From Streptomyces sp. JB150 (GTDB lineage Bacteria > Actinomycetota > Actinomycetes > Streptomycetales > Streptomycetaceae): 64,000 nt of DNA. Shown piece after piece: positions 1 through 64,000 of this stretch; position 1 is the stretch's first letter; each line of letters begins with the position of its first letter. The translations under genes were made by a program, and so were the position numbers. The notes beneath the pieces are model-generated. The model was not told the DNA's origin and did no database searches. It saw only the letters and a list, made by a program, of their open reading frames with translations. The stretch covers positions 1 to 64,000 of the forward strand of contig NZ_CP049780.1 of the NCBI RefSeq assembly GCF_011193355.1, read 5' to 3'.

Positions 1-188
1 GCCTCAGCGGGCACCGGCGGACCCCGTCCCGGCCTGCGCGAACGCCCGGCCGCGGGCCCCGCCCCGGGCGCGCGGCCCCTACCCGGCGCCCCCGAGCCCA
101 CGCCCCGCGCACGCCGCACCCCCGATGCTCGGCCAAGGCAGCCGCGACCGGGCACCGGCCTGTGCGCGACCTCGAAGGGAACCGCTCC

Positions 189-1253
189 ATGACTGCACAC
201 GCCACACTCGCCCGTTTCCGCGAGTACATGGTGGGACCCGCACGGTTCATGAACCTGCTGTCCTGCTTCGAACTCGGCCTCATCGACGCCCTGCGCGACC
301 GTCCCGGCCAGAGCGCGGCCCAGCTCGCCGCCGCCGTGGGAGCCAAGCCCGACGCGGTCGAACAGCTCCTGCACCTGCCGGTCAAGGAAGGCTTCGTCGC
401 CCACGACGAGACCGCGGGAACCTACCGCCTCGACGCCCTGGCCGACGTACCCGACGCCGACCTGCACCGGGTCCTGGCCTTCATGGACAAGATCAAGGTC
501 ACCACGCTCCGGCAGCTGTACTACCTCACCGACAGCGTGCGCACCGGCACCACCGTCGGACTGCGGGAACTGTACGGATTCGACGGGGACCTGTACGCCG
601 CGATGGGCGTGCACGCGGACCTGCGCGAGTCCTGGTCGCGGCTGATGGACTCCGTCACCGACCGCATCGACCCCTGGTTCTTCGACAACATCGACATCCC
701 CGCCGGCTCCCACGTCCTGGACCTGGCGGGACACACCGGCCTCGGCGCGATCCACACCCACCGCCACAAAGGCTCACCCGGACTGCGGGTGACCACCTTC
801 GACCTGCCCGGCAAGCGCGAGGAATGCCTGCGCAACTTCCGCGAACACGGCGTGGAGGCCACCTCGTCGTTCATCGGCGGAGACGTCTTCCAGGGCGTCC
901 CCGAGGGCTTCGACGTCGTCCTGATCAAACACTTCCTGAACATGTTCGACAAGGACGACGTCCTGAAGATCCTCACCCGCGTCCACGCCTCCCTCGCACC
1001 GGGCGGCCGCCTCCACATCCTGGTGCCCATCTACGCCGAGGACATCAAGGACTCCTGGAGCGTGGACTACTACCCGTCCTTCTTCCTGGGCTGCGCCACC
1101 GGCCAGGGCGGCCCCCAGAAACTGTCGACCTTCCGCGCCTGGCTGCAGGAGGCCGGATTCACCGTCACCCGGGCCCTCTCCCAGGACCCCGCGCAGCTGC
1201 CGCCGGACGCCCTGCCGCTGCAGGGCATCCTCAGCGCCACCAGGAACCCCTGA
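189..1253 (+). CDS. SAM-dependent O-methyltransferase
   Basis: This 354-aa protein has the layout of the acetylserotonin/hydroxyindole O-methyltransferase family used in polyketide tailoring. An N-terminal winged-helix dimerisation region (about residues 10-95) precedes a Rossmann SAM domain (about 170-335). Motif I reads LDLAGHTG instead of the usual GGGxG form, and a GGRLHIL strand follows. The ATG at 189 is chosen because GAAGGGAA lies just upstream; an earlier in-frame GTG at 162 lacks a good site. It sits 46 bp before a SAM synthetase gene, so supply and use of SAM are probably co-expressed. The acceptor is likely a hydroxyl on the polyketide or sugar, but nothing in the sequence fixes which. 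Confidence 0.85.
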
Positions 1254-1299
1254 CCGCCTCCCGCACCAGGCCACCGCCTTCACACCCCTGGGGAGAGCC

Positions 1300-2517
<1,218 letters not shown>

Positions 2518-2534
2518 CCCCACCCCCACACCCC

Positions 2535-2570
2535 CGCACACCCGCGACCCGCCGCACACCCGAGACCCGC
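2535..2570. repeat. 18-bp tandem repeat, two copies
   Basis: Two adjoining 18-bp units beginning CGCACACCCG (2535-2552 and 2553-2570) differ at one base. They lie in the 223-bp gap between the SAM synthetase and monooxygenase genes. No function can be assigned, and no convincing promoter or terminator is visible around them. Confidence 0.5.
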
Positions 2571-2740
2571 CGCGCAAGGGCCGCCCACCACCCGGCCACT
2601 TCGCCTGCACCAGTGCCGGTGCCGGTGCCGGCACCCGCCCGGCACCTCCAGCCGACGGCCGCTGCACAGACCGCTTTCACAGACCGCTTCAACGACCGCG
2701 CCCCGAGGCGCCCCTTCGTGAACGACCGGGAAGGACCACG

Positions 2741-3868
2741 ATGACGCCGCAGCGCACCCCTCACGTGCTGATAATCGGCGCCGGGATCGCCGGCATGTCG
2801 GCCACCATCGCCCTGCGGCGCACCGGCGCGGCGGTCGACCTCATCGACATCGAGCCCGGCTGGACGGTGAGCGGCGCCGGGCTGACGATCACCGGGCCGA
2901 CCCTGCGCGCGCTGCGCCAGCTCGGGGTGTACGAGGAGGTCGCCGCGCAAGGGTACGTGGGGGAGGGCATCCGGGTGTGCGGCGTCGACGGCAGCCACAT
3001 CCGGGACATCCCCACCCCGATGCCCGCCCAGGCGCAGGTGCACGGCTCCGGCGGCATCGGCCGCCCGGTGCTGTACCGGATCCTGTCCGCGAAGGTCCTC
3101 GCCTGCGGGGTGCGCCCGCGCTTCGGCACGTCCGTCACCCGCATCGTCCAGGACGCCGGCGGCGTGGACGTCACCTTCAGCGACCGCACCCGGGGCCGCT
3201 ACGACCTGGTGGTCGCGGCGGACGGCATCTACTCGCGCACCCGCCGCCAGGTCTTCCCCGGCGCGCCCCGCCCGCACTACACGGGCCAGAGCGTGTGGCG
3301 CATGTTCGTCCCGCGCCCGCCGGGAATCGACCGCCGCCACTACTTCCTCGGCGGTGAGGTCAAGGTCGGCTGGACACCGGTGGCGGCCACCCGCATGTAC
3401 CTGTTCGTGGTCGAGCGCACCCCGCGCCGCACCCGCCGGCCGCACGAACTGCCCGCCGCCCTCGCCCGCCTGCTGGCACCCTACGGCGGGCACGTCGGCG
3501 ACTTCCGGGAGTCGATCGGCCCCGGCAGCGAGATCGCCTACCGGCCGCTGGAGACGTTCAGCCTGCCCGGCCCGTGGTACCGCGGGCGGGTGCTCCTCGT
3601 CGGTGACGCCGCCCACCCCACCACACCGCAGCTGGCCTCGGGCGCCGGCATCGCCGTCGAGGACGCGCTGGTGCTCGCCGAGGAACTCGCCCGCCACCGC
3701 ACCGTCCCCGCCACGCTCCAGGCGTTCTCCGCCCGGCACGAGCAGCGGTGCCGGTTCGTCGTCGACAGCTCCATCGAGATCGGCCGGCTCGAACAGCGGC
3801 AGGCACCGCCGCACGCCCAGACCGCCGTCGTCGAACGCGCCCTGGCCCGGCTCGCCGAACCGATCTGA
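2741..3868 (+). CDS. FAD-dependent monooxygenase
   Basis: A 375-aa class A flavoprotein hydroxylase (PHBH/UbiH superfamily). The N-terminal GAGIAGM motif binds the FAD ADP moiety, VVAADGIYSR near residue 160 is the DG motif, and GDAAHPTTPQLASGAG near residue 290 is the second FAD site. GGAAGGA sits 6 bp before the ATG. The family uses NAD(P)H and O2 to hydroxylate aromatic rings or epoxidise. In this cluster it is a candidate to hydroxylate the phenyl starter or the polyene. It converges on the minus-strand shikimate-pathway operon with a 22-bp gap. A second, more distant monooxygenase lies at 33.6-34.8 kb. Confidence 0.9.
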   Translation: MTPQRTPHVLIIGAGIAGMSATIALRRTGAAVDLIDIEPGWTVSGAGLTITGPTLRALRQLGVYEEVAAQGYVGEGIRVCGVDGSHIRDIPTPMPAQAQVHGSGGIGRPVLYRILSAKVLACGVRPRFGTSVTRIVQDAGGVDVTFSDRTRGRYDLVVAADGIYSRTRRQVFPGAPRPHYTGQSVWRMFVPRPPGIDRRHYFLGGEVKVGWTPVAATRMYLFVVERTPRRTRRPHELPAALARLLAPYGGHVGDFRESIGPGSEIAYRPLETFSLPGPWYRGRVLLVGDAAHPTTPQLASGAGIAVEDALVLAEELARHRTVPATLQAFSARHEQRCRFVVDSSIEIGRLEQRQAPPHAQTAVVERALARLAEPI

Positions 3869-3890
3869 ACACCCGGCCAGGGGGGCGGTT

Positions 3891-4742
3891 CTATCCGGTG
3901 AGGGCCGGCCGGTCCGCGCCGGCGCGGGGGTAGCTGCCCAGCACGAACGCGGCGTGGCGCCGCACCAGGGCGTCGACGACCGTGCGCACGGGGGCGTCGT
4001 CGAGGTGTCCTTCGCACTCCAGGAGGAAGGAATAGGTGCCCAGGCCGAAACCGCCCGGCCGTGACAGCACGGCGGTCAGCCGGACACCCCGGCGGGTGAA
4101 CTCCTCCAGCACGGCGTGCAGATGCTGCATCTGGCCGGCCAGCGGAACGACCAGGCTGGTGCGGTCGGCGCCGGTGGGCCCGCCGGTGGCGGCCACCGGC
4201 CGGGAGACCCGCACGAAGCGGGTCACCGCGTCCGTGCGGTCCCCGATGCCCTGGGCGACGATGTCCAGCCCGTAGCGGCGCAGCGCGTCCGGCGCGGCGA
4301 TGGCCGCCCGGTGCGCGGCGCCCGCGGCGGCCACGTCCCGGGCGGCCTGCGCGGTGGAGGTGGCGCTGACCACCTCGGCGCGCGGCAGGTGAGCGCCCAG
4401 CCAGGCACGGCACTGGGCGTGCGCGACCGGATGGGTCACCACCTGCCGTACGGAGGCGAGGCTGCCGGCCGGGACGACGGCCAGCGCGAACTCCACCCGC
4501 AGCAGCGTCTCGGCGACGATGACCAGGTCCCGCCCGCCGGTGAGCGCGTCGACGGACTCGGTGACGGCGCCCTCGACGGAGTTCTCCCACGGGACGACAC
4601 CGGCCTGCTGCGTGCCGCGGCGCACCGCGTCGAGGACCTGACGCACCGTCGGATACGGCACCGCCGCCGCCCGCGGCACGCCCAGCCCGCGCACGGCCGC
4701 CTCGGTGAACGAGCCCTGCGGGCCCAGATAGGCGACGGACAT
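3891..4742 (-). CDS. pheA: Prephenate dehydratase
   Basis: This 283-aa enzyme converts prephenate to phenylpyruvate, the committed step to phenylalanine. The N-terminal AYLGPQGSFTEAA stretch, the ENSVEGAV loop and the DAVTRF catalytic region mark the PDT domain (residues 1-180). The C-terminal ACT domain (about 200-275) contains LSRPGGFGLGTYSF, close to the ESRP phenylalanine-feedback motif but with Leu for Glu. That change might weaken feedback inhibition, which is an inference. The ATG follows GGGAGGG. It is the last gene of the operon that starts at 10901 and provides the ammonia-lyase with substrate. Confidence 0.93.
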   Translation of the reverse strand: MSVAYLGPQGSFTEAAVRGLGVPRAAAVPYPTVRQVLDAVRRGTQQAGVVPWENSVEGAVTESVDALTGGRDLVIVAETLLRVEFALAVVPAGSLASVRQVVTHPVAHAQCRAWLGAHLPRAEVVSATSTAQAARDVAAAGAAHRAAIAAPDALRRYGLDIVAQGIGDRTDAVTRFVRVSRPVAATGGPTGADRTSLVVPLAGQMQHLHAVLEEFTRRGVRLTAVLSRPGGFGLGTYSFLLECEGHLDDAPVRTVVDALVRRHAAFVLGSYPRAGADRPALTG

Positions 4743-4777
4743 CGGCGATCCCTCCCGGCTCGGCCGGCTCACCCGGC

Positions 4778-6007
4778 TCACCCGGCGCTCCAGGCCCCGG
4801 CGACGGCCACGGCCTGGCGGGGGTTGAGCCGCGGGTCGCACAGCGTGGTGTAGCGCCGGGCGACGTCGGCGGACTGCGCGGGGCTCCAGACGCACTCGGT
4901 GACGTCGTCCGGGGTGGTCTCCAGGTGCAGGCCGGCCGCGACCCCGCCGGCTTCGGTGACCGCCTCCTGGAAGGCCACCACCTCCTCGATCACGGTGGCC
5001 ACCGACCGGGTCTTCAGCCCGGCGGGCGTCTTGATGGTGTTGCCGTGCATCGGGTCGCACAGCCAGGACACCGGGTGCCCGGCCTCCACGACGGCCCTCA
5101 CCAGCGCCGGCAGCCGGGCGGCGACCTGGCCGGCGCCCATGCGCGCGATCAGCGTCAGCCGGCCCGGCTCCCGGCCCGGGTCCAGCCGGGCGCACAGCTG
5201 CACCAGCTGCGCGGCGGTCATGGTGGGACCGACCTTGCAGGCCACGGGGTTGGCGACCTGGGCGAGCAGCTTCACGTGGGAGCCGTCCACGTCCCTGGTG
5301 CGTTCACCGATCCAGGGCAGGTGGGTGGAGGCCAGGTAGCTCTGGCCGCCCGCCGCGCGGCGCAGCAGCGGCCGCTCGTAGTCCAGCACGAGCGCCTCGT
5401 GGCTGGTCCACACCGGCGCCCCGGTCGGCGGCATCCAGGCGCCGGTGCGCTGGCGCAGCAGCGTGGTGGCCTGCTGTGCCGCCGTGTAGCAGGCGAGCAT
5501 CCGCTCCGCGTCCGCGCGGCGCTCCTCGGCGGTGGCGGCGGGCCCGTTGACCAGATGGCCCCGGTAGACCGGCAGTTCGAGCCCGTCGACGGTCTCGGTG
5601 GGGGAGCTGCGCGGCTTGGCGAACTGCCCGGCGATGCGGCCGATGCGGATGACCGGCCTGCCGGTGTTGATCTTCATGACGCCGGCCAGCGCGTCGATCA
5701 GGCCGATCTTGCGGTTCACCGCCTGCGGGTGGCACTCGGCGGGGTCCTCCGCGCAGTCCCCGGCCTGGATGACCTGGTAGGTGCCGCCGGCCGCCTCGGC
5801 CATCAGCAGGCGCAGCATCTGCACCTCCTCCCAGCCCACCAGGCCGGGCCGCGCGGCCAGTTCGGCCCGCACCGCGGACGCGCGCTGCGGGTCGGCCCAC
5901 ACGGGCTGCTGCTCGGCGGCCACCAGCCGGCCCGCGTTGACGCCGAGGGCGGCAGGCGGCCGCAGATCGCGGTCACGGACGGGAGAGGCGAGGGGCGTCG
6001 CGGACAT
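4778..6007 (-). CDS. Class II DAHP synthase
   Basis: The 409-aa protein belongs to plant-type (class II) 3-deoxy-D-arabino-heptulosonate 7-phosphate synthases, which condense PEP and erythrose 4-phosphate as the entry to the shikimate pathway. Diagnostic segments are QAGDCAE near residue 80, RIGRIAGQFAKPRS near 120, KVGPTM, and WLCDPMHGNTIKT near 300. AAGGAGCC lies 5 bp before the ATG. Length is slightly shorter than housekeeping actinobacterial enzymes (about 450 aa). With adjacent chorismate mutase and prephenate dehydratase it forms a dedicated phenylalanine-supply set. It starts 2 bp after the mutase stop, so translation is probably coupled. Confidence 0.95.
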   Translation of the reverse strand: MSATPLASPVRDRDLRPPAALGVNAGRLVAAEQQPVWADPQRASAVRAELAARPGLVGWEEVQMLRLLMAEAAGGTYQVIQAGDCAEDPAECHPQAVNRKIGLIDALAGVMKINTGRPVIRIGRIAGQFAKPRSSPTETVDGLELPVYRGHLVNGPAATAEERRADAERMLACYTAAQQATTLLRQRTGAWMPPTGAPVWTSHEALVLDYERPLLRRAAGGQSYLASTHLPWIGERTRDVDGSHVKLLAQVANPVACKVGPTMTAAQLVQLCARLDPGREPGRLTLIARMGAGQVAARLPALVRAVVEAGHPVSWLCDPMHGNTIKTPAGLKTRSVATVIEEVVAFQEAVTEAGGVAAGLHLETTPDDVTECVWSPAQSADVARRYTTLCDPRLNPRQAVAVAGAWSAG

Positions 6008-6009
6008 GA

Positions 6010-6450
6010 TCAGGCTCCTTGGGGCAGAGGGGAGTCAGTGCCCGCAAGGGGGGCACCCAGGTCGGGGCGCAGCGCCGCCGCGGCACCGAGATAGACGTGA
6101 TGCATGCCGTCACGCGGCCGCGGGCTGTGCACATGCGCCAGAATCCGGATGACGCGCTCGAGCGAGCCCGGGACCGCGATCTCGGCCGTGCACAGCAGCG
6201 GGACGTCGGTCAGGCCCAGCTTCCTGGCCGCGGCCGCCGGGAAAGCCGAACGCAGATCGTGGGTGGTGGTGAAGACGATGCTGATCAAATCCGCATCGCC
6301 GAGCTCGTTGCGCCGCAAAATCTCGCCGAGGAGTTCCCGGGTGCCCTCTTCGATGAGTACGGGATCGTCACCGGCGACCTGGGTGGCACCGCGCACGGCA
6401 CGCACGGCCACAGCGCCGGGGCCGGTCGCCCGGCTGGTCGGAATCGTCAC
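6010..6450 (-). CDS. Chorismate mutase, AroH type
   Basis: A 146-aa AroH-fold (monofunctional, trimeric) chorismate mutase that rearranges chorismate to prephenate. Residues near the start read AVRAVRGATQV, including the conserved VRGAT active-site arginine, and the C-terminal half carries HVYLGAAAALRPDL. The GTG at 6450 is preceded by CAGGAGTC at about 9 bp. The enzyme links the neighbouring DAHP synthase to prephenate dehydratase. AroH-type mutases lack an allosteric domain, which fits a dedicated secondary-metabolism supply. Confidence 0.92.
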   Translation of the reverse strand: MTIPTSRATGPGAVAVRAVRGATQVAGDDPVLIEEGTRELLGEILRRNELGDADLISIVFTTTHDLRSAFPAAAARKLGLTDVPLLCTAEIAVPGSLERVIRILAHVHSPRPRDGMHHVYLGAAAALRPDLGAPLAGTDSPLPQGA

Positions 6451-6506
6451 GGGGCTGACTCCTGTGTCTGCGAAGAACACGACAGGACCGAGGGCGCCGC
6501 AGGCGG

Positions 6507-6752
6507 TCAGGCCCGCTGCCCGGCCAGCAGGCCGTACAGCGCGGCGATGGTGCGCGCCGAGGGCAGCTCCTGCGCGGGCAGCACCACCCGGAACTGCTTC
6601 TCCACCTGCGCGACGATCTCGATGAGGTTGAGCGAGTCGGCCTGGTAGTGGTCGAACAGGTCCGCGTTGTCGTCGATCTCGTCCTCGCCCAGCGCCAGGA
6701 TCTCCGCGACGATCGCACGGATTGCGGCCAGGGAGTTGTCGGTGTCGTTCAT
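6507..6752 (-). CDS. Acyl carrier protein (starter-unit ACP candidate)
   Basis: An 81-aa free-standing acyl/peptidyl carrier protein. The phosphopantetheine serine is Ser40 in HYQADSLNLIEI, at the start of helix II. AAGGACGG precedes the ATG. It is encoded beside the adenylation enzyme, ammonia-lyase and dehydratases rather than with the KS genes, so it may carry the aryl or amino-acid starter before transfer to the main ACP at 42.6-43.0 kb (inference). The upstream dehydratase stop overlaps its start as ATGA. Confidence 0.93.
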   Translation of the reverse strand: MNDTDNSLAAIRAIVAEILALGEDEIDDNADLFDHYQADSLNLIEIVAQVEKQFRVVLPAQELPSARTIAALYGLLAGQRA

Positions 6753-7246
6753 CTGCCGTCCTTGTCTTGAGGGGATGCCGGCGCGGGGGGCAGCAGACTC
6801 GCGGCAGGCCGCGAGACCACCAGGATCGAACCCACGTCGAGAACCGTTTCGCCGGCGCTGAGCGTCCGGCCGGTGAACTCACCGACCCCGCCGGAATGAT
6901 GACGAAGCTGTACATGGTGTTCCAGGACGTCGCCGGGCACCGCCGGCGCGCCGTAGACCAGGTCGCGCACGCCGACCATCAGCGGCACCTCCTCGGGCGG
7001 GCCGAGCCCGGCCAGCGACCACAGCACGGACACCGCCTGGCCGAACGATTCGAGCACGAGCACCGACGGATACGCGTAACCGTCGATGCCGGCGCCGTCG
7101 GCCACGTCGCGGTAGCAGTCCTCCCCGCCGGTGACCGCCTTGGTGGCGACCAGGGAGCCGGGCGGCGAGAAGTGGCGCACGGTGTCCAGCAAAAGCATCG
7201 GAGGGCGCTGGCGCAGCCGGCCGCGCACCTGGCTGTGGTCAAGCAC
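6749..7246 (-). CDS. Hotdog dehydratase subunit carrying the Glu
   Basis: A 165-aa FabA/FabZ-like hotdog protein. Aligned by eye with FabZ (HFPxxPxxPGVLxxEA), it keeps the catalytic acid as Glu66 in YPSVLVLESFGQA but has Ala52 where the catalytic His should be. The neighbouring gene shows the reverse pattern, so the two probably form a heterodimeric dehydratase that removes water from beta-hydroxyacyl-ACP. The GTG at 7246 is preferred because it begins with the FabZ-like RGRLRQRPPMLLLDTV start region and overlaps the upstream gene by 8 bp. It overlaps the ACP gene by 4 bp. Confidence 0.82.
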   Translation of the reverse strand: MLDHSQVRGRLRQRPPMLLLDTVRHFSPPGSLVATKAVTGGEDCYRDVADGAGIDGYAYPSVLVLESFGQAVSVLWSLAGLGPPEEVPLMVGVRDLVYGAPAVPGDVLEHHVQLRHHSGGVGEFTGRTLSAGETVLDVGSILVVSRPAASLLPPAPASPQDKDGR

Positions 7247-7646
7247 CGGCCACCACCGGCTCCAGCGTGAGGGACACGTCCGCCGCCGGCAGCCCGTCCC
7301 CGCGCGCACCGCGCGCACGGACCGTGACCCGGCCGTGCGCCCCCGCCGTGACGAGCAGGACCAGTTCCAGCTCGTCGCCCGCGAACAGCGGGCGCGCGAA
7401 GCGGGCACGGTCGATGCTGCGCAGCGAAAGCTCCCCGCCCACCGCACCGGCGGCCGCCTGGCGCACCGCGTCGATCAGCAGCACCCCCGGCAGGATCGGG
7501 AAGCCCGGATAGTGGCCGGCCATCTGCGCGGCCGCCCGCTCGACGGGCAGCCGCACCGTGACGCGCGTGCCCTCGGCCGTCCGCACGGCCTGCGGCGGGC
7601 CCTCGAGCGCGTCGAACACCTTCGCTTGCGGCGACGAGACAGGCAC
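7239..7646 (-). CDS. Hotdog dehydratase subunit carrying the His
   Basis: This 135-aa hotdog protein has the FabZ signature HYPGFPILPGVLLIDA, with catalytic His45 present but Asp59 at the position of the usual Glu. Paired with the downstream subunit, which retains Glu but lacks His, it could complete one shared active site, as reported for heteromeric dehydratases of aryl polyene and highly reducing type II systems (family knowledge). It lies in the same operon as the ammonia-lyase, 9 bp downstream. The likely substrate is the 3-hydroxyacyl-ACP intermediate of the polyketide, giving conjugated double bonds. Confidence 0.85.
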   Translation of the reverse strand: MPVSSPQAKVFDALEGPPQAVRTAEGTRVTVRLPVERAAAQMAGHYPGFPILPGVLLIDAVRQAAAGAVGGELSLRSIDRARFARPLFAGDELELVLLVTAGAHGRVTVRARGARGDGLPAADVSLTLEPVVAGA

Positions 7647-7655
7647 CGGCGCTCC

Positions 7656-9209
7656 TCAGCCCAGGCCCGGCTCGTCGAGCAGACGCTGCGCGAGCGCCTC
7701 CACGTAGTCGGTGATCGTCACGTCGTGGTCGAGGTAGGGGACCACCTCACGCACCTGCTCGTACAGCCGCCGGGTCGCCGGCGACAGCCCCTGCGTGCCG
7801 CGGATGTCGACCGCCTGGCAGGCGCACAGCAGCTCGAAGGCGACCACGTAGGCGACGTTGTCCAGCACCTCCCGGGCCCGCCGGGCGGCGACGAAACCGA
7901 ACGAGACGATGTCCTGGAAGTCCGCGGTCGAGGTCAGCGACTGGATGGACATCGGCATGGTCTTCGCCCGCGTCTCCGCGGTCAGCGAAGCGGTCATGAA
8001 CTGGCCGCCCATCAGCCCCAGCCGCAGCCCCGGGTTCTCCTGGCACAAGAACGCCGGGAGGCCCTCGCTGTTGCTCTTGTCCAGGTACCGGTCGATGCGC
8101 CGGTTGGACAGGTTCATCAGCGTGGTCAGCGCGATCGCCAGATGGTCCATCGCCATGGCCACGTACTGCCCGTGGAAGTGCCCGTTGTGGAACACCTCGT
8201 TCTCGTCGGGGTCGACCAGCGGATTGTCGTTGGAGGAGTTCAGCTCGTCCTCGACGACCTTCTCGATCGAGGCGAGACTGTCCACGACCGGCCCGAGGAT
8301 CTGCGGGGTGCAGCGGATGGAGTAGGCGTCCTCGATGGACTGCGAACCCGCCTTGGCGGTCTTGCCCATCTCACCCGACAGCAGATGCTCGGTGTCCAGC
8401 TCGTCCACCGCCAGCGTCGAGTCGGCCAGCGTCTCCCACAGGAACCGGGCCACCTCCTGCTGCCCCTTGTGCGGCTTGAGGGCGTGCACCCGCGGATCGA
8501 ACGGCTTGGTCTTGCCGGCCAGCGCCTCCACCGACAGAGCCGACACCAGCAGATACGTCCGCAGCAGCCGCTGGGCCCGCGCCACGTTCAGACTGCCCAG
8601 GCCCACCATGCCGGAGGTGCCGTTGATCAGCGCCAGGCCCTCCTTGAAACTCAGCTCCATCGGCTCGATGCCCACCCGCCGCAGCGCCTCACCACCGGGC
8701 AGCACCTCACCGTCCAGCCGCGCCTTCCACTGGCCGATGCACACCAGGGCGATCGCGGCCAGCGGCCCCAGGTCGCCGCTGGTGCCCAGCGACCCCTTCT
8801 CCGGCACACACGGCACCACACCGGAGTTGCGGACCGCGATCAGCTTGTCCAGGTTCGCCGGCGAGATCGCCGAGTTGCCCCGCGACAGCGACACGATCCG
8901 CGACGTCATGATCGCCCGGACCGTGACATCGTCGAGATGATCACCCACGTTGGTCGCCACGGCGTTCAGGAGGTTCTCCTGCAGCTGCCGCGCCATCGTC
9001 ACCGGCACCAGGTAGTTGACGAACCCGCCCATGCTGGTGTTGACGCCGTAGATGACGCGTTCCTCCGCGACGAACTTCTCCAGCGTTCGGCGCGAGGCCT
9101 GCACCCGCGCGCGCACGGAGTCGTCGATGGCCACCGGATCACCCGAGACCGCCGTCGAGGCGACGTCGTTCAGCCGCACCCGCTGGTTGATGGACAAGGT
9201 GTAAGTCAC
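7656..9209 (-). CDS. MIO-type aromatic amino acid ammonia-lyase (PAL-like)
   Basis: A 517-aa member of the HAL/PAL family. The MIO prosthetic group would form from Thr143-Ser144-Gly145 in GTSGDLGPLA, and Tyr54 in VIYGVNTSMGGF is the catalytic tyrosine. Most relatives have Ala-Ser-Gly. To my knowledge a Thr-Ser-Gly triad and GVNTSMGGF-like loop occur in the EncP/AdmH group of phenylalanine ammonia-lyases and 2,3-aminomutases. The likely reaction is L-Phe to trans-cinnamate, or to beta-phenylalanine if it is a mutase. It starts at GTG with AGGAGC 6 bp upstream. Phenylalanine biosynthesis genes in the same operon strongly support Phe over Tyr or His as substrate. Confidence 0.92.
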   Translation of the reverse strand: MTYTLSINQRVRLNDVASTAVSGDPVAIDDSVRARVQASRRTLEKFVAEERVIYGVNTSMGGFVNYLVPVTMARQLQENLLNAVATNVGDHLDDVTVRAIMTSRIVSLSRGNSAISPANLDKLIAVRNSGVVPCVPEKGSLGTSGDLGPLAAIALVCIGQWKARLDGEVLPGGEALRRVGIEPMELSFKEGLALINGTSGMVGLGSLNVARAQRLLRTYLLVSALSVEALAGKTKPFDPRVHALKPHKGQQEVARFLWETLADSTLAVDELDTEHLLSGEMGKTAKAGSQSIEDAYSIRCTPQILGPVVDSLASIEKVVEDELNSSNDNPLVDPDENEVFHNGHFHGQYVAMAMDHLAIALTTLMNLSNRRIDRYLDKSNSEGLPAFLCQENPGLRLGLMGGQFMTASLTAETRAKTMPMSIQSLTSTADFQDIVSFGFVAARRAREVLDNVAYVVAFELLCACQAVDIRGTQGLSPATRRLYEQVREVVPYLDHDVTITDYVEALAQRLLDEPGLG

Positions 9210-9218
9210 GTAAAGCTC

Positions 9219-10901
9219 CTAAGCGTTGGCGTTCGTAGCGAGTCGTACATCCGATGTCGCCACCGGCCCCGGCACCCCGGACACCGTCGGCACCGCGGGC
9301 GCCGCCGGCGCCGCAGGCGTCGTGGGTGTGGCGGTCGGGGAGGCCAGCTGCCGGGCCAGCACCTCCCGGTCGACCTTGCCGTTCACGGTCAGCGGCAGCT
9401 CCGGCACGACGCGGACCGAACGGGGCACCATGTAGGCGGGCAGCTCCCGCGCACACACCGCCAGCGCCGCCCGCACGTCCAGCCGCGCCTGCCCGCCGTC
9501 CAGGACCACGGCCGCCATCAGCACGTGGTCCCCCGCCCGCGGCACCAGCACCGCCGCGGCCGCCGTCACCGACGGCAGACGGGTCAGCGTGCCCTCGACC
9601 TCACCCAGCTCCACCCGGTTCCCGCGGATCTGCACCTGGTGGTCGCAGCGGCCCACGAACACCAGATCACCCCCCGCGCCCACCCGGGCCAGGTCCCCGG
9701 TGCGCAGCACCTTCTGCCCGTGCCGCGACTCGACCGGGTCGGGCACCAGCACCGCCGCCGTCGCCTCGGGATCGTTCCAGTAACCGGTGAACAGGCACGG
9801 GCTGCGCAGGTAGATCTCCCCGATGCCGCCCGGCTCGGTGACGACCTCACCGCGCTCGTCCACCACCGTCATCTCCGCGCCCGCGTGGGCGTGACCGATC
9901 GACAGCCGCTCCAGCCCGGCCGGCAGCGGATCGGGAACATCCGTGAACGAGGCGGCCATCGACTCCGTCGCCCCGTAACCGTTGACCAGCCGGACACCGG
10001 GCAGCGTCTGCTGCAGCCGGCGCAGCTCCGGCAGCGGGAACTCCTCTCCCGCGAAGACCACCGACCGCAGCCGCCGCAACTCCGCGAGCAGCTGCGGGTC
10101 ATGACGCAGCACCGGACGCCACAGCGAGGGCACACCGTGCACCTGGGTGACCCCGGCATCGCGCAGAAAACCGATCATGCGCCGCGGCGAGCCGAGATCC
10201 TCACGCCGCACCGGCACCAGCGCCGCGCCGGCGGCCAGCGCCACACCGATCCCGAACAGCGCGAAGTCGAACTGCAGCGGCGACGTGCTCGCCACCCGGT
10301 CCCCGGGCCCGGCCAGCCGGTCGTGCAGCATCGCACGCAGGAACGTCACGATCGCCCGGTGGCTCATCACCACCCCCTTGGGCCGGCCCGTCGACCCGGA
10401 CGTGAAGACGATGTACGCGGTGTCGGTGGCCAGCACGGCACGCCGCCGGCGCACCCGGCGCGCCGGCGCACGCTCGACCACCAGACCCGCGGGGCCGAAG
10501 TACGCGCTGCCCTCCACCTCGACCGACTCCCGGCGCGCCAGATGGCCGGCCCGGGCGTGCAGCGCCGGCTCGACCGAACCCACGATCGACACCAGACGGG
10601 CGTTTGGTGTCTGCGGGCTCACCGTCACGAACGGCAGCCCCAGCAGCGAACAGGCGAGCAGCATGGCCACCGCCGGCGCCGAGGTGTCCGCCTCGATCAC
10701 CACACGGTCACCGACATCGAGCCCCAGACCGTTCAGGACGTCCGCGTACTGCTGGGTCAGCACGTCCAGCGCACGGTAGGAGACCTCCGTGAGGACCCCG
10801 TCCTGGTCCGCCTCCACCACCGCCGGCGCATCCGGGGAGACGGCCGCGGGCCCCATGAGCAGCCGGTAGAGGTTGTCCGCCGAAGCAAGCGGCCGTTCCA
10901 T
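9219..10901 (-). CDS. Stand-alone adenylation enzyme (acyl/aminoacyl-AMP ligase)
   Basis: A 560-aa ANL-superfamily enzyme. Core motifs are visible: A3 as YIVFTSGSTGRPKGV near residue 165, A5 as NGYGATES near 310, A7 as TGDLARVG near 405, and the A10 lysine in LPLTVNGKVDRE near 510. A4 reads QFDFALFG, keeping the Asp that in NRPS A-domains pairs with the substrate alpha-amine; cinnamate-type ligases usually lack it, so an amino acid substrate is possible. The last 40 residues are a Pro/Ala-rich tail. GGGAGA precedes the ATG. It is the first gene of the minus-strand operon and probably loads the ACP at 6507-6752. Confidence 0.9.
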   Translation of the reverse strand: MERPLASADNLYRLLMGPAAVSPDAPAVVEADQDGVLTEVSYRALDVLTQQYADVLNGLGLDVGDRVVIEADTSAPAVAMLLACSLLGLPFVTVSPQTPNARLVSIVGSVEPALHARAGHLARRESVEVEGSAYFGPAGLVVERAPARRVRRRRAVLATDTAYIVFTSGSTGRPKGVVMSHRAIVTFLRAMLHDRLAGPGDRVASTSPLQFDFALFGIGVALAAGAALVPVRREDLGSPRRMIGFLRDAGVTQVHGVPSLWRPVLRHDPQLLAELRRLRSVVFAGEEFPLPELRRLQQTLPGVRLVNGYGATESMAASFTDVPDPLPAGLERLSIGHAHAGAEMTVVDERGEVVTEPGGIGEIYLRSPCLFTGYWNDPEATAAVLVPDPVESRHGQKVLRTGDLARVGAGGDLVFVGRCDHQVQIRGNRVELGEVEGTLTRLPSVTAAAAVLVPRAGDHVLMAAVVLDGGQARLDVRAALAVCARELPAYMVPRSVRVVPELPLTVNGKVDREVLARQLASPTATPTTPAAPAAPAVPTVSGVPGPVATSDVRLATNANA

Positions 10902-11004
10902 AGCGTCTCCCTTGTCGGTGAAGTGACGGCGGCGCGCGCCGGCCGCGGCCCCTCAAGGCCCGCGTCACGCCGGGGCCTTGAGCAACCCACCGTGGGACAC
11001 CGCG

Positions 11005-11044
11005 ATGGGCGCGGGACTGGAGCCCGTCTTGACCGCCGGTGTAT
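11005..11044 (-). promoter_or_regulatory. Twin operator, copy A (SARP-like 11-bp phased repeats)
   Basis: This 40-bp block matches 46011-46050 at 36 of 40 positions. It contains CTGGA (11017) and CTTGA (11028) spaced 11 bp apart, as in SARP-binding direct repeats. It lies about 100 bp before the adenylation-enzyme operon. No clear -10 is visible in the leftward direction, so orientation is inferred from the neighbouring genes. Confidence 0.65.
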
Positions 11045-11207
11045 CGGCAGGTCGGCGCCCTGCCCCCGCACCCCCGGCCCCACCACCCCCGCACCCCCGG
11101 CCCCAACCACCCCCACCCTCCGGCCCGAACCACCACCCCCCGGCGCGCGCCCGCCGCCCGCCCCACCCCCTGCAACCCGCCTCGGCGCTGCGCCGCGCCT
11201 GCCCGCG

Positions 11208-11251
11208 CTCCAGCCAGGTACGAGGGACAGGCGAGGACGACGACCTAGCGT
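11208..11251 (+). promoter_or_regulatory. SARP-like promoter of the SnoaL-like gene
   Basis: Three elements CTCCA (11208), TACGAGG (11219) and GGCGAGG (11230) are phased at 11 bp. They are followed 9 bp later by TAGCGT (11246-11251), a good Streptomyces -10 hexamer. Transcription would start about 35 bp before the ATG at 11294. Confidence 0.65.
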
Positions 11252-11293
11252 CACTGACGAACCGAACCGGCCAAGATCTCAAAGGGAGCCCGC

Positions 11294-11764
11294 ATGTCCT
11301 CCGAGGAGCACGAGTTCAAGCTGCCTGGCGCCGACCTCGCGCAGCCCGACGCCGAACTGCGCAAGAAGCGCGAGGCGGTCGTCATGGAGCACACCATCGC
11401 CGAGAACGCCTGGGACATCGACGGGGTGCTCGCCACCTTCCCCCGCGGCGGCGTCTACCGGGTCATGGCGTACGAGGAGAGCCCGTTCATCGGTGAACAG
11501 GCCATCAAGGAGCAGTACTTCGCCGAGCTGCGCGAGGCCTTCCCGCACCCCGAGCACGACCTGCTCCACGTCCACCACACGCCGACCGCGGTGATCCTGG
11601 AAGCCCAGTTCCGCGCCAAGCAGGAGGCCGACTGGCGCGGCATACCCAACCGCGGCAAGTCCGTCGACGCCCCCGTCGCCGTCTTCTTCCACTTCGACGG
11701 CGACGTCCTGGTCGACGAGACGCTCTACTTCGACATGGCCACCTTCGCCCGTCAGCTTGCCTGA
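11294..11764 (+). CDS. SnoaL-like (NTF2-fold) protein
   Basis: A 156-aa protein with the NTF2-like alpha+beta barrel pattern of SnoaL-type proteins: an N-terminal helix pair, IGEQAIKEQYFAELREAFP near the middle, LHVHHTPTAVILEAQF, and a C-terminal FHFDGDVLVDETLYFDMATF. Members act as cyclases, hydroxylases, isomerases or dehydratase-like enzymes on polyketides, so the exact role is open. AAAGGGAG precedes the ATG. It is transcribed divergently from the adenylation operon, behind an 11-bp-phased promoter. Two other SnoaL-like genes lie at 27.9 and 32.7 kb. Confidence 0.75.
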   Translation: MSSEEHEFKLPGADLAQPDAELRKKREAVVMEHTIAENAWDIDGVLATFPRGGVYRVMAYEESPFIGEQAIKEQYFAELREAFPHPEHDLLHVHHTPTAVILEAQFRAKQEADWRGIPNRGKSVDAPVAVFFHFDGDVLVDETLYFDMATFARQLA

Positions 11765-11839
11765 GCCCGCAGTGCCGGGGCGCACGGATGCGGGCACCCC
11801 GGCAGCCGGCCCGGCCGCCCACGACAAGGACCACCACCC

Positions 11840-12760
11840 ATGAGCCTGTCCAGGACGGACCGCACAGCACCGGTGCCGGCCCACTCCGCCGGGGTCCGCC
11901 CGATCCTCCTCGACGCCGCGGGCCTCACCCTGTCCGGCCTGCTGGCCCAGCCGCCCGACACCCCGCCCCGCGCGACCGTCGTCGCCGTGCACGGCGGCGG
12001 CATGCGCGCGGGCTACTTCGACGGACAGGCCGACGCCGACCTGTCCCTGCTCACCCTGGGCGCCCGGCTCGGCTACACGGTGCTGGCCCTGGACCGGCCC
12101 GGCTACGGCCACTCCGCCGCACAGGCCCCCGCCGGCCTCACCCTCGACGAGCAGTCCGCCGTACTGTCCGCCGCGCTGGAGGCGTTCGCCGCCCGCCACC
12201 GCGTCGGCCGCGGCTTCCTCCTGCTCGCCCACTCCTACGGCGGCAAACTCGCCCTGACGACCGCCGCACGCACCCCCGGCCTGCTCGCCCTGGACGCCTC
12301 CGGCGTCGGCCACCGCTACGGCATCCGGCCCGACGAACGCCGCCGCCTGCGCCGCCACCTGGAATGGGAACGCAACTGGGGCCCGCTCGGCCTCTACCCG
12401 CCGGGCACCTTCCGCGCGGCCGAGCACCTCATCGCCCCCATCCCCGCCCGCGAGGCCGCCGAAGTACCCCTGTGGCCGGCGATGTTCGACGAACTCGCAC
12501 CCCGCATCGACATCCCGCTGCGCCTGACCTTCGCCGAGCACGAGGCCTGGTGGCAGCACGAGGAAGCCGACCTCGCCGACCTGACCTCCCGCCTGACCAG
12601 GGCACCCCTCGTCCGCGTCGAGCGCCAGCCGGGCGCCGGCCACAACATCAGCCTCGGCCGCGCCGCCCGCCCCTACCACCTGCGCGCACTGGCCTTCTTC
12701 GACGAAGCCCTGCGCACCGCCGGCCACGACCCGGCCGGCACCCCCGCCCCCGCCTGCTGA
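11840..12760 (+). CDS. Alpha/beta hydrolase
   Basis: A 306-aa alpha/beta hydrolase. VVAVHGGGMRAG near residue 50 forms the oxyanion hole, LLAHSYGGKLA near residue 135 holds the nucleophile serine, and GAGHNISLG near residue 275 holds the catalytic histidine. It lacks a signal peptide. Roles in such clusters include off-loading the finished acyl chain from the ACP or hydrolysing an ester; a stand-alone thioesterase role is plausible because no other thioesterase is visible. It follows the SnoaL-like gene by 75 bp on the same strand. Confidence 0.82.
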   Translation: MSLSRTDRTAPVPAHSAGVRPILLDAAGLTLSGLLAQPPDTPPRATVVAVHGGGMRAGYFDGQADADLSLLTLGARLGYTVLALDRPGYGHSAAQAPAGLTLDEQSAVLSAALEAFAARHRVGRGFLLLAHSYGGKLALTTAARTPGLLALDASGVGHRYGIRPDERRRLRRHLEWERNWGPLGLYPPGTFRAAEHLIAPIPAREAAEVPLWPAMFDELAPRIDIPLRLTFAEHEAWWQHEEADLADLTSRLTRAPLVRVERQPGAGHNISLGRAARPYHLRALAFFDEALRTAGHDPAGTPAPAC

Positions 12761-12964
12761 CCGGGCGACGGCCGCCCGGCCCCGCGCACACACCACGGGG
12801 CGCTCCCGGGCCGGCGGTGAACAGCCCGTGATTTTCTCATGCCCCGTGTGTGACCCGTTCGCTGCCCATGCCACCTACCCGCTTCCATACTGGAGTCGCG
12901 AGCGGGGGCCGCGGGGGAGCCGCACATGTCGTCGGCTCCGACAGCCTGAGGAGGTCGGTAGACC

Positions 12965-13594
12965 GTGAAGTCCCCCACCGAGAATGCCATCCCGCGCCTG
13001 CACCACCTGTGGTCGCTGCGCGAGGACACGGTGGTCGGATGGGAAGAGGAAGGCCGGGCCCTGGTGCTCAGCGGACCCCTGGGCACCGAACGGGTCGAGG
13101 ACCCCGCGCCCGAGGTCGCCGAGATGCTGCGCCGCATGGAACTCGGCCCCGTGCTGCTCACCAACCTGGTCGAGCCCGGCGACACCCGCCCCGGCGGGCA
13201 CAGCACCTACGCGGTGGTGCTGTCGGTGCTGCGCGGCATCTCCCACGTGGTGATCAGGACACTCTCCCTGGAGGACCTCAAGGGGCCGGTGCTGTCGGTG
13301 GTGCCGGTCGACCGCACCGCCCGCTTCTCCCTCGTCCACCTGCCGGCCCAGCGCCGGGTACGGCTGCGGCCCACCGTGACGATCACCGTGCGCGGGGACG
13401 TGCTGGTCATCCAGTCCCGCGTCATGGACCACCGGGTGGAGATCCACCGCCCCGAGGCGATGTGGGTGGTGTCCCTGCTGGCCTGGCCGACCACCCCCGA
13501 CGCCATCGTCGACATGCTGCCGCTGCCCGCCGAGCTGACCCGGCAGATACTGGGCTACCTGGCCGGCGCCGGGATGACGGTGACCGCCAGCTGA
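12965..13594 (+). CDS. SagB-type N-terminal region only (no FMN reductase domain)
   Basis: This 209-aa protein resembles the N-terminal half of actinobacterial SagB/ThcOx-type azoline dehydrogenases: LWSLREDTVVGW at the start, HVVIRTLS and LLSVVP-like LSVVPVDRTARFSL in the centre, and a second winged-helix-like unit ending PTTPDAIVDMLPLP and YLAGAGMTV. It stops where the nitroreductase (FMN) domain normally begins, and only 43 bp of convergent intergenic DNA follow, so this is not a frameshifted full enzyme. It could be a scaffold or leader-binding partner for the cyclodehydratase at 15.7-18.0 kb. The match rests on pattern memory, not alignment. Confidence 0.6.
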   Translation: MKSPTENAIPRLHHLWSLREDTVVGWEEEGRALVLSGPLGTERVEDPAPEVAEMLRRMELGPVLLTNLVEPGDTRPGGHSTYAVVLSVLRGISHVVIRTLSLEDLKGPVLSVVPVDRTARFSLVHLPAQRRVRLRPTVTITVRGDVLVIQSRVMDHRVEIHRPEAMWVVSLLAWPTTPDAIVDMLPLPAELTRQILGYLAGAGMTVTAS

Positions 13595-13637
13595 CCACCC
13601 CGCACCCGCCCCCAGGGGCCGGGGCCGGCCGGGCCGC

Positions 13638-14246
13638 TCACAGCAGCCAGCCCGACTCGCGCGCGATACGGATCGCGTCCACCCGGTTGCGGGCGTTGAG
13701 CTTGGTCACGGCCGTGGTGAGGTAGTTGCGCACCGTGCCCGCGGACAGCCGCAGCTGACCGGCGATCTCCTGCGGCTCGGTGCCCTGCGCGGCCAGCTGC
13801 AGCACCTCCGTCTCCCTGCTGGTCAGCGGGCTCTCCCCGCCGCCCCAGGCCGCCAGCGCCAGCTGCGGGTCGACCACCCGCTGCCCGGCCGCGACCCGGC
13901 GCACCGCCTGGGCCAGGTCACTGGGCGGCGCGTCCTTGAGCAGGAAACCCGCCACCCGCGCCGACATGGCCCGGCGCAGCGTGCCCGGACGGCCCAGACT
14001 GGTCAGGATCAGCGTGCGGCACTCCGGCACCCGCTCGTGCAGCAGCTCGGCCGCGCTCAGCCCGTCCAGACCCGGCAGGTCGATGTCGATGATGGCGACG
14101 TCCGGCCGGTGCTCACGGGCCGCGTTCAGGATCTGGTCCCCCCGCTCCAGCTCGGCGACCACCTTCAGGTCGTCCTCCAGATTGAGCAGAGCCACCAGCG
14201 CGCCCCGAACCATGTGCATGTCCTCGGCCAGGATGATCCGTATCAT
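13638..14246 (-). CDS. NarL/FixJ-family response regulator
   Basis: A 202-aa response regulator. The receiver domain begins IRIILAEDMHMVRGAL and has the phospho-acceptor Asp in VAIIDIDLPGLDG, with the conserved Lys in FLLKDAPP. The C-terminal LuxR-type helix-turn-helix (about 140-200) reads LTSRETEVLQLAAQG and LSAGTVRNYLTTAVTKLNA. The ATG at 14246 is chosen because GGGGGAGGG precedes it. It lies directly downstream of the sensor kinase and is its probable partner. It resembles DesR-like regulators; its target promoters cannot be read from the sequence. Confidence 0.92.
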   Translation of the reverse strand: MIRIILAEDMHMVRGALVALLNLEDDLKVVAELERGDQILNAAREHRPDVAIIDIDLPGLDGLSAAELLHERVPECRTLILTSLGRPGTLRRAMSARVAGFLLKDAPPSDLAQAVRRVAAGQRVVDPQLALAAWGGGESPLTSRETEVLQLAAQGTEPQEIAGQLRLSAGTVRNYLTTAVTKLNARNRVDAIRIARESGWLL

Positions 14247-14311
14247 CGTCGCCCTCCCCCTACACCGCAAATCCTTCGATCCTACCCAACCCCCGCCCGC
14301 CGGGCGGGCTT

Positions 14312-15625
14312 TCACACCGCGATGCCGCTCGGCCCGAACGGCTCTTCCTCGCCGGCGAATCCGCCCGCCCGCCCGCCCGCGTCATGCGGCCCGGCCGCCC
14401 GCACCGGCGCCTGGGCGGTCAGCCGGAAGACGTCCGAACCGCCCTCGCCCGCCAGGCGGCGCACGGTCAGCCGGCCGCCGATGCCCTCCAGCCGCTGCTG
14501 GAGGTTGCCCAGACCGGTGCCGCTGTGCGGCGACGGCACCTGATGCCCCTGCACCAGACCGTCGTTGACGATCCGCAGGCGCACCAGGTCGCCCTCGACC
14601 CGGGCGGAGATGTGGCAGTACGAGGCCTTGGAGTGCCGCAGCAGATTGGTGACCCCCTCGCGCAGCACCGTGGCCAGCACCGTGGACGTCGCCGTGCCCA
14701 GGTGCTCGACGGCGTCGTCACACTCGACACTGACCTCGACGTCGGCGGCGGCCAGCACCGACTCGGCGGAGGTCAGCTCCGAACCCAGCGCCATCTCCCG
14801 GTAGCCGCTGGCGACCCGGCGCACATCGGCCAGCGCCTGGCGGGAGATGCCGAGCACCTCGTCGACCTCCTCGCGGGCCCGCATCGGGTTGGCCGGGATC
14901 AGCCGGTGGATCAGCTCGTTCTTCAGCGTGATCGCCGAAAGGCTGTACCCGAGCAGATCGTGCAGGTCCCTGGCGAAACGTAACTGCTCGTTGCTGACGG
15001 CCAGCCGGGCCAGATCCGCGCGGGCGCGGTGCAGCTGCTCCACCAGACTGGTCAGCCGGCTCAGCCCGTACACCACCAGACCGGTCAGCGCCGTGGTCTG
15101 GCCCATGTACACGATGTCGACCACGCTGCGGTCGTCCAGGATGCCCGGCACCAGCAGGCTCAGCGTCGTCAGCCCGTACAGCGTCCAGCCCCACCGGGCC
15201 GGCAGCAGCAGGAGCACGGACCCGGCGAAGAACCCGGCCATCGCCCCCCAGGACACCCCGAACCACATCAACGGCAGGTACGACAAGGCCCCTTGGCCGG
15301 CCAGCGTCAGCACCTTGGTGCGCATCCGCGCCCCGGCCATGGCGGGGGAGGAGTGCACCAGCTGCAGCAGGAACACCAGCACCAGACACGTCAGCGCCAG
15401 CGCCAGCCCGGACGCGGCCAGCCGCTGGGTGAGGATGTTGAGGAAGGTGATCGCCAGGTAGCAGAACAGCGCGGCCACCAGAATGCCCCGGGCGGTTCTG
15501 GTGGCCGCGCTGCGGTGGTCCTGCGATGGACCGGAACGCGACAGAAAACTCCAGGGATCGGGACGGTCCACCTCGTACGAGCCCCCTCGTGTCCGAATCT
15601 GGTTCGAAACCATACCGGACTTCAT
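14312..15625 (-). CDS. DesK-like sensor histidine kinase with a TTA codon
   Basis: A 437-aa membrane kinase. Five or six hydrophobic segments span residues 45-195. A HisKA_3 dimerisation domain follows with phospho-acceptor His222 in RFARDLHDLLGYSLS, and a C-terminal ATPase domain with EGVTNLLRHS (N box) and GTGLGNLQQRL (G box). The leucine at codon 215 (14981-14983 on plus) is encoded by TTA, so translation should depend on the bldA tRNA. An alternative ATG lies at 15613. It follows the YcaO gene on the same strand and likely reports on envelope or lipid state, perhaps the product itself. Confidence 0.9.
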   Translation of the reverse strand: MKSGMVSNQIRTRGGSYEVDRPDPWSFLSRSGPSQDHRSAATRTARGILVAALFCYLAITFLNILTQRLAASGLALALTCLVLVFLLQLVHSSPAMAGARMRTKVLTLAGQGALSYLPLMWFGVSWGAMAGFFAGSVLLLLPARWGWTLYGLTTLSLLVPGILDDRSVVDIVYMGQTTALTGLVVYGLSRLTSLVEQLHRARADLARLAVSNEQLRFARDLHDLLGYSLSAITLKNELIHRLIPANPMRAREEVDEVLGISRQALADVRRVASGYREMALGSELTSAESVLAAADVEVSVECDDAVEHLGTATSTVLATVLREGVTNLLRHSKASYCHISARVEGDLVRLRIVNDGLVQGHQVPSPHSGTGLGNLQQRLEGIGGRLTVRRLAGEGGSDVFRLTAQAPVRAAGPHDAGGRAGGFAGEEEPFGPSGIAV

Positions 15626-15697
15626 GCCGGACAGAGCGCTGCTGCGGCACGGCGCACACGGGCACGGAGGACGTGCAACTGGCCGGAAACGAACGCT

Positions 15698-17995
15698 TCA
15701 CACGAACAGCGGGATCGGGTTGAGCTGCTCGTAGGGAGTGGGGCGGGAGAGCCGTCCGAGGTCGACCGGCACATCGAACAGCCGGCCCGGCGCGTACCTG
15801 GCCCAGAAGTGCCGCAGACCCGGGGCCATCACCTTGACCACCGGCATTCCCACCTCCGGCCGGGTCTGGTCCAGGACGAGAAGCTCCATGCCCTTGCCGC
15901 CGACGAGTTGCGTGATCGCTTCGACGTCGTCCAGCAGGTCGGTGCGCGGAGCATAGTCCCAACTGCCGGGCGTCCGCGGCCGCAAGGCCGGATCCGGCAG
16001 CAGATACGGCTGGTTGACGACGGTCGCCTGCCGCCACCAGCGCACCGGCAGCGCGTCGGTGATGCCGTAGCCGCCCCCGGGCAGGCCGTCGCCGACCGCC
16101 GGCAGCAGCTGCCCCATCTCCGTCAGCGCCCGGCGCAGGGCGACCGCCGGGTCGAAATGGGCACCGAAACCGAAGATGATGTCCTCGCCGGCCGCGCCCT
16201 CGCGCCGCGACAGCGCCACCACCGCGGGGATACCGAGGTCGCTGGTCAGATCCAGCGCCCACACCCGGCGCCCCAGCCGCCCGTACCCCTCCTGCAGCCG
16301 GCCGATGTACGGCTCGCCGAACGACTCCAGGTCGATCGCCGGCTGCCGGGTGCGGTTGTACCACCACAGGGCGACCGCATCGCGCTCCACCAGCTCCAGG
16401 AACCCCTGCACCAGGGCGTCCTCCGGGCTGCTGCCCGCCGCGTTGCCGTTGGAGTCGGCGTAAGGCGCGCGCGAACCGGCCCCGTCGCGGGGGAAGTACA
16501 GCATCGAGGTGGGCAGCAGCCGGTGGCACCGCCCGGTCAGCGACCACACCGGCGTCCACTCCACCGGCCGCTGCTCGTCGAAGGGCTCGGGCACATGATG
16601 GAAGGGCGAGCCGGAGCGGTTCCACAGCGCGCGCTCACGGAACTGCCGCTGCGCGTACAGCTGGCAGGCGTGCGGATGGATCGCCTGCTCGCCCAGCCCG
16701 GCCAGGGTGTCCACCACGACCGGCTCGTCGCCGTGCCGGGTGCCGCTGTAGCGTTCCACCGCCTCGCACAGCGCGCTGGTGCGGGCCTCGGCGTCGGTCA
16801 GGCCCTTGCCGCCGCTGAGCGCGCGCAGCCCCGCCGGGCCCCGCTCACGCATCGCCAGGTTGCGCCCCGACACATAGGTCGTGGCGAACTCCGGTGCGCC
16901 CGGCGCCGGTTCGAGTGCGGAGACGATCCCGGTGACCGGGCTCACCAGATGCCCGTAGCGCTCGAGGACCTGGTCGGGGGTCAGCGCCCGGTGCCCGCCG
17001 CCGCCGGGGGCGGCCTTGGGCCGCGACACGGGCACGAACGGCGCGCGCACCCGCCGGGCCGTCAGCTGCGGGTCACCGCAGGAAGGGCACTGGGGGACCC
17101 GCGGCACCGCGTGGACACGGGTGCGCAGGGTGAGGGTGTCGACCGTGCGGACGGCACCCTGATCGGCGTAGCGCAGGCCGGCCAGCCACTTGGCGGCCTC
17201 CAGCACCGCGCTCTGCGCGGCCATGACCCGGCCCGCGGACAGCGAGGCGATCGGCCGGCCCAGCGGCCCCTCCAGGGCCAGCGCCTGCCGCAGCGGCCCC
17301 TCGTAGCTGCGGTGCTGCTCCACCCGCAGGGCCAGGCACGTCCAGCAGGGGCCCTCGCCGGGCCGGAAGAACGGCCCGATCCACGGCTCGTAGCCGCACA
17401 GGCGGGCGAGCAGCCACGGCCGGCCCGCCGCCCGGTGCTCGGCGTCGACCCGTTCCAGCTCGGGGGAGAGGTAGTCGTCGCACAGCACCAGGGTGAGGTC
17501 GGTGTCGCTGTCGGCCACGGTCAGGCCCGAGTCGGCGCCGGCGGCGAGCACCGCGGCGGCGTCGACGCCGGCCAGCGGCAGGATCCGCAGCCGTGAGCAG
17601 GCCAGGCCGGCCGCGGCCCGCGCACCGTCCAGGCCGGCCAGGTCCCAGTACGCCTCGGCGACCGGGTCACCGGCCGCGGCCGAGGGGGCCGGGGTGCCGA
17701 AGCGCAGCAGCCCGGCCTCGCTCAGGAGCCGCAGCCCGCCCTGCGCCTCCTCGGCGGTCAGGGCGGGCGCGGCGGCCTGAAGGATCTGGGTGAGGGACCG
17801 GGTGCCGTCGAGCAGCGGGACCAGCACCTCGGCCAGCGCGCCGTGCAGGGCGGTCACGCCCTGCCGCGAGACCAGGTAGGTCGCCTCGCCGGGGACCGTC
17901 GCCGGACGCAGGTGGTGCCGGAACCCGACGAGGGCCTCCCCGTCCTGGGGGGCACCCGGCCCCGGTCTGTTGGAAGGCGGCAGTTCTGTCGTCAT
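15698..17995 (-). CDS. Fused azoline cyclodehydratase (E1-like plus YcaO)
   Basis: A 765-aa TOMM-type protein. The N-terminal part (1-330) resembles the E1-like/ocin-ThiF partner, with a leader-binding winged-helix-like region (about 20-110) and four cysteines in CWTC (about 216) and CPSC (about 302) for structural zinc. The YcaO domain follows, with GGKGLTDAEARTSALCEAVE near 395, ELVERDAVALWW near 535 and the proline-rich C-terminus LNPIPLFV, as expected for the catalytic tail. Such enzymes use ATP to cyclise Cys/Ser/Thr to azolines. Its ATG overlaps the stop of the 93-aa peptide gene (ATGA). A longer in-frame reading upstream is rejected because that peptide frame has the better start. Confidence 0.9.
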   Translation of the reverse strand: MTTELPPSNRPGPGAPQDGEALVGFRHHLRPATVPGEATYLVSRQGVTALHGALAEVLVPLLDGTRSLTQILQAAAPALTAEEAQGGLRLLSEAGLLRFGTPAPSAAAGDPVAEAYWDLAGLDGARAAAGLACSRLRILPLAGVDAAAVLAAGADSGLTVADSDTDLTLVLCDDYLSPELERVDAEHRAAGRPWLLARLCGYEPWIGPFFRPGEGPCWTCLALRVEQHRSYEGPLRQALALEGPLGRPIASLSAGRVMAAQSAVLEAAKWLAGLRYADQGAVRTVDTLTLRTRVHAVPRVPQCPSCGDPQLTARRVRAPFVPVSRPKAAPGGGGHRALTPDQVLERYGHLVSPVTGIVSALEPAPGAPEFATTYVSGRNLAMRERGPAGLRALSGGKGLTDAEARTSALCEAVERYSGTRHGDEPVVVDTLAGLGEQAIHPHACQLYAQRQFRERALWNRSGSPFHHVPEPFDEQRPVEWTPVWSLTGRCHRLLPTSMLYFPRDGAGSRAPYADSNGNAAGSSPEDALVQGFLELVERDAVALWWYNRTRQPAIDLESFGEPYIGRLQEGYGRLGRRVWALDLTSDLGIPAVVALSRREGAAGEDIIFGFGAHFDPAVALRRALTEMGQLLPAVGDGLPGGGYGITDALPVRWWRQATVVNQPYLLPDPALRPRTPGSWDYAPRTDLLDDVEAITQLVGGKGMELLVLDQTRPEVGMPVVKVMAPGLRHFWARYAPGRLFDVPVDLGRLSRPTPYEQLNPIPLFV

Positions 17996-18273
17996 ATCCA
18001 CGACCCCGCGACGGAGTCGCTCTCGACGGCCACCGGCGCCGCGGTCGGGGCGCCGTAGGTGTAGGTCAGAGCGACGTTCGCGGGGATCGGGCCGGCACAC
18101 AGGGTGAACGCGGGAGCGTCGGCCGCCGCGGGAGCCGCCTCGGCGCAGAAGGTGAAGCGCACCGCCGGACCGGCGCGGTGGCCGAGGTGCTCGACCACGA
18201 GGAGCGGACGTGCGGGAACTGCCTCGGTGATGCGCGCCGGGCCGGTGTCCGTGCTGACACTCGCATGGCTCAT
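17992..18273 (-). CDS. Candidate RiPP precursor peptide (93 aa)
   Basis: A small gene translationally coupled (ATGA) to the YcaO gene. The N-terminal 40 residues, with a hydrophobic LLVVEHLGH stretch, could be a leader. The C-terminal half holds a repeated unit TFCA (41-44) and TLCA (57-60), giving Cys43 and Cys59 each preceded by Thr-hydrophobic, then LTYTYGAPT, and ends SDSVAGSWI. Cys, Thr and Ser here are possible cyclisation sites. GAGG lies about 12 bp before the ATG. I do not recognise the family, and it could instead be a small accessory protein. The position directly before a cyclodehydratase makes substrate the leading guess. Confidence 0.6.
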   Translation of the reverse strand: MSHASVSTDTGPARITEAVPARPLLVVEHLGHRAGPAVRFTFCAEAAPAAADAPAFTLCAGPIPANVALTYTYGAPTAAPVAVESDSVAGSWI

Positions 18274-18386
18274 CGGAGTAGATCCTCACTGTCGTGGTGG
18301 GCTGGTGCTCCAATGACCGGAATTCTTCGACGCGCGCCCACCTCGCGGACAGTGTCGGGTTCATCGCCGACGGGTGAAGTTCTCAC

Positions 18387-19388
18387 TCAACCGGAGATGC
18401 CCGCTCCGCCGGCCGCCCCCTTGAGCGGCTCCCACCAGCCGCGGTTGTCGCGGTACCACCGTACGGTTTCCGCGAGCGCCTCCTCGAAACCCCTGCGGGG
18501 CCGGTAACCCAGCTCCCGACGGATCTTGGTGCAGTCCACCGAATAGCGCCGGTCGTGGCCCTTGCGGTCCTCGACGTGCTCGACACTGTCCGCCCAGCTC
18601 GCGCCGCACGCCCGCAGCAGCAGCGCGGTCAGCTCCCGGTTGGACAGCTCGGTGCCGCCGCCGATGTTGTAGATCTCACCGGCCCGGCCCCTGGTGCGCA
18701 CCAGCTCGATGCCCTGGACGTGGTCGTCGATGTGCAGCCAGTCGCGGACGTTGCCGCCGTCGCCGTACAGCGGGACCTTCCTGCCGTCCAGCAGGTTCGT
18801 CACGAACAGCGGGATGACCTTCTCGGGGAACTGGTGGTGCCCGAAGTTGTTCGAACAGCGGGTGACCCGCACGTCCAAACCGTGCGTGCGGTGGTACGAC
18901 AGCGCGATCAGGTCGCTGGACGCCTTCGACGACGAGTACGGCGAGTTCGGCTCCAGCGGATGGTCCTCGGGCCAGGAACCCTCCTCGATCGACCCGTACA
19001 CCTCGTCGGTGGAGACGTGCACGAACACCTCGACGCCGGCCCGGTGCGCCGCGTCGGTGAGCGTGTGCGTGCCCACCACGTTGGTGCGCACGAACTCCGC
19101 GCCCCCGTCGATGGACCGGTCGACATGCGACTCCGCGGCGAAGTGCACCACCTGGGCGTGCTCGGCCATCAGCTTGGCGACCAGCTCGGGGTCGCAGATG
19201 TCGCCCTGCACGAACGAGAACTGCGGGTGGTCGCGGACCTCGTCGAGGTTGGCGGGATTGCCCGCGTAGGTCAGCTTGTCCAGCACGGTGATCGAGACGT
19301 CACCGGGGCCGTCGGGGCCCAGGACGGTGCGCACGTAGTGCGAGCCGATGAACCCGGCCCCGCCGGTGACCAGGACCCGGGTCGTCAT
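18387..19388 (-). CDS. rfbB: dTDP-glucose 4,6-dehydratase
   Basis: A 333-aa extended SDR that converts dTDP-glucose to dTDP-4-keto-6-deoxyglucose. The NAD site is TGGAGFIGSHYVR at the N-terminus. VHFAAESHVDRSI near residue 85 and the YSSSKASSDL Tyr-X3-Lys motif near residue 150 are diagnostic, with HVSTDEVYG carrying the catalytic Asp-Glu neighbours. Length matches the family. Its ATG overlaps the stop of a 39-codon ORF by ATGA, and rfbA lies just upstream. It supplies the common intermediate for the deoxysugar made by the genes at 24.1-29.1 kb. Confidence 0.96.
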   Translation of the reverse strand: MTTRVLVTGGAGFIGSHYVRTVLGPDGPGDVSITVLDKLTYAGNPANLDEVRDHPQFSFVQGDICDPELVAKLMAEHAQVVHFAAESHVDRSIDGGAEFVRTNVVGTHTLTDAAHRAGVEVFVHVSTDEVYGSIEEGSWPEDHPLEPNSPYSSSKASSDLIALSYHRTHGLDVRVTRCSNNFGHHQFPEKVIPLFVTNLLDGRKVPLYGDGGNVRDWLHIDDHVQGIELVRTRGRAGEIYNIGGGTELSNRELTALLLRACGASWADSVEHVEDRKGHDRRYSVDCTKIRRELGYRPRRGFEEALAETVRWYRDNRGWWEPLKGAAGGAGISG

Positions 19389-19504
19389 GACGCACCCCCG
19401 GCCACCGTGCGGGAACCGGGCGGCACGGCCCGGCCGGCGACGGCGCCCGCCGGCCCGGCGGACAGCCCCGCGCCGTGCGGGGTCGAGGGTCGGATGCAGA
19501 GCAT
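19385..19504 (-). CDS. Possible 39-aa small ORF between rfbA and rfbB
   Basis: The peptide starts MLCIRPSTPHGAGLSAG and is Gly/Ala/Pro-rich, with one Cys and several Ser/Thr. Its ATG is preceded by AGAAGGAGA, a stronger ribosome site than most genes here, and its stop overlaps the rfbB ATG (ATGA). It may be a real small protein, or only a coupling ORF that delivers ribosomes to rfbB. No homologue is recalled. Confidence 0.4.
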   Translation of the reverse strand: MLCIRPSTPHGAGLSAGPAGAVAGRAVPPGSRTVAGGAS

Positions 19505-19519
19505 GGCACGTTCTCCTTC

Positions 19520-20416
19520 TCAGGCTACGCGGGCGGGCGGCGTCAGGCGGTGACGGGCCGCGACCTCGGTGACATAGGCGCCGTAAGCGGTGCCCGCCAT
19601 CTCCTCGCCGAGGCGCCGGCAGTGCTCGGCGGTGATGTAACCGCGGTTGAGCGCCACCTCCTCGACACAGGCGATCCACTCGCCCTGGCGCTGCTCGACC
19701 AGCTGGACGTACTGCGCCGCCTGCAGCAGCGAGTCGTGGGTGCCCATGTCCAGCCAGGCGAAGCCGCGGCCCAGCTCGGTGAGGCGGGCCCGGCCCTGCG
19801 CCAGATAGGCGAGGTTGACATCGGTGATCTCCAGCTCGCCCCGCGCCGAGGGGGAGAGGTTCTTCGCGATCCCGACCACGTCGCTGTCGTAGAAGTACAG
19901 CCCCGTCACCGCGATGTTGGAGCGCGGCTCGGCGGGCTTCTCCTCCAGCGACAGCAGCCGGCCGTCGGCGTCGATCTCCCCGATGCCGTAGCGGTGCGGA
20001 TCGCGCACCCGGTAGCCGAACAGCGCCGCACCGTCGAGCCGGCGCAGCGCGTCGTCCAGGAGCAGCGAGAACCGCGGCCCGTGGAAGATGTTGTCGCCCA
20101 GCACCAGCGCGACCTGGTCGTCCTCGATGAAGTCGGCGCCGATGACCAGCGCCTCGGCGATCCCGCGCGGCTGGTCCTGCTCGGCGTAGGAGATGTTCAG
20201 ACCGAGCCGGGAGCCGTCACCCAGCAGGGCGCGGAAGCTGTCGGAGTGGTCCCTGGAGGAGATCACCAGGATGTCCCGCACACCGGCCAGCATCAGCACG
20301 GAGAGCGGATAGTAGATCATGGGCTTGTCGTAGACCGGCAGGATCTGTTTGGACAGCGCACCGGTCAGCGGGCGCAGCCGGGTGCCGCTGCCGCCGGCGA
20401 GGATGATGCCCTTCAT
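19520..20416 (-). CDS. rfbA: Glucose-1-phosphate thymidylyltransferase
   Basis: A 298-aa nucleotidyltransferase that forms dTDP-glucose from dTTP and glucose 1-phosphate. The start KGIILAGGSGTRLRPLT is the nucleotide-binding signature; YDKPMIYYPLSVLMLAG and LGDNIFHG (metal-binding Asp) follow, with FAWLDMGTHDSLLQA near residue 220. Length is typical of the short RmlA class. GGAAGG precedes the ATG. It is the first step of the sugar pathway and is transcribed ahead of the small ORF and rfbB. Confidence 0.96.
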   Translation of the reverse strand: MKGIILAGGSGTRLRPLTGALSKQILPVYDKPMIYYPLSVLMLAGVRDILVISSRDHSDSFRALLGDGSRLGLNISYAEQDQPRGIAEALVIGADFIEDDQVALVLGDNIFHGPRFSLLLDDALRRLDGAALFGYRVRDPHRYGIGEIDADGRLLSLEEKPAEPRSNIAVTGLYFYDSDVVGIAKNLSPSARGELEITDVNLAYLAQGRARLTELGRGFAWLDMGTHDSLLQAAQYVQLVEQRQGEWIACVEEVALNRGYITAEHCRRLGEEMAGTAYGAYVTEVAARHRLTPPARVA

Positions 20417-20585
20417 CTCGGCCTTCCTTGAACGTCGTCGGTGGGGTGGTTTTCCGGTCCCTCGTGGCGTCCGCCGGGGCCTCGACGAGCCGGGCGGCCC
20501 CGCCGGCTCCCGCCCGCACGAGCCCCCCTTCCCGGCGCGGCGCGGCGGGGCGCACGCGGCGCGGCGGACGAGAGCCGTGCGGCGG

Positions 20586-20651
20586 GGTGGACGCGGTGCC
20601 GCGGACAGCGGGTGGACTCGGTGCGGCGGGCGGCGGGTGCACGCGGTGCGG
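20586..20651. repeat. Three direct repeats with exact 25-bp period
   Basis: Units starting GTGGACGCGGTG (20586), GTGGACTCGGTG (20611) and GTGCACGCGGTG (20636) recur every 25 bp in the 490-bp gap between rfbA and the exporter gene. The flanking gap is strongly GC-rich. The regular phase suggests a protein-binding array, but no binding factor can be named. Confidence 0.5.
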
Positions 20652-20767
20652 CCGGTCCGGGGAAGGCAGGGCCTGCCCGAGTCCGCTGCCCGATCGTGCG
20701 GCCGTGCGATCGAGCGCAGGCGGAGAAGCACTGGAGGCCCCGCACCCCCGTACGGCGTGGAACGCAA

Positions 20768-20800
20768 CTCGACCACCGCTCGAGCAGCGCTGCCTAGCTT
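20768..20800 (+). promoter_or_regulatory. SARP-type promoter of the exporter gene
   Basis: CTCGA occurs at 20768 and again at 20779 (11-bp phase, second copy CTCGAGC). TAGCTT at 20795 forms a -10 after the spacing typical of SARP-activated promoters (about 8 bp from the heptamer). No -35 hexamer is evident, as expected for activator-dependent promoters. The start codon lies about 100 bp downstream. Confidence 0.7.
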
Positions 20801-20905
20801 CGACGTGATGCCCTGCGCGCTCGGCACCCGGGCCGGCGCCCGGTCACCGGACCGCGCCACGCACACCGGTGTCCCCCCATGGTGAAGTCGGAAGGAAACC
20901 CCTGA

Positions 20906-22384
20906 ATGAGTACTGACAACGTCGCCGCCGGCGGCAAGACCGCCGGGGTGGGGAAGTCCCCGGGCATGGCCATCCTGATCACGGGCCTGACCGCCTTCAT
21001 GGCCGGACTCGACAATCTGGTGGTCCTCGTCGCACTGCCCACCATCAGGGACGACCTCGGTGGCAGCCTGGAGGACCTGGAATGGACGGTGAACGCCTAC
21101 ACACTGTCGTTCGCCATGCTGATGATGTTCGGCGCCTCCCTGGGCGACCGCTTCGGGCGCCGCCGCATGTTCATCGTCGGCCTGCTGGTGTTCACCGCCG
21201 CGTCGGCCGGGGCCGCCGTGGCACCGGGCATCGGCGAGCTGATCGCCGCCCGCGTCATCCAGGGAGTCGGCGCCGCCATCATCATGCCGCTCTCCCTCAC
21301 CCTGCTCACCCACGCCGTGCCCGCGGCCAAGCGCGGCGCCGCCCTCGGCATCTACAGCGCCGTCAGCGGACTGTCCATCGCCGGCGGCCCGCTGGTCGGC
21401 GGCATCGTGACCGAACACATCTCCTGGCACTGGATCTTCTGGATCAACGTGCCGGTCGGCCTGCTGCTCGTCCCGGCCGCCTGGCGCGCCCTGGCCGAGA
21501 GCCACGGCCCCAACGACCGCCTGGACGTGCCCGGCACGGTCCTGAGCGGCCTGGGCATCCTCGGCCTCGTCTACGGCCTGATCCGCGCCGGCGGCCACGA
21601 CGGCTGGGGCGCCCCGCTGGTCGCCGGCCCGCTGGCCGCCGGCACCGTGCTGCTCGTGCTGTTCGTCCTGTGGGAACAGCGCAGCCGCGCCCCCATGCTG
21701 CCGATGCGCATGTTCCGCAACCGCGCCTTCAGCGCCGTCAACGCCGGCGCCCTGCTGATGGCCTTCGGCATGTACGGCGTGGTCTTCCTCATCACCCAGT
21801 TCATGCAGACCATCCAGCACATGTCACCCACCGAGGCGGGCGTGCGGATGCTGGCGTGGACGGCGATGCCGCTGCTGATCGCCCCCGTCGCGGGCATCCT
21901 CTCGGACCGGATCGGCGGCCGCCCCGTGGCCGTCTTCGGACTCGCCATGCTGGCCGCCGGATTCGCCTACTGGGCGCTGGCGATGAGCCCCGATGCCTCC
22001 TACCTCGAGCAGCTGCCCGGCTACCTCCTGGGCGGCGTGGGCGTCGCCTGCTTCTTCGCCCCGCTGTTCAACCTGACGATGGGCTCCGTCGACCCCGCCG
22101 AACAGGGCATCGCCTCCGGCGCCAACTCCGCCGCCCGCGAACTGGGCGCACCCCTGGGCGTGACCGTCCTGACCACCGTCTTCACCCACAACGGCGGCTA
22201 CGCCTCGGGCCAGAACTTCGTCGACGGCTTCAAGCCCGCCCTGTGGATCGGCGCGGCCGCCATGGCGACCGCCGCCGTCGTGATGCTCTTCGCCTCCCGC
22301 ACCACCCCCGCCGGCCAAGAGGAAGCCGACAGCGGCGAACCGGCCCTGGAAGCCGCCGTACCGGTCCCCACGGTCACCCGCTGA
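20906..22384 (+). CDS. MFS exporter, 14-TM DHA2 type
   Basis: A 492-aa drug:proton antiporter of the EmrB/QacA type. Hydrophobic segments run from residue 20 to about 470. Motif A appears as GDRFGRRRMFIVG, and the N-terminal TGLTAFMAGLDNLVV holds the motif D1-like Asp. GGAAGGAAAC precedes the ATG. Placed next to sugar-transfer genes and under a SARP-like promoter, it probably exports the glycosylated product and gives self-resistance. A factor-independent hairpin follows at 22402-22440. Confidence 0.93.
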   Translation: MSTDNVAAGGKTAGVGKSPGMAILITGLTAFMAGLDNLVVLVALPTIRDDLGGSLEDLEWTVNAYTLSFAMLMMFGASLGDRFGRRRMFIVGLLVFTAASAGAAVAPGIGELIAARVIQGVGAAIIMPLSLTLLTHAVPAAKRGAALGIYSAVSGLSIAGGPLVGGIVTEHISWHWIFWINVPVGLLLVPAAWRALAESHGPNDRLDVPGTVLSGLGILGLVYGLIRAGGHDGWGAPLVAGPLAAGTVLLVLFVLWEQRSRAPMLPMRMFRNRAFSAVNAGALLMAFGMYGVVFLITQFMQTIQHMSPTEAGVRMLAWTAMPLLIAPVAGILSDRIGGRPVAVFGLAMLAAGFAYWALAMSPDASYLEQLPGYLLGGVGVACFFAPLFNLTMGSVDPAEQGIASGANSAARELGAPLGVTVLTTVFTHNGGYASGQNFVDGFKPALWIGAAAMATAAVVMLFASRTTPAGQEEADSGEPALEAAVPVPTVTR

Positions 22385-22401
22385 CCCCCTCGTAACGCCG
22401 A

Positions 22402-22440
22402 CCCGCGGCCCGGCGCGACACGCTCGCGCCGGGCCGCGGG
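22402..22440 (+). terminator. Hairpin after the exporter gene
   Basis: A perfect 17-bp GC-rich inverted repeat with a 5-nt loop (arms 22402-22418 and 22424-22440) starts 18 bp after the stop codon. There is no U-tract, which is normal for Streptomyces terminators. It may partly insulate the downstream glycosyltransferase gene. Confidence 0.65.
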
Positions 22441-22498
22441 GAGCGGGCATCCCCCCGCCGTCTTCCCTCACGCCACCGGCAGAAAGGCCGCGCGCGCC

Positions 22499-23680
22499 AT
22501 GAAGGTTCTCTTCGCCAGTCTTGGAAACTACGGACACGTCTTCCCCCTGATGCCGCTCGCCGAGGCGGCACGCGACGCCGGCCACGAGGTCTGGTTCGCC
22601 ACCAGCGAGCAGTTCCACCCGATCGTCGAGAAGTCGCAGCTCACCCCCGTCGCCGGCGGCATCACCGTCCCCGAGGCGTTCATCGAGGCGGCCGGCGGAC
22701 AGGCGTTCCTGGACGCCAACGGCGGCTCCGCACAGGCCAGTGACATCCCCCCGCACGTCCTGGCGAGCCTGGCCGTCAAGGCGTTCGGCTCCGTCCTGCC
22801 GCGCGCCGTCCACGCCGACGTCACCCGCGCCCTGGACACCGTCCGGCCCGACCTCGTCGTCTACGAGAGCCTCAACCCGGGCGCCGGCTTCGCGGCCGCC
22901 GCCGCGGGCGTGCCCGCCGTGTGCCAGGCCATCGGCCGTGTCACCCCCCACCCCGACACCGACCCGCTGATCCAGCGCGAACTGTTCACCACCGCGAGCG
23001 ACCTGGGCGTCGCCGACAAGATCGCCCCCAGCCGCAGCCTGGGCCACCCCTACATCGACATCTGCCCGCCGTCCGTGCAGGATCCGGACTTCCTCGCCTC
23101 GGACATCCGGATCATCCCGCAGCGCCCCGTCCCCTTCGGCGAACCGGGCGAGCTGCCCGCGAGCATCACCCAGGGCGAGGGCCCGCTGGTCTACCTCAGC
23201 TTCGGCACCGTGGTCACCTCCGCGCAGCTGCTGCGCACCGCGATCGACGGCCTGCTGCCGCTGGGCGTGCGCGTCCTGGTCGCGACCAGCTCCGTGGTGG
23301 ACCCGGCCGAACTGGGCGAGCTGCCGGAGCGGGTCGTGGCGCTGTCGTGGGTGCCGCAGGTCGAGGCGCTGCGCCACGCCGACGTCGTCGTCCACCACGG
23401 CGGCCACGGCACCACCCTGGCCTCGCTGGCCGCGGGGCTGCCCCAGCTGATCCTGCCGCGCGAGGGCGACGGCCACGGCAACGCGCCCGCGGTGAGCGCG
23501 GCCGGAGCGGGACGCCTGCTGCTCGGCGACGCCGTGACCGCCGAGGCCGTGCAGGCCGAGGTGCGCACGCTGCTGAGCGACGACACCTACCGGAACGCCG
23601 CCCGCAAGATCGCCCAGGAGATCGCCGGGCTGCCCGGCCCGGCCGAGACGGTCGCCCGGTTCCCCGAGTTCACCCGCTGA
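22499..23680 (+). CDS. GT-B glycosyltransferase (macrolide/EryC type)
   Basis: A 393-aa GT1-family glycosyltransferase. The N-terminal acceptor domain begins MKVLFASLGNYGHVFPLMPLAEAARDAGHEV. The C-terminal donor domain has VVALSWVPQVEALRHADVVV and the HHGGHGTTLASLAAGLPQL nucleotide-sugar motif near residue 300. Length and motifs are those of dTDP-deoxysugar transferases acting on polyketide aglycones. The donor is probably the 2,6-dideoxyhexose encoded nearby. It follows the exporter by 114 bp. The short degenerate relative at 30.1 kb could be an auxiliary partner. Confidence 0.94.
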   Translation: MKVLFASLGNYGHVFPLMPLAEAARDAGHEVWFATSEQFHPIVEKSQLTPVAGGITVPEAFIEAAGGQAFLDANGGSAQASDIPPHVLASLAVKAFGSVLPRAVHADVTRALDTVRPDLVVYESLNPGAGFAAAAAGVPAVCQAIGRVTPHPDTDPLIQRELFTTASDLGVADKIAPSRSLGHPYIDICPPSVQDPDFLASDIRIIPQRPVPFGEPGELPASITQGEGPLVYLSFGTVVTSAQLLRTAIDGLLPLGVRVLVATSSVVDPAELGELPERVVALSWVPQVEALRHADVVVHHGGHGTTLASLAAGLPQLILPREGDGHGNAPAVSAAGAGRLLLGDAVTAEAVQAEVRTLLSDDTYRNAARKIAQEIAGLPGPAETVARFPEFTR

Positions 23681-23818
23681 CCGCTCCCGCACCACAGCCG
23701 CCCCCCGCCCCGGCACCGGCGGGTGCGGCCCCGGCCGGATCCGGTACGCGCCCGCGCCCCGCGCTCACCCACCCGAGCACGGGGCGCGGGCGCGCGAGAG
23801 ACCGGCGTCCACGGGCGT

Positions 23819-23834
23819 TCAAGTCGTCGTCCAC
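23819..23834 (+). promoter_or_regulatory. Possible SARP-like box before the 2,3-dehydratase gene
   Basis: TCAAG (23819) and TCCAC (23830) are 11 bp apart, and the following CCGCGACC matches the CCGCGCCC found next to the twin operators read on their minus strand. No clear -10 is seen. The first downstream gene starts at 24100, so this assignment is tentative. Confidence 0.35.
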
Positions 23835-23914
23835 TTCCGCGACCGGTGGCCCCGCCCAGACTGGCAAACCCCGGCCCTCCGCCGCGCCGGCGCCGCACCA
23901 CGGCGACACGGCGG

Positions 23915-23947
23915 CGCGGCCACGCGGCGCGGCCACGCGGCGCGGCC
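23915..23947. repeat. 13-bp tandem repeat, two and a half copies
   Basis: CGCGGCCACGCGG occurs at 23915 and 23928 and is followed by a half copy at 23941. It lies in the 419-bp gap between the glycosyltransferase and 2,3-dehydratase genes. No function is evident. Confidence 0.55.
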
Positions 23948-23979
23948 GGCCCCCCGGAAATCCGGCCATCGGCCCTTCC

Positions 23980-24041
23980 CGGGCGCGCACGGCGACACCC
24001 CGGCGCCCGCCCCCCTTCCGGGGTGTCACCGTGCGCGCCCG
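23980..24041 (+). terminator. Long near-perfect hairpin before the 2,3-dehydratase gene
   Basis: Two 24-nt arms (23980-24003 and 24018-24041) pair with one mismatch around a 14-nt loop. It could terminate the exporter/glycosyltransferase transcript. If the box at 23819 is an active promoter it would sit in the 5' leader of the sugar operon, 59 bp before the ATG, and could attenuate or stabilise that mRNA. Confidence 0.65.
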
Positions 24042-24099
24042 GTGCTCTTCAACCGCCGGCCGGCAGTCATGGCCCGTGAAGTCGAAAGGAAGTAGCAGG

Positions 24100-25488
24100 A
24101 TGCATTCCGAGGTGAACGGTGCCGACGACTTTCTGAGGTCGGCGGTGGACTGGGAGTCCCCACTGACCCCCGACGCGGGTGTCTTCCTCAAACAGAGGGA
24201 GGAGTCCGCCTCGTACGAGGTGCAGCGCATACCGCTGGCCGACCTGCCCAACTGGCATCTGGACGACCGGCTCAACCGCGCCGACGGCAAGTTCTTCACC
24301 GTCGAGGGCCTGCGCGTGCACACCGACTTCGGACCGGTACGGCAGTGGAGCCAGCCGATCATCGTCCAGCCCGAAGTCGGCATCCTCGGCATCATCGTCA
24401 AGCGGTTCAACGGCGTGCTCCACTTCCTCATGCAGGCGAAGATGGAGCCCGGCAACACCGCCTTCGTCCAGTACGCGGCGACCGTCCAGGCGACCCAGAG
24501 CAACTACAAGCGCGTCCACGGCGGCAGGGCCACCCCGTACCTGGAGTACTTCCTGGAGGGCACACGCCGGCGCGTCCTGTTCGACCAGCTGCTGTCCGAG
24601 CACGGCTACTGGTACCTGTACAAGAGGAACCGCAACATGATCGTCGAGGTTCCCGAGGACGAGGACGTACCCGTCGAGGAGGACTTCACCTGGCTCACCC
24701 TGGGCCAGCTGCGCCGGCAGCTGCTGCTGGGCAACCGCGTCAACATGAACGCCCGCACCGTGCTGTCCGGCATCGCCTACGGCACCGCCCCCGAGGAGGG
24801 GCCCTCCCACACCGGGCAGACCGACCCCTTCCACGCCGACCTGCTGACCTCGCACCGCACACCGGTCCGCGCGGCCGACCTCGCCACCACCCTGACGTGG
24901 CTGTTCGACCAGAAGGCGGCCTACAGCCTGGACGTGCGGCGCACCAGTCTGCGCGAGATGGACGAATGGATCGTCGACGACGACAGCATCCGCCATCGCG
25001 ACGGCCGCATCTTCGACATCCTCGGCTTCTCGGTGCGGGCGACCAGCCGGGAGGTCGGCACCTGGTGGCAGCCCATGCTCGAACCCCGCCCCGGCAACAC
25101 CGTGGCCCTGATCTGCCGGCGGCGGGCCGGCGTGCTGGAGTTCCTGCTCCAGGCCACCGTCCAGCCCGGCCTGACGGACCGTCTGGAACTGGGGCCCACC
25201 GTGCAGTTCTCCCCGGGCTACCACCGCGGCCCGCAGGACTTCCCGCCGCTGACCGCCTACCTCGACGCCCCCGCCTCCTGGGTCCGCCTGGACACGGTCC
25301 AGTCGGAGGACGGCGGGCGCTTCTCCCGCGCGGACACACGCCACCTGGTCGTCGAAGTCCCCGAGGACCACGAGGTCGACGTACCGGACAACTACCGGTG
25401 GATGACCCTCGGCCTGCTCAGCCGCCTCATCCACTTCGGATACCACGTCAACGTCGAGGCCCGGAGCCTGGCCGCATGCCTGCTGTGA
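24100..25488 (+). CDS. NDP-hexose 2,3-dehydratase
   Basis: A 462-aa protein built of two homologous halves, as in the TylCVI/JadO family that removes the C2 hydroxyl of NDP-4-keto-6-deoxyglucose. The duplicated signature is visible as KMEPGNTAFVQYAATVQAT in the first half and MLEPRPGNTVALICRR in the second. Each half also has a WQP/WSQP-type tryptophan segment and an EVPED(E/H)-V stretch. AAAGGAAG lies before the ATG. The product is a 3,4-diketo intermediate, so a 3-ketoreductase is needed and is present at 26.7 kb. This enzyme commits the pathway to a 2,6-dideoxy sugar. Confidence 0.94.
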   Translation: MHSEVNGADDFLRSAVDWESPLTPDAGVFLKQREESASYEVQRIPLADLPNWHLDDRLNRADGKFFTVEGLRVHTDFGPVRQWSQPIIVQPEVGILGIIVKRFNGVLHFLMQAKMEPGNTAFVQYAATVQATQSNYKRVHGGRATPYLEYFLEGTRRRVLFDQLLSEHGYWYLYKRNRNMIVEVPEDEDVPVEEDFTWLTLGQLRRQLLLGNRVNMNARTVLSGIAYGTAPEEGPSHTGQTDPFHADLLTSHRTPVRAADLATTLTWLFDQKAAYSLDVRRTSLREMDEWIVDDDSIRHRDGRIFDILGFSVRATSREVGTWWQPMLEPRPGNTVALICRRRAGVLEFLLQATVQPGLTDRLELGPTVQFSPGYHRGPQDFPPLTAYLDAPASWVRLDTVQSEDGGRFSRADTRHLVVEVPEDHEVDVPDNYRWMTLGLLSRLIHFGYHVNVEARSLAACLL

Positions 25489-25639
25489 GCGGCCCCGGCC
25501 CCGCCGGGGCCCGTACCGGCGCGCCGTACCCGACGCCCACTTCCCCCCGAAGCCGCAGCGTGCCGGGACCCGCCCCGCACCCGCGGCACGCGGGCACGCT
25601 GCCCGCACCCGATCCCGCCCGGACGCTGGAGGCAGCGCT

Positions 25640-26641
25640 GTGACCGTCAAGTCCCCGCTCATCGTGGTGCTGGGCGCCGCCGGCTTCGTCGGCTCCGCCG
25701 TCCTGCGCGAACTGGCACGCCACCCGGTACGGATACGGGCCGTCTCCCGCCGCCCGTGCCCCGTCCCCGAGGACGCCCGCGCCGAGATCGAGGTGATCTC
25801 CGCGGACCTGACCGAACCCGGCCGGATGGCCGCCGCCGTCCAGGACGCCGACGTCGTCATCCACGCCCTGGCGTACATCGCGGGGGCGTCCACCTGGCGC
25901 ATCACCGACGGCGACGAGGGCGCCGCCCGTGTCCACGTGGGCCTGATGCGCGACCTGCTGCACGCCCTCGGCGAGCGCACCGTCTCCCCGCCGCCGACCG
26001 TGCTGTTCACCGGATCGGTCACCGCCGCCGGCACCGCCGACAAGGAGGTCCTGGACGGCAGCGAGCCCGACCGGCCCAAGGGCTACTACGAACGCCTCAA
26101 ACTCGAAGCGGAACGACTGCTGCTGGAGGCCGACGCGGCGGGCACCGTGCGCGGCGCCTGCCTGCGCCTGACCACCCTGTACGGCTACAGCCCCGGCTCC
26201 ACCGCCCGGGACAAGGGCATCGTCTCCACGATGACCCGCCGCGCGGTGGCCGGCGAGCCCCTGACCATGTGGCACGACGGCTCGGTGCGCCGGGACCTGC
26301 TCCACGTCGACGACGTCGCCCGCGCCTTCTGGGCCGCGATCGCCCGCATGGACGTCCTGCACGGCAAGCGCTGGCTGATCGGCACCGGCCGGGCCGCCCC
26401 CCTCGGCGAGGTCTTCCGGCAGGTCGCCGCGCTGGTCGCCGAGCAGACGGGCAAGGAGGCGGTGCCGGTGGTCTGCGTGGAGCCGCCCGAGTACGCCGAG
26501 GTCAGCGACTTCCGCAGCGTGACCGTCGACTCTGCCGCCTTCCGGGCCGCGACCGGCTGGGAACCGCAGGTGTCCCTGGACGAAGGGCTGCGCCTGACCA
26601 CCCGGTTCTGCTCCAGCGGCCGCGAGGCCGGCGTGTCCTGA
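25640..26641 (+). CDS. NDP-hexose 4-ketoreductase (extended SDR)
   Basis: A 333-aa Rossmann protein. The dinucleotide site is VLGAAGFVGSAVLREL, and the active-site Tyr and Lys are in GYYERLKLEAERLL near residue 150, with FTGSVTAAG upstream carrying the Ser/Thr. It fits the family of TylD/JadV-type NDP-4-keto-6-deoxyhexose reductases. The start is GTG, 6 bp after GGAGG. It sits between the 2,3-dehydratase and the 3-ketoreductase and most likely performs the last sugar step. An epimerase role cannot be excluded, because the same fold serves both. Confidence 0.85.
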   Translation: MTVKSPLIVVLGAAGFVGSAVLRELARHPVRIRAVSRRPCPVPEDARAEIEVISADLTEPGRMAAAVQDADVVIHALAYIAGASTWRITDGDEGAARVHVGLMRDLLHALGERTVSPPPTVLFTGSVTAAGTADKEVLDGSEPDRPKGYYERLKLEAERLLLEADAAGTVRGACLRLTTLYGYSPGSTARDKGIVSTMTRRAVAGEPLTMWHDGSVRRDLLHVDDVARAFWAAIARMDVLHGKRWLIGTGRAAPLGEVFRQVAALVAEQTGKEAVPVVCVEPPEYAEVSDFRSVTVDSAAFRAATGWEPQVSLDEGLRLTTRFCSSGREAGVS

Positions 26642-26695
26642 ACCCGCCCCCGCCCGCACAAGCATCCACCCCCCCCCGAACGAGGAGAAGGTCGC

Positions 26696-27685
26696 GTGAT
26701 CTACACACAGCTGGGCCGTACCGGCCTGCGGGTCAGCAGGCTGGCCCTGGGCACCGTCAACATCGGTGGCCGGGTGGAGGAGCCGGAGGCCCACCGCCTC
26801 CTGGACCATGCGCTGCAGCGGGGCATCAACCTGGTCGACACCGCCAACACCTACGGCTGGCGCGTCCACAAGGGCCACACCGAGGAAGTCATCGGCCGCT
26901 GGCTCGCCAAGAACCCCTCCCGCCGCGACGAGGTCGTCCTGGCCACCAAGGTGGGCGACCCGATGAGCGACCACGGCCTGAACGACCACGGCCTGTCGGC
27001 CCGCAACATCGTCGCCTCCTGCGAGGCGTCCCTGCGCCGGCTGGGCACCGACTGGATCGACCTGTACCAGATGCACCACCTGGACCGGACCGTGGGCTGG
27101 GACGAGGTCTGGCAGGCCATGGACCTCCTGGTCACCCAGGGCAAGGTGCGCTACGTCGGCTCCTCCAACTTCGCCGGCTGGGACATCGCCACCGCGCAGG
27201 CCGCCGCCCAGCGCAGGAACAGCCTGGGCCTGGTCTCCGAGCAGTTCGTGTACAACCTCGTCACCCGGTACACCGAACTGGAGGTCATCCCCGCCGCCCA
27301 GGCACACGGGCTCGGCCTGCTGGTGTGGTCGCCGCTGCACGGCGGCCTGCTCGGCGGCGTGCTGCGCAAGCTGGCGACCAACTCCGCCGTCAAGTCCGCG
27401 CAGGGCCGCGCGCTGGAGGCCCTGGACGCGCAGCGCGACACCATCGAGGCCTACGAGAAGCTGTGCGCCGAGTACGGCCTGGACCCGGCGGTGGTCGGCA
27501 TGGCCTGGACACTGTCCCGCCCCGGCGTGACGGCCGCGGTGATCGGACCGCGCACCGAGCAGCACATCGACGGCGCCCTCGAAGCGCTGGACCACACCCT
27601 CCCGACCTCCCTGCTGGCCGAACTCGACCGGCTCTTCCCGCCGATCGGCAAGGGCGGACCCGCCCCCGACTGCTGGCTGAGCTGA
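26696..27685 (+). CDS. Aldo/keto reductase, probable NDP-hexose 3-ketoreductase
   Basis: A 329-aa AKR-fold protein with the catalytic tetrad Asp48 and Tyr53 (VDTANTYG), Lys85 (ATKVGD) and His in YQMHHLD. The C-terminal NADPH site is MAWTLSRPGVTAAVIGPRTEQ. To my knowledge proteins of this type reduce the C3 ketone after 2,3-dehydration in dideoxysugar pathways. The GTG start is preceded by GAGGAGAAGG. The gene follows the 4-ketoreductase by 54 bp in the same operon. Confidence 0.9.
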   Translation: MIYTQLGRTGLRVSRLALGTVNIGGRVEEPEAHRLLDHALQRGINLVDTANTYGWRVHKGHTEEVIGRWLAKNPSRRDEVVLATKVGDPMSDHGLNDHGLSARNIVASCEASLRRLGTDWIDLYQMHHLDRTVGWDEVWQAMDLLVTQGKVRYVGSSNFAGWDIATAQAAAQRRNSLGLVSEQFVYNLVTRYTELEVIPAAQAHGLGLLVWSPLHGGLLGGVLRKLATNSAVKSAQGRALEALDAQRDTIEAYEKLCAEYGLDPAVVGMAWTLSRPGVTAAVIGPRTEQHIDGALEALDHTLPTSLLAELDRLFPPIGKGGPAPDCWLS

Positions 27686-27855
27686 CCCCCGCCCACCACC
27701 GCACCCGGCGCTCGGGCGGCGCCTCGCGTCCCGCTCGCGCCGCCGCCGGCGCCGGGCGCGCTCCAGAGCGGCTCGACCGCCGGCCGCGATGCTCTGACCG
27801 AAACCCGCCCCTGCCCGCCCCCCTTTTCCCGACAGCCAGCCGAAAGAGGCCACAG

Positions 27856-28275
27856 ATGTCCCGCAACCACCACACCCTCGTCCAGAGCTTCGTCGACATG
27901 ATCAACAACCACGACGTGAGCACGATGGAGGAGCACACGGCCCCCGGCCACCTCGACCACAACCCGGCCGTCGCCGACGGCATCGACGCCAACCGGGCGT
28001 TCTGGGTCCAGGTGTTCGCCGCCTTCCCCGACCTGAAGGCCGAGCTCCACGACGTCATCGCCGAAGGCGACCGCGTCGCCGCGCGCCTGGAGTACAGCGC
28101 CACCCACCAGGGCACCTTCCTCGGCATACCGGCCAGCGGACGCCCGGTGAACTTCCAGTCCATCGACATCTGGCGGGTGCAGGACGGCCTGCTCGCCGAG
28201 CACTGGGACCAGCTGAACATGGACGACCTCTTCCGCCAGCTCGGCGTCGACCCGGCACCGGCCGCACAGGCCTGA
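27856..28275 (+). CDS. SnoaL-like polyketide cyclase/ester cyclase family protein
   Basis: A 139-aa NTF2-fold protein with the full SnoaL ester-cyclase pattern: NRAFWVQVFAAFPDLKAELHDVIAEGDRVAAR, then THQGTFLGIPASGRPV and DIWRVQDGLLAEHWDQLN, with Asp and His at the expected active-site positions. GAAAGAGG precedes the ATG. In aromatic pathways these enzymes close the last ring; here a non-aromatic polyene is expected, so the role may be isomerisation, dehydration or tailoring. It ends the plus-strand sugar operon. Confidence 0.85.
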   Translation: MSRNHHTLVQSFVDMINNHDVSTMEEHTAPGHLDHNPAVADGIDANRAFWVQVFAAFPDLKAELHDVIAEGDRVAARLEYSATHQGTFLGIPASGRPVNFQSIDIWRVQDGLLAEHWDQLNMDDLFRQLGVDPAPAAQA

Positions 28276-28322
28276 CCCGCCCGGCCGCGCCCGCCCCCAC
28301 CCGGCCGCCGCATCCCGCCGCA

Positions 28323-28381
28323 CGCCACAACCCGCCGCGGCCCGCCACAACCCGCCGCGGCCCGCCGTGCGCGCCGCGGCC
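28323..28381. repeat. 20-bp tandem repeat, two copies plus a degenerate third
   Basis: CGCCACAACCCGCCGCGGCC is perfectly repeated at 28323 and 28343, then partly at 28363. It sits just upstream of the epimerase promoter and fills most of the short gap there. Confidence 0.6.
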
Positions 28382-28408
28382 GGCCGGGCGAGGGGGCGAC
28401 GCGCGCTG

Positions 28409-28441
28409 CTCCACCCGGTCTTGAGCAGCGGCGCTTAACCT
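28409..28441 (+). promoter_or_regulatory. SARP-like promoter of a leaderless epimerase gene
   Basis: CTCCA (28409) and CTTGA (28420) are in 11-bp phase, followed by TAACCT (28436-28441) as the -10. The ATG at 28449 begins 8 bp after the hexamer, so transcription should start at or next to the start codon. Confidence 0.65.
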
Positions 28442-28448
28442 CCTGGAC

Positions 28449-29072
28449 ATGGACCGTCACAGCCTGGAAGTCAGCGAACTCGGCCTGCCCGGCGCGTTCC
28501 TGCTGACGCCCCGGGCTGTCACGGACGAGGTCGTCGTCCGCTACGAGACGTTCCGCCAGGACGACGTCGAGAACGGGACCGGACGGCCCTTCGCGATCCG
28601 TTACAGCGACCTGTCGGCCGCCCGGCGCCTGGTGCTGCGCGGCATCCACGGCAGCGCCGGCGAGGACGCCCGCCCCCGCCTGTTCGACTGCGTCAGGGGC
28701 TCCGCCGTCCACGTCGTGGTGGACCTGCGCGTCGGCTCCCCCGAGTACGGCCGTCACGAGGTGCTCCGGCTCGACCACCGCGACACCTGCGGCGTGTTCG
28801 TCTCCGAGGGCCTGGGCCACGCCTGGCTCGCACTCGAGGACGACACGGTCGTCGCCTGCCACAGCTCCCTGCCCCGCACACCCGGCTCCGGCTACACCGT
28901 CAGCGCCCTCGACCCCGCCCTCGCCCTGCCGTGGGGGCTCACCCAGGCGCCGGTGATGTCCGACGAGGACCTGGCCGCGCCCACCGCGGCCGAGGCCCTG
29001 GCCAGAGGCCTCCTGCCGGCCTACGAGGCCTGCCTCGCCCTCCACGACCGCCCCGTGCTCACCGGCGACTGA
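28449..29072 (+). CDS. RmlC-like NDP-sugar epimerase
   Basis: A 207-aa cupin of the dTDP-4-keto-6-deoxyhexose 3,5-epimerase family. The catalytic His lies in LRGIHGS near residue 63. VVVDLRVGSPEYGRHEVLRLD and VFVSEGLGHAWLAL follow the family order. Small members such as this act as 5- or 3,5-epimerases in L-deoxysugar pathways. No ribosome site is present before the ATG, in line with the predicted leaderless start. The presence of this enzyme suggests the attached sugar is L-configured. Confidence 0.88.
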   Translation: MDRHSLEVSELGLPGAFLLTPRAVTDEVVVRYETFRQDDVENGTGRPFAIRYSDLSAARRLVLRGIHGSAGEDARPRLFDCVRGSAVHVVVDLRVGSPEYGRHEVLRLDHRDTCGVFVSEGLGHAWLALEDDTVVACHSSLPRTPGSGYTVSALDPALALPWGLTQAPVMSDEDLAAPTAAEALARGLLPAYEACLALHDRPVLTGD

Positions 29073-29211
29073 GAACCGCCGGCCACGGCTTCGTGCCCGC
29101 ACGGCCCCGCGACCATGAATCGCTCACGTCCCCGAGAGGACCACGACACCCGCACGGGCGGGAGCAGCGCACTGTCCGCGCGGCCGGCCCGCGTGGGAGG
29201 TTCGGGGTCCG

Positions 29212-30045
29212 ATGACAGAGACACAAGGGGGCCGAATGCGAATCTCTGTTCTGGGATCGTTGGACGCCGAGCTGAAGGGCGTCTCGATCCTGCCCACAGC
29301 GGCGAAGCCGCGGCAGATCATGGCACTGCTCGCGATCTACGCCAACCAGGTGCTGCCGGTGTCCGCGCTGATGGAGGAGATCTGGGGCGACGCACCGCCG
29401 CGCAGCGCGCTCACCACCCTGCAGACCTACATCCTCCAGCTGCGGCGCTGCATGGAGAAGGCACTGGACGGGGAGCCCGGCGGCTCCAAGGAACTGCTGC
29501 TGACCCGGCACGGGGGATACCTCCTGCAGACCACGCCCGGCAGCATCGACGCGCACGAGCACGACCGGCTGTCCAACCTCGGCCAGCGCGCCCTGGACCG
29601 CGGCGAGCACCGCGAGGCCGCCGAACTGTTCCGCGACGCCCTCGGCCTGTGGCGCGGCCCGGCCCTCGTCGACGTACGCACCGGCCCGCTCCTGGAGATC
29701 GAGGCGATGCGGCTGGAGGAGAGCCGGCTGGGGGTGCTGGAGCGCCGTATCGACGTCGAGCTGCGCCTGGGCCGCCACGGCGAACTGCTCACCGAACTGA
29801 CCGCGCTCGCCGCCCGGCACCCGCTGCACGAGGGCCTGCACGCCCAGTGCATGGTCGCCTTCTACCGGGCGGGACGGCCCTCCGCGGCACTCGACGTCTT
29901 CCAGAACCTGCGCACCCGGCTCGTCGAAGAGCTGGGCATCGAGCCCTCACAGCGCCTGCAGCACCTGCAGCGGGCCGTGCTCGCGAGCGACCCGGCGCTG
30001 GACGTCGACACCGGCAGCGGGCGGATGCTCGACCGCTTCGCCTGA
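29212..30045 (+). CDS. SARP-family transcriptional activator
   Basis: A 277-aa pathway-specific regulator. The N-terminal OmpR-type winged helix (about 10-100) includes RISVLGSLDAE, PRQIMALLAIYANQVLP and ALTTLQTYILQLRR. A BTAD domain (about 110-255) includes FRDALGLWRGPALVDV and FYRAGRPSAALDVFQNLR. An alternative ATG at 29236 with AGGGGGCC upstream begins RISVLG and may be the true start. SARPs bind 11-bp-phased direct repeats, which occur at several promoters in this window. It is the probable direct activator of the cluster, together with the larger SARP at 46.3-48.3 kb. Confidence 0.93.
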   Translation: MTETQGGRMRISVLGSLDAELKGVSILPTAAKPRQIMALLAIYANQVLPVSALMEEIWGDAPPRSALTTLQTYILQLRRCMEKALDGEPGGSKELLLTRHGGYLLQTTPGSIDAHEHDRLSNLGQRALDRGEHREAAELFRDALGLWRGPALVDVRTGPLLEIEAMRLEESRLGVLERRIDVELRLGRHGELLTELTALAARHPLHEGLHAQCMVAFYRAGRPSAALDVFQNLRTRLVEELGIEPSQRLQHLQRAVLASDPALDVDTGSGRMLDRFA

Positions 30046-30065
30046 CACAGGGCCAGGGAGGAACT

Positions 30066-30974
30066 GTGCGTGTGCTCTTCGCGGCCGGCCTCGGTATGCC
30101 GGCGGCGCTGCGCCTGGTGTTGCTCGCGAGGGAACTGCAGGCGGCCGGGCACGAGGTCCGCTTCTCCGGCCCGGCCCGGACGCGCAACCGCGTGGTCCGG
30201 GCCGGACTCGTTCCGGTCCTGGCCGGGCCGCGGCAGTTCAGCCGGGCCTGGCGGCCCGACCTGGTGGTGCACGACCCGCTGTGCCCCAGGGCGACGGCCA
30301 TGGCGGCCGAGTCGGAGGTGCCCACCGTCGGCTACCTCCCCTACGCCCACCCGCCGCTGGCGCCGGCCCCGACCGTCTGGATCGACCCCTGCCCCCCGCT
30401 GCTGCGGGAACGCCCGCAGCCCGGCGCCTGGCAGGTGCGCGGCGACGCCTACGAACTGCCGCCGCGCCCGCAGCCCCACCTCACCGAGCTGTCGCTGCTC
30501 CCGCGCGTGTGCGTCACCGGCATACCGACCGGCACCCGGCCCGAGGACCGGCGCCGGGCACGGCTGTTCCGCCGGGTCGCCGAGGGCGTCGAGAGCCTCG
30601 GACTGCAGCTCGTCGTCCTCCGGGGCGACGACCACCCCTGGAACGTGGTGCTGCAGGGCAGCGTCGTCGTCGTCCACAGCGGCGACGAAGGGGTCGTGTA
30701 CGCGGCCGCCCGGCACGGGGTGTCCCAGCTGGTCCTGCCGGCCGGGGAGGCGGAACGCCGGGCGGGCAAACACCTGCAGCAGGCCGGCGTCGGCGTCTGC
30801 CTGACCGACGACGAACTGCGCGGCGCCTCCAGCATGCTGCGGCTGCGCTTCCACATCGCCGAGCTGGTCAACGGCGGCCGCGCGCTGCCCGCGGCCGCGC
30901 AGCTGGGCCGGACGGTCGCGGCCATGCCGCGCCCCGCCGACCTCGTCCCCGGCATCGAGGCACTCCTGCGCTGA
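30066..30974 (+). CDS. Short degenerate GT1-like protein
   Basis: A 302-aa protein about 90 residues shorter than typical GT1 transferases. The start RVLFAAGLGMPAALRLVLLA and DLVVHDPLCPRATAMAAE resemble the acceptor domain. The donor motif is eroded: VVVHSGDEGVVYAAARHGVSQLVLPAG replaces the usual HHGGAGTT box. It may be an inactive or auxiliary partner of the intact glycosyltransferase at 22.5 kb, or a transferase with altered donor binding. The GTG start follows GGGAGGA. It lies 20 bp after the SARP gene and ends at a strong bidirectional terminator. Confidence 0.75.
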   Translation: MRVLFAAGLGMPAALRLVLLARELQAAGHEVRFSGPARTRNRVVRAGLVPVLAGPRQFSRAWRPDLVVHDPLCPRATAMAAESEVPTVGYLPYAHPPLAPAPTVWIDPCPPLLRERPQPGAWQVRGDAYELPPRPQPHLTELSLLPRVCVTGIPTGTRPEDRRRARLFRRVAEGVESLGLQLVVLRGDDHPWNVVLQGSVVVVHSGDEGVVYAAARHGVSQLVLPAGEAERRAGKHLQQAGVGVCLTDDELRGASSMLRLRFHIAELVNGGRALPAAAQLGRTVAAMPRPADLVPGIEALLR

Positions 30975-31013
30975 CACCGAGAACACCCTCCGGAAAGGGG
31001 CGTCACGCCCGGA

Positions 31014-31067
31014 CCGGCACGACGGCGGCGCGCTGCCCCCACAGGCAGCGCGCCGCCGTCGTACCGG
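31014..31067. terminator. Bidirectional terminator hairpin
   Basis: Two 24-nt arms (31014-31037, 31044-31067) pair with one mismatch around a 6-nt loop. The structure lies between the convergent GT-like gene and acyltransferase gene and should end transcription from both sides. Confidence 0.85.
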
Positions 31068-31112
31068 CCCGGCCGGCCATCAGCGGCCGGCCGGCCCACC
31101 TCTGAGGAATCG

Positions 31113-32342
31113 TCAGGTGGCGGTGTCGGGGTGCTCGGCGCGCCGCGAGCGGCTGAAGCGGCGCACCAGCGGAACCTCCACCAGCCGGTAGAGCACCCAG
31201 GACAGCGCCACCGTGCCCACGGCCGCGCCCGCCAGGATCGCGAAGCCTGCCGTGTTGGAGAACATCCGCGTGCCGAGCTGCTCGCGCAGCCACACGAGCA
31301 CGATGTAGTGCAGCAGGTAGAACGCGAAGGAGATCTCGCCCAGCCACACCATCACGCGGTTGCGGAACAGACTGAAGCGGCCCTCCACGTCGGCGGTCGC
31401 CGCGGCCGCGATCAGCAGCACGATCGGGATGATCATGGTGGCGCGCTGCCCGTAGAAGTAGGGCATGTGGAACGTGAGCCAGTACCCGGCGCCCAGCAGC
31501 ACGAACGAGGGGATCATGCCGATGTTGCGCCAGCGCCCGTGCTTGACCGCGAGCGCGACCAGGATGCCCAGCGCGAAGTCGACCATCCGCACGGGCGGCA
31601 GCACATAGGTGAACCAGTACGCGGTGGCGGGCAGGTTCTGCCCGCTGGGCACCAGCGGGGTGGCGGGGAACAGCGCGTACGCCACCGCCGGGGTGGCCCA
31701 CACCGCGGCGACCGCCCCGCCGATCCAGTACTTCAGGTGGCGCGGGTCGATACGCCGGAAGGCGGCCAGCAGCAGCGGGAAGCACAGGTAGAAGACCACC
31801 TCCACGCCCAGCGACCAGCTCGGCGGGTCCACGCTGAAGTTGGTGTAGTACTCCGGCACCCACACCTGCACCATGAAGAGGTTGGCCAGGGCGACCCCGT
31901 CGGAGGTGATGTCACTGGCGAACAGCGCCATCGCCAGCACCCAGGCGACCACGTAGTTCGGGTACACCTTGACGAACCGGCGCCGCCAGAACCCGGCCGG
32001 GGTGTCGTTGCCGCGCGCCGACCAGGTCAGCACGAACCCGCTGAGCACGAAGAAGAACGACACGCCGAGCCCGCCGGCCTGGTCGAACCAGCGGTAGAGC
32101 CGGAACTCGGTCCGGTCGTCCGCCAGCAGCCGCAGCGACGGGATCGGGATGGAGAGGTGGTAGACGAACACGGTCAGCGCGGCGAGGAAGCGCAGGCCCG
32201 TCAGGGACGGCAGCCGGGAGATCCCGGCGCGCTTGGCCTCACCGGCCGCGGGCGTCTCGGTCGCGGACGTGGGGGCGGGCCGGGCGTTCGTGCCGCTGGG
32301 TCCGGGGGGTGCGGAGCCGGTCAGTACGTGGTCAGTGGCCAT
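31113..32342 (-). CDS. Membrane O-acyltransferase (acyltransferase-3 family)
   Basis: A 409-aa polytopic membrane protein with about ten hydrophobic segments from residue 55 to 395. The family start region LPSLTGLRFLAALTVFVYHLS carries the conserved Arg and His, and SFFFVLSGFVLTWS and SWSLGVEVVFYLCFPLL are also typical. Related enzymes (MdmB/CarE type) acylate macrolide sugars, and others act on polysaccharides. Here it probably acylates the deoxysugar of the product at the membrane. The N-terminal 40 residues are Pro/Ala/Thr-rich and cytosolic by prediction. A SARP-like box lies about 290 bp upstream. Confidence 0.88.
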   Translation of the reverse strand: MATDHVLTGSAPPGPSGTNARPAPTSATETPAAGEAKRAGISRLPSLTGLRFLAALTVFVYHLSIPIPSLRLLADDRTEFRLYRWFDQAGGLGVSFFFVLSGFVLTWSARGNDTPAGFWRRRFVKVYPNYVVAWVLAMALFASDITSDGVALANLFMVQVWVPEYYTNFSVDPPSWSLGVEVVFYLCFPLLLAAFRRIDPRHLKYWIGGAVAAVWATPAVAYALFPATPLVPSGQNLPATAYWFTYVLPPVRMVDFALGILVALAVKHGRWRNIGMIPSFVLLGAGYWLTFHMPYFYGQRATMIIPIVLLIAAAATADVEGRFSLFRNRVMVWLGEISFAFYLLHYIVLVWLREQLGTRMFSNTAGFAILAGAAVGTVALSWVLYRLVEVPLVRRFSRSRRAEHPDTAT

Positions 32343-32615
32343 GGGGCATCCGTTCTCGGGTGAGGTCCTTGAGACCGCTTCTCGTGGCGTCGCGTGCTCG
32401 CGGCCCGCTCAAGGACGTCTGCGGCAACGGGCCCCTTTCAGGTGAGGCCGGGCCGGATGCGTGGCACGCGCACGAGCGGGTCCGCTGTGGCGAGTACGCC
32501 GCCGTCCGCGCGCGGTCGCCGGTCGACGGGCAGTGAGCGGGAGAGAGGACGGGCCCGCGCCGCCGGGGGAAGTACGGCGCGGGCCCGTCGGTCGGGGTGG
32601 TGGGGGGATGACCTG

Positions 32616-32663
32616 AGTCTGCCGACCGGGTCTGGAAGACGGCTCGAGTCCGGGTCGGCAGAC
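32616..32663 (-). promoter_or_regulatory. SARP-like box inside a stem-loop
   Basis: On the minus strand TCGAGCC and TCCAGAC are phased at 11 bp (plus 32632-32647), followed after 8 bp by CAGACT (32621-32616) as a possible -10. The box lies in the 25-nt loop and flank of an 11-bp perfect inverted repeat (32617-32627 and 32653-32663). The repeat could terminate the upstream SnoaL-fusion gene; the box could drive the acyltransferase. The remaining leader (32343-32615) shows no gene. Confidence 0.5.
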
Positions 32664-32673
32664 CGCGTGCCGT

Positions 32674-33552
32674 TCAGTTCGATCCGTCGGGCCGGCCGGC
32701 GGTGAGGCGCGGCGGTGCCGTCCAGGCCCAGCCGGTCTGCTCGCAGGAGGTGGCGGGCCCGGCCCAGGGGTCCTCGCCGTGGATGTCGAGGATCTGCTCG
32801 CGCAGCCACCGGTCGAAGGGGTCCGTCGACTCCAGCCAGCGCTTCCTGGTGCGCTCCGGGTCGGCGGTCTCGAAGTGCACGATCACGTGGTCCTGGTCGG
32901 GCCGCGGGTCGATGCGCAGCACCTCGCTGGTGATGCCCAGCCGGCGCCTGGAGGCCTCGTACTCGCGCCGGCGCGGCCCCTCCAGCTCGGCGGTCAGCCG
33001 CTGCCAGGCCGCCGGCTTGCCGGACTTCAGCGGCACGGTCCGCGTCACCGACCGCACCCCTTCCGTGGTGCGCCGGCGGCCCTTGCGCGGCGCCAGCATC
33101 CGCATGCCGAGCGCGGCGAACATGTTGGACGACACGCCGTGCTCCCAGCGTTCGGCGATCCGGCCCTCCTCGTCGAACCGCCAGATGACGATGCCGACGG
33201 ACAGGAACGAACGGCCGGTGGGCGCCATGCCGAGCAGTTCGCCCAGGTGGGTGCCGCGCCAGGTGTTGTGGATGACGACCATGTCGTCGTGGGCGCTGAT
33301 GTCCTCGATGGTGACGTGGAAGTCGGGGAACGCCTCCCGCAGCCCGGCGATGGTGTACTTCACGCCTTCGGCGCCCTCGGGCGCGCCGGGCAGGCCCGCG
33401 TGGTCGACGATGTCGGGCCGGTAGCACTCGTCCACGACCGAGGCGTCGCCCTGGTTGACGAACTCGGTGAAGACGCGCCGGATGGTCGCCTTGTTCCGTT
33501 CCCCGGCGCTTTCCCACAGTGCTTGTGCCGGGTTGGTGGGCGCAGTGGTCAC
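32674..33552 (-). CDS. SnoaL-like domain fused to a second alpha/beta domain
   Basis: A 292-aa protein. Residues 15-140 form an NTF2/SnoaL domain with YTIAGLREAFPDFHVTIEDISAHDDMVVIHNTWRGTHLG and IVIWRFDEEGRIAERWEHG. Residues 165-285 contain a separate module rich in Arg and Trp (RRRLGITSEVLRIDP, DHVIVHFETADPERTRKRWLE) that looks like a dimeric ferredoxin-like barrel. I do not recognise a named family for the fusion. It is the third SnoaL-like protein of the cluster and starts the tailoring end of the minus-strand polyketide block. Confidence 0.75.
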   Translation of the reverse strand: MTTAPTNPAQALWESAGERNKATIRRVFTEFVNQGDASVVDECYRPDIVDHAGLPGAPEGAEGVKYTIAGLREAFPDFHVTIEDISAHDDMVVIHNTWRGTHLGELLGMAPTGRSFLSVGIVIWRFDEEGRIAERWEHGVSSNMFAALGMRMLAPRKGRRRTTEGVRSVTRTVPLKSGKPAAWQRLTAELEGPRRREYEASRRRLGITSEVLRIDPRPDQDHVIVHFETADPERTRKRWLESTDPFDRWLREQILDIHGEDPWAGPATSCEQTGWAWTAPPRLTAGRPDGSN

Positions 33553-33600
33553 AACAGCAGTCCTCTCATCATGGGCGAGTACGGGCGGGTGCGAGCCCGG

Positions 33601-34809
33601 TCAGGCGGCGGTGGCGCCGGCGCCGGACGTCCACCGCGTGCCGTAGGCGACGTGATCGCGTTCGGTGGAGTGGAAGATGCGGTTCCAGGCCAGTCCCATC
33701 ACCCGGTCGCGCAGCCAGACCGCGGCCGGGTTGTGCAGCGAGCCGAGCACGCCGATGCGGTGTGCCAGCAGCTGCATCGGCCGGGTGCGCTCCTGGCGTT
33801 CGGCCTCGTAGACGCGCAGCGCCCGCACGGCGTCGGTGCCGGGCGCGGCGAGGTGCCCGGCCAGGACGAGGGCGTCCTCGATGGCCTGGCAGGCGCCCTG
33901 CCCGATGTTGAAGCTCATGGCGTGGGCGGCGTCGCCGAGCAGGGTGACCCGGCCCCGTCCCCAGACGGCGTCGGGCTTGCGGTCCATGACGTCGCCGCGC
34001 AGGATGCTCTCCGGCACGGTGGCGTCCAGGATGCGCCGCACCGGCCCGGTCCACCCGGCGTGCCGCTCACGCAGCATCTGCAGGGTCTGCTCGGGCGTGC
34101 CCTCGTCGCGGCCGCCGGCCGGCCCGTCGGCGACACTCATCCAGTGCACGACGCCGGGCGCGATGTCGTAGTAGGTGAAGCGGGTGCCCTGGCCGAACAG
34201 GGCCGTGAACGTGCCCGGCGGGATTTCCTCGGCACTCATCCGGGCGTGGCCGCGCCAGGCGATGTAGCCGGTGTAGTCGGGAGGCTGCGGGCCCAGCAGC
34301 TGGGCGCGCACCGCGGAGCGGATGCCGTCGGCGCCGATCAGCAGGTCGCCCTGCGCGCTGGTGCCGTCGGCGAAGTGCAGGCTGACACCGTCCTCGTGCT
34401 CGGTGTAGCCGGTGACCTCGGCGCCGGTGACGACCGGCGCGCTGACGGCGTCCCGCAGGATGCCGTGCAGGTCGGAGCGGCCGATGGCGACCGTGGCCTG
34501 CCCGTAGCGCTCGACGAACTCGCCCACCGGCCAGGTGCCGATGGGCCGGCCGGCCGAGGTCGCGAAGTGGCACGCGGACTGGGCGGGCGCGATCCGGGCG
34601 ACCTGGTCGGCCACCCCCAGACGGGCCAGGGCGAGCATGCCGTTGGTCCAGATGTGCAGTCCGGCGCCGCCGTCGCGCAGCTGGGGCGCGCGTTCGAAGA
34701 CGACGCAGTCGATGCCCTGCTGCTGCAGGGCCAGCGCGGTGGCGATGCCGCCGATCCCGCCGCCGGCGATGAGCACGCGGCGTACGGGGCGAGGCGTGGG
34801 GGCGGACAT
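33601..34809 (-). CDS. FAD-dependent monooxygenase
   Basis: A 402-aa class A flavin hydroxylase. The FAD motif is LIAGGGIGGIATALAL, the DG motif is LLIGADGIRSAVRAQL near residue 160, and GDAAHAMSFNIGQGACQAIEDA lies near 290. It differs clearly from the enzyme at 2.7 kb, so two distinct oxidations are likely. The protein has no membrane anchor. It lies 48 bp from the SnoaL fusion and 67 bp from the aldo/keto reductase, all on the minus strand. Polyene epoxidation or ring hydroxylation are both possible. Confidence 0.9.
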   Translation of the reverse strand: MSAPTPRPVRRVLIAGGGIGGIATALALQQQGIDCVVFERAPQLRDGGAGLHIWTNGMLALARLGVADQVARIAPAQSACHFATSAGRPIGTWPVGEFVERYGQATVAIGRSDLHGILRDAVSAPVVTGAEVTGYTEHEDGVSLHFADGTSAQGDLLIGADGIRSAVRAQLLGPQPPDYTGYIAWRGHARMSAEEIPPGTFTALFGQGTRFTYYDIAPGVVHWMSVADGPAGGRDEGTPEQTLQMLRERHAGWTGPVRRILDATVPESILRGDVMDRKPDAVWGRGRVTLLGDAAHAMSFNIGQGACQAIEDALVLAGHLAAPGTDAVRALRVYEAERQERTRPMQLLAHRIGVLGSLHNPAAVWLRDRVMGLAWNRIFHSTERDHVAYGTRWTSGAGATAA

Positions 34810-34876
34810 GTCGGTTCTCCCAAGGGGTCGGGGGCGGACGGCCGAAGGCAGGGCAGGACAGGGGAGCAGGGGGGCT

Positions 34877-35875
34877 TCAGCGGCTCAGCGAGGCCATCTC
34901 GGCGTCCGGGTACCGGTTGCCGGCGGTCACGCCGTAGGGGGCGATGGTGTCGATCGCGGCCAGCACGTCGGGGGAGAGGCGCACGTCGGACGCGGACAGG
35001 TTCTCCTCCAGGTAGGTGCGCCGCTTGGTGCCGGGGATGGCGACGACGTCCTCGCCGCGGGAGAGCACCCAGGCCAGCGCCAGGCGCGTGACCGTGGTGC
35101 CGGACGCGGCCGCCAGATCGCTGAGCTGGTCGACGACCGGCAGGTTGCGGCGGATGTTCTCGTCCTTGAAACGCGGGGCGATACGCCGGAAGTCCAGGCC
35201 CTCGGGAATGTCGGCGGTGTCACGGATCGTGCCGGTGAGGAAGCCGCGGCCCAGCGGGCTGTAGGCCACGAAGCCGATCCCCAGCTCCCGCACCGTCTCC
35301 AGCACGCCGTTGACCTCGACATCCCGGGTGAACAGCGAGTACTCGGTCTGCACGGCCGTCAGCGGATGCACCGCGTGCGCGCGCCGGATGGTCGCCGGCC
35401 CCGCCTCGGAGATCCCCAGATGCCGCACGAGCCCGGCCTGGACGAGCTCGGCGAGCGCCCCGAAGCTCTCCTCCACCGGCACGTCCGGGTCGACGCGGTG
35501 CAGGTAGTACAGGTCGAGGTGGTCGGTGCCCAGACGGCGCAGCGTGCCCTCGATGGAACGGCGGATGTACTCCGGGCGGCCGTTGATCCGCCAGGTGAGC
35601 CGGCCGTCGACGACCTCGTTGCCCACCTTGGACGCCAGGACCACCTTCTCGCGCCGCCCGGCCACGGCCCGCCCGACCAGCTCCTCGTTGGTGTACGGGC
35701 CGTACATGTCGGCGGTGTCCAGCAGCGTCACGCCGAGCTCCAGCGCCCGGTCGATGGTGGCCCGGGCCTCGGCCTCGTCCACGTCGCCGTACCCGAACGT
35801 CATGCCCATGCAGCCCAGGCCCTGCGCGGAGACCTCCAGCGCGGCCGTGCCCAGCTTGCGGTGCTTGATTGCCAC
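34877..35875 (-). CDS. Aldo/keto reductase
   Basis: A 332-aa AKR with tetrad residues Asp53 and Tyr58 ([15 protein letters not shown]), Lys83 (LASKVGNE) and His in [11 protein letters not shown]. The NADPH-binding end is [16 protein letters not shown]. The GTG at 35875 is chosen, with AAAGG upstream. It differs from the sugar 3-ketoreductase at 26.7 kb and lies with the polyketide genes. It might reduce a ketone on the polyketide, or an aldehyde. It is the only reductase in the polyketide block, as no FabG-like SDR is found. Confidence 0.88.
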
Positions 35876-35949
35876 GTCAATGCCTTTCGAAACGTCGCGG
35901 CCCCGGACCCGGGGCGGCGAGCGGACAAGGGGAAAGAACAGGCGGCCGT

Positions 35950-37065
35950 TCAGGCCGGCAGCGGCGCCTGCCAGGTCAGCGACAGCCCGGTGTACACGTA
36001 CCGGCTGGCCTCGATGCCGAGCAGCACGATCCGGTCGCCGGGCCCGATCCGCCCCGACGTCCAGCCCGCGTCCAGCGACAGCGGCACCGCGGCCGAACCG
36101 GTCGCCCCCACCTCGGCCAGGTTCTCCACGATCCGCCCGTCGAGCGTCTCGATGTCCTCCTGCGACAGCCCGGCGGAGGCGAACTCGTCGGCGAAGTACT
36201 CCGCGTTGCCCTCCGGCAGCACGATCGCGTCGAACTCCCCGAGCGCCCGGCCGTCCTTGCGGGCCATCTCCCTGATCGCCCGGACGAACACCTGCGGACC
36301 GAACGTGGAGGTGCCGGGCACGTCGATCTTCATCTGGATCAGCTGGCGCCGCCGCAGCTGCTCCGCCTGCGGCACATCCGTACCGCCCCCGATGATCTCC
36401 ATACCGGGCTTGCGCAGCCCGCCCACACACGCGTTGACGAAAGCGAACCCGCCCCCCGCATCGCCCGCACCGCCGGAGCCGCCGCCCGCGGGCTCCGCCC
36501 GCATCACCACGGCCCCCGCACCGTCCCCGAACGTGTACAGCATCAGCCGGTCCCGCATCCGCACCCGCGCCGGGTCCTTGCCCAGAAAGTGCGGCGCCAG
36601 CACCGGCGACCCGGCCTCGCTGCCCACCACCAGGGCGGTACGCGCCGTCCCGTCGGCCAGCTGCCGCCGCGCCAGGTCCAGTGCCTGCACCCAGCCCGCG
36701 CACGCCCCGCGGATCTCGACCGCGGCAACGCTCTCCAGACCCAGGTAATGCTGCAGCGTGGTGGCCACGTTGGGCAGCGTGTACTCCGGCGTCGCCGTGC
36801 ACACCACGATCAGGTCCAGCTCACCGGGCTCCACACCGGCCCGCTCCAGCGCCTGTCGGGAGGCACGCTCGGCCATCCGGCTGTTGTTGATGCGGTGCTC
36901 ACCCGTGACCGGGTCGATCATCCAGTACCGGGTCTTGACCTGGATGCCCTCCAGCACATCGTCCGGCAGCGGCCCGACGAACTTCTCCAGCGTGGCGTTG
37001 TCCAGCGGCTCACCGGGCACGTACGCACCGGTCGAAAGGATCTTCACGTCATAGGCGGTGGTCAT
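35950..37065 (-). CDS. Divergent KAS III-like enzyme
   Basis: A 371-aa FabH-fold protein. Cys122 in [13 protein letters not shown] is retained, but the histidine motif (PHQAN in FabH) reads LPEGNAEYF, putting Glu285 at the His position, and the Asn motif (GNTSAAS) reads GATGSAA, with Ala321. Without His and Asn, normal decarboxylative condensation is unlikely. It may act as an acyltransferase between carriers, or as an esterifying KS III. A Gly-rich loop (about 194-206) is inserted. The ATG at 37065 is preferred over GTG 37074 because GGAG lies upstream. It starts 6 bp from the fused KS gene's stop. Confidence 0.85.
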
Positions 37066-37070
37066 CGGCC

Positions 37071-39428
37071 TCACTCCGTTACGGGCACAGGGACAGGGGA
37101 CAGCACCAGCGAGGTGTGCGTGCCGCCCAGGGACGAGCTGTTCACCAGGACCGGGCGCAGGTCCCCGCCCGCCCGCCAGGCACCGACCGCGAGCACCGCC
37201 GCCAGCTGGGCACCCGCACCGGCCGGCTCGCCGAGCACCCGCTTGGGAGCCTCGACGCGCACCTCGCCCGCACCGAACACCCGCGCCACGGCGGCCAGTT
37301 CGGGACGGTCGGCGGCAGCCAGACCCGCCGCGCTCGCCCAGACCGCCGCCACCTGCCGCGGCCGCAGCCCGGCAGCGCGCAGCGCCCCGCGCATCGCCCG
37401 CTCCACGCCCTCACCCGCCGCATCCCAGCGGCCGATGCCGCACGCGTCCGACGCGGTCGCATGCCCCAGCACCACGGCGTGGACCGGCGCGCCGCGCCGC
37501 TCGGCGCTCGACCGCCGCTCCAGCAGCAGCGCGATGCCCGCCTCCGCGAGCGTGTAGCGGCGCCCGGACGCCGAACCGAACAGCGGGATACTTTCGTAGG
37601 CGGCCAGCGTGGCGGCGGAGAACGCCTCGACCGCCGGCACCAGCACCCGCTCCACGCGCCCGGCACGCAGCATGTCGTAGGCCACCGACAGGGCGGCCGC
37701 ACCGGCCGCGTGCCCCGACGTCAGCGTCGACGTCGGCCCCTTCGTGCCCAGAGCCATGGCCACATGACCGGCCGCACCGTTGTACACGGTGTTCGTGAAC
37801 ACCGCCGGGTTCGCTTCCTGCACGCCCTCGCGCAGCACCGGCACGGTGAACCGCTCACCGCTCTCCATCGGCCCGATCGCGGTGCCGAGCACCACACCGG
37901 TCGCGGCGACGGCCGCCGCGTCCCTGTCCGCCCCCGCGGCGTCCAGGGCGGCCCGGCACGAGGCGATGGCGAGCTGGGACACCTTGTCCATGCGCCGCCG
38001 CTCCCGGGGCGTGCCCGCCACCGAACGGTCGAACTCCACCCGCGCCACGCGCAAGTTGTTCTCCGGCACACCCTGCCGGCGCCCCGCCGCGTACGCCTCC
38101 CACAGCGCCTCGGGCCCCTCACCGGCCGAGGTGATCACCCCCAGCCCGGTCACCACGACATCGTCCGGGCCGGCGGCCGGCGGCGGCGCACCCCGCCCGC
38201 CCGGCCGGGCGAAGGCGATGGTGGCGTTGGCGCCGGCGAACCCGAAGTTGTTGGACAGCGCCGTCTCCAGCACCATCGGACGGCCCGTCCCCGCCACCGG
38301 GTCCAGACCGCACTGCGGGTCCGCCCCGGTGAAGGACGCCGTCGGCGGCGCCACCTGGTCGCGCAGGGCCAGCGCCGTGACGATCCCCTCCACCGCCCCG
38401 GCCGCGCCCAGCAGATGACCGATCATCGACTTGGTGCTGGACAGCGCGATCTTCTCGGCCGCCGCACCCAGCGCCGCGCGCACGGCGTTGCTCTCCGCCG
38501 AGTCGTTCTTCTGCGTGCCCGTACCGTGCCCGTTGACGTACCGGATGTCGTCCGCGACCAGCCCCGAGGAGTCAAGGGCCGCCCGGATCGCCCGCGCCGC
38601 GCCCTCACCCTCGGGGTGCGGCGCGGTGGGGTGGTGGCCGTCGGCGGACAGGCCGTAACCCAGCACCTCGGCGACGACCGGGGCGCCGGTGCGCTCGGCC
38701 ACCCGCCGCGACAAAAGCACCAGCATCCCGCTGCCCTCACCCAGGGTCAGACCCGAACGGTCCCTGGAATAGGGAGCCGCCGGCTGCGGGGAGAGCGACC
38801 ACAGACTGCTGAACCCGGCGAACGCCGACTCGGTGAACGCGTCGCTGCCGCCGACGAGCATCGCGTCGGCCGCACCCGAGCGGATCACCTCCAGGGCGTG
38901 GGCGAGCGCGTGCGCGCTGGCGGCACACGCCGTGTTCACACTGAACACCGGCCCCTTGAGGCCGAACGCCGCCGACAGCGCCTCCGCGCCCGCCTGCGGC
39001 GGCACGAACGTGTAGCGGCGCCAGTCGGGACTGCGGCCCTCGTGCACCTCCCGCAGAGCCAGCTCGGCACTGCGCCAGCCGCCGTGGCAGGTGCCGTAGG
39101 CGACCCCCCACCGCTCGGCCGGGATGTCGGCGCCGATCCGCAGCCCCGAACCGGCCATGGCCTCCTCGGCGGCGGCCAGCGCGAAGTCGATGGAGAAGTC
39201 ACGGCTGCCGCCCGGCGCGGCGTACGCGTACCCGGGCCGGGGCGCCTCGGCGACCTCACCGCCCAGGGTGGTCTGGTAGTGGTCCATGGACAGGCGGCGC
39301 ACGGGCGCGATCGCCACCCGCCCGGCGCGCACCCCCTCCCACAGGGCCTCGGCCGAGGCGCCGTGCGGGGTGATCGCCCCCACCGCGGCGATCACCACAC
39401 CGGCCCCCTGGCTGCGAACGTCACTCAT
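37071..39428 (-). CDS. Ketosynthase fused to CLF-like second ketosynthase
   Basis: A 785-aa didomain protein. The first KS (1-415) has a complete active site: Cys in NTACAASAHALAHALE near 167, His in NGHGTGTQKND, and His in IGHLLGAAGA. The second (425-780) starts VVVTGLGVITSAG but has SGHAAGAAAL in place of the Cys motif and AVWASAAG in place of the first His motif, so it is a non-catalytic CLF-like domain. KS and CLF are normally separate chains. With the separate KS/CLF pair at 39.5-42.1 kb the cluster has two condensing units. GGAAGC precedes the ATG. Confidence 0.92.
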   Translation of the reverse strand: MSDVRSQGAGVVIAAVGAITPHGASAEALWEGVRAGRVAIAPVRRLSMDHYQTTLGGEVAEAPRPGYAYAAPGGSRDFSIDFALAAAEEAMAGSGLRIGADIPAERWGVAYGTCHGGWRSAELALREVHEGRSPDWRRYTFVPPQAGAEALSAAFGLKGPVFSVNTACAASAHALAHALEVIRSGAADAMLVGGSDAFTESAFAGFSSLWSLSPQPAAPYSRDRSGLTLGEGSGMLVLLSRRVAERTGAPVVAEVLGYGLSADGHHPTAPHPEGEGAARAIRAALDSSGLVADDIRYVNGHGTGTQKNDSAESNAVRAALGAAAEKIALSSTKSMIGHLLGAAGAVEGIVTALALRDQVAPPTASFTGADPQCGLDPVAGTGRPMVLETALSNNFGFAGANATIAFARPGGRGAPPPAAGPDDVVVTGLGVITSAGEGPEALWEAYAAGRRQGVPENNLRVARVEFDRSVAGTPRERRRMDKVSQLAIASCRAALDAAGADRDAAAVAATGVVLGTAIGPMESGERFTVPVLREGVQEANPAVFTNTVYNGAAGHVAMALGTKGPTSTLTSGHAAGAAALSVAYDMLRAGRVERVLVPAVEAFSAATLAAYESIPLFGSASGRRYTLAEAGIALLLERRSSAERRGAPVHAVVLGHATASDACGIGRWDAAGEGVERAMRGALRAAGLRPRQVAAVWASAAGLAAADRPELAAVARVFGAGEVRVEAPKRVLGEPAGAGAQLAAVLAVGAWRAGGDLRPVLVNSSSLGGTHTSLVLSPVPVPVTE

Positions 39429-39467
39429 GCGTCTGCTTCCTTCTGTTCGACAGGGCCCCTCGGCCGC

Positions 39468-40799
39468 TCACGCGGGCCTGGACAACGTCAGCGCCACGGC
39501 CTGCCCCTCGATGCCCCGGGCCAGCGCCATCGCATGCGACGGCCTGCTCTCGCGGGCACCACCGCGGACATGGTCCAACGCGCACACCGGATCGGGCCGG
39601 TCCAGATTGAGGGTCGCGGGCACCACCCCGTGGTGCAGCGCCAGCGCGCACACGGCCGCGTTCAACGCCCCCGCCCCGCCCACCAGATGCCCGGTCTGCG
39701 GCTTGGGCGTGCTGACCGCCACCGACGACACGGCCCCGCCCAGCGCCCCGCGCAACGCGATCGCCTCGCCCGCGTCCCCCGCCCGCGTCCCCGAACCGTC
39801 CGACGCGACATACCCGAGGTCACCCGCGGCCAGCCGGGCGTCCTGCAGCGAACGCCGCACCGCCCGCGCCAGACCACGGCCCTCCGCATCCGCCGCCGGC
39901 GGCGTACGGGCGTCATGGCCGGCGCCGTAACCGGTCAGCTCGGCGTAGATACGGGCACCACGGCGCAGCGCCGCCTGCTTCTCCTCCAGCACCAGCAGCG
40001 CGGCCCCCTCACCGGGCAGCCCGCCGCTGCGCTCACGGTCATAGGGCCGGTACGCCTCCTGCCCGCGCTCGTTGCGGGTGGTCAGGATGCCCAGCCGGTC
40101 CAGCAGCGTCATCGACCACCAGCTGGTGGCGTCGTCGTACCCGCCCGCGATCGCCACGTCCGCGTCCCCGCGGCGCACCGCGCGCATGGCCCGGCCGATC
40201 GCGCTGGCACCGGCGTCCGCGTAGCCCGCGAAGAAGGTGCTCGAACCCCTGATGCCGTACGTCTGCGAGATGTTGAACACCGCACCCGCCGGCAGCCCCT
40301 CCACGAAGAACAGCGGCGGCATGATCGCGTCACCGTGCCGGGCCAGGTGCGCCAGGTCGGCCGTGCCGTCCGGGCGGCGGATCACCTTCAGTTCCTCGAT
40401 CAGCTGCTCCATGCGGCCCAGCGACTTGTTGCCGCCCAGATACAGGCCCGCCCGGTGCCCGAGCTCCTCACCGCCGGCCTGCTTGTGCGGCAGGCCCGCG
40501 TCGTCGAGCGCGAGCCGGGCGGCGGCCAGCGCCAGACGGTCACCGCGGTTGACGGTGCGCAGCTGGCGCCGCGTGGCGAACCGCGTGGCGTCGAACTCGG
40601 CGATCTCCCCGCCCAGCCGGGTCTGCAGCGGCGCCGGATCGTACGCCCTGATCGGGCCGATCCCGCACTCGCCGGCCACCAGCGCCTTCCAGTTGGCCTC
40701 CGCGCCCTCGCCCAGCGCGGTCAGCAGACCGATGCCGCTGACGACGACCTGACGTCCACCGCTCACCGGCGCTCCTTCGTGTCGCTGCCCGGTCGTCAT
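39468..40799 (-). CDS. Chain length factor (KS-beta)
   Basis: A 443-aa KS-fold protein without a catalytic cysteine: GYADAGASAIG stands where TACASG-type residues occur in KS, giving Asp at the Cys position. The first His motif is SDGSGT, while TGHLVGGAGALN retains the second His. Such subunits pair with KS-alpha and set chain length. It overlaps the KS gene by 4 bp (ATGA), ensuring equal synthesis. Aromatic-PKS CLFs usually carry Gln at the Cys position, so Asp marks a divergent branch, consistent with a highly reducing system. Confidence 0.93.
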   Translation of the reverse strand: MTTGQRHEGAPVSGGRQVVVSGIGLLTALGEGAEANWKALVAGECGIGPIRAYDPAPLQTRLGGEIAEFDATRFATRRQLRTVNRGDRLALAAARLALDDAGLPHKQAGGEELGHRAGLYLGGNKSLGRMEQLIEELKVIRRPDGTADLAHLARHGDAIMPPLFFVEGLPAGAVFNISQTYGIRGSSTFFAGYADAGASAIGRAMRAVRRGDADVAIAGGYDDATSWWSMTLLDRLGILTTRNERGQEAYRPYDRERSGGLPGEGAALLVLEEKQAALRRGARIYAELTGYGAGHDARTPPAADAEGRGLARAVRRSLQDARLAAGDLGYVASDGSGTRAGDAGEAIALRGALGGAVSSVAVSTPKPQTGHLVGGAGALNAAVCALALHHGVVPATLNLDRPDPVCALDHVRGGARESRPSHAMALARGIEGQAVALTLSRPA

Positions 40800-42067
40800 C
40801 GCGCCTCCTCGTAACGGCCCACGACCAGCCCGACGTTGGTGCCGCCGAAAGCGAACGCGTTGACGAGGGCGTGACGCACCTCGCGCCGGCGCGCCGTGTT
40901 CGGCACGAAGTCGAGACCCAGCCGCCGGTCGGGCGTCTCCTGGTTGATGGTCGGCGGCACCACACCGTGGTTGATCGCCCCGATCGCGGTGAGCAGGCTC
41001 AGCGCCGCGGACGCCGCCGTGAGATGACCGGTCATCGACTTCGGCGAACTGATCACCAGCCGCTCGGCGGCATCACCGAACACCTTCTTGATCGCCGTGG
41101 TCTCCGACAGGTCGTTGCCCGGAGTGCTGGTGCCGTGCGCCACCACGTAGTCGATGTCACCCGGCTCCAGGCCGGCGTCCGCGATCGACGCCTCGATGGA
41201 CTCGATGGCACCGCTGCCGTCCGGCGGCGAGTCCGTCATCCGCCACGCGTTCAGACTGGTGCCGTACCCCATGACCTCGGCGAGGATCCGCGCCCCGCGG
41301 GCGCGGGCCGCCTCCAGCTCCTCCAGCACGAGCACGACCCCGCCCTCGCCCAGGACGAACCCGGAGCGCTTGTCGTCGAAGGGACGGCTGGCCCGCTGCG
41401 GATCGTCGTTGTACTCCTTCGTCAGCGCCCCCAGCAGACCGAAGCACAGCACGTCCAGCCAGGTCGTCAGCGAGTCGTAGCCACCCGCGAGCATGAGCGT
41501 GGCATCACCCTCCTGCAGCGTGCGGAACGCCTCCCCGACCGCGTGCCCGGACGCCGAGCAGGCGGTGGACACACCCAGCATCGGACCGGTCGCGTCCACC
41601 ATCCGCGCCATCGCCGCCGAGGCGATGTTCTGGCTGTAGGCCAGCGCGTCCGACGGCGCGTACGCCGAGAACGCGTCGGCCCGGCCCGTGCGGTCGCGCA
41701 GCGCCCCGACGTCCACCAGCCACTGCAGATCCGGCCGGTCCACACACGCGCCCATGGCCACACCCATGTCCGCGCCGTCGTAGGTGTCCTGATCCACCCC
41801 CGCGTCGCGCAGCGCCTCCCACGCCGCGCCCACACCGAAGGTGCCCGGCCGCAGCAGATGACGCAGCCCCACCGAGCCGGGCACCGCGTCCTGCAGCCGG
41901 AACCCCTTGACCTCACCGGCGATCGTCACATCGAAGCCGGTGGTGTCGATCGTGGTCAGCCGGCCCACCCCGCTGCGCCCCTCGACCAGTCCCCGCCAGG
42001 TGCTCGGCGCGTCGTTGCCCAGCGGCGTGACGGCGCCCACGCCGGTGACGACCACCCTGCGGCTCAT
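40796..42067 (-). CDS. Beta-ketoacyl synthase (KS-alpha)
   Basis: A 423-aa condensing enzyme with the full KAS II-type active site: Cys in VSTACSASGHAVGEA near residue 170, His in VAHGTSTPGND near 308, and His in MTGHLTAASAA near 343, ending with AFAFGGTNVGLVV. It forms the minimal PKS with the overlapping CLF, the ACP at 42.6 kb and the malonyl transferase at 43.1 kb. It extends an aryl or acyl starter with malonyl units. The start is ATG at 42067, 18 bp after the AcpS-type gene. Confidence 0.95.
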   Translation of the reverse strand: MSRRVVVTGVGAVTPLGNDAPSTWRGLVEGRSGVGRLTTIDTTGFDVTIAGEVKGFRLQDAVPGSVGLRHLLRPGTFGVGAAWEALRDAGVDQDTYDGADMGVAMGACVDRPDLQWLVDVGALRDRTGRADAFSAYAPSDALAYSQNIASAAMARMVDATGPMLGVSTACSASGHAVGEAFRTLQEGDATLMLAGGYDSLTTWLDVLCFGLLGALTKEYNDDPQRASRPFDDKRSGFVLGEGGVVLVLEELEAARARGARILAEVMGYGTSLNAWRMTDSPPDGSGAIESIEASIADAGLEPGDIDYVVAHGTSTPGNDLSETTAIKKVFGDAAERLVISSPKSMTGHLTAASAALSLLTAIGAINHGVVPPTINQETPDRRLGLDFVPNTARRREVRHALVNAFAFGGTNVGLVVGRYEEAR

Positions 42068-42085
42068 CGCGACACCGCCGTCTCG

Positions 42086-42526
42086 TCAGGCCTCATGCCG
42101 TTCGTCTCCTTCTGTCGTGTAGGTGGTGGGGGCGGGTACGGCGGGCTGCGCGGCGGGCTGGCACACCATGACGGCGTGGGCGACGGCGAGACCGGCACTG
42201 TGACTCAAAGACAGGTCGATGTAGTGCATCCCGAGAGACCGCGCGACCCGGTCCACCTCGCCGTACAGCCGCACCCGGGGACGTCCGGCGCGGTCGTTGA
42301 CGACCTCGATGTCCGTCCACTCCATGCCCGCGCCCATCCCGGTCCCCAGGCTCTTGAGCACGGCCTCCTTGGCCGCCCAGCGGCCGGCCAGATGCTCACC
42401 GGCCCGCTTGCGCCGGTAGCAGTAGGCCAGCTCACGAGCGGTGAACACCCGCTCGCGCAGCTCGGGCTGGGAGTCCATCAGCTCCTCGACCCGGGACACC
42501 TCGGCCAGGTCCATGCCGGTCCGCAC
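42086..42526 (-). CDS. AcpS-type 4'-phosphopantetheinyl transferase
   Basis: About 146 aa. GMDLAEVSRVEELM is the AcpS metal-binding start, and AGRWAAKEAVLKSLG holds the conserved Glu/Lys (WxxKEA). HYIDLSLSHSAGLAVAHAV matches the C-terminal strand of holo-ACP synthases. It transfers phosphopantetheine from CoA to the cluster ACPs. The start is uncertain: GTG at 42526 gives a standard N-terminus, while an in-frame GTG at 42604 would overlap the ACP gene. A dedicated AcpS inside a PKS cluster is uncommon and suggests that the unusual ACPs need their own activating enzyme (inference). Confidence 0.88.
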   Translation of the reverse strand: MRTGMDLAEVSRVEELMDSQPELRERVFTARELAYCYRRKRAGEHLAGRWAAKEAVLKSLGTGMGAGMEWTDIEVVNDRAGRPRVRLYGEVDRVARSLGMHYIDLSLSHSAGLAVAHAVMVCQPAAQPAVPAPTTYTTEGDERHEA

Positions 42527-42575
42527 CCGCAGCGGCGGCGGGGCGGAGCCGTCCGGTGACCGCCCCGCGCCCCGC

Positions 42576-42989
42576 TCACGCAGCGGCCGCGGCGAGGGCG
42601 GCACGCTCGGTCACCAGGTCGGTCAGGTTCTGCACGGTAAACAGGGACAGCACATCGTCCGCCGTGAGCTTGCCGGCCAGCTCCTGCACGTCGATCTGCG
42701 GCAGCGACCGCTTCAGCTGCGCCAGGCCGACCTCGTTGATGATGTCGTTCTCGTCGGCGAACTCCTCGTCGGGTATCCCGCCCTGGAGCAGCTCCGCGAT
42801 GTCCGACACCTTGATCTTCACGTCCGCCGCCTTCTCGATGCGGAACAGGACGTCGAGCAGGTCGATCGACTCCGCGTCCAGATCGCCCAGCAGCGTCGCC
42901 TCGGGCACGGCCTCCTCGATGTCGATGCCGAGCGCGTCCGCGACCGCCTCCTGGACGATGGTGCCGAAGTCTTTACCGTCGTACGACAT
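42576..42989 (-). CDS. Extended acyl carrier protein (137 aa)
   Basis: An ACP with phosphopantetheine site Ser41 in LDAESIDLLDVLFRIEK. It is about 50 residues longer than a normal ACP. Residues 66-105 (ELLQGGIPDEEFADEND and GLAQLKRSLPQID) form an acidic insertion between helix II and the C-terminal LTADDVLSLFTVQNL segment. AAGGAC precedes the ATG. It is the main carrier of the type II PKS given its place between the malonyl transferase and AcpS genes. The insertion may control pairing with the two different KS units. Confidence 0.92.
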   Translation of the reverse strand: MSYDGKDFGTIVQEAVADALGIDIEEAVPEATLLGDLDAESIDLLDVLFRIEKAADVKIKVSDIAELLQGGIPDEEFADENDIINEVGLAQLKRSLPQIDVQELAGKLTADDVLSLFTVQNLTDLVTERAALAAAAA

Positions 42990-43058
42990 GTGTCCTTAAC
43001 CCTTCGTTGAATTGCTGCCAGATGCGCGGACCGACGGGTACGGGCCGGCCGCGCGGTG

Positions 43059-44063
43059 TCAGGACGCCACCGGCTCCGGCCGCTGCCGCGGCGCCAATTC
43101 GCCCAGCAGCGCCGCGAGCCGGCGCGGGTCTCCGGTGGAGCGGGTGCCGACCTCCCCGAGCGTGCGGCGGGCCAGCCCGCTGAGCACCCGGCCGGGCCCG
43201 ATCTCGGTGTAGGCGTCCACCGGATGCCGGGCGGCCGTGCGCAGCACCTGAACCCAGCGCACCGGCCCGGTGAGCTGACGCCGCAACAGCCGCCGCGCCT
43301 CCTCACCGGTGGTGACATAGCCGCCGGTGACCGAACTGATCACCGGCAGGACGGGATCGGCGAACCGGTGGGCGGCGAGCGCCTCGGTGAACTCCTCCTC
43401 CACCGCCGACATCAGCGAGCAGTGGAACGGCGCCCCCACGTCCAGCGTCACCACCTGGTCGGCGCCGGCGGCCAGCGCCGCCTTGCCGGCCACCTCGACA
43501 GCGTCCGCGTGACCCGAGACGACCGTCTGCAGCGGCTCGTTGTAGTTGGCGACCTGCACCAGCCCCAGCCCCAGGGCCTGGGCGCTGTCGCAGACGGCCG
43601 CCACCTCCTGCGCGGCGAGACCGAGCACGGCCGCCATCGCGCCGGGCACCTCGCGCGCCACCTCACCCATCAGCCGGCCGCGCAGCCGCACCAGCTGGAG
43701 CGCCGACTCCAGGGACAGCACGCCGGCGGCCACCAGCGCCGCGAACTCACCCAGACTGTGGCCCGCGGCCGCCGCCGGCCGGTAGCCGGCCGACCGCAGC
43801 ACCTCCCACACGGCGAGACTGGTGGTGACGATCGCGGGCTGGGTGATCTCGGTGCGGGCGAGCTCCCCGGCGGTACCGCTCACACAGATCCGCGACAGCG
43901 GCAGGCCCAGGATCTCGTCGGCCCGCGCGAACACCCCCCGCGCCGGGGCGTGGGCGTCCAGCAGGTGCCGGGCCATGCCCGCCCGCTGCGATCCCTGCCC
44001 GGGAAACATGGCCAGACAGCCGGTCGTCGTACCACCGCTGCCAGACCCGGTCCAACCGGTCAT
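43059..44063 (-). CDS. Malonyl-CoA:ACP transacylase (FabD-like)
   Basis: A 334-aa acyltransferase. AMFPGQGSQRAGMARHLL at the start, the nucleophile motif AAGHSLGEFAAL near residue 100, QVANYNEP near 175, and APFHCSLM with the catalytic His near 208 are all present. It loads malonyl units onto the ACP. A cluster-encoded MCAT is unusual for aromatic type II PKSs, which borrow FabD, but fits self-contained highly reducing systems. Its ATG overlaps the stop of the carboxylase epsilon gene by 1 bp. Confidence 0.94.
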   Translation of the reverse strand: MTGWTGSGSGGTTTGCLAMFPGQGSQRAGMARHLLDAHAPARGVFARADEILGLPLSRICVSGTAGELARTEITQPAIVTTSLAVWEVLRSAGYRPAAAAGHSLGEFAALVAAGVLSLESALQLVRLRGRLMGEVAREVPGAMAAVLGLAAQEVAAVCDSAQALGLGLVQVANYNEPLQTVVSGHADAVEVAGKAALAAGADQVVTLDVGAPFHCSLMSAVEEEFTEALAAHRFADPVLPVISSVTGGYVTTGEEARRLLRRQLTGPVRWVQVLRTAARHPVDAYTEIGPGRVLSGLARRTLGEVGTRSTGDPRRLAALLGELAPRQRPEPVAS

Positions 44064-44311
44064 CAGCCCGTCCTCTCGTCGGTTCGTGCGCCGGAGCGCT
44101 GCCAGCCGGCCGCGTCCGGTGCGACGGCGGGCTCCAGGCGCTGCCAGCCGCCCGGCCGCCCCCAGCCGCGCCGCCCGGCCGGCGGCGCCGCGTCGGGCTG
44201 CGCCTCACCCACGGCGCGCAGCGCGGCGAACACGGCCAGCAGCCCGGCGAGTTCCTCCGGTGTGGGATCTCCCCGCACCACCCTGAGCACCGCGGCCCCA
44301 ATCGCGCTCAC
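44063..44311 (-). CDS. Acyl-CoA carboxylase epsilon subunit
   Basis: An 82-aa protein with the AccE/PccE signature VLRVVRGDPTPEELAGLLAV, followed by a Pro/Gly/Trp-rich tail with two WQR segments. In actinobacteria these subunits stabilise the beta-alpha carboxylase complex. It begins with GTG overlapping the beta-subunit stop by 4 bp and is coupled to the malonyl transferase. Its presence beside the beta subunit supports malonyl-CoA (or methylmalonyl-CoA) supply for this cluster. Confidence 0.88.
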   Translation of the reverse strand: MSAIGAAVLRVVRGDPTPEELAGLLAVFAALRAVGEAQPDAAPPAGRRGWGRPGGWQRLEPAVAPDAAGWQRSGARTDERTG

Positions 44312-45945
44312 AGCGGCTCGTTCCCGTGCTTGCGCACGGGCTGCCGGGCCCGCTTGGTGCGCAGCATCTCCAGCGACCTGATCAGCACCCGCCGCGTGTC
44401 CGCCGGATCGATCACGTCGTCGACGTGCCCGCGCTGCGCGGCCACGAAGGGATTCATCAGCTGCTCGGTGTACTCGGCGATCAGCTCCCGGCGCAGCTTC
44501 TCCGGCTCCGCCGCCGCCCGCAGCTGCCTGCGGAAGATGATGTTGGCCGCCCCGTCCGCGCCCATCACGGCCGTCTGGTTGGACGGCCAGGCGAACGACA
44601 GGTCCGAGCCGATCGACTTGGAGTCCATCACGATGTACGCGCCGCCGAACGCCTTGCGCAGGATGACCTGCACCCGCGGCACGGTCGCCTCACAGTAGGC
44701 GTACAGCAGCTTCGCGCCGCGCCGGATGATCGCGTTGTGCTCCTGGTCGGTGCCGGGCATGAACCCCGGCACGTCCACCAGCGTCACCAGCGGAATGTTG
44801 AACGCGTCGCAGGTGCGCACGAACCGGGCGGCCTTCTCCGAGGAGTCGATGTCCAGCACCCCCGCCATCGCGGCGGGCTGGTTGCCCACGATGCCCACCG
44901 GATGACCGTCCAGCCGGGCCAGCACACACACGATGTTGGGCGCCCACCCCTCCTGGATCTCCAGGTAGTCGCCGTCGTCGACGATGTGGTCGATGACCGT
45001 CCTGATGTCGTACGGTGTGCGGTCGTCGACCGGCACCAGCCGCAGCAGCTCCTCGCACCGCCGGTTTGGATCGTCCAGCGGCCTGCTGTACGGCGCCGTC
45101 TCGGCGTTGTTCGACGGCAGATACGACAGCAGCTCGCGCACGCCCTCGAAGCAGGACTCCTCGTCCGCGGCCACGAAACTCGCCACCCCGGTACGGGTGC
45201 CGTGCGTGTACGCGCCGCCCAGCTCCTCCTGCGTGACCTTCTCGCCGGTCACCGCCTGCACCACGTCCGGCCCGGTGATGAACATGTTGGCCATGCCCTC
45301 GACCATGAACGTGAAGTCGGTCAGCGCCGGCGAGTAGACGGCGCCGCCCGCGCACGAGCCGAGCACGACACTGATCTGCGGCACCACACCCGAGGCCCGC
45401 ACGTTACGCGCGAACAGCTTGCCGAACCCGGCCAGCGCGTCGATGCCCTCCTGGATCCGGGCGCCGCCGCCGTCGTTGAGACCGATGACCGGGGCACCGA
45501 CGGAGTCGGCGAAGTCGAGCAGCTGGTGGATCTTCGCGGCGAACGTCGCACCGAGCGCCCCGCCGCGCACCCGGGCGTCATGCGCGAAGACGAAGACCGT
45601 ACGGCCGTCGACCTCACCCCAGCCCGTGATCACACCGTCGCCCTCGGGATGCGAGTCCTCCATGCCGAAGCCCACCGCACGGTGCTCGGCGAACAGCCCC
45701 AGCTCGGTGAACGTGCCCGGGTCGAGCAGCATCTCGATGCGCTGGCGGGCCAGCAGCTTGCCCTTGGAGAGGTGACGGGTCTCGGCGTCCGGGTCGTGCC
45801 CGAAGTGGGCCTGCGCCCTGCGGGTGGTGAGCTCGCTGGCCAGTTCGGCCATCGTGGGTGCGCGCGCCGGTGCCGGCGGCCGCAGTTCCGTGTCGGTCCT
45901 GCCGAGGTCCGGCAGTACGGCCTGGGGAGTGTCCGGAGGCGTCAT
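44308..45945 (-). CDS. Acyl-CoA carboxylase beta subunit (carboxyltransferase)
   Basis: A 545-aa carboxyltransferase of the AccB/PccB type. It shows LSKGKLLARQRIEMLLDPGTF at the start, the acyl-CoA oxyanion motif LNDGGGARIQEG near residue 155, CAGGAVYSPAL near 200, and the biotin-side oxyanion segment FGGAYIVMDSKSIGSD near 440. Length matches the family. AAGGAGTGAG precedes the ATG. The biotin carrier/carboxylase alpha subunit is not in the window and is probably the shared housekeeping one. It is the first gene of the long minus-strand polyketide operon, behind twin operator copy B. Confidence 0.95.
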   Translation of the reverse strand: MTPPDTPQAVLPDLGRTDTELRPPAPARAPTMAELASELTTRRAQAHFGHDPDAETRHLSKGKLLARQRIEMLLDPGTFTELGLFAEHRAVGFGMEDSHPEGDGVITGWGEVDGRTVFVFAHDARVRGGALGATFAAKIHQLLDFADSVGAPVIGLNDGGGARIQEGIDALAGFGKLFARNVRASGVVPQISVVLGSCAGGAVYSPALTDFTFMVEGMANMFITGPDVVQAVTGEKVTQEELGGAYTHGTRTGVASFVAADEESCFEGVRELLSYLPSNNAETAPYSRPLDDPNRRCEELLRLVPVDDRTPYDIRTVIDHIVDDGDYLEIQEGWAPNIVCVLARLDGHPVGIVGNQPAAMAGVLDIDSSEKAARFVRTCDAFNIPLVTLVDVPGFMPGTDQEHNAIIRRGAKLLYAYCEATVPRVQVILRKAFGGAYIVMDSKSIGSDLSFAWPSNQTAVMGADGAANIIFRRQLRAAAEPEKLRRELIAEYTEQLMNPFVAAQRGHVDDVIDPADTRRVLIRSLEMLRTKRARQPVRKHGNEPL

Positions 45946-46010
45946 GACGGTCTCACTCCTTCCTGCCCTCTCGCTTCAAGTGGCTTCGCCCATGACTCTC
46001 CGGCACCCCC

Positions 46011-46050
46011 ATGGGCGCGGGACTGGAGGGCTTCTTGACCGCGGGTGTAT
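46011..46050 (-). promoter_or_regulatory. Twin operator, copy B
   Basis: It is 36/40 identical to 11005-11044. CTGGA (46023) and CTTGA (46034) keep the 11-bp phase. It lies 66 bp before the carboxylase beta gene, the head of the polyketide operon. No plus-strand gene starts to its right for more than 3 kb, which supports leftward activity. The rest of the 402-bp gap (45946-46347) holds no gene. Confidence 0.68.
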
Positions 46051-46347
46051 TCCCAGGTCGCACCCGCCGAGCAGGCCCGCCGCGGCCCCCGCCCGCACGG
46101 CCGCGCCCCCCCCCGCGCCACACCGGGCACGCACACCCACGGTCACCGCCCGCGAGGCCGGCCCGCATCCGGCGACAACCGCCGCCGGCACCCAGGCTCC
46201 GGGCAGCCCGCCACCGCCGGCGGGACCGGCACGCCACGACCCCGGCCGGACGACGGCGGCAAGAAGACGGTCACGCGGGCGGCGGCGTGCACACCGGCAC
46301 GTTCACCGGACCTTTGCGGGCCCGCACCCGGCCGTGTGCCGGCCGCC

Positions 46348-48258
46348 TCACGACGACAGCTGCACCGCGTCACCGAGCGCGCCCGCCCGGTCCGAACCCA
46401 GCTCCTGCGCGAAAGCGCGCTGCAGCCCGTCCAGGCGGTAACGCGTGGGAAGATCACCCACCGCGGGCGCGGCCACGCTCAGGAAATGCGCCTCCACCAG
46501 CTGCTCGCAGGCGTCCTCCACGGTCGCGAAGTCCTTGCCCAGCACCGGACAGGCCAGATGGGCGTCGAACTCGGCCGCCGGCAGATGCGCCAGGCACCGC
46601 AGCGCCTCACGGGCGTCCTCGGGCAGCGCGTTGTACGACACCGCGAAACTGGCCCGCACACTCAGCGAGCTGTGCGCCAGCTCGTCCAGCCGCCGCCCCT
46701 CGTCGCTCAGCCGCTCCGCGTACCGGCTCAGCGACCAGTGCGGACGGGTGTTCAGCCGCACCGCCGCGGCCCGCAGGGCCAGCGGCAGCCCACCGCAGTA
46801 CCGCGCGATCGCGGCCGCCGCGGCCGGCTCCCGGCTGACCCGCTCCGCACCCAGCATCCGGGCCAGCAGCCGCACACTGTGACTGTGCGGCAGATCCGGC
46901 AGCTGCAGCACCCGCGCACCCAGCGGCGTACTGAGCCGCCCCCGGCTCGTGATCAGCACCGCGGTGTCCGCACTGCCCGGCAGCAGCGGCTGCACCTGCG
47001 CGTCGTCGACCGCGTCGTCGAGCGTGAGCAGCAGCTGACGCCCCGCCAGCGCGAGCCGGTACACCTCGGCCCGCTCGTCCGGATCGGCCGGCAGCCGGTC
47101 GGGATCCGTCCCCAGCACCCGCAGCAGCCGGCCCAGCACCGCGTGCGGATCCGCCGGCCGGGCACCGCTGCCGCGCAGCGCCGCGTACAGCTGCCCGTCG
47201 GGGAAGGCCGACCGCAGCCGGTGCCCCAGCCGCACGGCCAGCGCGGTCTTGCCGACACCGCCACCGCCGACCAGCACCACCGCGGGCGGCTGCGCACCAG
47301 TGGGCTGCGTCAGCGACCGCTGCACCACCTCCATCTCCCGCGCCCGCCCCGTGAAGTCCGGCAGGTCCAGCGGCAGCATCTGCGGAACTGGCGGAACCTG
47401 CACGGCGGGCGCAGCGGACCGGGCGGGAGCCGTGACCTGGAACGTGCCCACGCCGTGCGTGACCGCCCCGTGCGGCTCGCCGCCCCCGCGCTCCGGCGGC
47501 GGCGCGGGATCGGCCTCCTCACCGCGCAAAATCGTTTCGTACAGCCGCTGAAGCCGCCGCGACGGATCCGTGCCCAGCTCCTTGGCGATCAGCCGGCGCA
47601 TCGACTGGTAGTACTCCAGCGCGTCGACGCTGCGCCCCTCCAGATACAGCGCGAGCATCAAACGCTCACACAGCTGCTCGGAGAGCGGATCGGTCAGCAG
47701 CGCCGCCCGCAGCTCCGCGAGGACGGCACCGGGACGCTCCAGCCGGATCTCGGCGTCCGCCCACTGACTGAGCGCCTCATGGTGCAGCTGCCGCAGCGTC
47801 TCCCGCAGCCGCGCCGCCCAGTCGCTCTGCATACCGCCGAGCGCGTCCCCCCGCCACATGTGCAACGCCTGCTGCAGCAGCGCGCTGCGCTCCTGGTCAC
47901 CCAGCCCCTCACGCTGCGCGCTCTTGAGCAGCCGGCGAAACCGCACCAGGTCCACCGACCCCGGATCGGCCGAAATCCGGTAACCGGCGGGCGTGCGCAC
48001 CAGCCCGATCGGCTCACCCGGCCCCGCCGACGCCCGGGCCAGCGCCCGCCGCAGTCGCGTGATGTAGGTGTGCACGACATTGCGGACCCCCGCGGGCGGC
48101 CGGTCCCCCCACACACGGTCGACGAGGGACTCCAACGGCACCGGACGTTCCGGATCGACCAGCAGGACACCGAGGATGCTGCGTTGCCGCGCGGGGCCGA
48201 GATCGGCCAGGGCGTTGCCTGTCCAGAGTTCTATCGATCCTAATATCCGGAGCTCCAT
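46348..48258 (-). CDS. AfsR-like SARP with NB-ARC domain
   Basis: A 636-aa regulator. A SARP winged helix (1-95, LRILGSIELWTGNALADLGPA), a BTAD domain (about 100-245) and an NB-ARC ATPase (about 285-600) follow in order, with P-loop VGGGGVGKTALAVRLG and Walker B-like LLLTLDDAVDD. Unlike full AfsR proteins (about 990 aa) it lacks the C-terminal TPR sensor region. It therefore may respond to nucleotide state or a protein partner only. It is divergent in size and sequence from the 277-aa SARP at 29.2 kb, so a two-level regulatory cascade is likely. It marks the right end of the cluster. Confidence 0.93.
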   Translation of the reverse strand: MELRILGSIELWTGNALADLGPARQRSILGVLLVDPERPVPLESLVDRVWGDRPPAGVRNVVHTYITRLRRALARASAGPGEPIGLVRTPAGYRISADPGSVDLVRFRRLLKSAQREGLGDQERSALLQQALHMWRGDALGGMQSDWAARLRETLRQLHHEALSQWADAEIRLERPGAVLAELRAALLTDPLSEQLCERLMLALYLEGRSVDALEYYQSMRRLIAKELGTDPSRRLQRLYETILRGEEADPAPPPERGGGEPHGAVTHGVGTFQVTAPARSAAPAVQVPPVPQMLPLDLPDFTGRAREMEVVQRSLTQPTGAQPPAVVLVGGGGVGKTALAVRLGHRLRSAFPDGQLYAALRGSGARPADPHAVLGRLLRVLGTDPDRLPADPDERAEVYRLALAGRQLLLTLDDAVDDAQVQPLLPGSADTAVLITSRGRLSTPLGARVLQLPDLPHSHSVRLLARMLGAERVSREPAAAAAIARYCGGLPLALRAAAVRLNTRPHWSLSRYAERLSDEGRRLDELAHSSLSVRASFAVSYNALPEDAREALRCLAHLPAAEFDAHLACPVLGKDFATVEDACEQLVEAHFLSVAAPAVGDLPTRYRLDGLQRAFAQELGSDRAGALGDAVQLSS

Positions 48259-48591
48259 CGAAGATCACCCGTTCCCCGTTCCCCTTCAGTGTCCGGAAAC
48301 TAACTCCCGCCGGTGCAGCGCCCCTTGATTTCCGCTCTGCCGCACCGCCCCCGCCCCGCACACACCTGACACCCCCGCTCCAACAGGCAACTCCACGACG
48401 CCGGGCCACCGGCGCCGCGTCCCGCGCCCGAACCCCCACGCCGCCCCCCGCACCGCCACCGGCCCCCCGCGCCGCGCCAGGGGACCGGCACGCCCGATGG
48501 CGCATTCCCGTACCGCCCCGGCCGCCCGCACACCAGGGCGGGGGCCGGCGGGCCACCACCCGCCGGCCCCCGGCCGCCAAAAAAAGGGCCC
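48259..48591. other. Intergenic stretch upstream of the large SARP
   Basis: This 333-bp GC-rich gap holds no supported gene. It should carry the promoter of the large SARP. I see no clear -10/-35 pair or 11-bp-phased repeat. Confidence 0.5.
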
Positions 48592-48963
48592 TCAGCAGCC
48601 CATGGCCCACCGGTGGGAGTCACCGCGGTCGTTGGCGACACCGTTCCAGTGGACCTCCTGACCGGGGGCGAGACAGATGGTCATGTCACCGCCCTGCCAG
48701 GCGTCTTCGTAGACCTGGACGAAGGCGGGGACACCCGGGCCCTCGATGCCGTGGTTGGCCCAGGAGGAGTCGGCGTCGGCGATGTGGCCCTCCCACCAGC
48801 CGTCGTCACCGGACCAGTTCGCCCGCTGGCCCTGATAGTCGGAGTGCTCCCAGGCGCAGAAATGGCCGCTGGGGCAGTCGGCGGCCGAGGCCGTGGCGGT
48901 GGTGGCCAGCGGAGAGCCGGCGGCCAGCAGCAGCGCGGCGGCCAGGAGGGCGGGCTTCTTCAT
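48592..48963 (-). CDS. Secreted peptidase-inhibitor I36-like protein
   Basis: A 123-aa exported protein. A signal peptide (1-28, ending ATASA) precedes a beta/gamma-crystallin-like I36 region: CPSGHFCAWEHSDYQGQRANWSGDD, then SSWANHG and VQVYEDAWQGGDMTICL. Four cysteines likely form two disulfides. To my knowledge relatives are small extracellular protease inhibitors or structural proteins. Its ATG overlaps the stop of the upstream lipoprotein gene by 4 bp. It is not obviously part of the biosynthetic cluster. Confidence 0.85.
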   Translation of the reverse strand: MKKPALLAAALLLAAGSPLATTATASAADCPSGHFCAWEHSDYQGQRANWSGDDGWWEGHIADADSSWANHGIEGPGVPAFVQVYEDAWQGGDMTICLAPGQEVHWNGVANDRGDSHRWAMGC

Positions 48964-49451
48964 CGTGCGGTGCCTTTCTCGTGTGCGGACTCGAGGATGG
49001 CCTGGGCGGTGCGGACGGCATGTGCCCGCATCTCCCGGTAGGCGGTCCGTTCGCCTTCCCGGGCCCTGCTCTTGAGGTTGTTGACGAGGGTCGAGGCGCG
49101 GAACCAGCGCTCCTGGTCGCCGTACAGGCGCTGCTGGGCGCGCGCCAGGCAGCCGTCGGAGTGCTGGCGGACCTCGGGCCCGCCGGGCAGCGTCAGGGAC
49201 AGCTCGGCCCGTCCCGACCCGAACAACGCGTCACTGACCCGGCGCTGCTCCCCGTCGCCGGACGGACGCTGGTGAGGGCGCGGCGGGGTGAGCCCCTGAC
49301 GGATCAGACAGCGGTCGGTGAGCAGCAACTGGGCGGCCCTGACCGTGTCGTCGTCACTCGGCGACGGGGGTACGGGGCGTGTGCAGGCGGCCACCGCACA
49401 CCACGGGAGAAGGAGCGCGAGGGCCAGCGCGCGGCGCGGATACGTGGACAT
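48960..49451 (-). CDS. Putative lipoprotein of unknown function
   Basis: A 163-aa protein with a signal peptide and lipobox (LLPWCAVAAC, with Cys at about residue 23). The mature part is rich in Arg, with CLIRQGLTPP, FGSGRAELSLTLPGG and a helical C-terminus (YREMRAHAVRTAQAILES). I do not recognise a domain. It is translationally coupled to the I36-like gene, so both probably act at the cell surface. Confidence 0.7.
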   Translation of the reverse strand: MSTYPRRALALALLLPWCAVAACTRPVPPSPSDDDTVRAAQLLLTDRCLIRQGLTPPRPHQRPSGDGEQRRVSDALFGSGRAELSLTLPGGPEVRQHSDGCLARAQQRLYGDQERWFRASTLVNNLKSRAREGERTAYREMRAHAVRTAQAILESAHEKGTAR

Positions 49452-49781
49452 GGAAGCGGCTCAGCCCGTCCGCCGGCCCGTCACGCCGCCGGACATCCCG
49501 GACAGCACAGGGACGATCTTTCGCATGATCGGCTCAACGGTCGCGGCGGGCCGGAAGGACACGGCGCGGGCCGGCCGTTCACTCCGGAGAGCGGCGCCCG
49601 GGAGCCGCCACCCGGCGCGCGGACACCACCCGGGCAACGGACTGCGACGGCGCGGCGTGCTGACGGGGTGTGAGCCGGACCGGGGGGAGGTGACGGCTGG
49701 GGGAGGCGGCGGCTGGGGGCGGCGGCCGGGGGAGCGGACCCTTCGTCCTCCAGCACGCCGGGGCGCTCGTAGGATGCCGCA
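49452..49781. other. Divergent intergenic stretch
   Basis: 330 bp between the minus-strand lipoprotein gene and the plus-strand small membrane protein gene. No gene is supported; both promoters must lie here, but none can be assigned with confidence. Confidence 0.4.
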
Positions 49782-50084
49782 ATGCCCAAGCCCTTACCCT
49801 CAAGCCGCCGCACGTGGGTGGCCGCGTGGGCGGTCCTGTGCGTGGCCGGCACGGCCGCCACCGCCGCCCTGAACGCCTCCCCGGCACCCGGTCCGCGCCC
49901 CGGCACCTCCCACGAGCCTGTCAGCGCCGAGTGCGCCGCCTACATCGCGGCCGTCGAAAGGGAGCTGGCCAAGGCCGCCGAGCGGACAGGGGAGGAGGGC
50001 GGCGTGCTGGCCTTCACGCGCGTCCGCACCGGCGCGGAGGACTGCGACGACGAGCTGCGCGACCACTTGGACGGCTACCGGTGA
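49782..50084 (+). CDS. Small membrane-anchored or secreted protein
   Basis: A 100-aa protein with one N-terminal hydrophobic segment (WVAAWAVLCVAGTAATAAL, residues 12-30) after a basic start, then an acidic extracytoplasmic part with two Cys (AECAAY, AEDCDDEL) that could form a disulfide. No family is recognised. It is followed at once by another small exported protein (GTGA overlap). Confidence 0.6.
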   Translation: MPKPLPSSRRTWVAAWAVLCVAGTAATAALNASPAPGPRPGTSHEPVSAECAAYIAAVERELAKAAERTGEEGGVLAFTRVRTGAEDCDDELRDHLDGYR

Positions 50085-50269
50085 ACCGCGCCGCGGGGAC
50101 TGCCTTGGCGGCGGCGCTGACGTGTGCCGCGGCCGCGGCGCTCATCGCCGTGGACGCCGCGACGACGTCCGAGCCGCGGCCCGCACCGTCGCGGGTGTAC
50201 TCCTCCTGCCTGGCGGCCGACACCCTGCCGGTGCCCGCGGGCGGCGACCCGTGCGACGAGGGCCGCTGA
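50081..50269 (+). CDS. Small exported protein (62 aa)
   Basis: It starts at GTG overlapping the upstream stop. A hydrophobic N-terminus (GTALAAALTCAAAAALIAVDAA) is followed by a short tail with YSSCLAADTLPVPAGGDPCDE. Two Cys in the tail mirror those of the upstream protein, suggesting a paired role. Function is unknown. Confidence 0.55.
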   Translation: MNRAAGTALAAALTCAAAAALIAVDAATTSEPRPAPSRVYSSCLAADTLPVPAGGDPCDEGR

Positions 50270-50291
50270 CGGGGGGCCGGTCACGGCGGTG

Positions 50292-51443
50292 TCATCCCGT
50301 GCGGGCGCACAGCACGCGGTCCACGAGCCCGCGGACGGCCCGCTCGGCGGCGAGCAGCCGCTCCGCCGCCGGTGCCGCTGGCGGCGACGACGACCGAGCG
50401 GCGCCCGTCCGCGGTGAGAGCGGTGCGCACCGTGAACCCCTCCAGGTCGCCTCCGTGGCCCCAGGTGCCGCCGCCGCGGGTCAGCGGCTGCCGCATCTGC
50501 GAGAGCTGGGCGGGAGGCAGCAGGCGCCCGCCGAGCAGGGCGGCGAAGAAACGGTCCACGTCGCGCTCGGTGCTGACCAGGGCAGCGGCCGCGTCCACCT
50601 GCGAGGGGTTCCTGGCCGTGATGTCCGTCCAGCTGTCCGAGCCGGGGAACAGGTGGTAGGTGCGGGCGTACGGCGGCTTCAGGTACGGGTCGTCGCCGAG
50701 GGCGTAGGTGCCGGTCAGGCCGAGCGGGCGGACGACGCGGTCGCCTACCTCCTCGGCCCAGGTCCGCCCGGTGACCTTCTCGATGATCATCCCGGCGAGG
50801 ACGTAGCCGGTGCTGGAATAGTTCCAGTCGGGCTCGCGGTCATCGGCCGGCGCGGGCGGGAAGTCCGGCCGGTGGCGCAGCGCGCCGGCGACCAGCTGCT
50901 CGGGCTCCCAGTGGTCGAACCTCGTGCGCTCGAAGTCGGCCGCGGTGCTCCCGGTGTCCTCCTCGGGGCCGTAGTCGTGCAGGCCGCTGGTGTGCTGCAG
51001 CAGGTTCCTGACGGTGATGAGGCGGCCGTCGTTGCCGTTGCCGCGCACCACCCCCGGCAGCAGGCCCTCGACGGTGTCGTCCAGCGACAGGCGCCCCTCG
51101 GCGACGAGTTGCAGCACCACGGTGGCCACGAACGCCTTGGTGACGCTGCCGACCCTGAACCGCGCCCCGCGCGGCACGGGCCGGCCGGTGCGCCACTGCG
51201 CCTCGCCCGCTCGGGCGTGCACCGTGCGGGCGCCGTCGCGCACCCGCACCGTGATCCCGACGAACCCGCCCTCGGCAAGGACGCGGTCCGTCTCGCGCTG
51301 GAGCTGCCCGGAGGTGAGCGGGCCGGCCGCGGGTGCCGCGTGTGTCGGCCGGCGGACGGCCGCGGCATCCGGCGGAGCGCCGTGGCGGCGACCGCGGCAG
51401 CGAGCACGGCGGCGGTGGCAAGGCGGGCCCGCGCGGTCTTCAT
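50292..51443 (-). pseudogene. Frameshifted serine hydrolase (class C beta-lactamase / DD-peptidase family)
   Basis: The central part has all S12-family motifs: SVTK (SxxK), YSS (YxN) with NYSSTGYVLAGM, and GHGGDLEGF (HxG). The signal peptide (MKTARARLATAAVLAAAV) is in a different frame, joining near 51380, and a convincing C-terminus (AAERLLAAERAVRGLV) lies in yet another frame after about 50360. Two frame changes are therefore needed to read one protein of about 380 aa. It is either a decayed gene or the result of sequence errors in GC-rich runs. The intact enzyme would be extracellular. Confidence 0.75.
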
Positions 51444-51743
51444 GGTTGCCTTCATGCCCGCACACTCTGCCGGGGCGGGCCGCCGCCGCCCATGGCGGCA
51501 GCCTCCGCACCGGCGGTGGGGCCACCCCCAGGACCCACCCACCCACGCCCCGCCGTACGCACCCCTGTACGCCCCGCCGGGCCGGCGCGGCGGGCATCAC
51601 CTTGGAGGCACGCGCCACAACCCCAGCCCTCCCCAATCCCCAGCCCCGAGCCCTCGAGCCCTCAGCCCCCGAGTCCCCGAGCCTCGGCCCGCAGGCCAAC
51701 CTTCCGGCGGCTGACGCGTCTTACCCGACAGGGGGTGGCAGGC

Positions 51744-53276
51744 ATGGCGGAGCATCAGATCGCGTACTTCCTGCGGGAACTGCACGGCGCGGCGGACCCG
51801 GCCAGACGCGCGGCGGCGGCCAAAGGCCTGGGCCGCACCGGCCGCCCGGAGCACGCCGCCGTCCTCGTCCGGGCGGCCGGCGACCCGGAACCCGCGGTAC
51901 GGGCGGCGGCCGCCGCGGGACTGGCCCGGCTGGCGGGCGGCGAGGGCTCGCCGCGGGTGCGAGGGGCCGCCGCCGAGGCACTGCCGGCGCTGCTGGCGGA
52001 CGGCGACCCGCAGGTGCGGCGCCGCACGTCGCTGGCCGCGCTGCGCCTCGGCCTCGACGGACCCCGGATCACGGACGTGTTCGCGCGGCTGCTGACCGAC
52101 CCCGACCGGCACGTGCGGATCAACGCCCTGACCGCCCTGCACGCCACGGGCGTCCCCGGCGACGCGGCGGCCGTGGCCGGCCTGCTGGGCGACCCGGACC
52201 CCATTGTCCGCGGCCTTGCCCGCGCCCTGCTGTACCGGTTCGCCGACGACCCGGCCGTGGCGGCGCAGGTGCTGCGCACCGCCAGGGAAGGCGAGGGCGC
52301 CGCCCGCGTCGAGGCCATGGCCATGGTGCCCGCCCGCCGCACCGGGGCCCTGCTCGACTGTCTGCTCACCGGGCTGCGGGATCCCTCGGCGCGGGTGCGG
52401 ACCGCGGTGGCCGCCCGCCTGGCGAGCGTGGAATCCGCCACCGCCCGCGACGCGCTGGCCGCGGCCCTGGACGACGAACCCGACCCGCACACCGCGGCGG
52501 TCCTGCTGCGCGGCGCCGCCCGGCGCGGCGATCCGCGCGCGGCCGCTGCCGCGCTGCGCTGGCTGACCGACCCCGTGGCCGGACCGGCTGCCGCACACGC
52601 CCTGGGCCGCCTGGACCCCCCGACAGCGGCCGAGCGGCTGCGGTCGGCGCTGGACGACGGCACCCTGCCCGCCCCGGTCCGGGCGGCCGCCGCCGTGGCC
52701 GTGGCGGAGGGCGGCGGCTGGGACGCCGTATGGCTGCTGCTGCCGCTCCTCGACGAGGAGGAACCGGCGCTGCGCACCGGGGCGCTCGACGCCCTGGGCG
52801 TCCTGGTGGAGCGCGGCCTGCGGCTGTGGGAGCGCCACACGGTGGCCTGGGCCCTGACCGCGCACCTGGAGTCCGGGCAGGACACCTGGCCCACCCGCAA
52901 CGCGCTCCGCGGCCTCGGCCAGGCGCTGCCCGGCCTGCGCCGGCTGGCCGACAGGGCACCCGGCGGGCAGGTGCGGGCCGCCGCGCTGTCGCTCCTGGAC
53001 ACCGACGGCGACACCGCCCCGCAGGACCTGCGGCGCTTCGTCACGGGCCTGGACGACCCGGACGAGGCCGTCCGCTACCAGGCGGCGACCGCCCTGCACG
53101 CCTGGATGGAAGCCACCGGCGAGCTCCCCCCGGACAGCGGCCCCGCCCACGAGCACCTGGCCCGGCTCGCCACCACCGACACCTCCCCACGCACACGGCA
53201 CGCCGCCACCGAAGCCCTCACCACCCTCACCGCTCTCACCACTGTCACCATCCGCGAGACCCCGCCCTGCGGCTGA
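51744..53276 (+). CDS. HEAT-repeat protein
   Basis: A 510-aa all-helical repeat protein. About a dozen HEAT/PBS-lyase-like units of roughly 30 residues recur, for example DPEPAVRAAAAAGLARLAGG, DPQVRRRTSLAALRLG and DPDRHVRINALTALHATG. No catalytic domain or membrane segment is seen. Such proteins serve as scaffolds for protein binding. AGGGGGTGGC lies before the ATG. A second, more distant repeat protein follows at 53422. Confidence 0.85.
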   Translation: MAEHQIAYFLRELHGAADPARRAAAAKGLGRTGRPEHAAVLVRAAGDPEPAVRAAAAAGLARLAGGEGSPRVRGAAAEALPALLADGDPQVRRRTSLAALRLGLDGPRITDVFARLLTDPDRHVRINALTALHATGVPGDAAAVAGLLGDPDPIVRGLARALLYRFADDPAVAAQVLRTAREGEGAARVEAMAMVPARRTGALLDCLLTGLRDPSARVRTAVAARLASVESATARDALAAALDDEPDPHTAAVLLRGAARRGDPRAAAAALRWLTDPVAGPAAAHALGRLDPPTAAERLRSALDDGTLPAPVRAAAAVAVAEGGGWDAVWLLLPLLDEEEPALRTGALDALGVLVERGLRLWERHTVAWALTAHLESGQDTWPTRNALRGLGQALPGLRRLADRAPGGQVRAAALSLLDTDGDTAPQDLRRFVTGLDDPDEAVRYQAATALHAWMEATGELPPDSGPAHEHLARLATTDTSPRTRHAATEALTTLTALTTVTIRETPPCG

Positions 53277-53421
53277 GCCGCCCGCGACCGGCACACCCGT
53301 TGCCGTGCACGGACCCGCACCCCGCCCACCCCCGGCGGGGGCGCCGCCGTTCCTCTCCCTCCGCCCCCGCCTGCCGGGGAAAACACCGGGGGAGGGGCAG
53401 GCGACCGGGCTACAGTCGCGC

Positions 53422-55086
53422 ATGACCACGTACGACCTCGGCCCCACCACGCTCTACGCCCCCTGCGAGCGGCTGCTCCACGGCAAGGGCGTCACGTGCG
53501 CGATCGGGGCGGGGGAGGCCGAGGACTGGATCCGGCTCGACCGGCGCGTCCACCGGGCCACCCACGACCACGCGTCCGGCGGCCGCACGACGGCCTCCGC
53601 CTCCCGGACCCGCGTCGGCCCGTGGCCGGTGAGCACACGGGAGATCGCGGACTGGCGCCGGGCCCCGTACTGGCGGGAGAACCCCGACGGGAGCGCAGCT
53701 GTGTCCTGGAGCCTGCCGCCCACCGAGTCCGAGATCGCCCTGTGCCTGTGCCACGCCGACCCCCGCGTCCGTGCGGCGGCGCTGGCCCTGGACACCGCGG
53801 GGCAGCTGCCCGACTCCGTCCTGCCGCTCGTCCTGATCCGCAGCGCGGACACCGACGAACGGGTACGGACCTGCGCCCGCACCGTCCTCGACCGCGTACT
53901 CGGCGACGCCCCCGCCCCGGTGCCGCCCCGACTGGCGGACCTGGCCACCCTGGCCGCCTTGGTGGCCACCCGCAGGCGGTACGGAACCTGGGCACGCCAG
54001 GCCGTCCTGGGGCGCCTCGACGCCCTGCCCGTGACGACCCTCACCCACCTGCTGACCCACCGCGACCGCCAGTCCCGGCGCGCCGGCCTGGAGGCGGCCA
54101 CCCTGTACGGGACGCCGGCCATGGGGCAGGTGTGGGCACTGGCCGAGCAGGACCACGACGAGGGCGTGCGAGAGCTGGCCGTACGCACCGCGATACGCCT
54201 CGCGCTCGCCTGCGGCCGGCAGACGGTCCTCGACGACGCCAGAACCCGCTTCCTCGCCCACCTCGACAATGACCCCGCCTACGGCCTGCGCCTGGGCACC
54301 CTCGCCACCGCCGTGACGACCGGCTTCCTGCGCATCGACGACCTCGCCACGCTCGCCACCACCCACCGCTACCGTAAGATCCGCCGCCACGCCTGCGCGG
54401 CCGCCCTCGCCCACCCACAAGCGCATACGGTCCTCGACCGCCTGCTGTGCGCCCGGGACACTCGCGTGCGTGCCGCCGCCGTGGGACACCTGCGCCGCAC
54501 AGGCCGCGGCGACGAACTGCCCCGCCACCTGACGGACCTCTCCCACACCGTGCGCGCGACGGCGTGCCGGCACCTGCGCGCGCACGGGCACGACCCGCGC
54601 ACCCACTACCACAACCTGTGCGCCGACCCGGCCACCGTCGTCCCGGCCGCGGTCCTCGGCCTCGCCGAACAAGGACACCCCGAGGACGCCGCCCTGCTGC
54701 ACCCCCTCCTCCACCACCCGCACGCCAGGGTCCGCGCCCGCGCCCTGTCCGCGCTGCGCATGCTCAGGGCGCTGCCCGACGACGCGCTCCCGCCGTTCGC
54801 CGACGACCCGGACCCCGGCGTACGCGCCACCGCCCTCACCGCCCTGCGCCACACCCCCCGCCTCCTGCGGGCCCTGCTCGACAGCACACGGGACGACGTC
54901 CGGACACGAGCGGAAACCCTCCTGCACCGCCACCTGATCCAGGCCCCCTGCCGCTGCCGCCCGCCCCTGCCGCCACCGGGTCGGTCACCCCTGGCGAAGC
55001 TCGCGACCGCCCCCGCCCCCGCCGGCTCCGCAGAACCCGCCCGCGGACCCTCCGAGCTGCCGCCGGCCTTCCGGCGCAGGACCTGA
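53422..55086 (+). CDS. HEAT-repeat protein with unique N-terminus
   Basis: A 554-aa protein. The first 100 residues (GPTTLYAPCERLLHGKGV, WRRAPYWRENPDG) are unlike the rest. From about residue 105 there are HEAT-like units such as DPRVRAAALALDTAGQLP, DTRVRAAAVGHLRRTG and DPGVRATALTALRHTP. The C-terminal 50 residues are Pro/Ala-rich. No enzymatic motif is seen. It could have arisen beside its upstream relative by duplication, but similarity is limited to the repeat pattern. Confidence 0.8.
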   Translation: MTTYDLGPTTLYAPCERLLHGKGVTCAIGAGEAEDWIRLDRRVHRATHDHASGGRTTASASRTRVGPWPVSTREIADWRRAPYWRENPDGSAAVSWSLPPTESEIALCLCHADPRVRAAALALDTAGQLPDSVLPLVLIRSADTDERVRTCARTVLDRVLGDAPAPVPPRLADLATLAALVATRRRYGTWARQAVLGRLDALPVTTLTHLLTHRDRQSRRAGLEAATLYGTPAMGQVWALAEQDHDEGVRELAVRTAIRLALACGRQTVLDDARTRFLAHLDNDPAYGLRLGTLATAVTTGFLRIDDLATLATTHRYRKIRRHACAAALAHPQAHTVLDRLLCARDTRVRAAAVGHLRRTGRGDELPRHLTDLSHTVRATACRHLRAHGHDPRTHYHNLCADPATVVPAAVLGLAEQGHPEDAALLHPLLHHPHARVRARALSALRMLRALPDDALPPFADDPDPGVRATALTALRHTPRLLRALLDSTRDDVRTRAETLLHRHLIQAPCRCRPPLPPPGRSPLAKLATAPAPAGSAEPARGPSELPPAFRRRT

Positions 55087-55254
55087 CGACCCGGTCCACC
55101 GAGCCGGCACACCCTGCGCACGGTCCGGCGCTCCTCGCGCATGACCGGCCCGATCAGCGGGTGGCAGAGTCGTCGGCGTCAAGTCCCGGCCCACGCACGG
55201 GAAACCGGGCGAACCGCGGGCCGGTGTGCCCGCCCGCAGCCATGGAGGAAACGC

Positions 55255-55716
55255 ATGGGCCTGTCGACGCCCGCCCGCTTCACCGGTTGCACCGCCGGCG
55301 CGGTGACCGCCGCGCTGATCCTGTCCGCCTCGCCGGCACCGGCCAGCGGGGACTTCAGCGGGCGGGCGTTCGTCCACGGCGGCGGCGACATATATGTCGA
55401 CGACTGGACTGACGAGGGTTATCTGTCCACGTCCCGTCACGCCTCCTCGAACGCGACGTGCCTGTGGCAGGAGGTGCTGTGGTCGTACGACCTCCTGGCC
55501 TGGGACGACATCGACGGCGTCTTCGGGGACGACACCAGGGCCGCGACCGTGAAGTGGCAGAAGGCCTACGCCACCGACCAACCGGCAGACGGAATCGTGG
55601 GGAAACACCCGTTCGGCCGGGCCGGATACGGGCTCGTCGACGAGACCGGCGACAACCGCCCTGACCGCAAGGGAAACAAGCGGGTCGCCGGCGACAACTA
55701 CCTGACCTGCAGCTGA
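55255..55716 (+). CDS. Secreted peptidoglycan-binding-like protein
   Basis: A 153-aa exported protein. A signal peptide (1-31, ending APAS) precedes a single PG_binding_1-like fold: CLWQEVLWSYDLLAWDDIDGVFGDDTRAAT and VKWQKAYATDQPADGIVGKHPFG. GGAGGAAAC precedes the ATG. It probably binds cell wall or acts as an extracellular domain protein. A broken paralogue follows immediately. Confidence 0.8.
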   Translation: MGLSTPARFTGCTAGAVTAALILSASPAPASGDFSGRAFVHGGGDIYVDDWTDEGYLSTSRHASSNATCLWQEVLWSYDLLAWDDIDGVFGDDTRAATVKWQKAYATDQPADGIVGKHPFGRAGYGLVDETGDNRPDRKGNKRVAGDNYLTCS

Positions 55717-55734
55717 CCCACCCGGTGCGGCAGC

Positions 55735-55985
55735 GGCGCCGCACACCTCGCACTCGCCACCACGCCCGCCCTGGCGAGCGCGAGCCAGGGAGTCGTCGCG
55801 GGCACCGACATCCCCTGGGACGCCTGGGGCGACGAGGGCCCGATCTCCGCCACGAGCTACGCCACCAGCAACGGACCGCGATGTGGCAGCAGATCCTGTG
55901 GGCGGACGGCCTCCTGTCCTGGTCCGGCATCGACTGCCGGTTCGGGCCCCACACCACGGCCGCCACCAGGAAGGGGCCCGCCTGT
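55735..55985 (+). pseudogene. Remnant of a second peptidoglycan-binding-like gene
   Basis: One frame reads TDIPWDAWGDEGPISATSYATSNG, and a shifted frame continues MWQQILWADGLLSWSGIDCRFGPHTTAATRK. Both match the intact neighbour at 55255-55716 in order. The start and end are missing and one frameshift lies near 55875. It is a decayed tandem duplicate. Confidence 0.8.
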
Positions 55986-56026
55986 CCCGCCCGCCGCGAG
56001 GCGGTCGCCGATCGGTCTCCGGTCGC

Positions 56027-56824
56027 TCAGAGCGTCAGCACCGGTCGGGTGGAGAAGTCCTCGTACATGTCCTCTCCGTCCGGTCCGTACACGAACTCGG
56101 CCATGGCGGGGTTACGGTTGGCGGTCGCCAGGGGGAGCCAGGCCAGCAGGTGGCCGTAGCCGCCGCACACCGACTCGCCCCCGTCGCCGCCGTGGACCGC
56201 GGTGACGTCGCTGGTCAGCTCGGCGCGGTAGGTGTCGTAGGCGATGCGCAGACCGAAGGCGTTCGGTTCGTTGTGCGGGCCGCTGTCGTCGCCGTAGGGG
56301 ACGCGGTCGAGGGGACAGCCGTCGCCCCACCGGAACAGGGTGTCGGACCCGGCGCCGCAGGCGTGTTCCCACTCGTCGGAACTCGGCATCCGCAGACCGC
56401 GGGCGCTCAGGGCAGCCGGCACGCCGGCCGGCGGTACGGTCAGGGCTTCGTCCTCCACGGCCATCAGGACGGTGTCCAGGTGAACGCTGCGGCGAGCGCT
56501 GAGGACCCGCGCGAGGTGGGTCCGCAGATCCAGCCCGTAACCGTAGCCCTGCTCCAGGCTCTGCGCGTAGTCGGCGGCCTGCTGCGCGCTCGGCTGCCAG
56601 GCGTCGACGTCGAAGCCCAGGGACACCCGGCCTCCGGGGACCAGGGCGAACTCCTGCCCGTCCCGCTCGACCAGGACGCGGTGCAGCGGGGCGCCGAGGT
56701 GGTGCGTGGCCTCGACACGTGATACCCGGCCGCCCACGTGGTCAGCGACATCCTGGGCGATTTGCCGGGCGGTGACCTCGTCGAAGGTCCGCCACAGGTC
56801 GAGAGTGAGATCAGCGAGCGACAT
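56027..56824 (-). CDS. FGE-sulfatase-like domain protein
   Basis: A 265-aa protein. The C-terminal half shows the formylglycine-generating-enzyme/C-type-lectin-like pattern: GLRMPSSDEWEHACGAGSDTLFRWGD, NAFGLRIAYDTYRAEL, and GYGHLLAWLPLATANRNP. The N-terminal half (WRTFDEVTARQIAQDVADHVGG, LHRVLVERDGQEFALVPGG) has no named domain. The catalytic Cys pair of true FGEs is not evident, so enzymatic function is doubtful. The ATG at 56824 is taken, as upstream alternatives lack a site. Confidence 0.75.
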   Translation of the reverse strand: MSLADLTLDLWRTFDEVTARQIAQDVADHVGGRVSRVEATHHLGAPLHRVLVERDGQEFALVPGGRVSLGFDVDAWQPSAQQAADYAQSLEQGYGYGLDLRTHLARVLSARRSVHLDTVLMAVEDEALTVPPAGVPAALSARGLRMPSSDEWEHACGAGSDTLFRWGDGCPLDRVPYGDDSGPHNEPNAFGLRIAYDTYRAELTSDVTAVHGGDGGESVCGGYGHLLAWLPLATANRNPAMAEFVYGPDGEDMYEDFSTRPVLTL

Positions 56825-56892
56825 GGCCGACACTGTGGCACGCGGCACTGACAGGAGTCGGCATCCCGCGGCGGCAAACACGGCGCCCGCGC

Positions 56893-57303
56893 GGGCACGT
56901 CCCCGAACTGTCCTGGCAGCGCATCGAAGCAGCCTCTGTCGTAGTGCACGCAGGACAGCGGGTCACCTGCGAGTTCCTCCAGTTCGACACACGGAACCTG
57001 GAGGCAAGACTGTCCTTGCGAGCGACGCAGCCGGACCCCTTCCAGGAATGTGCCAGCGACATCGTGGCAGGGCAGAAACTGCGAGGACGGGTCACCAAGC
57101 TGGTCCCATTCGGCGTGTTCGTCGAGGTCGCCGACGGAGTCGAGGGACTGGTCCACCTGCGAGAACTCACCTCGACGCCCGCACAGAGCGTGGCGGACGT
57201 CGTCCGCGCCGGCGACGAGATCACGGTCGTCGTCACCGAGATCGACCGACAGCGACGCACATTGGCCCTCTCCCGCCGGCAAGCCCCGCCCGAGTACCGG
57301 TGA
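56893..57303 (+). pseudogene. N-terminally truncated S1 RNA-binding protein remnant
   Basis: An open frame begins without a start codon (GHVPELSWQRIEAASVVV) and continues from a GTG at 56944 to a stop at 57303. It contains the end of one S1 repeat (CEFLQFDTRNLEARLSL) and one complete repeat (VTKLVPFGVFVEVADGVEGLVHL). Intact tandem-S1 proteins are several hundred residues longer (family knowledge). The 5' part has been lost at the junction with the FGE-like gene. A short product from GTG 56944 (119 aa) is still possible. Confidence 0.75.
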
Positions 57304-57695
57304 CCCCTGAGTGATCCTTTGGCGGCCCCTTGCGCGAGCGTTCCCAAGCAACGGCCACTGACCGAGCCCGCCGCCGGCGCCCTCAAAGGCCGCCTCCTCC
57401 TCAGAACGCGCGCCACCCGCCCTGGGCACCCGCTTCGACGGCCGACTGCCCGCGCCCTGACCGCCACCGCCTTCACCCGGCCGCGCGTCGTCGAACTCGC
57501 CGCCCCGCCGAAGGCCCGCCGGCCCCCGACGCGCGCCGAACCCACGGATCGCCGAGCTGCGCCCTGATCTGCCGGACCTGCGCATCCACCCCCACCGCAC
57601 CGTGGCATCCCCCATCCGACCTGCGCAAACACCGGCCGCGCGAGCCCCGCCACACCCACAGGGCTCACGCGGCCCGGTGCCACGGCCGTGCGGCG
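57304..57695. other. Gene-free stretch
   Basis: 392 bp of GC-rich sequence between the S1 remnant and a small minus-strand gene. Only low-complexity Pro/Arg/Ala readings are seen in all frames, and no gene is supported. It may be debris from deletion of neighbouring genes. Confidence 0.45.
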
Positions 57696-57974
57696 TCAGG
57701 GCGGCGGCAGGATGCCCTCCTGCTGAGCGACGTGGGAGCAGGCCATGGCCGCCGCCGTCATACCCAGCCGGTCGAGCACGTCGATGGACTCCAGCAGGAT
57801 CCGGGTGTCGGCGTCGGCCATGGCCGTGCCGCAGCGGTCGCGTCCGGCCAGCTCCTCGGCGGCCGTGGCGGTGCGCAGCGCGGTCACCCGGGCGGCCAGC
57901 GCCTCCCGTGACGCCTCCATGGCGACGATGCCGCGCACCGCACGGACGATCTCTTCATCGGTCACGTCGTTCAT
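57696..57974 (-). CDS. Small hypothetical protein
   Basis: A 92-aa soluble, helical protein (NDVTDEEIVRAVRGIVAM, AARVTALRTATAAEELAG, ILLESIDVLDRLGMTAA). No recognised domain. The length and helical character recall small Streptomyces regulatory partners, but no function can be stated. Confidence 0.6.
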   Translation of the reverse strand: MNDVTDEEIVRAVRGIVAMEASREALAARVTALRTATAAEELAGRDRCGTAMADADTRILLESIDVLDRLGMTAAAMACSHVAQQEGILPPP

Positions 57975-58176
57975 GCCCTGCCAGACGGTGTCCGCCCGCC
58001 GCTGGTCACACCGCCGCCCCGGCCCGTGAGGAGGAACACGGCGACGCCGCAGTCCACGACGCGGCCGAGGAGGCACGGCACCGCGGCACACACCCCCGCC
58101 CCTCGCCGCTCACCGCTTGCCGGACGCAGCCGCCTGTGCTCTCCCTTTCCCGATCTCGACACGGGCCCGAACGGGC

Positions 58177-58215
58177 GGCGGCCCCGCCACCGGGGGGAAA
58201 GGTGACGGGGCCGCC
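58177..58215. terminator. Hairpin in the gap before the phosphatase gene
   Basis: Arms 58177-58191 and 58201-58215 pair over 15 bp with one mismatch around a 9-nt loop. The rest of the gap (57975-58453) holds no supported gene. The structure could end transcription entering from the left or cap the leader of the phosphatase mRNA. Confidence 0.55.
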
Positions 58216-58453
58216 GTACTCGGAAGGGGGAGCCGAGCTGTTCGAACGTGCTGGTGCCCCGGATCCGAGACGGTATGCATGGCGATACGGCCGCCAGCGT
58301 GCCGCCCGGCGTACGACAGAAGTCGCCACGTCCGAGAAGCGCACCCCCGGCCCCGACGGTTACCGTGGAGGACGTGCTGGACCTTCGCCGCGAGCCGGTC
58401 CCGGGAAAGGCCACGCCCTCCCAAGCGATCACCACCCCGGCCGGAGCCCTCCG

Positions 58454-59749
58454 ATGATGAGCGGGACCGGCGACGAGGGCGTCGGCCCGCCCCCCGCACC
58501 GCCCCCGGACGACACCGCGCTCCCGGACGACACCCCGCCCCCCTCCGCCCTGCTGGAGGACAGCACCGAGGACCTCTACGAGAACGCGCCCTGCGGTTTC
58601 CTGTCCACCGCCCTGGACGGAACGATCGTCAAGGTCAACGCCACCCTGCTGGACTGGCTCGGCCGGCGCGGCGCGGAGCTGGTCGGCCGCCGTACCTTCT
58701 CCGACCTGCTGACCGCCGGCGGCCGCCTCTACCACGAGACGCACTACGCGCCGCTGCTGCGCATGCAGGGGGAGATCAGCGGCATCGCGCTGGAACTGAA
58801 ACGAGCCGACGGCAGCCGCCTGCCGGTCCTCGTGACCTCGACCGTCAAAACGAGCGAGGACGGACAGCCCCGGCTGATCCGCACCACCGTCTTCGACGCC
58901 CGCGAGCGCCGCTCCTACGAGCAGGAACTGCTGCGCGCCCGCCAGGAGTCCGAACGCGAACGCGAACGGCTCAAGCAGCTCGCCGCCACCCTGCAGGCAT
59001 CGCTGCTGCCGCCCGCCCTGGAGAACGTACCGGGACTGGACGTGGCCGCCCACTACCACATCGCCTCGGCCGACGAGGTCGGCGGCGACTTCTACGACCT
59101 CTTCCCCCTCGCCTCCGGCAGCTGGGGCCTCTTCCTCGGCGACGTGTGCGGCAAAGGCGCCACCGCGGCAGCCGTCACCTCCCTGGCCCGCTACACCCTG
59201 CGCGCCGCGGCCGTGTACGACCCCGACCCGGCCGTCGTCCTGCGCAACCTCAACACCGTCCTCGTCCACGAATACGCCGGCGCCGCCGAACCCCGGTTCT
59301 GCACCGTCCTCTTCGGCCTGCTCACCCCCCACGACGAGGGCGGCTTCCGCATCACCCTGGCCGGCGGCGGCCACCCGCCCGCCCTGCTGCTGCGCGCCGA
59401 CGGAACCGCCGACCACCTGCCCACCCCCGGCGGCCAGCTCATCGGCGTCCTGCCCGACGCCACCATCGCCACCACCACCCTCCGCCTGGCACCCGGCGAC
59501 ACCCTGCTCCTCTACACCGACGGCCTCACCGAAGCACACACCGCCGCCAGCGGCAGCGACCGCTACGGCGACGACGCCCTCCTGGACTTCGCCCGGCGGC
59601 TGGCCCCCACCACCGCGCGACGCACCGTCGCGGCCCTACGCGACCTCCTGGCCGCCCTCGGCACCGGCGTGGACGACGACGCGGCCGTCCTCGCCGTCCA
59701 CGCACCCCTGCCCGGACCAGCCGGCCACCGCCACTCACCACAGCCGTAA
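58454..59749 (+). CDS. PAS-domain PP2C phosphatase (RsbU-type)
   Basis: A 431-aa signalling protein. A PAS domain (about 40-160) begins LYENAPCGFLSTALDGTIVKVN. A coiled-coil linker (RARQESERERERLKQL, about 165-185) precedes a SpoIIE/PP2C domain (190-420) with VGGDFYDLFPL, FLGDVCGKG and LYTDGLTEA, where the Asp residues bind metal. It should dephosphorylate an anti-sigma-factor antagonist in response to a PAS ligand or light/redox cue. No cognate antagonist gene is nearby, so the target is unknown. Confidence 0.92.
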   Translation: MMSGTGDEGVGPPPAPPPDDTALPDDTPPPSALLEDSTEDLYENAPCGFLSTALDGTIVKVNATLLDWLGRRGAELVGRRTFSDLLTAGGRLYHETHYAPLLRMQGEISGIALELKRADGSRLPVLVTSTVKTSEDGQPRLIRTTVFDARERRSYEQELLRARQESERERERLKQLAATLQASLLPPALENVPGLDVAAHYHIASADEVGGDFYDLFPLASGSWGLFLGDVCGKGATAAAVTSLARYTLRAAAVYDPDPAVVLRNLNTVLVHEYAGAAEPRFCTVLFGLLTPHDEGGFRITLAGGGHPPALLLRADGTADHLPTPGGQLIGVLPDATIATTTLRLAPGDTLLLYTDGLTEAHTAASGSDRYGDDALLDFARRLAPTTARRTVAALRDLLAALGTGVDDDAAVLAVHAPLPGPAGHRHSPQP

Positions 59750-59937
59750 CCCGCCGCACCGACGACCGGCCCCCGGCCCCGACGTCCCGTCACCTGACGG
59801 ACGGCCCGCACCCCCTCCGAAATCCACCGGAACGGGTGAATCCCGGCCTTTGATCGCGTGTCGGCACCGCAGCCGGACAGACGACGGGTATCCCGCCGCG
59901 CCGAGACGCGGCGCGGCACGAACGACAGGAACCAGAC

Positions 59938-60108
59938 ATGGCGGATGCTCCCCAGCAACTGCCCGACGAGGCCGCGGAGCCCCTCAGGCAACTCCTCGAA
60001 GAGGTCCTCGACGCCGGTCCCGGCCGGCAGGTCACCGAGAACACGGTCGGCAACGCGAAGAAGGTCAAGGGGCTGCTCGGCGGCACTCTGCTCCCCGGCG
60101 TGATGTAG
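59938..60108 (+). CDS. Small hypothetical protein (56 aa)
   Basis: A short acidic/amphipathic peptide (ADAPQQLPDEAAEPLRQLLEE at the start, KKVKGLLGG near the end). GACAGGAA precedes the ATG. It shows no signal peptide or Cys and no recognised family. Confidence 0.5.
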   Translation: MADAPQQLPDEAAEPLRQLLEEVLDAGPGRQVTENTVGNAKKVKGLLGGTLLPGVM

Positions 60109-60346
60109 GCGCGAAGCCGCCGGACGACGCGGCCGAGGCGTACGCCGCCAAAAGGCACGCGACGCGCTGACCCCGCCCGGCGACGGCAGCACCGGCCGGA
60201 CAGACCGGACCGCCGGACAGACCGGACCGCCGTGCCGCCCGGACCCCCACACCCGGATCGGCCCGGCGGTGACGCTCCGCCACAGGCCCCGGTGCACCTC
60301 CTCCGGCACCGCCTGGGTCTACCACGGCGAGGGCAACGGCCGGCTC

Positions 60347-60560
60347 ATGCGCCTGGTGGTCATGGCGGACGGCTTCAGCGCCGGCCCCAGCGGCCTCGGC
60401 CTCACCTGGGAACTCCTGGAACACGGCCCGTTCCCGCTTTTGAGCGATCCGCCGCCGGCGCCTCGACGTCGTTCTCGTCGGCTACCACGAGCACAGCGCG
60501 TCGATGCTGCGGAACGCCGAGGCGGACGACTTTTGCGGTGTCGCTCACGGCGGGCGGGCC
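60347..60560 (+). pseudogene. Lipase-like gene remnant
   Basis: One frame reads LVVMADGFSAGPSGLGLTWE and LLEHGPFPLL. After a frameshift near 60445 another continues RRRRLDVVLVGYHEHSASML and RNAEA. The combined reading resembles the start of actinobacterial alpha/beta hydrolases of the lipase type. The nucleophile-serine region never appears. The sequence from 60560 to 60960 gives only disordered readings. Confidence 0.6.
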
Positions 60561-60971
60561 ACACCGATCAGCCGCATGCGCGACGGCTCCCTGCCCTGGC
60601 GGCGGAAGACCCACCGCGACGCGACTGGATGCCGCCGCCGGCCCTCACGAACCGGGCCTGCCCGCACTCGTGCGGTACCTGGCCGTCGTTGTGGACGCGG
60701 GCGGCCATGTCGACGACCGGTGCGGCAGCCGCGTGCTGGAATGCGCCCTGCTGTTGGCACTGCTGCGCCGACCCACCAGATCCGGGATGACCGCCGGCGC
60801 CATCCTCGCGCCGCCCCCGAAGCCGCCCACCACGAGTCCTTGCGAAACCGACGAGAATCCGGGTAGACCCTCGCACCGCGCTTGCGGTGCAAAACGCTGC
60901 GGAGAGCGGGACGTATCGGGGAAATGACGGTCGGGCTGTCTGCGCCGGGCGTGCGAAGACCAGGGGGGACC

Positions 60972-61394
60972 ATGGACATGGGGATATCGCTTTCTGAGGC
61001 ACTCGGAGAGCTACGGCGGGAGCTGTATGCGGCGCAGGCCGCGGGAAGTGACCAGCAATTCCGCTTCGACGTGGAGCAGGCGGAGCTGTCGCTGGAGGTG
61101 GAGTTCCGACGGGACGCCAACGGCGGTGTCACAGTGGAAGTCGGCCTGCCGGGAGCCAAGATCGGTGGCGAGGCCGGCAGCGGCGCGGGCAGCACCCGGC
61201 GGCAGATGCTGACGCTCACGTTGCAGGTTCGGGACGAGGCACTGGGCGGGCAGCGGGCTCGGATTCGCCGTAGCGCCGGAGGCCTCGACGTCCCAGGTGA
61301 CGACGGGCCGGGACAACAACCCCAGGGCAAGTTAACCGACGGCGAATCGGACACCTCCCGGAAGAGCGCTCAGCCGCGGCCGTGGGAGGCATGA
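60972..61394 (+). CDS. Trypco2 (trypsin-co-occurring domain 2) protein
   Basis: A 140-aa protein with the trypco2 layout: GISLSEALGELRRELYAAQ, then FDVEQAELSLEVEFRRD, GGVTVEVGLPGAKIGG and LTLTLQVRDEAL. To my knowledge trypco proteins occur beside trypsin-like effectors in predicted conflict systems. AGGGGGG precedes the ATG. Leucine codon 121 (61332-61334) is TTA, implying bldA control. It lies 1 bp before the effector gene, with ribosome site GGAGG inside its end, so the two are co-translated. Confidence 0.85.
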   Translation: MDMGISLSEALGELRRELYAAQAAGSDQQFRFDVEQAELSLEVEFRRDANGGVTVEVGLPGAKIGGEAGSGAGSTRRQMLTLTLQVRDEALGGQRARIRRSAGGLDVPGDDGPGQQPQGKLTDGESDTSRKSAQPRPWEA

Positions 61395-61395
61395 G

Positions 61396-64000
61396 ATGGA
61401 TCCGCAGCGTCTCGCCTTGGTACGCACGGGGGCACCGCGCGGTTCGGGCTCCGGGTACCTGGTCGGTCCTCACCTGGTTTTGACGGCGCTGCATGTCGTG
61501 CGTCCTGACGAGCGGTGGGCCGGGCACATCGAGGTTCACGTGGGACACCCGCGCTACGGGACCGATCTGGTCCAGCGGTCGGCGCGCGTGTGCTGGCCCG
61601 ATCCGCACAAGGCAGCCCCGCCTGCGCACAGCGTGGACGTGGCGCTTCTGTGGCTGGATGAGCCGGTGGAGACCAGCGGGGGACCGGTGCGGTGGGGCCG
61701 CCCCGGCGGTGTTGTCCCCGTGCCGTTCGAAGGTGCCGGCTTCCCCGCCTTCGCGGCTGACGCCGGGAGCATGACTCAGTGCGAATACCTGCGCGGTGAG
61801 TTACCGGTGGTTTCGACGTCCTCGTCGGGCTGGGTACTGGACTGCCCCGTCTGGCCGGCGCCCGCAGGCAGCGGAGAACGGCCGTGGGCAGGCGCCTCAG
61901 GCTCGGCCATCTTCTGTCATGGCCGACTGGTCGGCGTGGCGGTCGAGGACAACCCGACCATGGGCTGGCGCCGTCTGCACGCCGTCCCCATCCATGAAGC
62001 CCTCGAGCTGACCGAGTTCGCCGACCTCATCTCCCGGCACGGCCATCCCGGCACCACCAGCGCGCTGGAAGAAGTGATCGCGCAGAACGCGGTCAGGTCG
62101 GACGGCGAGGAACCGGTCCGGCCCCCCACGCACAACGGACGACCATACGGTTTTGCTCCGCCAGCGGAGAGCACCGGCCCCGTGACGCTGCCCGCAGCCC
62201 CTGCCGAACTGGTCGGACGGCAGGGACCGCTGCAACAAATACTGGCGTGGCTGAGCCCTGACCCACCCCAAGAGGCGGAGTTCGGCCTGCAGACGGGGAC
62301 GGTGGTGGTGTCGGCGGTGGCCGGGATGGGCGGGGTCGGCAAAACCGCCTTGGCTCTGCACGCCGCACACCAGGCTTCTCAGGAGGGGCGCTTCCCCGGC
62401 GGCGTGCTCTTCGCGGACCTGCGCGGCTACAGCACCGACCCTGAAGTCGGCCCGCCGGCGGTGGCCGACCGCTTCCTGCGCGCGCTGGGCGTCAAAGACG
62501 ATGACCTGCCCGCCAGCGCGGAGGAAAAGCTGGACGCCTGGCGGACCGTCGTCAAGGACCTGGCTCGCCGAGGCCGCCCGCTCCTGGTGGTGCTGGACAA
62601 CGCGCGCACCGCCGACCAGGTGCACCCCTTGCTCCCGGGCTCCCCGCACCGTGCCCTGATCACGTCCCGGCAGACCATGTCCGCGCTGCGCGGAGTCCGC
62701 CGCATCACCCTCGAGGCCCTCGAACCGGAAGACTCGCTCGATCTGCTGGAGCGCGCCCTGCGCGCAGAGCGCGACGATGACCGCATCGCCACCCAGCGCG
62801 AGGACGCCCTGCGCCTGGCCGCCTTGTGCGGCCACCTCCCCCTCGCCCTGCACATCACCGCGGCCCTGTTGCGCGACGTACGCACGCGGTCCGTGGCCGC
62901 CCAGGTCGAGGCTCTGGAGGATGTCCGCACCCGCTTGGACGCTCTGGCTTACGACGACAAGGACAGTGAAGGCCGGCCGCTGGCTGTGCGGGTCACCTTC
63001 GAACTGTCCTACCAGCACCTGAACGCCGACCAAGCCCGCGCGTTTCGCCTGCTCGCCTCAGCCCCGGGCCCCGACATCTCCACCGACGCCGCAGCCGCCT
63101 TGCTCGCACACCCCGGCGCTGAACGCCTGCTGCACGGGCTGGCCCGAGCCCACCTGCTGCACCCCGACCCGGAACGGCAAGACCGCTGGTCCATGCATGA
63201 TCTCGTCCGCGTGTTCGCCGACGAGCGAGGCCGGGTTCATGCCGACACCGACCAGCGCGCCGCCGCGCTGGCCCGCCTGCTGGACCACTACGTCACTCTC
63301 GCCGCCGCAGCGGACACCCATCTGGAGACCGTTGCCGGCCTGCCGGTCTCCGACCGCTTCCCCGACCGTGCCACTGCCCTGGACTGGCTGGACGCCGAAC
63401 GTCCCAACCTGCTTGCCGCCGCGGCCGCCGACACCGGCGCATGCACTGTCCTGGCCTCGGTCCTCACCCGTTTCCTCGACCACCGCCGCCACTTCGAAGA
63501 CGCGATCACCCTCAACACCACTGCCGTGCGCATCCATCAGGAGGCCGGTGACCGACACAGGGAAGGCCTGACACTGACGAACCTGGGGCTGGCCCTGTCC
63601 GAGGTGCGCCGGTTCGACGAGGCCGTCGCCGCACACAGGCAAGCTCTGGACATCATGAACGACTGCGGTGACCGGCAAGGCAAGGGCCAGGCACTGACCA
63701 ATCTCGGGCTGGTCCTGTCACAGGTGCGCCGCTTCGACGAGGCAATCGCCGCCCACACCGGCGCGGCGGGCATCTTCCGTGACACCGGCGACCGTCGAGG
63801 TGAAGCCATCGCCTTGACCAATCACGGAGCCGTCCTGGACAAACTAGGGCGATTCGATGAAGCCATCGACATCCATTCCGCTGCGGCGCGCATCTTCCAC
63901 GACATCGGTGACCGTCATAACGCAGGCAAGGCGCGGAACAACCTAGCGCTGGTCCTGTGGGAAGTGGGGCGGGTGGAAGAGGCCGTCGAAGCTCTCACCG
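61396..64000 (+). CDS. Trypsin-like protease / NB-ARC / TPR protein (partial)
   Basis: At least 868 residues; the gene runs past the window edge. The trypsin-like domain (1-215) keeps a full triad: His33 (VLTALHVV), Asp81 (SVDVALLWL), Ser168 (WAGASGSAIF). An NB-ARC ATPase follows (about 275-560) with P-loop GMGGVGKTALAL near 315, LLVVLDNAR as Walker B, and LCGHLPLALHI (GLPL-like). From about residue 710, TPR units recur (LTNLGLALSEVRRFDEAVAAH, LTNLGLVLSQVRRFDEAIAAH). The layout is an NLR-like sensor in which TPR binding triggers ATPase assembly and protease action, probably anti-phage. Leucine codon 136 is TTA. Confidence 0.9.
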   Translation, partial: MDPQRLALVRTGAPRGSGSGYLVGPHLVLTALHVVRPDERWAGHIEVHVGHPRYGTDLVQRSARVCWPDPHKAAPPAHSVDVALLWLDEPVETSGGPVRWGRPGGVVPVPFEGAGFPAFAADAGSMTQCEYLRGELPVVSTSSSGWVLDCPVWPAPAGSGERPWAGASGSAIFCHGRLVGVAVEDNPTMGWRRLHAVPIHEALELTEFADLISRHGHPGTTSALEEVIAQNAVRSDGEEPVRPPTHNGRPYGFAPPAESTGPVTLPAAPAELVGRQGPLQQILAWLSPDPPQEAEFGLQTGTVVVSAVAGMGGVGKTALALHAAHQASQEGRFPGGVLFADLRGYSTDPEVGPPAVADRFLRALGVKDDDLPASAEEKLDAWRTVVKDLARRGRPLLVVLDNARTADQVHPLLPGSPHRALITSRQTMSALRGVRRITLEALEPEDSLDLLERALRAERDDDRIATQREDALRLAALCGHLPLALHITAALLRDVRTRSVAAQVEALEDVRTRLDALAYDDKDSEGRPLAVRVTFELSYQHLNADQARAFRLLASAPGPDISTDAAAALLAHPGAERLLHGLARAHLLHPDPERQDRWSMHDLVRVFADERGRVHADTDQRAAALARLLDHYVTLAAAADTHLETVAGLPVSDRFPDRATALDWLDAERPNLLAAAAADTGACTVLASVLTRFLDHRRHFEDAITLNTTAVRIHQEAGDRHREGLTLTNLGLALSEVRRFDEAVAAHRQALDIMNDCGDRQGKGQALTNLGLVLSQVRRFDEAIAAHTGAAGIFRDTGDRRGEAIALTNHGAVLDKLGRFDEAIDIHSAAARIFHDIGDRHNAGKARNNLALVLWEVGRVEEAVEALT

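Follow-up and report, generated by a model that had tools for sequence, protein, structure and literature searches.

What is a small modified peptide doing inside a polyketide cluster? The first-pass annotation of the window (the whole 64-kb stretch of DNA analysed here) recognised RiPP genes among type II polyketide genes and suggested that the peptide might be joined to the polyketide. The RiPP genes are real and are part of the cluster, but the hybrid product is poorly favoured by what follows. The small peptide looks less like a part of the cluster's product than like a component of its on-switch. With modest confidence, we read the genes as a regulatory module that is situated in the cluster and amplifies itself: a peptide signal would be read by a histidine kinase and response regulator, and a SARP would switch on the beta-phenylalanine-primed polyketide genes.

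The peptide genes and their polyketide surroundings

The RiPP genes and the polyketide genes around them are as follows:

7656-9209, minus strand: phenylalanine aminomutase (D-beta-Phe forming), starter-unit supply (TIGR04475, 890.3 vs 800 bits)
9219-10901, minus strand: adenylating enzyme near beta-aminoacyl-ACP synthetases (7dq5, E 2e-184)
12965-13594, plus strand: SagB-type N-terminal domain protein (the stub), 209 aa, with an RRE-like peptide-binding fold and without the flavin dehydrogenase domain
15698-18001, minus strand: E1-like/YcaO fused cyclodehydratase, 767 aa, from profile matches
17992-18273, minus strand: precursor peptide, 93 aa; leader with a PLLVVE motif, core units FTFCAEA, FTLCAGP and LTYTYGA, C-terminal tail ...AVESDSVAGSWI
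35950-42067, minus strand: type II PKS genes (KS-III-like, fused KS/CLF-like of 785 aa, CLF, KS)

The module lies, as first described, between starter-unit genes and sugar genes: the D-beta-Phe aminomutase and the beta-aminoacyl-ACP synthetase, the two enzymes that a beta-Phe-primed polyketide requires, are on one side, and RmlB, RmlA and other sugar genes are on the other. The ligase match suggests a starter with a free amine. An alpha/beta hydrolase (11840-12760) with weak, lipase-like PDB matches was considered as a peptide processor and rejected: among the loci probed it was found near the beta-Phe cluster only, and because of that confinement it is more likely a polyketide gene.

The cyclodehydratase and its precursor bear out the original description. 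Both domains of the fusion score above their profile cut-offs (E1-like: TIGR03882, 153.7 bits against 36.9; YcaO: TIGR03604, 257.4 bits against 219.25), and the protein is intact, with two CxxC pairs and the SALCEAVER and ERD motifs all there. In three other loci (L004, L005 and L008) YcaO is split into several pieces by frameshifts, real or assembly-derived. The start of YcaO overlaps the stop of the precursor by 10 nt, and the precursor, with the two T-x-C-A units noted before (FTFCAEA and FTLCAGP), has 24 homologues at E <= 1e-3. Since these share a leader (MSHAS...ARITEA.PARPLLVVE) and each carry one to three Cys-bearing core units, the precursor is not a chance open reading frame. An ATP-dependent YcaO cyclodehydratase with an E1-like partner, and an adjoining precursor with a conserved leader and repeated FTxCA units, are what a TOMM-type pathway requires. 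A search of genome contigs with a single precursor sequence gave no match, and one with the alignment as query gave three loci.

A leader motif fitted after inspection of the precursors, L[VTFDSL][IV][EQD], occurs in 24 of 25 (0.74 in shuffles); the exception is L012, and L057, L069 and L089 stand outside the count. Downstream of the motif is a short hydrophobic stretch, mostly Cys-containing. Single-Cys cores are common in other modules, and the precursor of L057, read separately, has the leader motif and a core without any Cys (LFTITGAG), so Cys is not universal among precursors.

The stub is where the first-pass annotation placed it, and its alignment covers only residues 2-201 of the 458 in ThcOx, including the RRE-like winged-helix part. 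The flavin nitroreductase-like catalytic domain that defines a SagB-type peptide dehydrogenase is absent: TIGR03605 has no match in the stub, PF00881 (the nitroreductase family) has none in the 64-kb window, and the sole TIGR03605 (SagB-family) match of the whole genome is below cut-off, at 7.26 Mb, beside another YcaO. The FMN dehydrogenase that TOMM biosynthesis needs for azoles, not azolines, is therefore missing here, and the window lineage has lost the dehydrogenase domain. Without that domain oxidation to azoles is unlikely in this lineage, and the word "azole" in the earlier description should be taken as putative. The stub is not a pseudogene, given that stand-alone forms recur at 41-75% identity. 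A further search returned many stub-length relatives, in a set restricted to proteins of 0.55-1.75 times the query length, in which full-length SagB could not appear.

The same genes could instead make a second, co-regulated product: a linear azoline peptide in its own right, such as an antimicrobial, that is an output and not a signal, with the kinase and regulator also switching the neighbouring cluster through the SARP. The intact cyclodehydratase and the variable number of core units fit such a product. So do relatives (L067, L068, L070 and L071) in which a full SagB dehydrogenase adjoins YcaO, as in azole-peptide pathways (all four tested exceed the TIGR03605 cut-off). Envelope stress or the polyketide could be what the kinase senses. 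Against it, the window lineage is without the dehydrogenase domain, cores with one Cys or none offer few residues from which to make a classical multi-azole antibiotic, and transporter, immunity and peptidase genes do not recur beside the module (see below). We consider this second product rather unlikely.

A kinase, a regulator and a common operator

Between YcaO and the stub are two regulatory genes that were overlooked at first, and the window also holds a SARP gene and three operator sites:

13638-14246, minus strand: NarL/LuxR-type response regulator of 202 aa, its start picked from orthologues (the open frame extends to 14315)
14312-15625, minus strand: membrane sensor histidine kinase (HisKA_3) with a hydrophobic N-terminal half and an intact phosphoacceptor box; the true start may be inside the ORF
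29212-30045, plus strand: SARP-type pathway activator, 277 aa, the proposed link from the module to the polyketide genes
18349-18386, minus strand: operator GTGAGAACTTCAC-N9-ATGAACCCGACACTGT, 113 nt ahead of the precursor start, with palindromes paired at 22-bp spacing
12828-12865, plus strand: weaker operator upstream of the stub, with palindrome GTGATTTTCTCAT at 12828-12840
29115-29127, no strand: operator palindrome ATGAATCGCTCAC, 97 nt ahead of the SARP start

The palindrome RTGA-N5-TCAY thus occurs at the promoters of the precursor operon, the stub and the SARP. Multiple comparisons mark it as a shared operator. First, a matrix trained on the precursor promoters of 18 loci, none orthologous to the window's cluster, ranked these same three promoters at the top of the whole window (precursor 46.8, stub 13.0, SARP 11.7; next separate place 5.4). 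Second, the 13-mer palindrome occurs seven times in the window against 1.34 expected, with none of 100 shuffles reaching as many, and three of the seven are the precursor, stub and SARP promoters. Third, every one of 25 loci has the operator upstream of its precursor, with agreement at 19-25 of the 25 positions of a consensus built from these same loci (taking the best match in the roughly 260 nt ahead of the gene). Fourth, sites are about 130-fold denser in target promoters than elsewhere (64 in 16,112 bp against 24 in 801,484 bp, 34 loci), or about 96-fold denser when the set is cut to 16 loci (32 in 8,130 bp against 16 in 389,087 bp), where many loci are related, so that counts are not independent, and the promoter windows were chosen after the motif was known.

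The SARP site recurs as well. All 17 loci with a best SARP at least 47% identical to two query SARPs (those of the window and L014) have it, and in six of these (L013, L066, L067, L068, L069 and L072) the promoter that carries it also serves a divergent module gene. No site was found at less similar SARPs in module loci (0 of 5), and no SARP with the operator lies within the stretch read of L054, L055 or L012. A stub and SARP operator without its regulator seemed to occur in G134, G071 and G250 and was ruled out: each of their contigs also carries, at a distance of 27-29 kb, a response regulator of 74-75% identity along with YcaO, kinase and precursor. The predicted wiring, in which a common operator links the module and the SARP, is well supported. 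We infer that the response regulator is the binder; the SARP may own the operator instead, although SARPs in clusters without the regulator's module have no operator (0 of 6 at SARPs of PKS relatives).

In the self-amplifying module that we favour, the regulator would bind RTGA-N5-TCAY, at the precursor promoter as the 22-bp-spaced pair, and turn on precursor-YcaO-kinase-regulator, the RRE-like stub and the SARP, which would in turn activate the beta-phenylalanine-primed type II polyketide genes. The E1-like/YcaO fusion would recognise the LV[IV]E-type leader and, as family knowledge suggests, convert core Cys (perhaps Thr) into azolines. The matured short hydrophobic peptide or peptides, and so probably an azoline-bearing signal, would be sensed by the membrane kinase, closing a positive feedback loop. 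The kinase's sensor half diverges only moderately more than its catalytic half (49% vs 57% with L011, 36% vs 56% with L013), which is not the hypervariability that strongly specific pheromone pairs would predict. Pairwise distances correlate strongly (YcaO-kinase 0.92, YcaO-regulator 0.89, kinase-regulator 0.86; none of 2000 permutations as high) over 20 of the 23 loci entered (L007, L009 and L073 were dropped, the gene caller not returning all three genes), a co-divergence that plain common descent would also give.

Distribution of the module and the fate of the peptide

Across 21 contexts the recurring genes are the response regulator (21), the kinase (21), YcaO (19), stub or SagB (16) and the SARP (13), with YcaO, kinase and regulator together in 19. 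Because loci were picked by stub or YcaO matches, only the kinase, regulator and SARP counts are free of bias, and the stub count is a lower bound because the gene caller missed the stub in L014. L004-L010, L059-L061, L069, L073, L088 and L089 were left out of the survey as orthologous to, or parts of, others, and some records bear two labels (G224 is L004/L005, G166 is L010 and G074 is L013). L014 (24.6 kb) and L064 (20 kb) have kinase, regulator, stub and SARP but no YcaO in view. No exporter, leader peptidase, transporter or immunity gene recurs in the 21 contexts (mostly 20-40 kb each). Two weak matches in the genus (G347 and G185), with no module gene in the 20 kb around each, were taken as chance; G250 was a weak match too, yet has a real module.

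The module belongs to the window's polyketide cluster. Of 392 genomes of the genus, four, counting the window's own, have the window's CLF at >=84% identity, and an MSHAS-type precursor is in the same four. The order RmlB-precursor-YcaO-kinase-regulator-stub-hydrolase/SnoaL-ligase-aminomutase is kept across two genera of Streptomycetaceae and on four linear plasmids, of which L009 and L010 are nearly identical, with extra genes inserted between stub and hydrolase/SnoaL on plasmid L007. This recurring order and co-occurrence mean that the module is no chance neighbour of the PKS. They also fit a hybrid, a glycosylated polyketide-azoline peptide in which a covalent bond would link the matured peptide to the polyketide, for instance at the beta-amino group of the starter beta-phenylalanine (given the free amine predicted above). 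Weighed against these links, YcaO-kinase-regulator with stub or SagB also recurs in varied neighbourhoods without the window's PKS, the very outcome that the first-pass annotation had named as counting against a hybrid. Four of five related KS/CLF genomes (57-59% CLF identity) have no module in the stretch read (G237 over 40 kb, G101 and G074 over 60 kb, G261 and G123 over 20 kb; the sister PKS genomes G251 and G284 are outside the five), and in G123 it is on another contig. No joining enzyme recurs: the next families after the module genes are KS (6 of 21) and an adenylating enzyme (5 of 21), while the constant partners are kinase, regulator and SARP. Core number varies from one to three against a largely colinear set of PKS genes. 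Every locus seen within the window's exact PKS lineage has the cassette, and a lineage-specific hybrid therefore keeps some probability, but we judge a joined product very unlikely; the common operator and the kinase/regulator pair indicate regulation instead.

Regulation need not involve a secreted signal. The modified peptide might stay in the cell and bind the RRE-like stub or another regulator, tuning the kinase and regulator or the SARP, which would suit a stub that retains its peptide-binding fold under the module's operator, and a module with no recurring exporter. Since the kinase is membrane-embedded and the stub is found in only 16 of the 21 contexts, such an intracellular switch seems very improbable.

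The module that we prefer to read as a signalling circuit occurs in many unrelated Streptomyces neighbourhoods. A broader proposal, for which we see the case as nearly evenly balanced, is a family of YcaO-modified azoline peptide pheromones in Streptomyces and relatives: a transplantable precursor-cyclodehydratase-kinase-regulator-RRE-stub-SARP circuit timing many unrelated biosynthetic clusters. No description of the module was found in the open-licence literature (preprints and most subscription journals were outside that scope).

Significance and comparison with known systems

In culture many Streptomyces clusters stay silent, and few of their waking signals have been identified; gamma-butyrolactone-type small molecules are the best known. 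With a peptide-encoded switch specific to each cluster and an operator legible in the DNA, both signal and regulon could be predicted from sequence, and if each cluster had its own peptide, synthetic modified cores could wake silent clusters. Such a switch would also account for azole-peptide genes inside polyketide clusters, which genome mining may take for hybrid products.

The module resembles TOMM biosynthesis in its E1-like leader-binding domain fused to a SagD-family YcaO, its small Cys/Thr precursor directly upstream and the SagB relatives of sister modules. It differs in the missing dehydrogenase domain of the window lineage, the lack of a recurrent exporter or peptidase, the constant kinase and regulator partners and the operator in common with the SARP. 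The stub corresponds to the N-terminal region of ThcOx/SagB-type dehydrogenases, RRE-like winged-helix part included, but without the flavin domain and with its own promoter carrying the module's operator. The D-beta-Phe aminomutase and the close ligase recall beta-amino-acid-primed polyketide pathways (7dq5-type beta-aminoacyl-ACP synthetases), of which hitachimycin is a product, although here a type II KS/CLF system replaces the modular type I PKS. Goadvionins and lipolanthines, which are polyketide/lipid-RiPP hybrids, also come from RiPP and polyketide genes within one cluster; here the RiPP class is different, no joining enzyme is tied to the module and the module has many other neighbourhoods.

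A parallel to the proposed circuit is ComQXPA and agr, the peptide quorum sensing of Firmicutes, and in particular ComX/ComQ/ComP/ComA of Bacillus, with an azoline-modified peptide in place of ComX. The linked set that such systems require (peptide precursor, modifying enzyme, membrane kinase and response regulator) is found here, along with a predicted autoregulated promoter. The differences are that the modifying enzyme is a YcaO cyclodehydratase, that peptide sensing is a predicted step, and that the target would be a SARP and its biosynthetic cluster in an actinomycete.

Gene content of the module and its polyketide surroundings

The module consists of a precursor gene, an E1/YcaO cyclodehydratase, a histidine kinase (HK), a response regulator (RR), a SagB-like stub (a SagB-type N-terminal domain without the flavin dehydrogenase domain; relatives can carry the fuller SagB) and a SARP activator. 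The first-pass annotation had listed the precursor, YcaO and stub, all of which are present, and had overlooked the HK and RR.

Module genes and KS/CLF set in the window
17992-18273, minus strand: precursor, first in the minus-strand series
15698-18001, minus strand: E1/YcaO cyclodehydratase, after the precursor; above the cut-off of both curated TOMM models
14312-15625, minus strand: histidine kinase, after YcaO
13638-14246, minus strand: response regulator, after the histidine kinase
12965-13594, plus strand: SagB-like stub, facing the minus-strand series
35950-42067: type II KS/CLF set

The YcaO start overlaps the precursor stop by 10 nt, and five compared loci (L004, L006, L007, L009 and L073) show the same offset. 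The protein has retained its expected motifs, both the CxxC pairs and those of the nucleotide site. The JB150 genome has a second YcaO near the other chromosome end (G000:C1:7258023-7259084), followed at 7259405 by a weak SagB-like match.

On one flank of the module (7656-10901) lie genes for a D-beta-phenylalanine aminomutase and for a very close match to beta-aminoacyl-ACP synthetases of solved structure. They make beta-phenylalanine, amine included, the probable starter, which refines the earlier description "phenyl-primed"; the free amine may later be protected, acylated or drawn into a lactam. The aminomutase and synthetase are combined with the type II KS/CLF set in one cluster, where a single 785-aa protein (37071-39428), whose residues 11-406 form a full KS stretch and residues 421-749 a second, weaker one resembling KS/CLF, adjoins separate KS and CLF genes. 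The opposite flank holds RmlB, RmlA, a transporter, a glycosyltransferase, sugar genes and the SARP.

The RmlB-to-aminomutase block occurs twice in S. diastatochromogenes and is likewise conserved in Streptacidiphilus pinicola and on four linear plasmids, of which two are nearly identical; in L007 other genes have been inserted between the stub and the hydrolase/SnoaL genes. YcaO reads in several pieces in both S. diastatochromogenes copies (L004, 10252-12695; L005, 10252-12535) and in the NBC_00008 plasmid (L008, 2720-5009), as if frameshifted by mutation or assembly error. The two S. diastatochromogenes copies comprise the whole block and lie close to either end of the chromosome contig, as would fit terminal inverted repeats. 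Further copies are on linear plasmids, the window begins at base 1 of its contig, and the cluster as a whole appears mobile and associated with telomeres.

Recurrence of the module among differing neighbours

When the genus was searched with the stub, 51 of 295 genomes had a match, weak matches counted. Twenty stretches were read around the better matches. In 16 of them YcaO, HK and RR accompany a stub or SagB; L064 has the stub, HK and RR; and L059-L061 have stub and SARP, their YcaO, HK and RR being on the same contig at a distance of 27-29 kb. These last modules are split (L087/L059, L088/L060, L089/L061), with precursor-YcaO-HK-RR at one end, stub-SARP at the other and operators at both, the L060 SARP having a site and its stub lacking one, as if each bracketed one cluster. 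Neighbours differ widely: halogenase, adenylation and KS genes (L011), KS/ACP with a VlmB-like protein (L012), type II PKS with PabB (L013) and, elsewhere, AMP-binding enzymes, P450, ATP-grasp, GMC oxidoreductase, ornithine-cyclodeaminase-like proteins, pyruvate:ferredoxin oxidoreductase, KS-III, carboxyltransferase and an EryCIII-like glycosyltransferase. When 21 contexts were compared all against all, RR (21), HK (21), YcaO (19), stub/SagB (16) and SARP (13) recurred most, followed by KS (6) and an adenylating enzyme (5). Divergence in YcaO, HK and RR runs strongly in parallel (distance correlations 0.86-0.92), as expected of one unit and also of plain common descent. Two modules show extra genes: in the NBC_00335 plasmid (L013, 20321-24574) the module directly adjoins another YcaO, accompanied by a TfuA-like protein and a separate RR and kinase, and L072 (10508-12718) has tandem kinase genes after YcaO-SagB.

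The reverse comparison used five genomes with a CLF at 57-59% identity. The module was not found around the CLF in four (40 kb in G237, 60 kb in G101, 20 kb each in G261 and G123); the fifth, G074, which is the L013 plasmid, has it with a very different precursor. CLFs at least 84% identical to the window's occur in 4 of 392 genus genomes, the window's own included, and the identical four have an MSHAS-type precursor. These comparisons separate the module from the PKS and speak against the proposed tie between RiPP genes and PKS: the module sits amid differing neighbours, and four of five related CLF regions showed none in the 20-60 kb read. A covalent polyketide-peptide hybrid, as first proposed, is unlikely, with a small chance left for it in the window lineage.

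The precursors form a family. Twenty-four homologues share a leader with PLLVVE, behind which come between one and three F[TSC][FLY]CA-like units, and most have a VEGD..AGAWI-like tail; in more distant modules the ORF directly upstream of YcaO has an LV[IV]E-type motif and another short core (for example SICIVS, TICVVA, FTVCSR or LCFCLE). The pattern L[VTFDSL][IV][EQD] matches 24 of 25 precursors (0.74 expected in shuffled sequences), a descriptive figure, the pattern having been picked after inspection. The L057 precursor carries the leader motif, and its Cys-free core has Thr only.

A predicted operator common to the precursor, stub and SARP promoters

A 38-bp element close to RTGARAWSTTCAY-N9-RTGANNNNRRCACTGT lies upstream of the precursor in 25 of 25 loci, matching 19-25 of 25 fixed positions. 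In the cleanest test, a matrix was built from 18 precursor promoters, orthologues of the window's cluster being excluded, and used to scan the 64-kb window on both strands: the top three places were the precursor (46.8), stub (13.0) and SARP (11.7) promoters, and the next separate place scored 5.4 (two further rows are opposite-strand readings of the precursor and stub promoters). A matrix from all loci except the window gave 51.9, 8.6 and 7.3. The palindromic half, RTGA-N5-TCAY, is found at seven places in the window, where 1.34 would be expected and none of 100 shuffles gave more than 5; three of the seven are 113 nt before the precursor, 137 before the stub and 97 before the SARP. The others are at 9838, 37846, 40321 (inside coding sequence) and 45944, where ATGACGGTCTCAC (45944-45956) overlaps the start of an acyl-CoA carboxylase (carboxyltransferase) gene and may be chance or an additional target.

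Across 34 loci, target promoters contain 64 sites in their 16,112 bp, against 24 in 801,484 bp elsewhere. For a reduced set of 16 loci, in which the beta-Phe cluster has a single representative, the corresponding figures are 32 in 8,130 bp and 16 in 389,087 bp; the loci are partly related, so these counts are not independent draws. In the 34-locus count, sites precede YcaO/precursor in 25 of 28, SARP in 17 of 24 and stub in 19 of 28. The three YcaO misses have a site farther upstream than the counting window permitted. By our own reading, six of nine stub misses are SagB genes within the YcaO operon and two (L014, L064) lie directly behind an operator-bearing SARP; L060 has no such explanation. 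The SARP site is retained in L007, L074 and L092. SARPs of at least 47% identity have the site in 17 of 17 loci, in six of which the promoter is common to a divergent module gene; it is absent from more distant SARPs in module loci (0/5) and from SARPs in module-free PKS relatives (0/6).

A scan of 32 loci found the DNA-reading segment of the RR, GTVRNYL...KL.ARNR.DA, in 27. Among the remaining five, the RR that belongs to L059-L061 is encoded in L087-L089, where the pattern does match, and the RR present in L014 and in L066 does not fit it. So nearly invariant a segment suits the nearly invariant operator, and we infer that the RR is its binder.

A proposed switch and its known parts

Comparison shows a recurring multi-gene module with a common predicted operator that marks the SARP too. 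We propose that the leader would be recognised and an azoline formed on the precursor, that the kinase would sense this peptide, that the RR would bind the operator and that the SARP would activate the polyketide genes. That the module is regulatory and works via the SARP is very probable; with the peptide as signal included, the proposal is somewhat favoured. Against the signalling step count the moderate variability of the kinase sensor and the recurrence of no exporter or peptidase across the 21 contexts. The main rival, that the peptide is a co-regulated second product, we consider rather improbable. In the open-licence literature, outside which most subscription papers lie, we found no description of a transplantable switch uniting a TOMM cyclodehydratase, HK/RR, SARP and a defined operator; its parts are all of known kinds, namely a TOMM cyclodehydratase, a HisKA_3/NarL pair and a SARP.
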